Positions 1 through 34,845 of a stretch of 34,845 nucleotides of DNA are shown piece after piece. A program made the translations under genes and the position numbers. Position 1 is the first letter of the stretch. The number at the start of each line of letters is the position of its first letter. The DNA comes from Magnetovibrio sp. (GTDB lineage: Bacteria; Pseudomonadota; Alphaproteobacteria; Rhodospirillales; Magnetovibrionaceae), in contig JANQJR010000058.1 in the NCBI GenBank assembly GCA_028281525.1, positions 1 through 34,845 on the forward strand, read 5' to 3'. Under the pieces are notes generated by a model. The model was not told where the DNA came from and did no database searches. It saw nothing but the letters and a program-made list of their open reading frames with translations.

Positions 1-213
1 GTGGCGCGGCGCATCGTGTGCCAAGTGGTGGAAGGCGACGTCTTGCAGGCGGGTCAGCGCTTCGGCCTCATCCGTTTCGGTTCACGCGTCGATGTCTACC
101 TGCCCAAGGACGCCAAACCGCTGGTCGCCGTCGGCCAATTGACCACGGCGGGCGAAACGGTGATTGCGGATCTGGATTCCCACGAGTCCCAACGTGAGGG
201 CGAGGTACGCTGA
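1..213 (+). CDS. psd: Phosphatidylserine decarboxylase, C-terminal part (5' truncated by window)
   Basis: This is the C-terminal ~70 residues of the short, alphaproteobacterial-type phosphatidylserine decarboxylase proenzyme, which makes phosphatidylethanolamine at the inner membrane. The visible sequence contains the FGSRVDV segment around residues 26-32. The Gly-Ser there is the family's self-cleavage site, where Ser becomes the pyruvoyl group of the small alpha subunit. The reading frame is open at base 1, so the gene starts outside the window. Its TGA stop shares a base with the ATG of the next gene (TGATG), the usual psd-pssA translational coupling. The identification rests on the cleavage motif and on the pssA neighbour. 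Confidence 0.9.
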
Positions 214-1031
214 TGTCGGACGCTCAACCCCAACGCCCCAAACGCAAGCGCTTGTCACTCAATGTGATGATTCCCAACATGCTGACGCTGATCGCGTTGT
301 GCTCCGGCCTGACGGCGATCCGCTTCGCTTACGAGGGGCGATGGGAGCACGCGGCATTGGCAATCCTCGCCGCCGCCATTCTTGACGCCTTGGACGGACG
401 CATTGCCCGTCTGATGAAAGGCACGTCGAAATTCGGCGCGGAATTGGATTCACTTTCCGACATCCTCAGTTTCGGCGTCGCGCCACCGATGATGTTGTAC
501 TTCTGGTCATTGCAGGATTTTGGACGATTTGGCTGGATCTTGGTCTTGATGTTCGCGGTCAGTTGCGCGCTCCGTTTGGCGCGCTTCAACACGGCCGCCG
601 AAGAACCGGATCCGCCGGCCTGGGCCTCCACATTCTTTTCCGGTGTGCCCGCACCGGCTGCGGCCGGTCTGGTGCTGTTACCGATGATCATCTCGTTCAA
701 CCTGTTCGAAGACATCGTGCGCCGCCCCGAAGTTGTGGCGGTGTTCATGGTATTGGTGTCTGTGCTGATGGTCAGTTCCATCCCCACCTATTCGTTCAAG
801 AAGGTCAAGCTGAGCCCCAAGCTGGTCCTGCCGTTGATGGTGACGGTGGGATTGGTGATCGCATCCATGGTCAGTGCGCCGTGGGTCACGCTGTCGGGCG
901 TTTTGGCGGCCTATTTGATTTCCATTCCGTTCGCGATTCGCTCTTACCGGCGCATTTGCGTGCGCACCGGCACGTGCGAAACCGACGATGAGACGCCTGT
1001 CGATATCGATCTCAACGGCGGCACACGATAA
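213..1031 (+). CDS. pssA: CDP-diacylglycerol--serine O-phosphatidyltransferase
   Basis: This is a 272-residue integral membrane enzyme that condenses CDP-diacylglycerol with serine to give phosphatidylserine, the substrate of the decarboxylase encoded just upstream. The complete CDP-alcohol phosphatidyltransferase signature is visible: D58-x2-D61-G62-x2-A65-R66-x8-G75-x3-D79-x3-D83, which supplies the metal and substrate ligands. Hydrophobic segments lie before and after it (about 17-57, 90-117, 140-165, 170-195 and 205-245). Length and polytopic layout fit the type II (PssA) family. The start is fixed by the one-base overlap with the psd stop. The C-terminal tail is hydrophilic and acidic. 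Confidence 0.95.
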   Translation: MSDAQPQRPKRKRLSLNVMIPNMLTLIALCSGLTAIRFAYEGRWEHAALAILAAAILDALDGRIARLMKGTSKFGAELDSLSDILSFGVAPPMMLYFWSLQDFGRFGWILVLMFAVSCALRLARFNTAAEEPDPPAWASTFFSGVPAPAAAGLVLLPMIISFNLFEDIVRRPEVVAVFMVLVSVLMVSSIPTYSFKKVKLSPKLVLPLMVTVGLVIASMVSAPWVTLSGVLAAYLISIPFAIRSYRRICVRTGTCETDDETPVDIDLNGGTR

Positions 1032-1054
1032 AAGGCGCAAGAGGATCCCCCTAA

Positions 1055-1636
1055 ATGATCCGTACGATTAAGCAAGGCGCAATTGTCGTTTACGACTGTG
1101 AATGGACCAGTTGGCCCGGCGCTCAGGACAGCAACTGGTCGCTGCCGTGGCAACACAAGGAAATCATTCAAATCGGCGCGGTTAAACTGGACGTCGGGGA
1201 TGGATTTCGCGAGATCGACAGCTTCGAACGGTTTGTTCGTCCACAACGCAATCCGGAACTGAGCGACTACATTATCGAACTGACCGGCATCACTCAGAGC
1301 CAGATCGATCAACACGGTGTTTCCTTTCCCATGGCTCTGGCTGATTTCACTGGGTTCCTCAGCGATGCGGAGATGGTTCTGAGCTATGGAGGGGACGCAA
1401 GCGTCATCGAGCAAAACTGCGTGCTCACAGGAGTCCCAAAGCCAGGTATTTTCCTCAAGGAACACGATGTCCGCCAGACTCTAAAAGAATTGGGGTTCAT
1501 CACCCGCACGACCGTAAGCTCCAACCTGCCCGCGCATCTTGGCCTGGAGCACTTCGAGCACCCACACAACGCCCTTGGCGATGCGCGTGCGGTGGCGGCC
1601 TCTATCCGCCACCTGCGCAAAGCGAGCCACATCTAG
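1055..1636 (+). CDS. 3'-5' exonuclease, DnaQ/RNase T-like (DEDDh)
   Basis: This 193-residue soluble protein has a DEDDh exonuclease fold, which hydrolyses DNA or RNA from the 3' end with two metal ions. The first motif is YDCEW (D14 and E16), and the last is H171-N-A-L-G-D176, giving the catalytic His and Asp of the DEDDh subclass. The spacing and total length match stand-alone DnaQ-like proteins rather than the full Pol III epsilon subunit. A GAGG ribosome site lies about ten bases before the ATG. It follows pssA by 23 bases and may be cotranscribed. The natural substrate cannot be told from sequence. Confidence 0.85.
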   Translation: MIRTIKQGAIVVYDCEWTSWPGAQDSNWSLPWQHKEIIQIGAVKLDVGDGFREIDSFERFVRPQRNPELSDYIIELTGITQSQIDQHGVSFPMALADFTGFLSDAEMVLSYGGDASVIEQNCVLTGVPKPGIFLKEHDVRQTLKELGFITRTTVSSNLPAHLGLEHFEHPHNALGDARAVAASIRHLRKASHI

Positions 1637-1642
1637 AACCTT

Positions 1643-2758
1643 TTAAGGCGTGCCAAGCAACGTTTCTATAGTGCCCTTATAGTCCTTGTCATCGCGCCAT
1701 TCGACCAACACCTGTTTTGCATCATCCGGATGAATACGCCGGTAAAGGTCTAAAATCTCACCAACCTCTTCGCGTGTCGCGGCGGCGCGGTCTGGCGCGA
1801 CCCGGCGGCTTTTGCGGTAAATGGTCGCGAAGTCGAATTCGCTGAGCTCGATGGCGCGGCACGCGATGGCCATACCTTCGCCGCCCTTTTCGAACACAAT
1901 GCGCCGAATTAGTACGTCGTCGAGCCGCGTCAAATCCGCGAAGATCGCCAAAAACAGCAGAACTTCCCCATCAGACAAGCTCTGCACCAATATTTCCGGC
2001 GTCACCATGCCGCGTTCGCGCAAGCGTTTGAGCAGCTCCGACGCCGGTTCGGTGTGTTCCGCTATGGTGGCTTCATAGCCTTCCCAAGCGGCCTGCTCCA
2101 GCAGGCGGTCAACGGTCACGTCATCAATCTCATAGCGGTCCACGATGTGGCTGCGGAGCGCCGACGACACCCACATGAACATCTTCTTCGCCAAGCCCTC
2201 CGTCAGGTCGGAGCGATGCAGCAACGGCTCTTGGAACGTATCTACGCGCCTCGACTGCTCGACCAGATATGCCAAGGTTGCTTGCGAAATTCGGGCACTG
2301 TCGTTTTTCAACAACTGGGTGACGACGTTGGCATTGTTCGTTTCGACCAAGGCGTCCGAAACGTTCTCCCCGAGGCCTTGGCGCAGGGCGATGACGAGAT
2401 GGTATTCCTCCGTGCGCAGGTGGATGATTTCCACAAGGTCTTCGTCTTTCAAAACCTGGCTCTTGGTGAGGATGGGATAGGCGACATCCATTTCGTCCGA
2501 CGCCAGGGTTTTCGCCAGTTCGCGCGGGACGTCCGGGTCATCAGCCAGTTTTTCGCTGAGCTTCTTGCGGACCGTGACCTCGACTTCATGAATGAGATTT
2601 TCGATGATGTTGAGCATCAGCGCTTTTTCGCGCTCGCTCAAAGCCCCGCCACGGTCTTCGAATAGACTGTCGACCACGGCGGCGAGCTCCGTCCGGCTTT
2701 CGACGGTCTTTTCCCGCGCCAGTTTCTGCAAACGCTCCACATCGAGCGAAACGCTCAT
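1643..2758 (-). CDS. DUF2336 domain-containing protein
   Basis: This 371-residue, mostly alpha-helical and acidic soluble protein is recognisable as a DUF2336 member, a family common in Rhodospirillales and other Alphaproteobacteria. It has no signal peptide or membrane segment. The N-terminal half contains helical repeats rich in Leu, Glu and Asp (about residues 15-170). The central part carries the family segment starting around SRRVDTFQEPLLHR. An AGGAGG ribosome site precedes the ATG at 2758. The gene converges on the exonuclease gene (7-base gap) and is divergent from the histidine kinase at 3001. The molecular function is not established; some members sit near signalling genes, as here. 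Confidence 0.8.
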   Translation of the reverse strand: MSVSLDVERLQKLAREKTVESRTELAAVVDSLFEDRGGALSEREKALMLNIIENLIHEVEVTVRKKLSEKLADDPDVPRELAKTLASDEMDVAYPILTKSQVLKDEDLVEIIHLRTEEYHLVIALRQGLGENVSDALVETNNANVVTQLLKNDSARISQATLAYLVEQSRRVDTFQEPLLHRSDLTEGLAKKMFMWVSSALRSHIVDRYEIDDVTVDRLLEQAAWEGYEATIAEHTEPASELLKRLRERGMVTPEILVQSLSDGEVLLFLAIFADLTRLDDVLIRRIVFEKGGEGMAIACRAIELSEFDFATIYRKSRRVAPDRAAATREEVGEILDLYRRIHPDDAKQVLVEWRDDKDYKGTIETLLGTP

Positions 2759-3000
2759 CGTTCCCTATCCCTCCTCCTGCGTACCACAGCATAGCTTACC
2801 GGCCCGCAACGTGCAGAAAACAATTCGCGAGCGCACGGCAATACGCAGGTATGCACGCATAAGACAATTTTAACGCTTATCCACACGTTTTTGTATGACA
2901 ATGGGGGTGGATATTCCCCTTTTGAACGAATTGCATCTTTATAATGGCTCGAATCTATGGTTAATAAGCCCGTCAGGCATAACAGCAAGCGGGCGCCGCA

Positions 3001-4608
3001 GTGGTCCACGCGTATCAAAACCGCAAACCACGCAACTGGCCGTCGTTCCCCGGCAACGCCGAGGAACGCGCGTCCAAGGCTTTGTCGCGCCTGGAAGACA
3101 TCACCCGTCTGGTCACGGAAATCATATGGGAAACGGACCGCAACGGCGTGCTGACGTTCGTTTCCGAACGCTCGTTTGAAGTTCTGGGGCTTCTGCCGCA
3201 ACAGCTGATCGGTTTGAAGCTGTCGGATTTGGGGCAGTTCTGGTCCCCAACCAGTGAAGAACCCGCACCCGACTTGGACAAACCTTTTCGCGATCAGCTC
3301 TTCAAAATCAAGGGCAAGGACGGCAAGGAACGCACCCTCTTGCTCAGCGGCCTGCCCTATTTCGATAAGGAAACGTGGTTGCTGAAGGGCGTCTACGGCA
3401 CTGCCGAGGACATCACCGCAAAACTGGAAGCGGAAAAATCGTTCCGCATGTTATCCGAAATCATCGAACAGAACCCGTCCATGGTGTTCGTTACCGACGT
3501 CGAAGGAAACATCCAATACGTCAACACCATGTTCAAGAAGATGACCGGTTACAGCGATGAGGAGGTCATCGGTCAGAATCCGCGCATCCTACAATCGGGT
3601 TTAACCCCAAAGGAAACCTATCAGGATTTGTGGGACACGGTCCTGTCCGGTCACAAATGGCGGGGTGAGATCCAAAACAAGCACAAGGATGGAACCATTT
3701 TCTGGGCGCACCTGACGATCAGTCCCATCGCGCTGCATGGCGACACCATCAACCATTTCGTCGCTGTGCACGAAGACATCACGGAACGCAAGCTGGCGGA
3801 AGAAAAGCTCACCGCCGCCAAGGAGCAAGCGGAAATCGCAAGCCGCACCAAATCCGAAATCCTCGCCAACACCAGCCACGAACTGCGCACCCCGCTGAAC
3901 GCCATCATCGGCTTTTCCAGCTCGATCAAGAACGAAACCTTCGGCCCACTGGGCAATCCGGCGTACCAGGATTACATCGACATCATCAAGGAAAGCGGCG
4001 AACATTTGCTGGCGTTGATCAACGACATCCTCGATGTCGCATCGCTGGAAGCCTCGCAAATCATGCTGACGGAATCCACCTTCCGCCTGAAAGATGTGCT
4101 GGAGTCGTCCTTTCGCCTGGTCGCCCCCCATGCCGAAAAGGCGCACGTCGCCATCACCTGCGAAGATGTCGACAGCAGCATTTTCTTGCGCGCCGATGAA
4201 CGGCGCATCAAACAAGTCATGCTCAACTTGCTCTCCAATGCCGTGAAGTTCACCCAGGACGGCGGCACGGTCACGGTGTCCACCATATGCGATTGTGGCA
4301 AGGGCCTGATCGTTCGCGTGTCCGACACCGGCATCGGCATGAACACCGCTGATATCGCCAAGGCCATGACCCAATTCGGCCAGGTGGAAAGCGACCATAC
4401 ACGCAAATACCACGGCACCGGCTTGGGCCTGCCGCTGACCCAAGGATTGGTAGAGCTACACGGCGGACGTTTGGAAATCCACAGCCAAAAGGGAACCGGC
4501 ACCACGGTGGACGTGCACCTGCCACACTACCGTGTGGCTTGCGACCGTCAGAGTTGCATCACCCAGGACTTAGAACCGCCCGACGCCCCGCCGAAAGACC
4601 CGTCTTAA
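3001..4608 (+). CDS. PAS-domain sensor histidine kinase (soluble)
   Basis: This 535-residue protein has no membrane segments. An N-terminal PAS-like domain (about 30-140) and a second, typical PAS/PAC domain (about 150-265, ending HEDITERK) are followed by a short coiled coil and the kinase core. The H box SHELRTPL places the phospho-acceptor at H293. The N box (RRIKQVMLNLLSNAVKF), G1 (SDTGIGM) and G2 (GTGLGLPL) boxes are intact, so it should be an active kinase. The start is uncertain: GTG at 3001 is the first start after an in-frame stop and has only a weak ribosome site. No response regulator is adjacent, so it is an orphan kinase. Its stop overlaps the RND gene stop in a shared TTAA. Confidence 0.9.
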   Translation: MVHAYQNRKPRNWPSFPGNAEERASKALSRLEDITRLVTEIIWETDRNGVLTFVSERSFEVLGLLPQQLIGLKLSDLGQFWSPTSEEPAPDLDKPFRDQLFKIKGKDGKERTLLLSGLPYFDKETWLLKGVYGTAEDITAKLEAEKSFRMLSEIIEQNPSMVFVTDVEGNIQYVNTMFKKMTGYSDEEVIGQNPRILQSGLTPKETYQDLWDTVLSGHKWRGEIQNKHKDGTIFWAHLTISPIALHGDTINHFVAVHEDITERKLAEEKLTAAKEQAEIASRTKSEILANTSHELRTPLNAIIGFSSSIKNETFGPLGNPAYQDYIDIIKESGEHLLALINDILDVASLEASQIMLTESTFRLKDVLESSFRLVAPHAEKAHVAITCEDVDSSIFLRADERRIKQVMLNLLSNAVKFTQDGGTVTVSTICDCGKGLIVRVSDTGIGMNTADIAKAMTQFGQVESDHTRKYHGTGLGLPLTQGLVELHGGRLEIHSQKGTGTTVDVHLPHYRVACDRQSCITQDLEPPDAPPKDPS

Positions 4609-7600
4609 GCTTCGATGGCCTTGGCGGCTTTGCGGGCGTGCCACCACTCCGCGACATTGGCGCGCACCATCAACAACGACGGCGTCACCACCAGCGTCAA
4701 CACCGTCGCAAAGCCCAGTCCGAACACGATGGAAATGGACAACTGCACCCACATCTCGTTGGCGGGCGCGCCGATCACCACATTGCGGCCAATGAAATCG
4801 ATACCGATGTTCATCGCCATAGGCATCAGCCCCAACATGGTCGTCACCGTGGTGAGCAGGACCGGGCGCAGACGTTGTGCGCCTGTGAGCATGATGGCTT
4901 CGCGCGGGCTCGACGTCGATTGCTTGAGGCGGTCGAAGGTGTCGATCAGAACGATGTTGTTGTTGACCACGATCCCCGCCAGCGCGATCACGCCGATGCC
5001 GCCCATGACGATGCCGAACGGCTGACCGGTTATCAACAGACCGATGAACACGCCGATGGTCGACATCACCACCGCCGATAAAATCAAAAACCCTGAATAG
5101 AAACTGTTGAACTGGGTCACCAAAATGATGGCGATGAGAAACAACGCCACGCCGAAGGCCTTGGACAGGAACGCCTTTGCTTTTTCCTGTTCTTCGTCTT
5201 CGCCTTTGAAACGGATGGAGATGCGCGAGTCCAGATCGGCCTGATCGATCCATGCCTGCATGTGCGTGACCATATCGTCCGCCAACACGCCCTCGACGAT
5301 ATCGGCTTTGACCGTGACCACGCGTCTAGCGTCGGTGCGGGTGATGGTGCCGGTCTTGGCGCGTGGCACCATCTCCACAAAATTGGTCAAGGGCACCTGG
5401 CCCGCAGGCGTTTCGACGCGCATTTGGCCCAATTGCTCCAACGTGCGGTACTGACCCGGAAAACGCGCGCGGATATCCAGTTCCTCATCCGTATCCTTGG
5501 GTCGATATTCGCTGAGCTTCACCCCCGAGGTCGCCAAGCGGATGGTGCTGCCGACCGAAGAGACGCTGGCCCCGTACTTGGCGGCCTGGGCGCGGTCGAC
5601 CTCGAACACCCAGTCGATGCCCGGCAACGGCAGACTGTCTTCAATATCGATAAAGTTGCCGTTGGCCTCCAGTTCCTCAACGATGCGCTTGGCAACGGGT
5701 GGGAGAAGCTCTGGAAAACGCGAGGAGATTTCGATCTGCACCGGTTTGCCCACCGGTGGGCCACCCTCTTGCTTTAAGGTGTTGATGATCACGCCCGCCA
5801 TGGGCTGGGTGCGTTCGCGGATTTCGCCCAAAATCTCATCGGCCTTTCGCCGTTTGTCCCAATCGACGAATTCCAAGAACACCGTTCCGATGATGTCCTC
5901 CGCCGTTTCCCCGGACGGGTTGGACTGGGTGCGGGTGTAGACCGTTTCAATGCCCCGTACCTGCTTGGCTTGGGCCTCCACCTCGCGCATCAGAGCGTCG
6001 CGTTCCCAAATAGACATGTTGCCGCGCGCCCGGACCTGCACCTGAGCGGTGCTGGGCTCGACCTCGGGGAAAAATTCGATCCCGTTTCCGAATGTGGCGT
6101 AGGAACCGAGTACACCGATCAGCACCGCAAACGCGCCCACAACCACCTTCGCCGGATGACGCAGCGCGGCTTGCAAGAAATTCAAATACTTCTGGGTTAA
6201 AGGGCCCGCATGTTGAAGTCCCCCTTCCTCACCGCCTTTGAGCGCTTTCATGGCCTTCGGGTCGGCCGTACCGGGCCGCCCGATGTAGGCGCCGAGCGCG
6301 GGAATGAACACCAGCGCCATCAACAATGACGCCGACAGGGTCGCCAACAACGTGATCGGCAGGTATTTCATGAATTCGCCAACCACACCCGGCCAGAACA
6401 ACAACGGCAAGAATGCCGCCAGGGTGGTCAGGGTGGCGGTGATGATCGGTGGCGCCATGCGTTTGGCGGCCAGGGCGTAGGCTTTCTTGCGATGCTGTCC
6501 CTCGGTCATTTTACGGTCGGCGAATTCGGTCACCACGATGGCGCCGTCCACCAGCATGCCGACAGCCAGCACCAGCCCGAACAACACAACAATGTTCATG
6601 GTCATGCCAAGCGCATGCAGAACCAAAACGCCGGTCAGGAACGAGCCGGGAATGGCCACGCCCACCAACCCGGCGGACCGCACCCCCAGCGCGGCGACCA
6701 CGACGATCATCACCAGCAACACCGCGCTGATCACCGAATTTTCCAAAGTCGAAAGGCGTTCGATAATGTCGGTGGATTTGTCCTGGGCATACGTGATCCG
6801 AACGGACTCGCGCAATTGATCCGGCCACATGGCGCGTTCTTCTTCGACCAGGTCGCGCACCAACGCAACCGTGTCGATCAAGTTCTCACCCGCGCGTTTG
6901 GAAACTTCCAACGTCACCGCGCGATCGCCATCGATGCGCGCGAAACTGGTCGGATCCTTGAACGCCCGGCGCACTTCACCGATGTCGCGCAGACGCACCA
7001 CCGCGTCGTTTTCCACCGTCACCGGCAATTCCATGATCTCGCTGACATGGGTCAGCAGTCCCGGCACCTTGACGGTGAAGCTGCCGCGCCCGGTATCCTG
7101 CGCGCCTGCCGCCACCAGTTTGTTGGAATTCTGCACGCTGGCGATGGTTTCCTCGGGACTGAGGCCATAACTTTCAACCTTCACCGGGTCGATCAGGATT
7201 TCCACCATTTCTTCACGGGTGCCGGTCAGTTCAGCTTTCAGCACCGGTGACAGGCCTTCGATTTCATCCTTGAGATTCCGCCCCAGCTCCAACAACGCGC
7301 GCTCCGGTACATTGCCCGACATCGTCACCACGACGATCGGGAATTCGGAGAAATTGATTTCCTCGATCACCGGTTCTTCGCTGTCCTCAGGCAGTTCGGG
7401 CTTGGCGTCGTCGACCCCTTCGCGCACTTCCGTGAGCGCCTGATCCACATCGAAGCCGGCTTCGAATTCCAAGACGATGTTGGCCCCGCCCTCATAGCCC
7501 TTGGCGCGCATTTCCTTGAGCCCCTCAACGGAACGCAGTTCCAATTCCAAAGGGCGAAGGATCAGGTTTTCGCTATCTTCCGGCGAAATACCTTCGTGCA

Positions 7601-7751
7601 CAACGCGGACAATGATCAGCGGAATGTTGATGTCGGGTTCGGCTTCCTTGGGGATGTCCCCATAAGAGACCGATCCCGCGATCAGCAAAAGCAGCAGGGT
7701 CGAAAGGGTGGTGCGGGCGTGGTGAAACGCCAAGTCGATGAAACTTCGCAT
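4605..7751 (-). CDS. RND efflux transporter permease
   Basis: This 1048-residue inner-membrane proton-driven pump of the AcrB/HAE class has the expected layout: TM1 at about 11-29, two large periplasmic loops and two sets of TM helices. In TM4 the proton-relay region reads GMLVDGAIVVTEF, with one Asp (about D402) where AcrB has two. In TM10 the AcrB Lys position falls in a run of Asn (VVNNNIVLIDTF). This variation occurs in other RND subfamilies, so substrate class should not be assumed. It is the last gene of the padR-adaptor-pump operon, starting 3 bases after the adaptor stop. No outer-membrane TolC-type gene is present in the window, so the channel must be supplied from elsewhere. Confidence 0.93.
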   Translation of the reverse strand: MRSFIDLAFHHARTTLSTLLLLLIAGSVSYGDIPKEAEPDINIPLIIVRVVHEGISPEDSENLILRPLELELRSVEGLKEMRAKGYEGGANIVLEFEAGFDVDQALTEVREGVDDAKPELPEDSEEPVIEEINFSEFPIVVVTMSGNVPERALLELGRNLKDEIEGLSPVLKAELTGTREEMVEILIDPVKVESYGLSPEETIASVQNSNKLVAAGAQDTGRGSFTVKVPGLLTHVSEIMELPVTVENDAVVRLRDIGEVRRAFKDPTSFARIDGDRAVTLEVSKRAGENLIDTVALVRDLVEEERAMWPDQLRESVRITYAQDKSTDIIERLSTLENSVISAVLLVMIVVVAALGVRSAGLVGVAIPGSFLTGVLVLHALGMTMNIVVLFGLVLAVGMLVDGAIVVTEFADRKMTEGQHRKKAYALAAKRMAPPIITATLTTLAAFLPLLFWPGVVGEFMKYLPITLLATLSASLLMALVFIPALGAYIGRPGTADPKAMKALKGGEEGGLQHAGPLTQKYLNFLQAALRHPAKVVVGAFAVLIGVLGSYATFGNGIEFFPEVEPSTAQVQVRARGNMSIWERDALMREVEAQAKQVRGIETVYTRTQSNPSGETAEDIIGTVFLEFVDWDKRRKADEILGEIRERTQPMAGVIINTLKQEGGPPVGKPVQIEISSRFPELLPPVAKRIVEELEANGNFIDIEDSLPLPGIDWVFEVDRAQAAKYGASVSSVGSTIRLATSGVKLSEYRPKDTDEELDIRARFPGQYRTLEQLGQMRVETPAGQVPLTNFVEMVPRAKTGTITRTDARRVVTVKADIVEGVLADDMVTHMQAWIDQADLDSRISIRFKGEDEEQEKAKAFLSKAFGVALFLIAIILVTQFNSFYSGFLILSAVVMSTIGVFIGLLITGQPFGIVMGGIGVIALAGIVVNNNIVLIDTFDRLKQSTSSPREAIMLTGAQRLRPVLLTTVTTMLGLMPMAMNIGIDFIGRNVVIGAPANEMWVQLSISIVFGLGFATVLTLVVTPSLLMVRANVAEWWHARKAAKAIEA

Positions 7752-7754
7752 GGC

Positions 7755-8948
7755 TCAGTTTCCTTTTACGTCGTCCGCATCACGGCGCACGGAACTCAAC
7801 GCGCCTTCGACCGGGGTAACCACCTGTCCAGGCGCCACGAATTCCTGACCGACGGTGATGATGCGCACGCGTTCGGGCAAGCCCTTCAACCAGATGCCGT
7901 CTTGCGTATCGGACACCATCTCCACTGCGTGAAATTCAACTTGATCGTCGTCGTTGACGGTCTTCACGCCAATGGCGCCGCTATCGTCCAACGTCAACAG
8001 CGCCGGTGTGATACGGTGCGCGACGATGCGTTCCATGGGCAGACGCAACTCGGCGGTCAAACCTTCGGGAACGCTTTGGTCCGGAACCGGCACCGTCACT
8101 TCAACGCGAAACGTCCGGGTCTGGGCGCTGGAGGCCCGCGCGATGAAACTCACCCGACCGTCAAAAACCCGGTCGTCGGGAAGACGCACGCTCGCCGCCC
8201 CGTTCAGTTGAATGGCGCTGATGTCGCGTTCGGGGATTTCCGCCACCGCCAACATTGTGGTGAGATCGATGACCCGCGCCGCAATAACCCCTTCCTGGTC
8301 GATGAAGTCGCCCGCTTCCAAAGGTAGGTCATCAACCACGCCGGCGACCGGTGCGGTGATGGTCGCGTTGGCGAGGTCGCGCCGCATGCCCGTGACCTGC
8401 GCGCGCGCGGCTTCCAGGTCGGCCTTGGCTTGCGCCACGTTCAATTGCGAGCTGTAGCCGCCCTTGCTGAGTTTTTGCGCGGACTCATAGGCAATTTCGC
8501 GCTGTCTCATGCGCGCTTGCGCTTCCGCCAGCAAGGCCGGCAGGTTTTCCGGGTCCAACTTCACCAACACGTCACCGGCTTGCACCTGGGTCCCCTTCTC
8601 TGCGACGATTTCGGCGACACGGCCAGGCACTTCGGCACGCACATCGACGGCGATGTCAGCTTCGACGCGGCCCAAAACCGCGATGGTGCGCACGTGTTCC
8701 TCGCTGGTTACGCTGGTCACGCGCACACGCACGTGCGGGGTCTCGGTTTCGGCAACACCCGCGTCTGCCGCTTGGTTGCCGACCGCCTGCGCCGTCTCTT
8801 GGTCCGCCTCCTTGAACACGCCGCTGAGCATCCACAACACCGCTATTAATAAAATCGCGATGGCGGTTTTGTGGGACGGCTTGAGGCCACCGCCGGCTTT
8901 GCGCACGGCCTGCCCAAGTTCCGGGGAGAGGTAATCCTTGGGGCTCAT
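7755..8948 (-). CDS. RND efflux periplasmic adaptor subunit (HlyD/MFP family)
   Basis: This 397-residue membrane fusion protein links the RND pump to an outer-membrane channel. A single N-terminal transmembrane anchor lies at about residues 28-44, followed by a beta-barrel/lipoyl/alpha-hairpin layout: the biotinyl-lipoyl half motif around GRVAEIVAEKGTQVQAGD, the helical hairpin at about 145-190, then the second lipoyl half around ITAPVAGVVDDLPLEAGD. No lipobox is visible. Its ATG overlaps the padR stop (ATGA), and the pump gene follows after 3 bases, so the three genes form one transcript. Confidence 0.92.
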   Translation of the reverse strand: MSPKDYLSPELGQAVRKAGGGLKPSHKTAIAILLIAVLWMLSGVFKEADQETAQAVGNQAADAGVAETETPHVRVRVTSVTSEEHVRTIAVLGRVEADIAVDVRAEVPGRVAEIVAEKGTQVQAGDVLVKLDPENLPALLAEAQARMRQREIAYESAQKLSKGGYSSQLNVAQAKADLEAARAQVTGMRRDLANATITAPVAGVVDDLPLEAGDFIDQEGVIAARVIDLTTMLAVAEIPERDISAIQLNGAASVRLPDDRVFDGRVSFIARASSAQTRTFRVEVTVPVPDQSVPEGLTAELRLPMERIVAHRITPALLTLDDSGAIGVKTVNDDDQVEFHAVEMVSDTQDGIWLKGLPERVRIITVGQEFVAPGQVVTPVEGALSSVRRDADDVKGN

Positions 8949-9553
8949 TTTGTGCCTCTAACTTGTTTTTCGAGGGGAGAATCATCCGCCGTATCAAAGC
9001 AATCGCGCAACGATTCCAAATCGCGCCAACCCGTTCCCTTCTCTGCGCTCAGAAACGCGTCACGATGCTCTTCCAAATACTTGAGCATGCCGGCGTAATA
9101 AGCCCGGCCGAAGCCGCGCACCAACAGACGGCCGCGCGAAAGGCCCGTGTCGTCGAGACCGGCAAGCATTTCAGAATAAAAACGGAATTGCTCCGTGTAC
9201 GTATCATAGATGTCTTGCAGATGAGCATCGTCGATGTGGTCGGCGAAAAACAGCATGAACATCGTTTCGGACCGCACCTGATCCGGGTCCGGCGTTTTGG
9301 TCATCGATGTACGGAATTGATCCAGCCCGGCTTTCGTCAGGCTATAGACCTTTTTGTCGGGGCGACCATCCTGGGTTTCCACCGTACACGAAACCAACTC
9401 TTCATCCAGCAATTTGGACAGCGCCGGATAGATGGAGCCGTAGCTCGCCCTATGAAAGTGTGCGAACGGGCCTTCCTCAAACATCTTGCGAATTTCATAG
9501 CCGCTGGCGTCGCCAAGGCTCAAAACACCCAGGCACAGGGTTTTCACATCCAT
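8945..9553 (-). CDS. PadR family transcriptional regulator
   Basis: This 202-residue protein has an N-terminal winged-helix PadR domain (about 5-80), including GYEIRKMFEEGPFAHFHRAS and the YPALSKL/GRPDKKVYSLT strands typical of the family, followed by a helical C-terminal dimerisation region (PadR_C/Vir-like, about 90-180). PadR regulators usually repress adjacent efflux genes and release DNA on ligand binding. The gene is first in the efflux operon and overlaps the adaptor start by four bases, so autoregulation together with the pump is likely. GGAG lies seven bases before the ATG. An AT-rich repeat element sits about 80 bases upstream. Confidence 0.92.
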   Translation of the reverse strand: MDVKTLCLGVLSLGDASGYEIRKMFEEGPFAHFHRASYGSIYPALSKLLDEELVSCTVETQDGRPDKKVYSLTKAGLDQFRTSMTKTPDPDQVRSETMFMLFFADHIDDAHLQDIYDTYTEQFRFYSEMLAGLDDTGLSRGRLLVRGFGRAYYAGMLKYLEEHRDAFLSAEKGTGWRDLESLRDCFDTADDSPLEKQVRGTK

Positions 9554-9630
9554 GTCGCAACTCCGAAGCCGATTGCGCCCGGAAGATATTGAAGAGGGGA
9601 GGTTAGTCGAACGGGCGTTTATATCTACTC

Positions 9631-9658
9631 ATTATATATCATATCGATATATATCATT
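9631..9658. promoter_or_regulatory. Putative PadR operator upstream of padR
   Basis: This AT-rich element contains two direct copies of TATATATCAT (9633-9642 and 9648-9657, 15 bases apart) and overlapping perfect palindromes, ATATCGATAT at 9641-9650 and GATATATATC at 9646-9655. It stands out from the GC-rich surroundings. PadR-family proteins commonly bind ATAT-containing palindromes in their own promoter, so this is the best operator candidate for the efflux operon. The role is inferred from position and symmetry. Confidence 0.5.
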
Positions 9659-9670
9659 GCAATAGTACAT

Positions 9671-10261
9671 TCAGCCGATGTCCTCCTTTTGCCGCTGCAG
9701 GCGGGCGTTCATCCGTGCGCGATAACTTTCACCATCCCCATAAGCGTCGAATTCCCAATACCGGGGATGCGCGTCCTGAATCCGGCGCGCATGTTTGATG
9801 GGACACCAGCGGGCCTCGGTCCGGCTGGCGATTTCACGGCCATAGGCGATCACGCCGTTAGCGTAGCCGCAGTACACGCAATTGAGCTTTTCCACCCAAT
9901 TGAGGTATGCCAAGTGGTGACGGTCAATGACGATGAATTCGGCGCGCGGCACGCGCTTGATGCCATAGATCGGAAAGCACACCCATTGGAAGAAGCTCAA
10001 CGACAAATCCAACAACATCAGGGGCACCACCAAAGCGTAGATGACCGGCGACGTGATGAAGTTCAACAGCCCGGAATCCCGCCAAAACCTCAAAAGCCCC
10101 TTGCGCAATTGGCGATGGTTTTCCAGCACCCCTTGCTCGAACAAGACTTTGCGTTGCTCCAAACGGTAACGAAAGCCTTCGCGTTGGGCTTCGAACTCGC
10201 GTTCCAGATCCTTTTCAAGGCTGTGAATTTTGTCGAGAATATCGTTGATAACGTTGTTCAT
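9671..10261 (-). CDS. Conserved hypothetical membrane-associated protein
   Basis: This is a protein of about 196 residues of unknown function. It begins with a coiled-coil helix (about 5-60, rich in Glu, Arg and Gln). A hydrophobic stretch of 35-40 residues follows (NFITSPVIYALVVPLML onward, about 68-105), probably a membrane hairpin. The C-terminal soluble part has a compact Cys/Trp/His-containing segment, NCVYCGYANGVIAYGREIA, ending with WCPIKHARR and a conserved-looking HPRYWEFDAYGD. The Cys-x2-Cys plus the later Cys and His could bind a metal. I place the start at the ATG at 10261, preceded by GAGG; a GTG five codons upstream is the alternative. I recognise no defined family name. Confidence 0.7.
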   Translation of the reverse strand: MNNVINDILDKIHSLEKDLEREFEAQREGFRYRLEQRKVLFEQGVLENHRQLRKGLLRFWRDSGLLNFITSPVIYALVVPLMLLDLSLSFFQWVCFPIYGIKRVPRAEFIVIDRHHLAYLNWVEKLNCVYCGYANGVIAYGREIASRTEARWCPIKHARRIQDAHPRYWEFDAYGDGESYRARMNARLQRQKEDIG

Positions 10262-10327
10262 TCCGACGCGCCTCACTGATTGAAGAAGCAGCCAGTCTAA
10301 CCCGCACCATGCTGTTTCTTCATCAAA

Positions 10328-10678
10328 CTAATCGCGAACGGGTTCTTGTCCATCCGGCAAATAAACGCCATTCGGATCTTCGATTTCCAAAATCCACAAG
10401 TCCGGGTCGATGTCGCTTTCGCGCGCGATGTAAGCATCACAGTCGTGTTCCGCATCCGCGCCGTCTCCACCCACAACCACCATCCAAGCCCGCGCGCCGT
10501 CCACGGTGAAGCGGCGTGCCAACAGCTCGCACCCCCGGCCCAAGCGGTTGCGTTTGATCAGCACCTGACCCGCATCCACGTCGCCACGGCGCGCCACCAC
10601 AGCCGCAAGACAGGCTTGGTCACACAGACGCACCTGGGCCTTGATCCAAATTTCCGTTTTCAAACGAGGTTCGCTCAT
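10328..10678 (-). CDS. DUF1491 family protein
   Basis: This 116-residue soluble protein has the family pattern of DUF1491: an N-terminal RLKTEIWIKAQVR strand/helix, the segment VVARRGDVDAGQVLIKRNRL, and a C-terminal acidic block, DAYIARESDIDPDLWILEIE. It is an alphaproteobacterial family without an assigned biochemical role. It is divergent from the HIT hydrolase gene, with 87 bases between the two starts, so the two share a promoter region. Confidence 0.75.
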   Translation of the reverse strand: MSEPRLKTEIWIKAQVRLCDQACLAAVVARRGDVDAGQVLIKRNRLGRGCELLARRFTVDGARAWMVVVGGDGADAEHDCDAYIARESDIDPDLWILEIEDPNGVYLPDGQEPVRD

Positions 10679-10765
10679 CCGCCATTGTCCTTATGGCCAC
10701 GTTGCGTTCATACTGCCCGCTCCTCCCATAAAAGCGAAGAGGCCATAAAGGCGAAGGGGGCTATT

Positions 10766-11176
10766 TTGTTCACATTGCATCCCATTTTGGAAAAAGACAC
10801 CGTCGAAGTCGCCCGCTTGGGGCTTTGCCGTGTGCTGCTGATGCGCGACCGGACCTATCCATGGCTGATCTTGGTTCCCGAGCGCGATGGCTTGCGCGAC
10901 CTGGACGACCTGAATGAGGCGGACCGCGACCGAGTGATGTCCGATGTGGACCGGGCAAGCAAAACGCTCAAGCGGCTCTTTCAACCTTACAAGATGAACG
11001 TTGCCGCGCTGGGCAACGTGGTGGAGCAACTCCATATTCACGTCATAGCGCGGTTCCAGGACGACCCCGCCTGGCCCGGCCCCGTCTGGGGCGTCTGCCC
11101 CGCTGTGGATTACGATGATGAACGACGCACCGCCCTCATCGGGCAACTCCGCGATGCATTGGATATTATGACGTAA
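10766..11176 (+). CDS. HIT family protein (histidine triad hydrolase)
   Basis: This is a protein of about 136 residues in the HIT superfamily of nucleotide hydrolases and transferases. The active-site strand reads QLHIHVIARF; the first two histidines of HxHxH are present and the third position is Ile. The segment DPAWPGPVWG downstream marks the subfamily with this altered triad. The frame is open far upstream, but the upstream part runs opposite to the DUF1491 gene. I start at TTG 10766 because GAAGGGGG lies 5-12 bases before it and the resulting length fits the family. The substrate is unknown, typically dinucleoside polyphosphates or nucleoside phosphoramidates. Confidence 0.8.
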   Translation: MFTLHPILEKDTVEVARLGLCRVLLMRDRTYPWLILVPERDGLRDLDDLNEADRDRVMSDVDRASKTLKRLFQPYKMNVAALGNVVEQLHIHVIARFQDDPAWPGPVWGVCPAVDYDDERRTALIGQLRDALDIMT

Positions 11177-11220
11177 CCGCCTGTTTCCAACGCCTTGCAT
11201 ATTCGAATGCTTTGAGTATT

Positions 11221-11262
11221 CTACGCCGCGGCTGGGAGATGGAGGTCACGGTCCCGGCGTAG
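11221..11262 (+). other. Inverted repeat downstream of HIT gene
   Basis: Perfect 8-base arms CTACGCCG and CGGCGTAG enclose 26 bases with further pairing (GGGA/TCCC). It lies 45 bases after the HIT stop and about 140 bases before the kinase gene. There is no U-run, so it is a weak terminator candidate or a structured leader for the kinase operon. Confidence 0.35.
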
Positions 11263-11400
11263 TTTGGACAACCGCCCTCTATCACAAATCATTGCGGATT
11301 AGGAATTGCTTTTGGTGTTCGACAGGACGCACGGGCTAGTGGATTTTTGCGGCAAACGGCGTTTGAAACGCTGGTCGCTTCCTGTTGGGAAATCATCTGT

Positions 11401-13359
11401 ATGTTGACTCCCGGTGCCCCCGTGCCGAAGTGCCGCACCCTGCCGATCCGCACCAAGCTGACGTTTCTGTCGGTGATGGTCGTCGTCGCCTTGGGGCTGA
11501 TTTTGTATCTGAGTTGGTATCGCGATACGTCCATCCGCCAGATGGACGACACGCGCAACACCATCCAATCCATGGATGTGATGCTGATGGACATGCAACG
11601 CATTCAAAACGATTTCGTCAACCTGTTCGATCCCCGCTATCTCGATGAATTTTCCATCACCTTCGACCGGTTTGTGGAAAGCACCGAAGACTTGAAGGAT
11701 GGTTTTTGGGACCGTGGTCTGCCCGTTGACAGCCTGGAACGCCTGGTGGTTCTGACCAGCGAACACCAATACCTGTTCGATGAAATGGCAGAGCAACTCA
11801 CCACCATCGGCCAGGACGAAAGCGACGGCCTGCGCGGCAAACTGGCACAAGCCGTTACCGCCATCGAAGCCGAGTTGTCCCATGTTTCGAACGCCACCAA
11901 CCAGCGCCACGCCCTGCACCGCCAACTGGTGATCATGCAAATTCTCACCAAGGATTTGCTGCTGCACAAACAGGCCGCCTACGCTCAACGCTTCGAAGGA
12001 AACTTCGCGGCGTTGTTAGGCGACGTGGACCAAATGGTCACCGAAGCCCAAGTCCGCATCCGTTTGAGAACGGCACTGTTTGCCTACCGCGAGAATTTTC
12101 TGAAACTGATCACCGCCGCCGAACGGGTTGGGCTGAATTATGAGCATGGCATGCGCGCGGAAATCGGCGGCACGGTCGCCGAAGCGCGTGAAACCTTGGC
12201 GCGCCTGACCGCTGAGGTGAACGTCGCCATCGGTTTGCAGGAACAAAACCTCAATGTGCTCATCGGCGTCACGGCTGGATCGTTCTCGCTCGCCTTCCTG
12301 CTGGCCTTGGTGATGCTGGGCCGCTCAATTTCCACACCGATCCGCAACGTGACCGGCATCATGACCCAATTGGCGGACGGGGATTTGTCGGTGGATATTC
12401 CCGACCAACCGCGGCGCGATGAAATCGGCGACATGCTGCGGGCGCTGCGCGTATTCAAAATGGGTGCGATCATCCGCCGGCGCACCCAGGAAGAATTGCG
12501 CAAAGCCCACGATGAATTGGAAACCCGTGTCGAGCAACGGACCCGCGCCCTATCGGAAGAAATCCAAGAGCGCCGCCGCGCCGAAACGGAACTGAAGCGC
12601 GCGCGCGAGCAGGCGGAAAGCGCGAATCAGGCGAAATCCCTGTTTCTCGCCAACATGAGCCACGAATTGCGCACCCCCTTGAACGCCATCATCGGCTATT
12701 CGGAAATGCTGCAGGAAGACGCCGCCGATCTGGGATTTGAAGGAATGACCCTGGATCTCGACAAGATCAACACGGCGGGCAAACACCTTTTGGGGCTCAT
12801 CACGGGGATTCTCGACATCTCCAAGATCGAAGCGGGCCGGTTCGAAGCGACGGTGGAGCGTTTTATCGTCCGGGATGTGATCGACACCGTGGTCGACACG
12901 GTCCAGCCCCTGATCACAAACAATGCCAACACGCTGGAAGTGTCCTATACGGATGATCTGGGCGACATGGAGACCGATGCCACGCGGTTGCGCCAGATTC
13001 TATTCAATTTCCTATCCAACGCGGCCAAATTCACCGAAGGCGGGACCATCACACTGCGTGCATTTCGCGAGGCCGACATCGCAGGCGACACCTTGGTGTT
13101 CAGTGTCACCGATACCGGTATCGGCATGGACCAAAAGCAGTTGGGCATGGTGTTTGAACCGTTCACCCAGGCCGACGTCTCCACCACCCGCAAATACGGT
13201 GGCACTGGCCTGGGCCTCACCCTGAACCGCGAACTGGCGCGTTTACTAGGCGGTGAAGTCATGGCCTATAGCACACTTGGCAAGGGCTCGACCTTTACCG
13301 TACGCCTGCCCGCCAGAGCCCCGATCGAAACACTGGACATGTTGAACCAAGGGACTTAA
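11401..13359 (+). CDS. Membrane sensor histidine kinase with HAMP domain
   Basis: This protein has about 652 residues. TM1 (about 20-37) and TM2 (about 286-307) flank a ~250-residue, largely helical periplasmic sensor region. A HAMP linker (about 308-355, QLADGDLSVDIP) and a coiled coil (about 358-410) follow. The HisKA domain carries SHELRTPL with the phospho-acceptor H421, and the ATPase domain has LFNFLSNAAKF, SVTDTGIGM and GTGLGLTL, so the kinase core is complete. I use ATG 11401, 18 codons inside the longest frame, because GGGAAA lies about ten bases before it and TM1 follows properly. It is the first gene of a signalling operon with two receiver proteins. Confidence 0.9.
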   Translation: MLTPGAPVPKCRTLPIRTKLTFLSVMVVVALGLILYLSWYRDTSIRQMDDTRNTIQSMDVMLMDMQRIQNDFVNLFDPRYLDEFSITFDRFVESTEDLKDGFWDRGLPVDSLERLVVLTSEHQYLFDEMAEQLTTIGQDESDGLRGKLAQAVTAIEAELSHVSNATNQRHALHRQLVIMQILTKDLLLHKQAAYAQRFEGNFAALLGDVDQMVTEAQVRIRLRTALFAYRENFLKLITAAERVGLNYEHGMRAEIGGTVAEARETLARLTAEVNVAIGLQEQNLNVLIGVTAGSFSLAFLLALVMLGRSISTPIRNVTGIMTQLADGDLSVDIPDQPRRDEIGDMLRALRVFKMGAIIRRRTQEELRKAHDELETRVEQRTRALSEEIQERRRAETELKRAREQAESANQAKSLFLANMSHELRTPLNAIIGYSEMLQEDAADLGFEGMTLDLDKINTAGKHLLGLITGILDISKIEAGRFEATVERFIVRDVIDTVVDTVQPLITNNANTLEVSYTDDLGDMETDATRLRQILFNFLSNAAKFTEGGTITLRAFREADIAGDTLVFSVTDTGIGMDQKQLGMVFEPFTQADVSTTRKYGGTGLGLTLNRELARLLGGEVMAYSTLGKGSTFTVRLPARAPIETLDMLNQGT

Positions 13360-13417
13360 ATCACGGGGCGCGTGGATTTCCACGGGCCTTCCCCCCGCAT
13401 CAATACGGAACGCATTC

Positions 13418-13798
13418 ATGGCCACACTTTTGCTTGTGGAAGATAATGAACTCAATCGCGATATGCTGGGCAGGCGCCTGCAACGCATGGGATATACGGT
13501 CAAAATCGCCGTCAATGGCCAAGAAGGCATCGATCTGGCCCGCACTGTACAGCCCGATCTGGTGCTGATGGACATCAATATGCCGATCTTGGACGGATGG
13601 GAGGCGGCACGCATACTCAAGAGTGATGTTGACACCCAAAACATCCCCATTATCGCGCTCACAGCACACGCCATGACATCGGACCGAGACAAAGCCGGAG
13701 AAATAGGTTTCAATGACTTTGCGACCAAGCCCGTGGACTTCCCCGCGCTGGTTGGCATGATCGAGAAGTGGATCAGCCATGCCCATATAACCGGCTGA
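13418..13798 (+). CDS. Single-domain response regulator (DivK/CheY-like)
   Basis: This 126-residue stand-alone receiver has an acidic pocket (E8-D9), phospho-acceptor D52 in LMDINMP, the switch Thr in IALTAHAM and the invariant Lys in ATKPVD. No output domain is present. The sequence resembles the DivK type, which acts by binding other kinases or passing phosphate on. It lies 58 bases after the HAMP kinase, which is its likely phosphodonor, and 28 bases before the receiver-EAL gene. Confidence 0.9.
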   Translation: MATLLLVEDNELNRDMLGRRLQRMGYTVKIAVNGQEGIDLARTVQPDLVLMDINMPILDGWEAARILKSDVDTQNIPIIALTAHAMTSDRDKAGEIGFNDFATKPVDFPALVGMIEKWISHAHITG

Positions 13799-13826
13799 AA
13801 ATGAAGAAAAAAATCATATTGAAACG

Positions 13827-15932
13827 ATGAGTGACAGCGCTACTGAGCCCAATAGCCCGCACATTCTTGTCGTCGACGACAATGAAATGAACCGTGAACT
13901 GCTGATCCGCCGCCTGGATCGGCGCGGATTTACCACGGAAAACGCCATTGGCGGGCTCGACGCTCTGGCAAAAATTCAAGCTACCGCTTTCGATCTGGTG
14001 TTGCTTGACATCAACATGCCCGACATGGATGGCATTCAGGTGCTGGAAAAAGTACGTAAAACGCACAACCAGTCCGACCTGCCCATCATTATGGTCAGTG
14101 CACGGGACGGTAGCGAAAGCATCGCCGAGGCGATCTCCAAGGGGGCCAATGATTACGTCACCAAGCCCGTGGACTTCCCCGTTGCCCTGGCGCGCATCAA
14201 AACGCAGTTAGAGGTGATGCGCACCCACCAAAAGCTCAAAGAAAGCGAGGAGCGCTACGCGCTCGCCTTCAAGGGTGCGAACGACGGTCTGTGGGATTGG
14301 GATATGGCAACCGACAAGGTGTACTATTCCGACCGCTGGAAAGAAATGCTGGGCTATGGCCCAGATGAGTTCGGCGACAGCCCGGACGATTGGTTGAATC
14401 TGGTTCATCCGGAAGAAGTGGAAAAGCTCAAAAACGCCATAGAACACCACCTCGCAGGGCAAACGGACGCGTTGGAACACGAATACAGGGCGCTGCATAC
14501 GGACGGCACGTTCCGCTGGCTGTTGACCCGCGGTGTGGCTTCACGCGGTCCGAACGGCCAAGCGACCCGCATATCCGGTTCGCAAACCGATGTGACCCGC
14601 AGCAAGGCTTATGACCCCATCACCGAAATCCCCAACAAATTCCTGTTCATGGACCGCCTGGAATGGCTATTGGACAAAGACCGGCGGCAACGGCGTGGAC
14701 GATATGCGGTATTTCTGATCCACATTGACCGACTGGATGAGTTACGAGAAACCCTGGGCCCCGTGTCGGGCGAAGAAGTCATCATCAACATCGCGCACCG
14801 CCTGATCGAAAGCCTGCGTCCCGAAGACAGTGTATCGCGCATGTTCGAAGCGGAGGCCGCAACCGTCAGCCGTCACGACGATGCCGACTTCGCGGTGCTC
14901 GCCGAAGGCTGCCGCGATGAAACCACCGCCCCGAAACTGGCCGAACGTTTGCGCGCTGTGGTCAGCAAGCCGATGCAGGTCGGCGAGAAAAACCTGGTGC
15001 TCACCGCGACCATGGGCATTGTCGCGGGCAAGATGGAAGAAGGCCTGGAAGCGCCGGAAGTCATTGCGCATGCCACGTCTGCCTTGAAACGCGCGCAGCG
15101 CAAAGGTCCCGGCAACTATGAACTGTTCGACAAACACATGCAGCAGCGCGCTATCCAGCGCCTGAAGATGGAAACCGACCTACGCCGCGCCGTGGCGGAC
15201 GGGGAATTGGCCCTGCACTACCAACCCATCGTCAAGCTCAGCACCGGTGAGATCGCGGGATGCGAAGCGCTCGCGCGCTGGCGTCACCCGGAACGCGGCA
15301 ACATTCCGCCGGCCGAATTCATCCCGCTGGCCGAAGAATCCGGCCTGATCGACGTGATCGGCGATTGGGTGCTGGAAGAGGCCTGCAGCCAATATCAACT
15401 TTGGATCGATGGGCGTACGGAAAAACCGGACTTGTCGGTCAACTTCTCCCTTTTGCAGATGCAGCGCGAGGGTATCGAAGACCGGGTAATGGACATCCTG
15501 CATCGCACCGGAATGGACCCTCACCACCTCAAAATCGAGATCACCGAATCGATCTTCATGGAGGATATGGAGCGCATCAACGACATTCTCACGAAACTGA
15601 ACAACGAAGGCATCGGAATCGCCATTGACGACTTCGGCACAGGCTATTCGTCGCTGCAATACCTATCCAAATTGCCCATCACGCATTTGAAAATCGACCG
15701 CTCCTTCGTCGGTGACGTGTCCAACGACATCGCCGCACAGACCATCGTTCAATCCACGTTGCTGATGGCGCAAAGCCTCGGCATTCAAGTGGTGGCGGAA
15801 GGCATCGAAACGGTCGACCAGGAAGCGCTGTTGAAGGTGCTCAAGGCTGAATACGGCCAGGGCTATCACTTCTGGCGTCCCATCAGCGGCGACGATTTCG
15901 CCAATTTGCTGACAGGGCCGCCGAGGCTCTAA
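13827..15932 (+). CDS. Receiver-PAS-degenerate GGDEF-EAL protein (c-di-GMP phosphodiesterase)
   Basis: This 701-residue cytoplasmic protein has four domains: receiver (12-130, phospho-acceptor D61 in LLDINMP), PAS (about 140-265), GGDEF-like (about 270-425) and EAL (about 435-695). The GGDEF signature is replaced by RHDDADF, so diguanylate cyclase activity is unlikely. The EAL half keeps the catalytic set: CEALARW, SVNFS, IEITES, IDDFGTGYSSL, HLKIDRSF, VVAEGIET and QGYHFWRP. It is therefore predicted to hydrolyse c-di-GMP under control of phosphorylation, with the kinase and receiver upstream as the likely input. Confidence 0.92.
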   Translation: MSDSATEPNSPHILVVDDNEMNRELLIRRLDRRGFTTENAIGGLDALAKIQATAFDLVLLDINMPDMDGIQVLEKVRKTHNQSDLPIIMVSARDGSESIAEAISKGANDYVTKPVDFPVALARIKTQLEVMRTHQKLKESEERYALAFKGANDGLWDWDMATDKVYYSDRWKEMLGYGPDEFGDSPDDWLNLVHPEEVEKLKNAIEHHLAGQTDALEHEYRALHTDGTFRWLLTRGVASRGPNGQATRISGSQTDVTRSKAYDPITEIPNKFLFMDRLEWLLDKDRRQRRGRYAVFLIHIDRLDELRETLGPVSGEEVIINIAHRLIESLRPEDSVSRMFEAEAATVSRHDDADFAVLAEGCRDETTAPKLAERLRAVVSKPMQVGEKNLVLTATMGIVAGKMEEGLEAPEVIAHATSALKRAQRKGPGNYELFDKHMQQRAIQRLKMETDLRRAVADGELALHYQPIVKLSTGEIAGCEALARWRHPERGNIPPAEFIPLAEESGLIDVIGDWVLEEACSQYQLWIDGRTEKPDLSVNFSLLQMQREGIEDRVMDILHRTGMDPHHLKIEITESIFMEDMERINDILTKLNNEGIGIAIDDFGTGYSSLQYLSKLPITHLKIDRSFVGDVSNDIAAQTIVQSTLLMAQSLGIQVVAEGIETVDQEALLKVLKAEYGQGYHFWRPISGDDFANLLTGPPRL

Positions 15933-16156
15933 ACAGAGTTCCAATCAATCTCAAAGCCACTCATCTCAACCTTTTTTACAGCCTCACTTAACTGTTGTTC
16001 GGTCAGCATCAGTTGGTCTTCTACCGTATATGGATGAATACCTTTTTCCAGCATCTCGACTGCCCGCGTTTCAATGTGAATAGCATCGACTTTCTGGCAA
16101 TACTTAAGTGCACCAATATTGATTCGACACACGTACCCGTGGCGGCAATTCCTCAT
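15929..16156 (-). pseudogene. Small hypothetical ORF, probable 3' half of a frameshifted gene
   Basis: This frame encodes 75 residues, with coherent composition from about residue 9 (CRINIGALKYCQKVDAIHIE) to the end at GFEIDWNSV. It has no ribosome site at its own ATG and overlaps the end of the upstream frame (16104-16316) by 53 bases in a different frame. Joining the two frames at about 16115-16145 would give one soluble protein of about 128 residues. The region is clearly richer in A+T than its neighbours, suggesting acquired or decaying DNA. Its stop overlaps the EAL gene stop. No family recognised. Confidence 0.4.
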
Positions 16157-16316
16157 TTTTGTAATCGGCCAACCATATGGCTAACTCAAGTTGCTTGTCA
16201 GAAAGTGCACGATCATCAGGGGCAACCAGTTCCAGGCGTGCAGATTGTTTGTTCCACCTTTTCCTAAAAGCTCCAGGGTAATGATTTTTGGGTATACCCG
16301 GGGGCTGATTGGCCAT
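16104..16316 (-). pseudogene. Small hypothetical ORF, probable 5' half of a frameshifted gene
   Basis: This frame encodes 70 residues beginning MANQPPGIPKNHYPGAF and containing KQLELAIWLADYKNEELPP before running out of frame into VSNQYWCT and a stop. The frame is open further upstream, but that part crosses a terminator and the sulfhydrylase gene, so I start at the ATG at 16316. The ribosome site is weak. Together with the overlapping frame 15929-16156 it looks like one small gene broken by a single-base indel; two overlapping intact genes cannot be excluded. Confidence 0.4.
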
Positions 16317-16400
16317 CACATGCAACCCATATATTGCCAGTCTGCGCCACTGAAAACACCATATATAGGCATTGCATTGCCAATGCCGATTGTTATGCAA

Positions 16401-16438
16401 ACAAAAAGCCGCGCTCAAAAAAGAGCGCGGCTTTATTC
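16401..16438 (-). terminator. Rho-independent terminator of the sulfhydrylase gene
   Basis: A perfect 12-base stem (AAAGCCGCGCTC at 16405-16416 and its complement at 16423-16434) closes a six-base A loop. Read on the minus strand the stem is followed by TTTTTG. It lies about 20 bases after the metY stop. Confidence 0.9.
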
Positions 16439-16455
16439 TGTGCTGGTGAGGATAA

Positions 16456-17757
16456 TCAAGCCGAGGCGGCAGCCTTAAGCGCCTGCTCCAGGTCAGCGAG
16501 GATATCGTCGATGTGCTCGATCCCGATGGACAGCCGCACATAACCTTCCGTCACACCGCTGGCCAGTTGTTCTTCGGCATTCAATTGCGAATGCGTGGTG
16601 GTCGCCGGGTGGATCGCCAGCGAACGCGCATCGCCGATGTTGGCGACATGGTAGAACATCTGAAGCGCTTCGATAAAGGCGCAGCCTGCATCTTTGCCGC
16701 CCTTAAGCTCAAAACCGAGCAGACCGCTGTAGCCGCCAGACAGGTACGCATCCGCGCGGCGCTTGTCCTCGCCGTCCTGAAGGCTCGGATAGATGACTTT
16801 GGTCACCTCCGTATGGTTATTGAGAAAGTCGGCGACTTTTGCCGTATTGGCGGAGTGTTCGCGCATGCGCAGTGCCAGCGTTTCCATGCCCTGGATGATC
16901 TGGAAGGCGTTGAACGGGCTGATCGCCGCGCCCAGGTCGCGCAGCAGCGTGGTGCGCGCCTTGATGATGTAGGCCACCGGGCCGATCGGTTTGACCGCTT
17001 CGACCCACACCGCACCGTGATAGCTGGGATCCGGCGTGTTCAAAGCCGGTTGGCGGTCCGCGCCCGCACCCTCCCAGTCGAACGTGCCGCCATCGACGAT
17101 GATGCCACCCATCGACGTGCCGTGGCCGCCCAGGTACTTGGTGCCGGAATACATAACGATGGCCGCACCGTGTTCCAGCGAACGGCACAGAACCGGGGCC
17201 GCCGTGTTGTCCATGATCAAGGGAATACCGAACTCCTTGCCAATGTCGGCGACTTCCCGGATGGGAAAGACGCGCAATTTCGGGTTGGGCAGGGTTTCGG
17301 CGTAATACGCGCGGGTGCGCTCATCGGTCGCCGCACGAAAGGCTTCCGGATCCACCGGATCGACGAAGCGCACCTCGATACCCTGGTCCTTGAGCGTGTT
17401 GGCGAACAGATTGTAGGTGCCGCCGTACAAGTCGGTCGAGCTGACGATGTTGTCGCCCGCCTTGGCGAGATTCTGAATGGACATGGCCGTGGCCGACTGT
17501 CCGGACGCGACGGCAAGCGCCGCAACGCCGCCTTCCAAAGCCGCGACGCGCTTTTCCAACACGTCGGTGGTGGGGTTCATCAAACGGGTGTAGATGTTGC
17601 CCAATTCCGAAAGCGCGAACAGGTTCGCGGCATGTTCTGTGCTGTCAAACTGGTACGCTGTGGTCTGATGGATCGGCACCGCGACCGAGCCGGTGTTTGG
17701 GTCCGCGCGCCAACCCGCATGCAGGCATTGAGTTTCCGGATGTTTGCTGTCGGCCAT
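16456..17757 (-). CDS. metY: O-acetylhomoserine sulfhydrylase (aminocarboxypropyltransferase)
   Basis: This 433-residue PLP enzyme of the Cys/Met metabolism family is expected to convert O-acetylhomoserine plus sulfide to homocysteine. The start is ATG 17757 with a strong AGGAGG site; the longer open frame lacks such a site. The N-terminus, ETQCLHAGWRADPNTGSVAVP, and the YTRLMNPTTDVLE segment match the MetY branch. The PLP lysine is K207 in SGTKYLGGHG, and MDNTAAP lies before it. Close relatives act on other O-acyl or gamma-substituted substrates (MetZ, cystathionine enzymes), but the layout favours MetY. The gene has its own terminator and a structured leader. Confidence 0.9.
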   Translation of the reverse strand: MADSKHPETQCLHAGWRADPNTGSVAVPIHQTTAYQFDSTEHAANLFALSELGNIYTRLMNPTTDVLEKRVAALEGGVAALAVASGQSATAMSIQNLAKAGDNIVSSTDLYGGTYNLFANTLKDQGIEVRFVDPVDPEAFRAATDERTRAYYAETLPNPKLRVFPIREVADIGKEFGIPLIMDNTAAPVLCRSLEHGAAIVMYSGTKYLGGHGTSMGGIIVDGGTFDWEGAGADRQPALNTPDPSYHGAVWVEAVKPIGPVAYIIKARTTLLRDLGAAISPFNAFQIIQGMETLALRMREHSANTAKVADFLNNHTEVTKVIYPSLQDGEDKRRADAYLSGGYSGLLGFELKGGKDAGCAFIEALQMFYHVANIGDARSLAIHPATTTHSQLNAEEQLASGVTEGYVRLSIGIEHIDDILADLEQALKAAASA

Positions 17758-17783
17758 GCGACCTCCTCCCTTTGCTGTGATCC

Positions 17784-17817
17784 CCGGCTTAGTGCCGGTT
17801 TCGGGCGCCTTCCGCCC
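17784..17817 (-). promoter_or_regulatory. Two tandem GC hairpins in the metY leader
   Basis: Just upstream of the metY ribosome site the minus strand can form two consecutive five-pair hairpins: 17803-17817 (GGGCG/CGCCC) and 17784-17798 (CCGGC/GCCGG, loop ACTAA). Their closeness to the ribosome site would allow translational control. I could not match them to the SAM-II or SAH riboswitch consensus that I know, so no ligand is proposed. Confidence 0.3.
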
Positions 17818-17931
17818 TTGCGTCGAATAGTCCCCCATGCGCCCACGCCTCTCGTGCGATGATTTCAAAATGCGTTGCGATGCTTAAAGCAGCGAATTTT
17901 GAAAGCTGAATCGCCCGAGCAAACGTCTATT

Positions 17932-17983
17932 GTGGCCTGCTTATCCCAGACATGCATGAAATGCATTTCTGGGGCAGGACACA
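17932..17983. other. Long inverted repeat in the metY/epimerase intergenic region
   Basis: The core is a 13-base stem with one mismatch (17945-17957 against 17961-17973) around a GAA triloop. It is extended outside by CCTGC (17936-17940) against GCAGG (17974-17978). It lies in the 390-base divergent region between metY and the epimerase gene and could be an operator or an RNA hairpin. Apart from this element and the metY leader hairpins I see nothing else in 17758-18147. Confidence 0.45.
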
Positions 17984-18147
17984 GGCAAACGCGCGCCTAT
18001 TAAGCCCACTTTACCCGCCACCTGCAACCCCTGCCTGCAGGCCCCAATACCGGGAGTTTGCTGTTTCCCCCCCCGACCAAATGGAGTAGGTTCGGGGCAC
18101 GAATACCGCCTGGATTCTTAAAAAGATTGAATTAAGAAGCATCTCTC

Positions 18148-19155
18148 ATGAAAGTTCTTGTCACCGGCAGCGCCGGCTTTATCGGCAACCGTGTCTCACA
18201 ACGCCTGTTGGAACGCGGCGATGAAGTGATCGGTCTCGACAATCTCAGCGACTACTACGACGTCCAACTTAAGAAAGACCGTCTTGCGCTCATCAAGGAC
18301 CATGAAAACTTCACCGAGGCGCGCTTCGACATGGCGGACCGTCAGTTGATGACGTCGCTGTTTGAAACTCACCGTCCTGACGGTGTGATCAATCTCGCCG
18401 CTCAGGCCGGGGTTCGTCACTCCTTGCTTAAGCCGCACGACTATGTGGACACCAATCTGGTGGGTTTCGTGAACATTCTGGAGGGGTGCCGCCAGACTCA
18501 TGTGGAGCACTTGGTCTTCGCTTCCTCGAGCTCCGTCTACGGCACCAATACCGACATGCCCTTCAGCGTTAACGATCCGGTCGATCACCCGATCAGCCTC
18601 TACGCGGCGTCCAAACGATCCAACGAGTTGATGGCGCACACCTATTCGCACTTGTTCGGATTCCCGTCCACGGGACTGCGTTTCTTCACCGTCTACGGCC
18701 CGTGGGGCCGCCCGGACATGGCCTTGTTTCTATTCACCAAGGCGATCTTGGCGGGCGAACCCATCGACGTCTTCAACAAGGGCGATATGCGCCGCTCATT
18801 CACCTACATCGACGATATCGTCGAAGGCGTAATTCGCGTTCTGGATACGCCGCCCCACGGCCCCACCGCTCAAGGTGACGGCCAGGGTCCGCCCAACAGC
18901 GAGACGGCCCCGTTTCGCGTGTTCAACATCGGTTCCGACGAGGCGGTCAGCCTGGGACGCTATATCGAAATCCTGGAACAAAACCTTGGCATCGAAGCGA
19001 AAAAGAACCTGCTGCCCATGCAACCAGGCGACGTCGCCGCCACTTGGGCGGACGTGGACGATCTCAAGACCATCGTTGGCTACCAGCCCATGACAACCGT
19101 CGAAGACGGCGTCAAACGTTTCGTCGAGTGGTACAAAGACTATTACGGCGCCTGA
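18148..19155 (+). CDS. NAD-dependent epimerase, probable UDP-glucuronate 4-epimerase
   Basis: This 335-residue extended short-chain dehydrogenase/reductase binds NAD through GSAGFIG (7-13). The catalytic Tyr and Lys are Y152 and K156 in YAASK, with the catalytic Ser in the ASSSSVYG segment. The regions LDNLSDYYDVQLKKDRL, AAQAGVRHSL and RFFTVYGPWGRPDMA are characteristic of the UDP-glucuronate 4-epimerase (CapI/LspL) branch, which makes UDP-galacturonate for cell-surface polysaccharide. The glycosyltransferase gene follows after 25 bases, consistent with joint use in polysaccharide synthesis. UDP-glucose 4-epimerase activity is the less likely alternative. Confidence 0.88.
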   Translation: MKVLVTGSAGFIGNRVSQRLLERGDEVIGLDNLSDYYDVQLKKDRLALIKDHENFTEARFDMADRQLMTSLFETHRPDGVINLAAQAGVRHSLLKPHDYVDTNLVGFVNILEGCRQTHVEHLVFASSSSVYGTNTDMPFSVNDPVDHPISLYAASKRSNELMAHTYSHLFGFPSTGLRFFTVYGPWGRPDMALFLFTKAILAGEPIDVFNKGDMRRSFTYIDDIVEGVIRVLDTPPHGPTAQGDGQGPPNSETAPFRVFNIGSDEAVSLGRYIEILEQNLGIEAKKNLLPMQPGDVAATWADVDDLKTIVGYQPMTTVEDGVKRFVEWYKDYYGA

Positions 19156-19180
19156 GCGCACACCTGAAGGAAGGAACACG

Positions 19181-20308
19181 ATGCCAAAGCTTCTGTTCAC
19201 GGTAACGGAGGATTGGGCATTTTGTTCCCATCGCATTCCCACGGCCTTGGCGGCACAGGACGCCGGTTACGATGTGGTGGTAGCCGCGCGCATGCGAGAT
19301 CATCGGCAACAGATCGAAGATTTGGGCTTTCGCACAGTGCCTTGGGCGATCAAACGCGAAAGCCAGAACCCGTTTTCCGAAATCTCTGCATTACTCGACC
19401 TGATCCGCATTTACCGCACGGAGCGCCCAGACGTCACCTATCACGTCGCCATCAAAGCCATCATGTACGGCTCCATCGCGGCCAGGCTTTCCGGCGTCAA
19501 AGCATGCATCAACCTGTTTTCCGGCATGGGCGTGGTGTTCATTTCCAATACGCCCAAGTTTCGCCTGATCCGCGCCATGGTTACACCTGTATTGCGGTGG
19601 GCCCTCAAACCCGCCACGGCCCGGCTGCAAGTGCAAAACGCAGATGACAAAGCCGTGCTCAACGGTTTGGAAATTTCTACGCCGGATCGCACAGATCTGA
19701 TCCCCGGCTCGGGTCTCGATTTGGAAAATTTCACCGAAACGCCGGAGCCGGAAAACCAGGCGCCCACCGCCGTTTTGGTGGGGCGCATGCTGTGGGACAA
19801 GGGCATCGGCGAACTTGCACAGGCCGCCCAACGGCTTATGGATCGGAGCGTGAAACTACGCATCGTCCTGATCGGCGATCCCGACCCGGCCAATCCGGCC
19901 TCCATCCCCGAGGCGCAACTCAAGGCTTGGGCCGATGCGGGGCTGATGGAATGGTGGGGGCGACGCAGCGACATCGCCGACATCTACAAACAAAGTCACA
20001 TTGCGGTACTGCCGTCGTACCGTGAAGGCATGCCGCGCGCACTGCTGGAAGCTGCCGCCATCGGGCGTCCCCTGGTGGCCTTCGACGCGGTGGGCTGCCG
20101 CGATCTGGTGAAGGATGGCGAAAACGGCATTCTCGTCCCCTTTCAAGATGCGAACGCTCTGGCGAATGCTCTGGAAACCCTGGCCAATGATGCGGGTTTA
20201 CGCAAACGTCTCGGACACCAGGCACGCAGGGACGTCGAAGCCATCTACAGCGCCGATGCCATTCGCGCACAGATTCGCGACATTCTGACACGCTTCAAGC
20301 CCCAGTAA
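19181..20308 (+). CDS. Glycosyltransferase, GT4-like
   Basis: This 375-residue GT-B fold glycosyltransferase has an N-terminal acceptor domain (about 1-180, with an Asn/Lys-rich nucleotide-sugar independent half). The C-terminal Glycos_transf_1 domain (about 185-350) has VGRMLWDKGIGEL as the start of the donor domain and the E-x7-E-type element SYREGMPRALLEAAAIGRP, followed by GENGILVP. It probably adds a sugar to a lipid-linked oligosaccharide at the cytoplasmic side of the membrane. It is cotranscribed with the epimerase, with a GGAAGGAA site before the ATG. The exact sugar is unknown. Its stop directly abuts the first R-body regulon promoter. Confidence 0.88.
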   Translation: MPKLLFTVTEDWAFCSHRIPTALAAQDAGYDVVVAARMRDHRQQIEDLGFRTVPWAIKRESQNPFSEISALLDLIRIYRTERPDVTYHVAIKAIMYGSIAARLSGVKACINLFSGMGVVFISNTPKFRLIRAMVTPVLRWALKPATARLQVQNADDKAVLNGLEISTPDRTDLIPGSGLDLENFTETPEPENQAPTAVLVGRMLWDKGIGELAQAAQRLMDRSVKLRIVLIGDPDPANPASIPEAQLKAWADAGLMEWWGRRSDIADIYKQSHIAVLPSYREGMPRALLEAAAIGRPLVAFDAVGCRDLVKDGENGILVPFQDANALANALETLANDAGLRKRLGHQARRDVEAIYSADAIRAQIRDILTRFKPQ

Positions 20309-20336
20309 TTCACAATCTCCGCGCCCTCGCGTCATT
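20309..20336 (+). promoter_or_regulatory. Reb-type promoter 1 (plus-strand trio)
   Basis: TTCACAA (20309-20315), exactly 14 bases, then CGTCATT (20330-20336). The same bipartite element with the same spacing precedes seven other units in 22-29.6 kb. It begins at the base after the glycosyltransferase stop and lies 84 bases before the first small gene. Confidence 0.75.
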
Positions 20337-20420
20337 CGGATAGCGCACCGGTTTCAGGCGGTTCCTCCGCGGACCCGCGTGTGCGGCTACGCCCGTGGGG
20401 CCTTAAGGGGAGTGACAGAC

Positions 20421-20741
20421 ATGACAGACGACATCAACGCGGACAGCCAGGACGGCCAGCAGGTCAACAATCTGATTGAGGAAGCTTTTGCAGTTTCCAC
20501 GGATGCCGCCGTCGCCGAGGCCGAGGAAGGCAGCGCAGTGCAAAGCCTGACTCAATCCTTTGAAACCTACGTGCAGCAATATCAGGACACCTGGCAACAG
20601 ACGTGGCAAGCCTCCATAGAGGCCTTCGAGCAAGAGGTCCAAAAATGGCAAGACACCGTGGCCGCGGAAAAAATCGCTCAAAACCAGATGGCAAAACCCA
20701 AAGCAACCGCCAAGCCGAAGGCTGGAAAGGCCGAGAATTGA
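20421..20741 (+). CDS. Small acidic helical protein of the R-body regulon
   Basis: This 106-residue protein belongs to no family I recognise. Residues 1-40 are acidic. Residues 45-95 form an amphipathic, coiled-coil-like helix rich in Gln and Trp (YVQQYQDTWQQTWQASIEAF). The tail is Lys/Ala/Pro-rich (KPKATAKPKAGK). It has no signal peptide or membrane segment. I start at the ATG at 20421, which has AGGGGAG upstream. It is first of three tightly packed genes behind a Reb-type promoter. Its involvement in R-body assembly is inferred from that promoter and from proximity only. Confidence 0.7.
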   Translation: MTDDINADSQDGQQVNNLIEEAFAVSTDAAVAEAEEGSAVQSLTQSFETYVQQYQDTWQQTWQASIEAFEQEVQKWQDTVAAEKIAQNQMAKPKATAKPKAGKAEN

Positions 20742-20744
20742 GCC

Positions 20745-21059
20745 ATGACGGATGACACCACCAAGTCCAAGGGCTCAGCCGGTGCCCAAGATTCCAAAGG
20801 CGCCAAGAGCGGCCTGGACGATTTGGTGGCATCTGTCGTCGGGTCCATGCAGATGACCAGCGCTATCGAACAAGCCGTGCAAAAAAATTTGGAAAGCGCT
20901 TTGAGCGCAGCCGGCACGGCCACGGCGGACCTGATCAAAAACAATGTACAGAGCCCTGAACTGGCGCAGGAAAACCTGAAACTGCAAAAAGCTGTGATCG
21001 ACAAAACCATCGCCGCGATCAAAGCCTTGGGCCCGGATAGCCCGGACACATCGAAGTAA
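20745..21059 (+). CDS. Small helical protein of the R-body regulon
   Basis: This 104-residue protein of unknown function starts 3 bases after the preceding stop. A Ser/Lys/Gly-rich N-terminus (1-25) is followed by predicted helices: LDDLVASVVGSMQMTSAIEQ, then a Gln/Asn/Ala-rich stretch and ENLKLQKAVIDKTIAAIKAL. The Ala/Gln/Thr composition resembles that of RebB proteins, but I cannot align it to the RebB motif ITDAVTQxNVKV. It is cytoplasmic, judging from the lack of a signal peptide. It is second gene of the trio and probably translationally coupled to the first. Confidence 0.7.
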   Translation: MTDDTTKSKGSAGAQDSKGAKSGLDDLVASVVGSMQMTSAIEQAVQKNLESALSAAGTATADLIKNNVQSPELAQENLKLQKAVIDKTIAAIKALGPDSPDTSK

Positions 21060-21079
21060 CCATATTGGGAGACGCCGTC

Positions 21080-21856
21080 ATGAGCGACAATCAGTCCCCA
21101 CCTCGGAATACGCCGCCCATCGAAAATGGACCGCAAACGGCCATTCCGCAAACGGACATCCCACACATGGGCACGTCTCAAGCGAACGTGCCCAAACCGC
21201 AGATTCCCGACACGCAACAACCAGCCGCACAACCGCAACAACCCCAGGCGCAACAACCCCAGACGCAACCCCAACAGGGTGTTCAGTTGCCGCCGCTTCC
21301 TCCTGGCGTCACCCAGGACGCCATCAACGCCGCCATCCAGCAGGTGGAACAAACCGGCAAGACCGACGGAATTGCTCCGGAGGTCCTGGCTGCCGCCTGT
21401 GCCCAAATCGAGGCTCACGCCGCCGCTCAAGGCATAGACCTGCAAGCCCAGGGGGATGGAGCTCAAACGGGCCCCTCCAACTATGTCGAAGCCGCAGTGA
21501 TGGACAAGCAGGGCACCATGGACAACTTTGCGCAACAACGCGAGTCCATCCGCACTCAGGTCAACGATCAGCGCGAAGCCATGCAAAAGCCCTTTCAGGA
21601 CGCCCTGGCGAAAGCCGGTGACAAATCCGCGCCGGCCGCCGCCAGCATGGAGCCAGAACAGATGGCCGAGTTGGCGCGTGCAGTGCAGGATTTGGACCCC
21701 GATACTGTAGCACTGATCAATGCGCTCGGCTTCATGAGCACCAACCCGTCGATTTTGAACACCATCGTATGGATGGAAATCATCCGTGCGTTCCGCCGCT
21801 TGGTCGCACGCGAGGTTCATGCTCAAAGTCCGGACAGCCCCCCCGCACTGCATTAG
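21080..21856 (+). CDS. Pro/Gln-rich protein of the R-body regulon
   Basis: This 258-residue protein of unknown function starts at ATG 21080, eight bases after GGGAG. Residues 1-80 are a low-complexity Pro/Gln/Thr segment with runs of QQPQ. The rest is helical: TQDAINAAIQQVEQTGKTDG, then a central segment NYVEAAVMDKQGTMDNFAQQ, and a more hydrophobic C-terminal region, TVALINALGFMSTNPSILNT, followed by RAFRRLVAR. It is the third gene of the trio behind Reb-type promoter 1. The disordered N-terminus plus helical C-terminus suggests a scaffold or linker role. That is only a guess. Confidence 0.7.
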   Translation: MSDNQSPPRNTPPIENGPQTAIPQTDIPHMGTSQANVPKPQIPDTQQPAAQPQQPQAQQPQTQPQQGVQLPPLPPGVTQDAINAAIQQVEQTGKTDGIAPEVLAAACAQIEAHAAAQGIDLQAQGDGAQTGPSNYVEAAVMDKQGTMDNFAQQRESIRTQVNDQREAMQKPFQDALAKAGDKSAPAAASMEPEQMAELARAVQDLDPDTVALINALGFMSTNPSILNTIVWMEIIRAFRRLVAREVHAQSPDSPPALH

Positions 21857-22049
21857 GCCGTATCCCAGCCACAAACCAGCCCACCGTTCACGCCAAATTG
21901 GGCGTGCAGAGGCAATTTTCGTCAAAATTCTCGTTATTGGTGTGTTTTCTTCACGGAAGTGAAATCAAATTTACACATCTTGTAATTGTGCATTGATCGA
22001 TGATAGCCCTTCCGCCCAATATCTGCGCCAAACGACTTCGGAATTTGTT
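21857..22049 (+). other. AT-rich intergenic region between trio and sigma gene
   Basis: No gene is seen here. The sequence is clearly richer in A+T than the flanks. It holds a six-pair hairpin, CACGCC/GGCGTG (21889-21906), and a small AATTTT/AAAATT repeat soon after (21913-21928). Neither is a convincing terminator for the trio. Confidence 0.5.
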
Positions 22050-22077
22050 TTCACAGAAACATCCTTTGTTCGTCAAC
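22050..22077 (+). promoter_or_regulatory. Reb-type promoter 2 (sigma factor gene, likely autoregulatory)
   Basis: TTCACAG (22050-22056), exactly 14 bases, then CGTCAAC (22071-22077). It matches the element in front of the reb units, so the sigma gene is probably in its own regulon. The expected transcript would carry a leader of about 200 bases before ATG 22289, including a seven-pair GCTTTGG/CCAAAGC hairpin at 22098-22116. Confidence 0.75.
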
Positions 22078-22288
22078 ATTGTGCAGGATCACTTGCAGCT
22101 TTGGCAAAACCAAAGCGACACCTGAAAGACTACTCTTGATTGTTCAAAGCAGGGAGGACCGCGCCAGAATAAAGCAACCTGCACGTGCTTACTGCTTGCG
22201 CAACTCCTCAGCTGGGGCGAAGGATCGATTTGCGCGGAACGGCATAGGCGCGACAGGCACAAGCTGGAACACGGCGCGTTCAATCATT

Positions 22289-23185
22289 ATGGGGGTTTTC
22301 AAATTTCCCGGACAACCGGGTTCCGTCGGCAAAAATCCAAGTCCGATGCACGGTGGATCCCGCACACGCGGCGACACCGACGATCTCATCTCCGAGGTTC
22401 CGGGGCCAGGGGCCAAGCGCAAGTCCCGCAGTAGGAAACGCCTCTCCCCGGCGGCGGTGATTGCCCGGTCCCTGGCGCCGGACGCTGGTCATCTATCGCC
22501 TGCGGACATCATCGCCCGCTCGCTGGAGAGCGCTTTCGGCCGACCGGAACCGATCCGCGAAATGCGCCCACCGCGCCGCCCGTCGGCGCCACCCAAACCG
22601 CCGCAGCCCGCGCCGCGGCCGCCTTTTCCCAATCCACACCCCGTATCGCCCTCATCATCGCACATGGAGCCGTTCGCGGAGTTCTGGACGGTGTGGATGG
22701 AACACCACGACTACCTGTTCAAGCAAAGCCTACGCTTCATGGCCGGCAACATGGCCGATGCCGAAGACGCGCTCAGCCAGGCGATGCTCAAAGGCTCGCA
22801 GCACTTCGACAGCAACGTGATCCGAAACGAACGCGCCTGGCTGACGCGGTTGGTGCACAACGCCTGCATGGATCAACATCGCTCGCACAAGCGCCAGGCG
22901 CGCCTGAGCGAGGAGATCGACGGCGACGATCCCGAGCAAGCCCCTAACGTTACCCCCCAACCCGAACGCCAGCCGGACGAGGCCTTGCACATGCGCCAAC
23001 TCTTCGATGAGTTGGAACAGCAGCTCCTGGCCCTGCCGGTGTCCTTGCTGGAGCCTCTTTTGCTGCGCGTGGTGGAAGAAAAGTCCTACGACGAAATCGC
23101 CGGCAAGATGGGCCTGAGCAACTGCGCGGTGCGCAAACGCATTCAACTGGCCCGCGACCGGCTCAGGCAGGCGGGTGTGATATAG
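22289..23185 (+). CDS. ECF-like RNA polymerase sigma factor with N-terminal extension
   Basis: This protein has about 298 residues. Sigma-70 region 2 lies at about 128-205 (FWTVWMEHHDYLFKQSLRFM, then MADAEDALSQAM and the WLTRLVHNACMDQHRSHKR promoter-melting part). Region 4 lies at about 245-295 (LLEPLLLRVVEEKSYDEIAG, then the helix-turn-helix NCAVRKRIQLARDRLR). There is no region 3, as in ECF factors. Before region 2 is a ~125-residue Pro/Arg-rich extension with two 17-residue repeats (LSPAAVIARSL and LSPADIIARSL). The start is uncertain: ATG 22289 has a poor ribosome site, and ATG 22664 would give a typical 173-residue ECF factor. No anti-sigma gene is evident. It is the likely reader of the shared reb promoter element. 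Confidence 0.85.
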   Translation: MGVFKFPGQPGSVGKNPSPMHGGSRTRGDTDDLISEVPGPGAKRKSRSRKRLSPAAVIARSLAPDAGHLSPADIIARSLESAFGRPEPIREMRPPRRPSAPPKPPQPAPRPPFPNPHPVSPSSSHMEPFAEFWTVWMEHHDYLFKQSLRFMAGNMADAEDALSQAMLKGSQHFDSNVIRNERAWLTRLVHNACMDQHRSHKRQARLSEEIDGDDPEQAPNVTPQPERQPDEALHMRQLFDELEQQLLALPVSLLEPLLLRVVEEKSYDEIAGKMGLSNCAVRKRIQLARDRLRQAGVI

Positions 23186-23294
23186 TTTCCTGGGTTTTGG
23201 CGCAAGAAAGCAAATGCTTATGGTGCTTTGGGGGCCGTTTTATCGGGTTTTTTCTTGCCTCCAACGCATGAACGTCCATTCACCTGACCGACAC

Positions 23295-23852
23295 CTAAAG
23301 ACGGCCTGTTTTCTTCCTGATGAAATTCACAAAACCAATTAAATACGTAATTAGAACAACAAATAAAAAAACAGATACACTAGCTTCAGCACCCCTTTCA
23401 TGTATATTTTTCTTCACCATATAAGTATCTATAAATACATAATTTAAATGCTGATACAGAAGCACAGAAAGAACAACGATCAACGGAAGATGGAAGCCAG
23501 GAACAAAGCCAGATGGCTTGCTCATCTTTGCGCCTTTGTTCCATTTTCCTGTCAGAATGTGCGTACCCAGAATCTGGTTGGCGATTGTGGCGAACGCGTT
23601 GCGCACCGCCAACAGAGCCGGGTACGCAATACACCCCCAGGCGAAATACACCTCCCAAGGCGCCAGATCCCTATAGAGCAGTTGAAAAATTCCAATCCCG
23701 AAAACAATCCCATGTAGATGGGGGATAAACGTCAGGGGATGATGCACCTCATAGCCCGCAATCACATATGTCGTGTCGTTGACCAGATCGGTCACGATGG
23801 GGGCGCCTTGCTCAAGCGCGCGCTCTTTCACCTGTGTGGATTCCTCGTTCAT
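23295..23852 (-). CDS. Hypothetical four-helix membrane protein
   Basis: This is a protein of about 185 residues with four predicted membrane segments: around HGIVFGIGIFQLL, VYFAWGCIAYPALLAV, FHLPLIVVLSVLLY and SVFLFVVLITYLIGFV. The N-terminal tail is cytoplasmic-looking and acidic. No family is recognised. The frame is open to a GTG at 23969; I prefer ATG 23852, which has AAGG ten bases upstream, though an ATG at 23933 is also possible. The 3' third is AT-rich compared with the neighbours, suggesting foreign origin. It lies between the sigma gene and the reb array but has no Reb-type promoter and is isolated by the terminator at 24011-24039. Confidence 0.6.
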   Translation of the reverse strand: MNEESTQVKERALEQGAPIVTDLVNDTTYVIAGYEVHHPLTFIPHLHGIVFGIGIFQLLYRDLAPWEVYFAWGCIAYPALLAVRNAFATIANQILGTHILTGKWNKGAKMSKPSGFVPGFHLPLIVVLSVLLYQHLNYVFIDTYMVKKNIHERGAEASVSVFLFVVLITYLIGFVNFIRKKTGRL

Positions 23853-24010
23853 AACTCCAACACCTTCGGACCGGGGCATCACCATCCATTCCAAACCAAA
23901 CGGAAAAACATGTTTGCGCGCAAGTGAATTCATCGCCAGCCAGGCCAGCCATCCACTCAGCAATTTCACCCGCTATTGCATGAGAGCATACGTATTGGGC
24001 TGGCCGGAAT

Positions 24011-24039
24011 CAAAAAAAGACCGCCGGCTGGCGGTCTTA
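24011..24039 (-). terminator. Rho-independent terminator ending the reb array
   Basis: Stem AGACCGCC (24018-24025) pairs with GGCGGTCT (24030-24037) around a GGCT loop; on the minus strand it is followed by a run of seven to eight T. It lies about 45 bases after the stop of the last RebB-like gene. Confidence 0.9.
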
Positions 24040-24082
24040 GGTTTGTCGCGCGACGATTACGGGGACGTTGGCGCGATTAAAA

Positions 24083-24559
24083 TCAACCCTTCGAAGCCGG
24101 AAAGGACGTGGCGATCGTCGAGGCCGTGGTGCCGACGGTAGCCAGGTTGGTCGACGCGGCGATGACCATTTCCTGCAACGTGGCCAGCACCGGGGTGTAA
24201 ATCGGAATGTTGGACTGGTCTTCGAGCATCTTGGCGACGATCACACCTTGGGCGGTCAATGCCACGTTTTCGATGTTGCGTGAATAGTCCGTGGCGTCCT
24301 GCACAGCGAACGCGGCCGCCTGGGCGACCTTCTGATACGCCGTGGCCGCGCCCTGGGTGGCGGCGTTGTCCATCACGGCCGAGGTGCTCTGCTTCACCGC
24401 ATCGAGGATCTGCGCATTGACGCCGCCGGCGGAGCCGGACGCGCTTGCCGATGTGGTGGACGGCGTGGTCGCAGGTGTGGTGGATGGTGTGCCGGAAGAC
24501 GATGCCGGATCCGATTGGTTTTTTTTGTCGTCAGCTGGTGTCGGTTCTTGATCGCTCAT
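24083..24559 (-). CDS. Divergent RebB-family protein with Ser/Thr/Pro N-terminal extension
   Basis: This 158-residue protein has a low-complexity N-terminus (about 1-47, rich in Ser, Thr, Pro and Ala). A divergent copy of the RebB (R-body 'killing trait') domain follows. It keeps VNAQILDAVKQSTSAV where the other copies have VNxQITDAVTQxNVKV, then AYQKVAQAAAFAVQDATDYS. The C-terminus (LATLQEMVIAASTNLATVGT) is longer than in the others. It is last in the c-b-a unit behind promoter 25313-25340. The extension and divergence suggest a capping or anchoring role rather than bulk ribbon subunit. That is inference. Confidence 0.75.
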   Translation of the reverse strand: MSDQEPTPADDKKNQSDPASSSGTPSTTPATTPSTTSASASGSAGGVNAQILDAVKQSTSAVMDNAATQGAATAYQKVAQAAAFAVQDATDYSRNIENVALTAQGVIVAKMLEDQSNIPIYTPVLATLQEMVIAASTNLATVGTTASTIATSFPASKG

Positions 24560-24608
24560 ATCTTCACTGTGGAGCCGTTCGCGGCTCCTGCTCCCCTAGA
24601 CAGAAGGT

Positions 24609-24857
24609 TTAACTGCTCTTCTCCGACATGCCGCCGTTGGCCGCGTCGAAGATCATGCGCACCCCGCTGGACGTCACGGCATTGCCGATCTGTTGCAAGC
24701 CGCCTTGCGCCTGCATGGCGTTTTCCATCGCAAGCGAGATGGAGTGCGCCATGGTTTGATAGACCATAGCCATGCTCTGAGCCGGGGCCTCGGCGACCAC
24801 CTTGACGTTCGTCTGGGTGACGGCATCGGTGATCTGGGCGTTCACATTGTCAGCCAT
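24609..24857 (-). CDS. RebB-family R-body protein (short form, 82 aa)
   Basis: This 82-residue protein carries the RebB signature VNAQITDAVTQTNVKVVAEA, then MVYQTMAHSISLAMENAMQAQ and QIGNAVTSSGV. It lacks the IYSVDTMAG...TSKIAQSD tail of the ~110-residue forms. R-body subunits of this family polymerise into a ribbon that rolls up in the cytoplasm and can extend abruptly. It sits 49 bases upstream of the divergent copy and 71 bases after the 107-residue copy, without its own Reb-type promoter, so it is probably cotranscribed with both. Confidence 0.88.
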   Translation of the reverse strand: MADNVNAQITDAVTQTNVKVVAEAPAQSMAMVYQTMAHSISLAMENAMQAQGGLQQIGNAVTSSGVRMIFDAANGGMSEKSS

Positions 24858-24928
24858 ATCTTGAACCTAATGCTGTGCGTTTTCGTCCAGGCAGCGCATC
24901 TCGCACCGCCGCTCAAGTCAATCCGTTG

Positions 24929-25252
24929 TTATTTCTTCGACGCGGCCAAGGCCATCAGCAGCGCCATCATCAAATCGGGTGTGTCGCTTTGCGCGATTTT
25001 CGACGTCGCCGCCGCACCGGCCATGGTCGATGCGCCATAAAGCTGCATCACACCTTGGTTGGTCGCCGCTTGGCCACTGATCGCGCCGTGCATTTGAGTT
25101 TGCGTGGCATTCTCGTACAACACGCTCAACGAATGCGCCGCGGTCTGATAGACGTTGCCCATGGCTTGGGCCGGCGCGACCCCGAGGACGGCCACGTTGC
25201 TTTGCGTAACCGCGTCGGTAATCATCCCGTTGACTGGTGTCGGTAGTGCCAT
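24929..25252 (-). CDS. RebB-family R-body protein (107 aa)
   Basis: This is a 107-residue RebB-type structural protein. It begins MALPTPVNGMITDAVTQSNV and continues with VYQTAAHSLSVLYENATQTQ, GQAATNQGVMQLYG and MAGAAATSKIAQSD, aligning along its full length with the three copies at 27-28.5 kb. The start at 25252 is chosen because all full-length copies begin with MA(L/M)PTPVNG and an AGGAAAAG site precedes it. It is first gene of a three-gene unit driven by the Reb-type element at 25313-25340. Confidence 0.92.
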   Translation of the reverse strand: MALPTPVNGMITDAVTQSNVAVLGVAPAQAMGNVYQTAAHSLSVLYENATQTQMHGAISGQAATNQGVMQLYGASTMAGAAATSKIAQSDTPDLMMALLMALAASKK

Positions 25253-25272
25253 CGTTTCTTTTCCTTCCTCTC

Positions 25273-25291
25273 CCCACCGTGTGCCGGTGGG
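25273..25291 (-). other. Leader hairpin of the 107-aa RebB gene
   Basis: CCCACCG and CGGTGGG (seven pairs, five-base loop) lie between the Reb-type promoter and the start codon. Comparable hairpins occur in the leaders at 26898-26914, 27446-27475 and 27992-28024. Confidence 0.45.
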
Positions 25292-25312
25292 CAAACGGTC
25301 GATGTTCTCTTC

Positions 25313-25340
25313 AATGACGGGTCCGCTCACAGGTTGTGAA
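25313..25340 (-). promoter_or_regulatory. Reb-type promoter 3 (three-gene reb unit)
   Basis: On the minus strand: TTCACAA (25340-25334), exactly 14 bases, CGTCATT (25319-25313). It lies 61 bases before the ATG at 25252 and just after the stop of the preceding rebB gene. Confidence 0.75.
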
Positions 25341-25359
25341 GGCCGAACCGTTTAATTCC

Positions 25360-25596
25360 TCAGCCGCTCGAAGACGTGCCTGCTTTGGTGATCATCGCCA
25401 TCAGCGCCGCGGTGGCGGAGTTGCCGATCTGCTGCATGCCGCCCTGGGTCTGGGTGGCGTTTTCCATCGCCAGGCCCATGGCATGAGCCATCGCCTGCGA
25501 TGATACCCCCAGCGCACCCGCCGGGCTTTCGCCCAAAACCTTGACGTTGGTTTGGGTGACGGCATCGGTGATCTGTGAATGTACGAGGTCCGCCAT
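25360..25596 (-). CDS. RebB-family R-body protein (short form, 78 aa)
   Basis: This 78-residue short RebB protein contains VHSQITDAVTQTNVKVLGES, then SQAMAHAMGLAMENATQTQG and QIGNSATAALMAMI. It is similar in length to the 82-residue copy, and both lack the C-terminal tail of the long forms, so two size classes of subunit exist. A GGAAAGG site precedes the ATG. It lies 26 bases after the repeat-containing accessory gene, without its own Reb-type promoter, so it is read from 26927-26954. Confidence 0.88.
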   Translation of the reverse strand: MADLVHSQITDAVTQTNVKVLGESPAGALGVSSQAMAHAMGLAMENATQTQGGMQQIGNSATAALMAMITKAGTSSSG

Positions 25597-25622
25597 GGTT
25601 CAGCCTTTCCAATTCATCGTGC

Positions 25623-26234
25623 TTAAGTCACCGCCAAGGTTGGCTTGGATGCCTCCTTGGACGCCTCGACGATATCCGACAGATGTCCGCGTAAAAGCTC
25701 CATCAGCTCCGAAATGTGTTTGTCCACGTCCGCACCGTCCAGGCCCGTTTGCGTAGACTTGAGACTTAAATTCGACGTGGTCGTGTCACCGCCCGCAGGC
25801 GAGGTGATTTTTTCGTTCAGCAGGTCCTTGATCGCGTCGAGGTTGGGGACCGCACCCACTTCCGTTTCGGTGTTTTTTTCGTTCAGCAGGCTCTTGATCG
25901 CGTCGAGGTTGGGAACCGCGCCCACTTCCGTTTCGCCACCTGCTTTGGCGCCGCCCCCGCCTTTGCGGGGGAAATCCACGGCAACGGGGGCATCGTAACC
26001 GCCATAGCCACGGCAATACCCTTGTTCGCCTGTGGCCAGAATCTGCGTCAGCGCGCGGGCCAGAGATTGCATTTGCAGAGGATGGGCCATCTCGAAGTCG
26101 CGGACCATGTTCGCCGACAGTAGGGATTGCGTGTTGACCATGTTGAACATGGCCTCCAAGGTCGCCAGACCAACGCCATGGCCCATCACCAGGCTATTGG
26201 TGTCCGCAAATTTTCGATCCAATCGTTTTGACAT
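25623..26234 (-). CDS. R-body locus accessory protein with tandem 22-residue repeat
   Basis: This is a 203-residue protein of unknown function. The N-terminal helical region (about 15-70) contains LATLEAMFNMVNTQSLLSAN. It faintly resembles, in hydrophobic and Asn/Gln pattern, the C-terminal region of the accessory protein encoded just upstream. A Gly/Lys-rich linker (about 90-100) leads to two near-perfect 22-residue repeats starting TEVGAVPNLDAIK(S/D)LLNEK. A Thr/Ser linker and a final amphipathic helix (about 165-200) follow. It is the middle gene of the f-e-d unit, between the other accessory gene and a short rebB. A role in assembly or control of the R-body is inferred from position only. 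Confidence 0.7.
   Translation of the reverse strand: MSKRLDRKFADTNSLVMGHGVGLATLEAMFNMVNTQSLLSANMVRDFEMAHPLQMQSLARALTQILATGEQGYCRGYGGYDAPVAVDFPRKGGGGAKAGGETEVGAVPNLDAIKSLLNEKNTETEVGAVPNLDAIKDLLNEKITSPAGGDTTTSNLSLKSTQTGLDGADVDKHISELMELLRGHLSDIVEASKEASKPTLAVT
25808..25937 (-). repeat. Tandem 66-bp direct repeat inside the accessory gene
   Basis: Two head-to-tail copies of a 66-base unit differ at only a few positions and encode 22 residues each (GAVPNLDAIKSLLNEK and GAVPNLDAIKDLLNEK cores). The register is in frame, so copy-number change would alter protein length without disrupting it. Confidence 0.85.
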
Positions 26235-26271
26235 GGTCGGCCTCCCCAGCCTGCTCTCTGTCCTTTGCGCC

Positions 26272-26850
26272 TCAATCGGGCTCGTAGGACTCGTTCAGGC
26301 TCAAAAGCTGTTTGACACAGGCGCTGGTGGTACACAGCCCCACTTGGTCGAGTTGGCGCTGCATCTGCGTGGCGTTCACCAGGACAGAACCCTGCGCCGT
26401 TGAATTTGCGAGCATAGACCCCAGCGCGGCGAACGCCGGGCCGGAGCCCAGCACCATGCCCACGCCCCGGGTCATGTCATCGAATTTGTCCGGGTCCCAA
26501 TCGTTGGCGCTCATGTCGTCGAAAACACGCGACAACATATCGAGATAATCGCCACTGCCCAGCGGACCTTGGGGCACAGCCGCCTCCGCAGATGATGCAC
26601 TTGCAGAAGATGCGCTGGCGTTCATGCCCACGCGGCGCGCCAGGAACGCCTGCTTTGCTTTCGCCGCGGCCTCGGCGGCGGCTTGGGCTTCGGCTTCCAA
26701 TTCGCTTAACGCCTGCAGTTCCGCCAACTCGTCGAAATCATCGTGATCGTTGGTTTCGGGAGCGCTGCTGGCGGCCTTCTGCGTGGAGGCCTTGGTCTTG
26801 GACGCTCCGCTCTTTGCGCCTGACGCCCGTGTTCGCGTTGTTTTCGCCAT
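26272..26850 (-). CDS. R-body locus accessory protein with Lys/Ser/Ala-rich N-terminus
   Basis: This is a 192-residue protein of unknown function. Residues 1-30 are basic and rich in Lys, Ser, Thr and Ala, like histone H1 tails. Residues 35-75 form an acidic, Ala-rich coiled coil. The C-terminal half (about 95-190) is helical with PAFAALGSMLANSTAQGSVL and ends in a segment with two Cys (GLCTTSACVKQLLSL). It has AGGAG before ATG 26850; the frame also has a TTG one codon upstream. It is first in a unit with the repeat-containing protein and a short rebB, behind a Reb-type promoter. Its function is unknown. Confidence 0.7.
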   Translation of the reverse strand: MAKTTRTRASGAKSGASKTKASTQKAASSAPETNDHDDFDELAELQALSELEAEAQAAAEAAAKAKQAFLARRVGMNASASSASASSAEAAVPQGPLGSGDYLDMLSRVFDDMSANDWDPDKFDDMTRGVGMVLGSGPAFAALGSMLANSTAQGSVLVNATQMQRQLDQVGLCTTSACVKQLLSLNESYEPD

Positions 26851-26897
26851 CAATCGTCTCCTGCTTCACCAAAGGTGACAACTTGGTCTTGATGAGC

Positions 26898-26914
26898 GCC
26901 GGGCATTCACCGGC
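26898..26914 (-). other. Leader hairpin of the accessory unit
   Basis: GCCGG and CCGGC (five pairs, seven-base loop) lie between the promoter at 26927-26954 and ATG 26850. Confidence 0.35.
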
Positions 26915-26926
26915 CTCTCCCCTCCA

Positions 26927-26954
26927 TCTGACGTTTGAGGACCCGGTTCGTGAA
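26927..26954 (-). promoter_or_regulatory. Reb-type promoter 4 (accessory gene unit)
   Basis: On the minus strand: TTCACGA (26954-26948), exactly 14 bases, CGTCAGA (26933-26927). It lies 77 bases before ATG 26850. It differs from the consensus at one base of each half, with spacing unchanged. Confidence 0.65.
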
Positions 26955-26987
26955 CAAAGGATTTGCAACTCCCTCGTCCGCGGAACC

Positions 26988-27039
26988 GGACCGCCGCCGG
27001 ATCGCCCTATTTCCAGGGCGTTGTCGCCGGCAGCGGTCC
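26988..27039 (-). other. Large nested hairpin between rebB copy and accessory unit
   Basis: Thirteen-base arms with one mismatch (26988-27000 against 27027-27039) enclose an inner six-pair hairpin, CGCCCT/AGGGCG (27003-27020). It follows the stop of the 110-residue RebB gene and precedes promoter 4. There is no U-run, so it may act as a 3' stabiliser or factor-assisted terminator. Confidence 0.5.
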
Positions 27040-27076
27040 GTGGCCTGACAAGCCATCAGGTCCGCTCATGCCGGAC

Positions 27077-27409
27077 TTAGCTGACGCCGGACGTGCTGGC
27101 GCGCAGCGCAGCCATCAGAGCGAGCATGTTGTCCGGAACGTCGGACTGGGAAATCTTCGACGTTGCCACCGCACCGGCCATGGTGTCGACGCTGTAGATC
27201 TGGATCACGCCCTGGTTGGTCGCGGCCTGGGCGGCGATGCCCAACTGCTGCTGCGAGCTGGTGGCGTTTTCAAACAGGATGCCGGTGGAATGGGACATGG
27301 ACTGATACAGTGCGCCCATCGCCATGGCGGGCGCATCGCCCAGGACTTTGACGTTGGCCTGGGTCACGGCGTCGGTAATCTGACCGTTCACGGGAGTCGG
27401 TAATGCCAT
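27077..27409 (-). CDS. RebB-family R-body structural protein (110 aa, copy 3 of 3)
   Basis: This 110-residue protein is identical to the copy at 27627-27959 in 103 of 110 positions by my reading. It begins MALPTPVNGQITDAVTQANV and continues KVLGDAPAMAMGALYQSMSH, GIAAQAATNQGVIQIYSV and MAGAVATSKISQSD. Composition is Ala/Gln/Ser/Thr-rich with no Cys, signal peptide or membrane helix, as expected for cytoplasmic R-body ribbon subunits. I use ATG 27409 with GAGGAGAG before it; five more codons upstream are open. It has its own Reb-type promoter and leader hairpin. Confidence 0.93.
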   Translation of the reverse strand: MALPTPVNGQITDAVTQANVKVLGDAPAMAMGALYQSMSHSTGILFENATSSQQQLGIAAQAATNQGVIQIYSVDTMAGAVATSKISQSDVPDNMLALMAALRASTSGVS

Positions 27410-27445
27410 CTGATCTCTCCTCACTTAACTGATGACTTGTCTGGT

Positions 27446-27475
27446 GATGCATCCCGTGTATGAAAAAGATGCATC
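27446..27475 (-). other. Leader inverted repeat of rebB copy 3
   Basis: Two copies of the self-complementary GATGCATC (27446-27453 and 27468-27475) separated by 14 bases can pair as a stem in the leader between the promoter and ATG 27409. Confidence 0.4.
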
Positions 27476-27487
27476 GTGCTTCTCTTG

Positions 27488-27515
27488 TTAGACGACGGCC
27501 TAAGGATTTTGTGAC
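27488..27515 (-). promoter_or_regulatory. Reb-type promoter 5 (rebB copy 3)
   Basis: On the minus strand: GTCACAA (27515-27509), exactly 14 bases, CGTCTAA (27494-27488). It lies 79 bases before ATG 27409. Confidence 0.75.
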
Positions 27516-27571
27516 TGCGCGTCGTGAGTTTTTTTCTCTTTTTTTGAAAGCCTTAGCGCCAAACGCAACAA

Positions 27572-27600
27572 ACCCGTCCGCCCCTTGGGGCAAGACGGGT
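27572..27600 (-). terminator. Probable terminator after rebB copy 2
   Basis: Arms ACCCGTC (27572-27578) and GACGGGT (27594-27600) with an inner GCCCC/GGGGC stem lie 27 bases after the stop of the gene at 27627. On the minus strand they are followed by a T-rich but interrupted tract (TTTGTTGCGTTT). Confidence 0.6.
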
Positions 27601-27626
27601 CTGTCGACGTTCAAGCGGGACGGCGG

Positions 27627-27959
27627 TTAGCTGACGCCGCTGGTCGATGCGCGCAGAGCGCTCAACAGAGCCAACATGTTGTTGGGCACGTCGGACTGGG
27701 AAATCTTCGACGTCGCGGCGGCGCCCGCCATGGTATCGACGCTGTAGATTTGGATCACTCCCTGGTTGGTCGCGGCCTGAGCGGCGATCGCAAGCTGCTG
27801 CTGGGAGCTGGTGGCGTTCTCATAGAGAATGCCGGTGGAATGGGACAACGACTGGTACAAAGCACCCATCGCCATCGCCGGTGCGTCACCAAGAACCTTT
27901 ACGTTGGCCTGGGTGACGGCGTCCGTGATTTGGCCGTTCACCGGAGTGGGTAGAGCCAT
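27627..27959 (-). CDS. RebB-family R-body structural protein (110 aa, copy 2 of 3)
   Basis: This 110-residue RebB protein differs from copy 3 at seven positions (for example SL for SM, LYEN for LFEN, GAA for GAV, PNN for PDN). The full motif set is present: QITDAVTQANVKVLGDAPAM, ATNQGVIQIYSVDTMAG and TSKISQSDVP. The two genes are exactly 550 bases apart, showing a tandem duplication that included the control region. It has its own Reb-type promoter, a leader hairpin and a downstream terminator, so it is probably monocistronic. It is expected to be a major ribbon subunit together with its neighbours. Confidence 0.93.
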   Translation of the reverse strand: MALPTPVNGQITDAVTQANVKVLGDAPAMAMGALYQSLSHSTGILYENATSSQQQLAIAAQAATNQGVIQIYSVDTMAGAAATSKISQSDVPNNMLALLSALRASTSGVS

Positions 27960-27991
27960 TTTCGATCTCCTTCATCGAGTTGGACTGCCAG

Positions 27992-28024
27992 GCACCACGG
28001 CCTCATGTTTTGGCCTTGCGGTGC
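27992..28024 (-). other. Leader hairpin of rebB copy 2
   Basis: GCACCACGGCC (27992-28002) pairs imperfectly with GGCCTTGCGGTGC (28012-28024), within the leader between promoter 6 and ATG 27959. Confidence 0.4.
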
Positions 28025-28038
28025 ACCTCTCTCACGCT

Positions 28039-28066
28039 ATTGACGTTCGATGCGGGCAGTTGTGAT
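28039..28066 (-). promoter_or_regulatory. Reb-type promoter 6 (rebB copy 2)
   Basis: On the minus strand: ATCACAA (28066-28060), exactly 14 bases, CGTCAAT (28045-28039). It lies 80 bases before ATG 27959. Confidence 0.75.
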
Positions 28067-28105
28067 TACGTTCAAATTTTTTTCTACGAAAGTGTTGAAG
28101 TCGTC

Positions 28106-28133
28106 TCCGGTCCGTCCCCGACATCGGACCGGA
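28106..28133 (-). other. Hairpin after rebB copy 1
   Basis: Perfect nine-base arms TCCGGTCCG (28106-28114) and CGGACCGGA (28125-28133) start 17 bases after the stop of the 108-residue rebB gene. There is no immediate U-run; it may be a 3' stabilising structure or an inefficient terminator. Confidence 0.5.
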
Positions 28134-28149
28134 TCAACCCCGTGCCGGT

Positions 28150-28476
28150 TTAACCCGAAGTCGTTGCACGCAACGCGGTCAACAGCGACAACATGTTGTC
28201 CGGCACATCGGACTGAGCGATCTTCGAGGTCGCAACCGCTGCCGACATCGGCGGCACGGAATAGATCTGGATCACGCCCTGGTTGGTGGAGGCTTGCGCG
28301 GCAATCCCCAACTGCTGCTGGGAGCTAACCGCGTTTTCAAACAAGATGCCAGACGAGTGGGAAAGCGACTGGAAAATCGCACCCATCGCCATAGCAGGCG
28401 CATCACCCAAAACCTTGACGTTAGCCTGGGTGACGGAGTCCGTGATCATTCCGTTCACGGGAGTCGGCATGGCCAT
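28150..28476 (-). CDS. RebB-family R-body structural protein (108 aa, copy 1 of 3)
   Basis: This 108-residue RebB protein begins MAMPTPVNGMITDSVTQANV, with GAIFQSLSHSSGILFENAVS, AAQASTNQGVIQIYSVPPMS and TSKIAQSDVP. It is more diverged from copies 2 and 3 than they are from each other. GAAGGAGA lies just before the ATG. It is the first reb gene of the minus-strand array, after the OmpA-type lipoprotein gene, from which it is separated by a strong terminator and its own Reb-type promoter. Confidence 0.93.
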   Translation of the reverse strand: MAMPTPVNGMITDSVTQANVKVLGDAPAMAMGAIFQSLSHSSGILFENAVSSQQQLGIAAQASTNQGVIQIYSVPPMSAAVATSKIAQSDVPDNMLSLLTALRATTSG

Positions 28477-28522
28477 ATGATGTCTCCTTCAATGAAATTT
28501 CCGTTCCTCTCCCCTACAGCAA

Positions 28523-28550
28523 GTTGACGGGCCGTGGCCGCATTTGTGAC
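28523..28550 (-). promoter_or_regulatory. Reb-type promoter 7 (rebB copy 1)
   Basis: On the minus strand: GTCACAA (28550-28544), exactly 14 bases, CGTCAAC (28529-28523). It lies 47 bases before ATG 28476, just downstream of the lipoprotein gene terminator. Confidence 0.75.
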
Positions 28551-28560
28551 TACACCGCAC

Positions 28561-28587
28561 AAAAAAAGAGAGGGCCGAAGCCCTCCC
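28561..28587 (-). terminator. Rho-independent terminator of the OmpA-type lipoprotein gene
   Basis: A GAGGGC/GCCCTC stem (28570-28575 and 28580-28585) with a TTCG tetraloop on the minus strand is followed by TCTCTTTTTTT. It lies about 28 bases after the stop at 28615. Confidence 0.92.
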
Positions 28588-28614
28588 TTTCCCGATTGAC
28601 AAGATACGGTCCGC

Positions 28615-29454
28615 TTATTTTTCAAACACCACTTCAACGCGGCGGTTCATGCGTTCCTTGACGCCATCGTCGGTGGCGACCTGCGGACTGGTTTCACCGG
28701 CATGCGATGTAGCGGTTTCCAGCGCACCTTTGCTGTGGGTCATGAGCGATTGAGCAACCGCGTTCACACGCGCCAGCGACAGTGTCATATTGTAGCCGTC
28801 AGTGCCGGACCGGTCAGCATGACCGATCAGCACCGCGCGCGTGGCGCCCGCGGCCTTGGCAACCTGCACCGCACGTTCGATCAACGCTTCCACCGCACCG
28901 GTCACATCGGCGCTGTCATGGGCGAAATAGACAATCAACGGAGCCGGCATACCGCCCATGGGCATCGCCATGGGCTTATCGCCCTGACAATCCTGAATGG
29001 CCTTCATGTATTCCCCACGGGTCCAGGCGATATGGTCGTCCTGGTGGCCTTCTTCCGCTTGCTCCATCCAGTGTTCGAACCAGGTCTGCGCACGGGCGCA
29101 AGCGTCCGGCGTGACTTGCGGGGCATTGGTCCTTAAGGCCGCCGCCAGATCGCCATAGGCGGAAGCGATAGTCTCCACATCAACTTTCAAGTGACGCCGT
29201 GCGGGTTCCTGGACAGCCACGGCTTCACCCATGGCGGCCATTTTCGCACGCGAATTGAAGAAACCGACAGAGCCCCAGTTGCCTTCGCCGACTTCGAATT
29301 GAGCACGCTCGACATAGCGTTTATGGAGCGCCTGGGTAAAAGCGTCCCCCTTTGCCTCCATCATCGCCACTGTGTCGACCTCATAGGTATTCGCACATGC
29401 GGCCAGCATAACCGTCGCGGCGCACACGGCGCCCGTTTTCAAGACCGTTTTCAT
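28615..29454 (-). CDS. OmpA family lipoprotein in the R-body regulon
   Basis: This protein has 279 residues from ATG 29454 (AGGAG upstream). The N-terminus is a lipoprotein signal peptide with lipobox L17-A-A-C20 and Ala at +2, favouring the outer membrane. A helical middle region (about 25-155) contains several Trp, Cys and His residues. The C-terminal OmpA-like peptidoglycan-binding domain (about 170-279) carries the family segment IGHADRSGTDGYNMTLSLAR, with the peptidoglycan-contacting Asp and Arg (MNRRVEVVF at the end). It has its own terminator and a diverged Reb-type promoter. It might adapt the envelope for R-body function; that is speculation. Confidence 0.9.
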   Translation of the reverse strand: MKTVLKTGAVCAATVMLAACANTYEVDTVAMMEAKGDAFTQALHKRYVERAQFEVGEGNWGSVGFFNSRAKMAAMGEAVAVQEPARRHLKVDVETIASAYGDLAAALRTNAPQVTPDACARAQTWFEHWMEQAEEGHQDDHIAWTRGEYMKAIQDCQGDKPMAMPMGGMPAPLIVYFAHDSADVTGAVEALIERAVQVAKAAGATRAVLIGHADRSGTDGYNMTLSLARVNAVAQSLMTHSKGALETATSHAGETSPQVATDDGVKERMNRRVEVVFEK

Positions 29455-29567
29455 TGAGGTTCTCCTTCCCAAATCCTAAACTCCGATAGCTCAACCTTGT
29501 CTGGCTTTTCATGCGCTCACTCATAGCATTAAGTGTGGCCATGTTCTTCCCTACATGTGAAGAACGC

Positions 29568-29595
29568 TATGACGCTTCAATGACACAAATGTGTT
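29568..29595 (-). promoter_or_regulatory. Reb-type promoter 8, diverged (lipoprotein gene)
   Basis: On the minus strand: AACACAT (29595-29589), exactly 14 bases, CGTCATA (29574-29568). The CACA and CGTCA cores and the spacing agree with the other seven; the flanks are weaker. It lies 114 bases before ATG 29454. A GTTCTTC/GAAGAAC inverted repeat (29543-29565) follows immediately downstream of the -10 half and could be an operator. Confidence 0.55.
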
Positions 29596-29813
29596 AGACC
29601 TGGGGAAATGTCGGGGCAGGAATTAAAAACCTGCAACGTTCGCAGGAGGAAATGAGAGCATATCGCCAGAGGTCGAAAACCTCCTCAAGCCAGTCAAAAC
29701 GTTACCTTGGATCATGAGGTCTTGCTCTACCTTACCATGTGCGAAAATTTCGCGTGCACGCCGATATCATACTGATATTTTTTGTTTTTTGACGCTGGCA
29801 CATATAGACATAT
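29596..29813. other. Intergenic region between lipoprotein and RTX genes
   Basis: No convincing gene is present. The stretch is AT-rich and includes a 21-codon plus-strand frame (29652-29717) with AGGAGG two bases before its ATG, encoding a very basic peptide. A T-rich tract (29779-29790) and a short CATATAG direct repeat lie near the RTX end. Confidence 0.5.
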
Positions 29814-29846
29814 AGAAAGCCATCAAGTGTAACTTGATGGCTTTCT
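29814..29846 (-). terminator. Probable terminator of the RTX gene
   Basis: A perfect 15-base stem (AGAAAGCCATCAAGT at 29814-29828 and its complement at 29832-29846) has a three-base loop, 63 bases after the RTX stop. On the minus strand the U-rich part (CTTTCTATAT) is short and partly inside the stem; on the plus strand TTTC follows, so it may work in both directions. Confidence 0.6.
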
Positions 29847-29909
29847 TTTCAGCTAACAGTACAGTCCTCAAGCCATGGCAATACCGTTTCCATGTGCGTG
29901 AGTTGGCCG

Positions 29910-32900
29910 CTATGGTTGCTGCTGCCAGTTGCTCGCGAGCACCGGATTCAAGGCCGTCTGTTCGCTGGCCGACAGGTCGGTCTGGCCCACCGGCGGCGGC
30001 GTCATCGCGGCCATGGCGTCGACCAAGGCCTGCACGGATCCACTGTTCAGCGCATAGCCATCCGATGACGTGATGGTGGCGACGTGGTTGTCCGCGCTGG
30101 CGTACCAATCGGAAACCGTCACACTGTCGGTGGTGCCGATGACGCCCACCACCAGATCGTTGCCCGCCTGGCTGAACCACAGCTGGTCGTGGTCGATGCC
30201 CGTGGCGAACGACAAGGTGTCGTTGGACGCCCCCTCGCCAACGTTGTCGACGACGTCCTGACCGTCCCCCCGGGCGATGAGATAGGTATCGTCCCCGCTC
30301 CCGCCAGTGAGGGTGTCGTCGCCTGCGCCTCCGATGAGCGTGTCGTTGCCCGCGCCGCCGTCGATCGCATCATTCCCGGCGTTACCCCAAACGGTGTCGT
30401 CACCCGCCAAAGAGTTGATGACATTGTCTTGCGCGTCACCGACCAGGCTGTCGGCTCCGTTCGAGGCGCTGCTGGTGACGGTCGCCGTCGGCAAAGACAG
30501 GGTTTGCGAGAACACGTCCTCGCCCGTGCCCCAGGTCACCAAAACGTCACCGGAGGCAAGTTTGTCGACGTTGACATACCTTTCCCAGTTGTCCGTCGAT
30601 GTGTTGATCCGGAACTCATCGCCGATCGGGTTGCCGAGGGCATCGTACTGTTGCCCGTAAATGCCATAACCATAGCTATCCTGCCAGGATTCCCAGGCGA
30701 TGAAGAACCCACCGTCATCCAGACCCACGATGCTGGGGTCGATCTGCGCGTCCGTGGTGTAGGTGTTGACGGCAATCTCCGCGCCCATGGCGATGCCAGC
30801 GGCGGAGTAGCGTTGCGCATGAACGGTTCCGCCATCAACATTGCTGGACCAAGCGGCCACATAACTGCCGTCATTCAAGGCGGCGAATACCGGCGCCCAG
30901 GCTTCGGTATTCCAACTGACACCGCTCGTCCCGTGCTTGTCGATGAGAATATCGCTGCCGACCGGAACCCCGGATGCCGTCAAATGGCGGCTATACAGGG
31001 TCATCTGGCCGTTGTTATCGGTCATATCCCAGCCGACCACGATGCTTCCGTCGCCCAGAACCTCAACAGCGGTGTGATGGTACGCTTGTGCGGCCTCTAC
31101 CCCTGCATTCACTTGATATTCGGAACCGACCGGCGCGCCCGTGGCGTCAAAACGCTGGGCATAAATACCACGGTCATAATCCGCCCACACAACGATGAAG
31201 CCGCCATCGTTGGTCGAAGCGATGGTCGGATAACGCTGATCGCCGGATGTCGTGGTGTTCACGACGGTCTCGCTTCCCACCGGGGTTCCGGACGATGTGT
31301 ACATCTGTACAGACACACCGCTGTTCGACCCGTCGACACCGGCGGACATCCACGTCACGGCAAAATTGCCGTTGTCCAAAACCGTGACCTCGGGCGCCTT
31401 TTGCGTGCCGGATACATATGTGTTGACCTGAAACTCAGCGCCCACGGGCGTTCCGCTGGCGCTATAGCGCTGCGCAAAGATACCGTCACCGGACCCGTCT
31501 TGATTGTTTGAGCGCCACACCACCACATAACTGCCATCCGCGAACACTGCGGAATCGGGGATGTCTTGGTATGAGGGCCGGTGCGTGTTGACGATCGTTT
31601 CCGGACCGACAAAGGAACGTGTGCCCGAAACAGTCATTGTCGCCGTGTAAGCAGATGGCGCAGCGACTGTGGTATCCGCAAACTGCAGGAATTCCACATT
31701 GGATAGCGTATCCACACCGCCGCCGTCGGCGCGCGTATCCGTAACCGTCAGGCTGCCGTCCGCGTTCGCGGCCACCGTGTAATCCGCAGCATTACCACCG
31801 AACACAACCGTGTCCGTGCCCGCGCCGCCATCGATCACGTCATCACCAGAACCGCCGGTGAGCACATCATTCAATGACGTGCCCTCAATCGTTAGATCGC
31901 CCTGACCGATCGTATAGGTCTTGGAATAGACGTTGTAAGTGCCATCCTGGTATGAATGCCACGTCACCACGATACTGCCATCCGCGAGAGTTGTAACACC
32001 CGGAGCCGCCTGAGTGGACAACGTGTAATCGTTGACGAGAAATTCGTCGCTCACCGCAGCGCCATCAGCATCGAACCGCTGAGCGTAAATCCCGCTGGAG
32101 CCATCGGCGTTGTCTTGCCCGGACGAAGTCCACACCACCATGAAACCACCATCGTTCAGGGCCGTAACACTGCTATCCAATTGATCATTGGTTGCGAATG
32201 TATTGATCTGGAATTCAGTCCCCACGGCAACGGCGTTCGCATCGAAACGTTGGCCGTAAACCCCATATCCGCTTCCATCCTGGTTCAGCGATTCCCAAGT
32301 CACGACAAATCCACCGTCCGCAAGGGTGGTTACGTCGGAGTGGAATTGCTGGTCCACCACGTAGGTGTTGATCTGGAACTCACCACCCACCGCAGTGCCG
32401 GAGGCATCAAAGCGCTGACCAAACACACCGAATTCGGGTGTGGCTTCGTCTTGATACTGGCCATCCCACGTGACCAAGAACCCACCATCCGAAAGCGCGG
32501 TGGTCGATGTGCCAATCTGATACCAGGCCGTTGTCGTATTGACGCGGAATTCTCCGCCGACCGCGTTGCCGGAGGCATCGTAGCGCTGGCCATAGACTCC
32601 GTAGTAGCTGGTGTCTTGATAGAGCGATGACCAAGTGACCACGTAACCGCCACCGGAAAGTCCTACGATGTCGGGACGATACTGCACATTGGAGGTGTGA
32701 GTATTGACTTCAACCTCGCCCCCCACCGCAATTCCATCCGCGCCGAAGCGTTGCGCATACACACCATCACCGGACCCATCTTGGCCCAGCGAGGACCACG
32801 CGATCACATAACCGCCATCTGCCAAGCCCGTCACTGTGGGCTGGTATTGTTCACTGGTTTGATACGTGTTGACTGCAAATTCGGAACCAACCTTCTGACC

Positions 32901-34845
32901 GCTCGAATCGTACATTTGCGCCGCAACGCCAATGCTATCGGCATCGTTCGTGACCCAACTCACCACATACCCGCCGCCGCTGAGGCTGGTGATAACCGGA
33001 TCCATTTGGTTTCCGACCGTATTGGTATTGATCAGCTTTTCAGCACCCCCGATGATGGGACCACTGCCTTCCAGGATCGTCGGCACCACATCCGCGGCAG
33101 CAAGGGTTTGATCGGCGAATTGCAGGAATTCGACGTTGGAAAGCGTATCCACGCCGTCGCCGTCGGCGCGCGTATCCGTGAGCGTCAGGCTACCATCCGG
33201 GTTTTCCGCCACGGTATAATCCGCCGCGTTGCCACTGAATACTGCCGTGTCCACGCCTGCGCCGCCGTCGATGGCGTCGTTTCCACCGTTCCCGGTGATG
33301 GTGTCGTCGCCGTTACCCCCCGTTAGCGTGTCGCCCAATCCTGATCCCTGCAAGATCATTTGCTCGTTCGTAACGGTATACGTCTTGCTAAAGACACCGT
33401 AACCGCTGCCATCCTGCCCTTCAGACATCCAGGTCAAGACAACGTTGCCATCCGCAAGTTGAGCAATTTCCGAGGTAAATTGTAAGCCAGCGGTGAAATC
33501 ATTGATCTGGAACTCACTGCCAACCGGATTACCACCAGCATCAAAACGCTGCCCGTAGACGCCATAGCGACTGCCGTCTTGGCTATCAGAATCCCAGGTA
33601 ACAAAGAACCCGCCATCTTGCAGGCCTTTAACCGTCGGGTTTTGCTGGTCATGAGCGGTATGTGTATTGATTTGAAACTCACCGCCAATGGCCACACCCG
33701 CAGCATTGTAACGCTGGGCATAGATTCCATAACCACTGCCGTCCCGCCCATCAGAATGCCAGACAACAATGAACCCGCCATCCGTGAGAGATGAGACCGA
33801 GGATACGGACTGATCGCCCTCCGTGTGCGTGTTGACACGGAACTCCGAACCGAGTGAAACGCCATCCGCAGTATAGCGCCGACCGTAAATACCATAGTGG
33901 CTGCCGTCCTGCGTATAGGACTGCCACGTCACCACGAAGCCGCCATCGCTCAAGGATGTGATTTCGGCATTGGTACGCTGATAGTCCGAATTTGAGTTCG
34001 CCACAAGCAAATTGCCAGCAGCATTACCGGAAGCGTCATAACGCTGAGCATGAACGGTCCGCGAGAGCGTAGCCGGGTCATACGTTATCCAAGTTACGAC
34101 ATAATGGCCGTCAGCCAATGTGGTGATTTTAGGAACCGTTGCATGTGTTTGAGCCCCATTCGTACTGATCAGGAACTCGGAGCCGACCGCATTTCCGGCA
34201 GCGTCATAATGCTGTCCATGTACCGTTTGGTAATAGCCGCTTTGATCGACAGACGTCCACGCAACAACGTATCCACCATCCTGCAGAGCGCTGACCGCAG
34301 GATACAGTTGATTGTGTGTGGTGTGGGTATTGATACGGAACTCACTCCCTTGCGGATTGCCCAACGCATCGTAACGCTGCCCGTATATTCCGTTCTTGTC
34401 ACCATCTTGGTTGTCCGAAGCCCATGTGACGACATAGCCCCCATCCGCTAGCGCTGCCGTCTGAGGACTTCCTTGGTTAGAATCGGAGTGTGTGTTGATT
34501 TGGGTTTCAGACGTTCCTATCATTGTACCTGCCAGAACATCAACGACTTGCAAGTCGGTTACGCCAACCGTTTGATCGGCGAATTGCAGGAATTCGACAT
34601 TGGAAAGCGTATCCACGCCGTCGCCGTCCACACGCGTATCCGTGATCGTCAGGCTACCATCCGGGTTTTCCGCCACGGTGTAATCCGCCGCGTTGCCGCC
34701 GAACACCGCCGTGTCCGTGCCTGCGCCGCCGTCGATGGCGTCGTTTCCACCGTTCCCGGTGATGGTGTCGTCGCCCGCGCCGCCGGTGAGGATGTCGTTC
34801 AGCACCGAGCCTTCGATCACCTGCCCCGTTTCCAAGAGCGTGTAG
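29910..34845 (-). CDS. Giant RTX protein with repeated seven-blade propeller units (5' truncated by window)
   Basis: At least 1644 residues of the C-terminal part of a type I-secreted RTX protein are visible; the frame runs open through base 34845. Three super-repeats each start with RTX nonapeptides (GGAGDDTITGNGGNDAIDGG) and a linker (ADYTV...DTLSNVEFLQFADQT). Each is followed by seven repeats of about 54 residues with the pattern INTxT...LxDGGxVVTWxS..QDGSGYGVYGQRYDA. Seven units of this length suggest a seven-bladed beta-propeller each. After the third comes a longer RTX array (about 30290-30470) and a C-terminal domain ending ALNPVLASNW, like RTX secretion signals. It is probably a Ca2+-stabilised adhesin or surface protein. 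No secretion genes are in the window. Confidence 0.88.
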   Translation of the reverse strand, partial: YTLLETGQVIEGSVLNDILTGGAGDDTITGNGGNDAIDGGAGTDTAVFGGNAADYTVAENPDGSLTITDTRVDGDGVDTLSNVEFLQFADQTVGVTDLQVVDVLAGTMIGTSETQINTHSDSNQGSPQTAALADGGYVVTWASDNQDGDKNGIYGQRYDALGNPQGSEFRINTHTTHNQLYPAVSALQDGGYVVAWTSVDQSGYYQTVHGQHYDAAGNAVGSEFLISTNGAQTHATVPKITTLADGHYVVTWITYDPATLSRTVHAQRYDASGNAAGNLLVANSNSDYQRTNAEITSLSDGGFVVTWQSYTQDGSHYGIYGRRYTADGVSLGSEFRVNTHTEGDQSVSSVSSLTDGGFIVVWHSDGRDGSGYGIYAQRYNAAGVAIGGEFQINTHTAHDQQNPTVKGLQDGGFFVTWDSDSQDGSRYGVYGQRFDAGGNPVGSEFQINDFTAGLQFTSEIAQLADGNVVLTWMSEGQDGSGYGVFSKTYTVTNEQMILQGSGLGDTLTGGNGDDTITGNGGNDAIDGGAGVDTAVFSGNAADYTVAENPDGSLTLTDTRADGDGVDTLSNVEFLQFADQTLAAADVVPTILEGSGPIIGGAEKLINTNTVGNQMDPVITSLSGGGYVVSWVTNDADSIGVAAQMYDSSGQKVGSEFAVNTYQTSEQYQPTVTGLADGGYVIAWSSLGQDGSGDGVYAQRFGADGIAVGGEVEVNTHTSNVQYRPDIVGLSGGGYVVTWSSLYQDTSYYGVYGQRYDASGNAVGGEFRVNTTTAWYQIGTSTTALSDGGFLVTWDGQYQDEATPEFGVFGQRFDASGTAVGGEFQINTYVVDQQFHSDVTTLADGGFVVTWESLNQDGSGYGVYGQRFDANAVAVGTEFQINTFATNDQLDSSVTALNDGGFMVVWTSSGQDNADGSSGIYAQRFDADGAAVSDEFLVNDYTLSTQAAPGVTTLADGSIVVTWHSYQDGTYNVYSKTYTIGQGDLTIEGTSLNDVLTGGSGDDVIDGGAGTDTVVFGGNAADYTVAANADGSLTVTDTRADGGGVDTLSNVEFLQFADTTVAAPSAYTATMTVSGTRSFVGPETIVNTHRPSYQDIPDSAVFADGSYVVVWRSNNQDGSGDGIFAQRYSASGTPVGAEFQVNTYVSGTQKAPEVTVLDNGNFAVTWMSAGVDGSNSGVSVQMYTSSGTPVGSETVVNTTTSGDQRYPTIASTNDGGFIVVWADYDRGIYAQRFDATGAPVGSEYQVNAGVEAAQAYHHTAVEVLGDGSIVVGWDMTDNNGQMTLYSRHLTASGVPVGSDILIDKHGTSGVSWNTEAWAPVFAALNDGSYVAAWSSNVDGGTVHAQRYSAAGIAMGAEIAVNTYTTDAQIDPSIVGLDDGGFFIAWESWQDSYGYGIYGQQYDALGNPIGDEFRINTSTDNWERYVNVDKLASGDVLVTWGTGEDVFSQTLSLPTATVTSSASNGADSLVGDAQDNVINSLAGDDTVWGNAGNDAIDGGAGNDTLIGGAGDDTLTGGSGDDTYLIARGDGQDVVDNVGEGASNDTLSFATGIDHDQLWFSQAGNDLVVGVIGTTDSVTVSDWYASADNHVATITSSDGYALNSGSVQALVDAMAAMTPPPVGQTDLSASEQTALNPVLASNWQQQP
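30285..30475 (-). repeat. C-terminal RTX calcium-binding nonapeptide array
   Basis: This encodes consecutive GGxGxDxLx-type nonapeptides (SNGADSLVGDAQDNVINS, then GNAGNDAIDGGAGNDTLIGG and SGDDTYLIARGDGQD). These bind Ca2+ outside the cell and drive folding after type I secretion. Confidence 0.85.
30490..31610 (-). repeat. Seven-blade repeat unit 3 of the RTX protein
   Basis: It encodes seven ~50-57-residue repeats, starting at TIVNTHRPSYQDIPDSAVFA and ending with the atypical blade VTWGTGEDVFSQTLSL. This unit is the most diverged of the three; several blades have lost the GQRYDA motif. Confidence 0.75.
31900..33050 (-). repeat. Seven-blade repeat unit 2 of the RTX protein
   Basis: It encodes seven repeats of about 54 residues, from LINTNTVGNQMDPVITSLSG to the closing blade VTWHSYQDGTYNVYSKTYTI. 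The closing blade replaces the YGQRYDA end with VYSKTYT, as in unit 1. Confidence 0.8.
33107..33311 (-). repeat. Near-identical 205-bp RTX/linker repeat, copy B
   Basis: This encodes the RTX nonapeptides plus the linker ending DTLSNVEFLQFADQT. It matches copy A at 34571-34775 at almost every base, with a constant offset of 1464 bases (488 codons). A diverged third copy lies at about 31675-31870. Confidence 0.9.
33370..34510 (-). repeat. Seven-blade repeat unit 1 of the RTX protein
   Basis: It encodes seven repeats of about 54 residues, from TQINTHSDSNQGSPQTAALA to the closing blade ending YGVFSKTYTVTNEQ. Typical blades read GGFxVTWxSxxQDGSxYGIYxQRYxAxG followed by the next blade's EFxINTxT. 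Confidence 0.8.
34571..34775 (-). repeat. Near-identical 205-bp RTX/linker repeat, copy A
   Basis: This is the partner of the copy at 33107-33311. Upstream of it the frame reads YTLLETGQVIEGS, matching the end of a closing blade (YTVTNEQ, YTIGQGD), so at least one more propeller unit should lie beyond the window edge. Confidence 0.9.

Follow-up and report, generated by a model that had tools for sequence, protein, structure and literature searches.

R-bodies are coiled protein ribbons. In the window, the whole stretch of 34,845 nt of Magnetovibrio sp. DNA analysed here, a cluster of RebB-family (reb) genes lies beside a gene for an ECF sigma factor, and a two-part element recurs upstream of genes on both strands. 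What reads this element, and how far does its reach extend? We propose that it is the promoter of an R-body-dedicated ECF sigma factor encoded in the locus, which would transcribe the locus together with unlinked genes, a reading to which we assign a probability of about 0.87. That a sigma factor, FecI2, controls reb genes is established for Pseudomonas aeruginosa (PMC8322103); what is new here is the predicted promoter anatomy, its breadth and its putative unlinked targets.

The reb locus and its eight element copies

The PF11747 profile has seven matches in the genome, every one on this contig, so that several RebB-family genes form a reb cluster (Table 1). All eight element copies listed by the first-pass annotation were recovered with their coordinates and strands, exactly 14 bases separate the two 7-mers of each, and CAC and CGTC are unvarying across the eight, as had been claimed. 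Counted from the first base beyond CGTC, the distances to start codons are 48-115 nt (213 nt for the sigma gene), close to the 47-114 nt and about 211 nt claimed. For trio gene 1 the ATG at 20421 was chosen (86 nt), the GTG at 20412 lying at 77 nt. Terminator-consensus matches were about as frequent as expected (12 found vs 10.6), and Rfam revealed no RNA family over 19500-30000. Two genes upstream of the trio is a sugar-epimerase-type gene (18148-19155), with no strong element before it in the matrix scan.

Table 1. Genes, element copies and a hairpin in the reb locus; the labels rebA to rebG are ours.
Feature	Position	Strand	Remark
Element TTCACAA-N14-CGTCATT	20309..20336	+	Predicted promoter of plus-strand trio
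Trio gene 1, 106 aa	20421..20741	+	No known family; ATG, AGGGGAG upstream
Trio gene 2, 104 aa	20745..21059	+	No Pfam family above cut-off
Trio gene 3, 258 aa	21080..21856	+	Pro/Gln-rich, no known family
Element TTCACAG-N14-CGTCAAC	22050..22077	+	Before sigma gene
ECF sigma factor, 298 aa	22289..23185	+	Sigma regions 2 and 4
Terminator-like hairpin after last reb unit	24017..24038	-	Consensus match only
rebG, 158 aa	24083..24559	-	End of rebE unit; no Pfam family above cut-off; kept in relatives
rebF, RebB-family	24609..24857	-	PF11747
rebE, RebB-family	24929..25252	-	PF11747; leads unit E-F-G
Element TTCACAA-N14-CGTCATT	25313..25340	-	Before rebE; in 5/5 genomes with this stretch
rebD, RebB-family	25360..25596	-	PF11747
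203-aa protein	25623..26234	-	No Pfam family; kept in relatives
192-aa protein, divergent RebB domain	26272..26850	-	PF11747, E 4e-6; leads its unit
Element TTCACGA-N14-CGTCAGA	26927..26954	-	Upstream of 192-aa gene's unit; 5/5 genomes
rebC, RebB-family	27077..27409	-	PF11747
Element GTCACAA-N14-CGTCTAA	27488..27515	-	5/5 genomes
rebB, RebB-family	27627..27959	-	PF11747
Element ATCACAA-N14-CGTCAAT	28039..28066	-	5/5 genomes
rebA, RebB-family	28150..28476	-	PF11747
Element GTCACAA-N14-CGTCAAC	28523..28550	-	5/5 genomes
OmpA-domain lipoprotein-like protein	28615..29454	-	PF00691; weakest putative regulon member
Element AACACAT-N14-CGTCATA	29568..29595	-	Deviant -35 half, OmpA gene

The element is far more frequent than chance predicts. 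TCAC[AG]-N15-CGTC has seven matches in the window where 1.02 would be expected, a count reached by none of 100 shuffles, and all seven are sites of the first-pass annotation, the eighth (29595, AACACAT) being deviant. The minimal pair CAC-N16-CGTC, tried as a motif by itself, was not enriched (11 vs 7.95 expected; 16 of 100 shuffles reached 11), and the signal thus resides in the wider box. When all 4-mer pairs with gaps of 12-20 were counted in the 15 upstream regions of the cluster without use of the reported motif, TCAC-N16-CGTC ranked top (7/15 regions), level with its one-base shift CACA-N15-CGTC, and the maximum in mononucleotide shuffles (n=10) was 3-4. The whole genome (3.58 Mb) has six perfect KTCACRA-N14-CGTCA matches, four of them in this 9.3-kb stretch. 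The spacing itself is preferred: the commonest gap of TCAC[AG]-Nk-CGTC is k=15, both in the window and in four of five relative loci, the fifth (L044, whose reb cluster is cut at the contig end) having one match at k=15 and two at k=16.

Taken as a promoter, the element would comprise a -35 box TCACAA and a -10 box CGTC with 14-15 bases between them. It might instead be a two-part operator for a transcription factor, with no -35/-10 promoter, and such sites do precede reb genes: the Azorhizobium reb operon, which like the window appears to have its own transcription control, is described as governed by a Crp-type activator, RebR, and a repressor, PraR (PMC5527310). The binding sites there are different, however, RebR recognizing the palindrome GT(A/G)(A/C)C-N4-G(T/G)(T/C)AC (PMC5527310), and the term "sigma factor" is absent from the main text of that paper. 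By contrast, the element here is directional and non-palindromic, carries an ECF-like CGTC half with 15-16 bases from TCACA to CGTC, and stands at the above distances ahead of start codons; no second regulator was recognized among the 19 ORFs scanned. We therefore regard an operator as quite improbable.

The sigma factor and its own site

The protein encoded at the locus has Sigma70_r2 and Sigma70_r4_2 domains above the Pfam cut-off, as expected of an ECF sigma factor, which has little of the sigma-70 core beyond these regions, and the closest PDB relatives of its profile are the ECF factors SigW, SigH and SigE. It stops a few residues past region 4, without a C-terminal domain, and carries an N-terminal extension (approximately residues 1-126) with two [ST]P[AV]x(V/I/L)(I/L)A(R/Q)S motifs. 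The structure model is weak (mean pLDDT 60), and no further domain appeared in this low-confidence model. No anti-sigma gene was recognized among the 19 ORFs scanned, and the extension with its paired motif is a candidate for holding the sigma factor in check. ECF factors of the FecI-FecR iron type have a FecR anti-sigma factor and a TonB-dependent receptor encoded beside the sigma gene; neither Pfam domain was found in the 19 ORFs around this sigma gene, which does not fit that type.

Autogenous promoters are common, though not universal, among ECF sigma factors. The element lies upstream of the sigma gene in all six family genomes that have an orthologous sigma gene, consistent, as far as sequence goes, with autogenous control. 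In five of the six (all five relatives) this site has a gap of 15 and only the window copy has 14, so that the gap is better given as 14-15; the fixed 14-base spacing proposed earlier holds for the eight window copies but not for this site in the relatives. A fixed-gap matrix had suggested that self-activation is not conserved, a view dropped when aligned leaders showed the site with one additional base. More widely, the 600 bp upstream of 22 sigma genes contain the element in 15 cases, compared with three matches at all 15 other spacings. The seven genes without it include those of all four f45-family genomes, L065, Ruegeria and Burkholderia pyrrocinia. A positive feedback is predicted, in which the active sigma factor would transcribe its own gene.

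Conservation of the element within the family

Comparison of reb upstream regions in related genomes, suggested by the first-pass annotation, was extended to the trio and the sigma gene. In the six genomes with an orthologous sigma gene, the element is present in 37 of 37 examinable upstream regions of these genes and of five reb units, while the spacers are mostly 27-39% identical (69% for rebB) and the upstream flanks 29-48%. The trio element is at its orthologous place in all six; in G013 it is found on another contig, L121, ahead of a match to trio gene 1 (E 1e-23). Trio gene 1 was not found in L044 by tblastn. Among 18 family genomes, six have the sigma ortholog and all six also have reb genes, and the same-genus genome G014 has neither. 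A further reb genome, G009, has a divergent sigma gene adjoining its reb genes. The locus is also present in Magnetovibrio blakemorei MV-1, a member of the same genus.

The claim that all reb units carry the element holds for the five units with a conserved copy, but rebD, rebF, rebG and the 203-aa gene have no element of their own. The sigma factor would accordingly be expected to drive the reb array of nine minus-strand genes from five separate promoters, along with the plus-strand trio. Since the reb genes are duplicated paralogues (G015 has two extra copies, one of them without a site), the element copies might have spread with their upstream DNA during duplication, or have arisen by chance. 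We consider this most improbable: the element also stands before the trio, the sigma gene and the unlinked families, which are not homologous, and its copies vary in their spacers and flanks.

For the OmpA-type gene, the promoter claimed earlier is present in the window, but it is weak, with a deviant -35 half, and is conserved only in part: in L040 and L043 this place reads TTCACAT-N14-CGTAAAC, L042 lacks a good match, and L041 and L044 yielded no copy of the gene. The OmpA-type lipoprotein probably belongs to the sigma regulon and would then be transcribed by the same factor.

The element tracks the sigma factor across reb clusters

Across reb clusters, the element is present in 19 of 20 loci with an R-body-type ECF sigma gene versus one of 13 without, counts that are not independent because the loci share ancestry and the sigma profile was retrained on scored loci. 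The co-occurrence spans alpha- and gammaproteobacterial reb clusters, including that of Methylobacter. The sole miss among the 20 is L044, whose reb cluster ends at the contig end, and the exception among the 13 is L069 (G264), with a site before a reb gene and no clear R-body-type sigma gene. G045, with its sigma gene about 17 kb from its reb genes, and L065, with its sigma gene in two frames, were counted as sigma-bearing; L077 and L078 come from the same genome. The counts omit L059 (sigma-like, no reb), L082 (no reb by profile) and G466 (RebB below cut-off, with stops), and 6 of 12 plasmid records were covered. Nineteen loci scored as sigma-bearing by the sigma profile have 123 reb genes, many of them not first in their unit; within 200 bp upstream of these genes, 50 matches were found at k=15/16 compared with five at 15 other spacings together. 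In Ruegeria pomeroyi three annotated genes, two of them encoding RebB, each have a copy about 60 bp upstream. The Burkholderia loci have many matches at other spacings.

At the genome level, the six sigma-bearing genomes have 88 matches against 14 in the reversed control and G014 has eight against four, an excess over G014 that is not significant (Fisher's test, p ~0.1).

These results bear on whether another ECF sigma factor, such as one like ECF41, reads the element, the locus sigma gene being merely one of its targets. The ECF41 promoter, described as TGTCACA-n16-CGTC with a gap of 16 ± 1 (PMC3426412), is nearly identical, and the genome has two further weak ECF matches. ECF41 promoters, however, have a fixed G before TCAC (PMC3426412), a position occupied by T, A or G in the 33 sites counted here. 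By the description in PMC3426412, the C-terminal extension of ECF41 proteins is large and their targets are COE genes (carboxymuconolactone decarboxylase, oxidoreductase, epimerase), while the window sigma factor ends just past region 4 and has reb genes and unknown proteins as neighbours. Moreover, the element follows the R-body-type sigma factor across lineages, is barely in excess in G014, which lacks that factor, and precedes 15 of the 22 sigma genes themselves, as expected for the reader of a promoter. Another reader is therefore unlikely, if somewhat less so than an operator. For the locus sigma factor as the probable reader, every sequence-testable point of the earlier ECF-promoter proposal agrees. 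Three steps are inferred: recognition of these promoters by this factor, activation as the outcome, and a role of the unlinked genes described below in the R-body programme.

Unlinked sites outside the locus

The predicted regulon exceeds the locus. Thirty-five TCACAA-N14-CGTCW places were tallied by hand outside the locus in the six genomes, with the overlapping C66:11995/12005 taken as one place and the G013 C24 site tallied under the trio. Of these, 23 precede genes common between genomes (E up to 1e-3), or 24 with one weaker assignment, family C of G016 (E 0.007), compared with 0 of 5 such places examined in G014. For one orphan family, a search of 29 genomes gave members in the six sigma-bearing ones and in no other, each with a site. 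The unlinked genes encode an 83-94-residue "MAMDVV" family, for which a PDB search returned nothing useful, a 64-68-residue "MPCYIVN"/"MTCYVAN" family, a jacalin-type lectin, an Ig-like domain protein and Pro-rich proteins. The sigma factor would thus be predicted to transcribe an unlinked set consisting mostly of orphan genes.

Two individual sites were reassessed. C66:131945 points away from the Ig-like gene of its own genome and no site was found on the correct strand, and it was therefore not counted. C46:22654, initially ascribed to chance, precedes a 58-aa protein resembling the protein behind an unlinked G284 site (50% over 36 aa); the ascription was withdrawn and the gene is a possible target, kept outside the tally because its box reads TCACAG.

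Comparison with known reb clusters

Like the window, P. aeruginosa PA14 is described as having a sigma gene beside its reb genes (PMC8322103, PMC4362757). The PA14 reb promoter requires FecI2 (PMC8322103), which has a wider regulon in expression data, and additionally needs the transcription factor RcgA; no such factor was recognized among the window-locus ORFs scanned (PMC8322103, PMC4362757). In Group 2 reb synteny a sigma gene (HP2.3) is likewise tied to reb, and its authors suggest possible regulation (PMC3583457), although the word "promoter" is absent from that paper. Group 2 also includes a cyclic-nucleotide-type regulator, HP2.4 (PMC3583457); unlike it, the ORFs scanned in the window locus have no Crp/Fnr-type Pfam domain, and, set against HP2.3, the window sigma factor is distinguished by its N-terminal extension. 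Labrenzia alexandrii DFL-11, also an alphaproteobacterium, has an ECF sigma gene adjoining reb and regulation of reb has been proposed, the relevant passages of PMC3764935 describing adjacency alone, without a promoter or regulon.

If our reading is correct, sigma control of R-bodies would extend beyond Pseudomonas, and a code shared by structural genes, switch and unlinked genes would make the regulon predictable in uncultured genomes. More tentatively, and with the odds rather against both parts holding together, one R-body sigma family and one code (TCAC[AG]A, 14-15 bases, CGTC) may operate across Alpha-, Gamma- and probably Betaproteobacteria, and the unlinked, fast-changing genes may encode accessory or delivered proteins of R-bodies, in which case the R-body payload could be read from promoters. 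A 2013 survey described the partners in R-body killing as yet unidentified (PMC3583457), and a few conserved orphan proteins emerge from the present analysis as candidate partners. As a separate observation, a stretch similar to trio gene 2 (35% identity over 65 aa) is situated among the reb genes of Methylobacter (L058).

Distribution of the element in the reb locus

The reb locus, present in Magnetovibrio sp. NORP328 and M. blakemorei MV-1, two named members of the genus, contains seven RebB-family genes, one ECF sigma gene, an OmpA-domain lipoprotein-like gene, genes for conserved proteins of 158 aa and 203 aa, and a plus-strand trio with no assigned function (the labels rebA-rebG were assigned in this analysis and are not meant to indicate orthologs of Caedibacter genes). 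The first-pass annotation had described eight copies of a candidate ECF sigma promoter here, and re-reading of the sites bore out their positions and the 14 bases between the halves. CAC and CGTC are strictly invariant in the eight copies, as had been claimed, but these letters alone are uninformative (CAC-N16-CGTC, 11 found versus 7.95 expected). TCAC[AG]-N15-CGTC, by comparison, was found 7 times versus 1.02 expected, a count reached in 0 of 100 shuffles. When all 4+4-base dyads were counted without use of this motif, TCAC-N16-CGTC came first, in 7 of the 15 regions upstream of cluster genes; ten mononucleotide shuffles reached only 3-4. A genome-wide scan placed four of the six perfect KTCACRA-N14-CGTCA matches of the 3.58-Mb genome inside the 9.3-kb stretch.

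Positions of features in the window and in other stretches
Feature	Stretch	Position	Strand
Plus-strand trio	window	20421-21856	+
GGGAGG before sigma gene	window	22152-22157	
Sigma gene	window	22289-23185	+
N-terminal extension of sigma protein	window	22289-22660	+
224-aa protein	window	23295-23969	-
1641-aa protein	window	29910-34835	-
Family A member	L131	575-856	+
Other family A members	L088, L098, L125, L129, L118		
Jacalin-type lectin gene	L050 (own-genome contig C8)	1346-1798	-

Conservation within the family

A sigma ortholog was found in 6 of 18 family genomes, the window's own included; all six have reb genes, and the cluster is essentially colinear among them as far as contigs extend. 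G014, a 100% complete genome of the same genus, has neither sigma ortholog nor reb genes, and in G009, one more family genome, a divergent sigma gene lies beside the reb genes. Comparison of related upstream regions, as proposed earlier, revealed the element in 37 of 37 examinable orthologous regions (trio 6/6, sigma gene 6/6, five reb units 5/5 each). Between genomes, spacer identity is 27-39%, except at rebB (69%), and flank identity is 29-48% over 22 bases upstream and 30-69% over 45 bases downstream. Because the boxes were located by pattern, their identity is given by construction; as judged from sequence, the evidence for conservation is that the pattern is missing from no orthologous place, rather than box identity.

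The fixed 14-base spacing holds for the eight copies in the window, but one extra spacer base is present at the sigma gene in five of six genomes. The proposal that the OmpA-type gene is a target was upheld in part: its site is deviant in the window, two relatives have TTCACAT-N14-CGTAAAC, and a third has no good match. In G015, one of two extra reb copies lacks a site, which counts against a perfect rule.

Two neighboring genes were also noted. The gene separating the sigma gene from the reb genes encodes the 224-aa protein, which is hydrophobic by eye and gave no tblastn match in the loci of five relatives. A 1641-aa protein with RTX calcium-binding repeats adjoins the OmpA-type gene, its upstream region lying at or beyond the contig end.

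Co-occurrence with the sigma gene in other lineages

The sigma search also led outside the family: in Vineibacter, in one MAG each of Rhodospirillaceae and Xanthobacteraceae, and in Methylobacter, a gammaproteobacterium, reb genes adjoin the sigma gene and the element precedes both. A fifth distant match, from a Flavobacteriales MAG, lacks reb genes as well as the element. RebB was detected in 15 of the 385 genomes sampled in the class and in 11 of the 398 sampled in the phylum. Within 200 bp upstream of 123 reb genes from 19 sigma-bearing loci, TCAC[AG]-Nk-CGTC matched 50 times at k=15 or 16 (k=15 corresponds to 14 bases between the 7-base halves), versus 5 times at 15 other spacings combined.

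Of the 20 sigma-bearing loci, 19 have an element match, versus 1 of the 13 loci without a sigma gene; G045, whose sigma gene lies ~17 kb away, is counted as sigma-bearing. Since the lineages are not independent, p-values for this co-occurrence are indicative only. "Without" means a best E no better than 3e-17 in a whole-genome profile search, in which five intact R-body-type sigma genes score 7e-63 or better and the split sigma gene of G129 only 6e-8. The sole miss among sigma-bearing loci is L044, whose reb cluster is interrupted by a contig end; among the loci without a sigma gene, only L069 (G264) has a match. In L045 (G009) and L065 (G129), divergent reb clusters include a short sigma gene, 206 aa in L045 and split over two frames in L065, and have the element upstream of a reb gene.

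As a further test, 6 of the 12 named plasmid records found were read. In the Ruegeria pomeroyi record, which holds Crp, sigma and reb genes, three copies of the TCACGA form were seen at k=15; every copy sits ~60 bp ahead of a gene, and two of these genes are RebB. Two Burkholderia records have a copy before the first RebB gene, yet many matches at other spacings too. For Azospirillum, Eleftheria and Bealeia, the stretch read contains no sigma gene, and no copy precedes reb genes on their strand.

Putative unlinked targets

Across the six sigma-bearing family genomes, TCACAA-N(14,15)-CGTCW has 88 matches, of which 58 lie outside the reb locus and trio, versus 14 for the reversed pattern; G014 has 8 versus 4, and the excess over G014 is weak by Fisher's test (p about 0.1). 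Among 35 N14 places outside reb loci and trio, 23 precede genes common to several genomes (E up to 1e-3; 24 with one weaker assignment), the downstream gene being picked among plausible reading frames and E-values referring to a small sequence set. None of five places read in G014 precedes a shared gene.

Family A (83-94 aa, MAMDVV...) has a site in all six genomes and, by profile search of 29 genomes, occurs in exactly these six, with more than one copy in three; the own-genome member matched no Pfam family. G011 has one site before a remnant and a second before a copy ~66% identical to the own-genome protein. Low-complexity family C also has a site in all six, its members being weakly similar, least so in G016. 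A Pro-rich protein of 449-471 aa, a 64-68-aa MPCYIVN/MTCYVAN family (one site TCACAG) and an Ig-like protein each follow a site in three genomes, and two further families in two each. Spacer identity between members is 19-33% in families B to G and 54% in family A. A singleton, the jacalin-type lectin gene, follows a near-match, TTCACAG-N14-CGTCATC.

Genomes G284, G722 and G725, from another family, have 22, 18 and 18 pattern matches versus 5, 4 and 5 for the reversed pattern; the counts in two genomes of the same order that lack RebB are 1 versus 1 and 3 versus 2. Seven of 18 unlinked N14 places read in G284, G722 and G725 precede genes common among the three (a lipoprotein in 3/3, two families in 2/3), and one further place is followed by a gene resembling a putative target from the window's genome. 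These places are weaker evidence because their downstream flanks are fairly conserved (69-80%) and, in one family, only 7 nt separate the element from the ATG. A profile search of the three genomes yielded no member of the MAMDVV family. Proteins of 58 aa (L048, own-genome C46:22654) and 61 aa (L155, G284), 50% identical over 36 aa, each lie behind a TCACA-N15-CGTC site in genomes of the two families.

The sigma factor and known systems

On the favored interpretation, the locus sigma is an ECF factor that would transcribe the several units of the R-body regulon, each from a promoter of its own, with positive feedback on its own expression. Control of reb genes by a sigma factor is in itself already known: in P. 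aeruginosa PA14, the reb promoter is reported to need FecI2 (PMC8322103), Group 2 reb clusters are described as frequently including a sigma gene (PMC3583457), and a Labrenzia reb cluster is described as flanked by an ECF gene (PMC3764935). A 2026 reb gene survey mentions sigma genes but does not use the word promoter (PMC13430693). The promoter here is close to that described for ECF41 (PMC3426412); the C-terminal domain of ECF41 sigma factors is absent from the locus sigma. In the literature searched, the FecI2 logo figure (PMC4362757) falling outside the comparison, no paper came up that assigns this promoter to reb genes or describes the unlinked candidates listed above.

The sigma protein comprises regions 2 and 4, after which it ends, preceded by an extension of ~126 residues. 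In all six genomes (relatives, L040-L044), the motif [ST]P[AV]x(V/I/L)(I/L)A(R/Q)(S/A) occurs twice within the extension; the pair was also found in Vineibacter and Methylobacter (L055, L058), and the pattern was unmatched in nine other loci scanned. A low-confidence structure model predicts two short helices in a disordered stretch, and the segment is possibly a docking or control segment. The 15 bases before the sigma ATG contain no ribosome-site-like sequence in the six genomes; such a sequence, GGGAGG (GAGGAGG in L041), lies 105-146 nt before the ATG in 6/6, possibly reflecting a leader peptide, coupling or an RNA switch.
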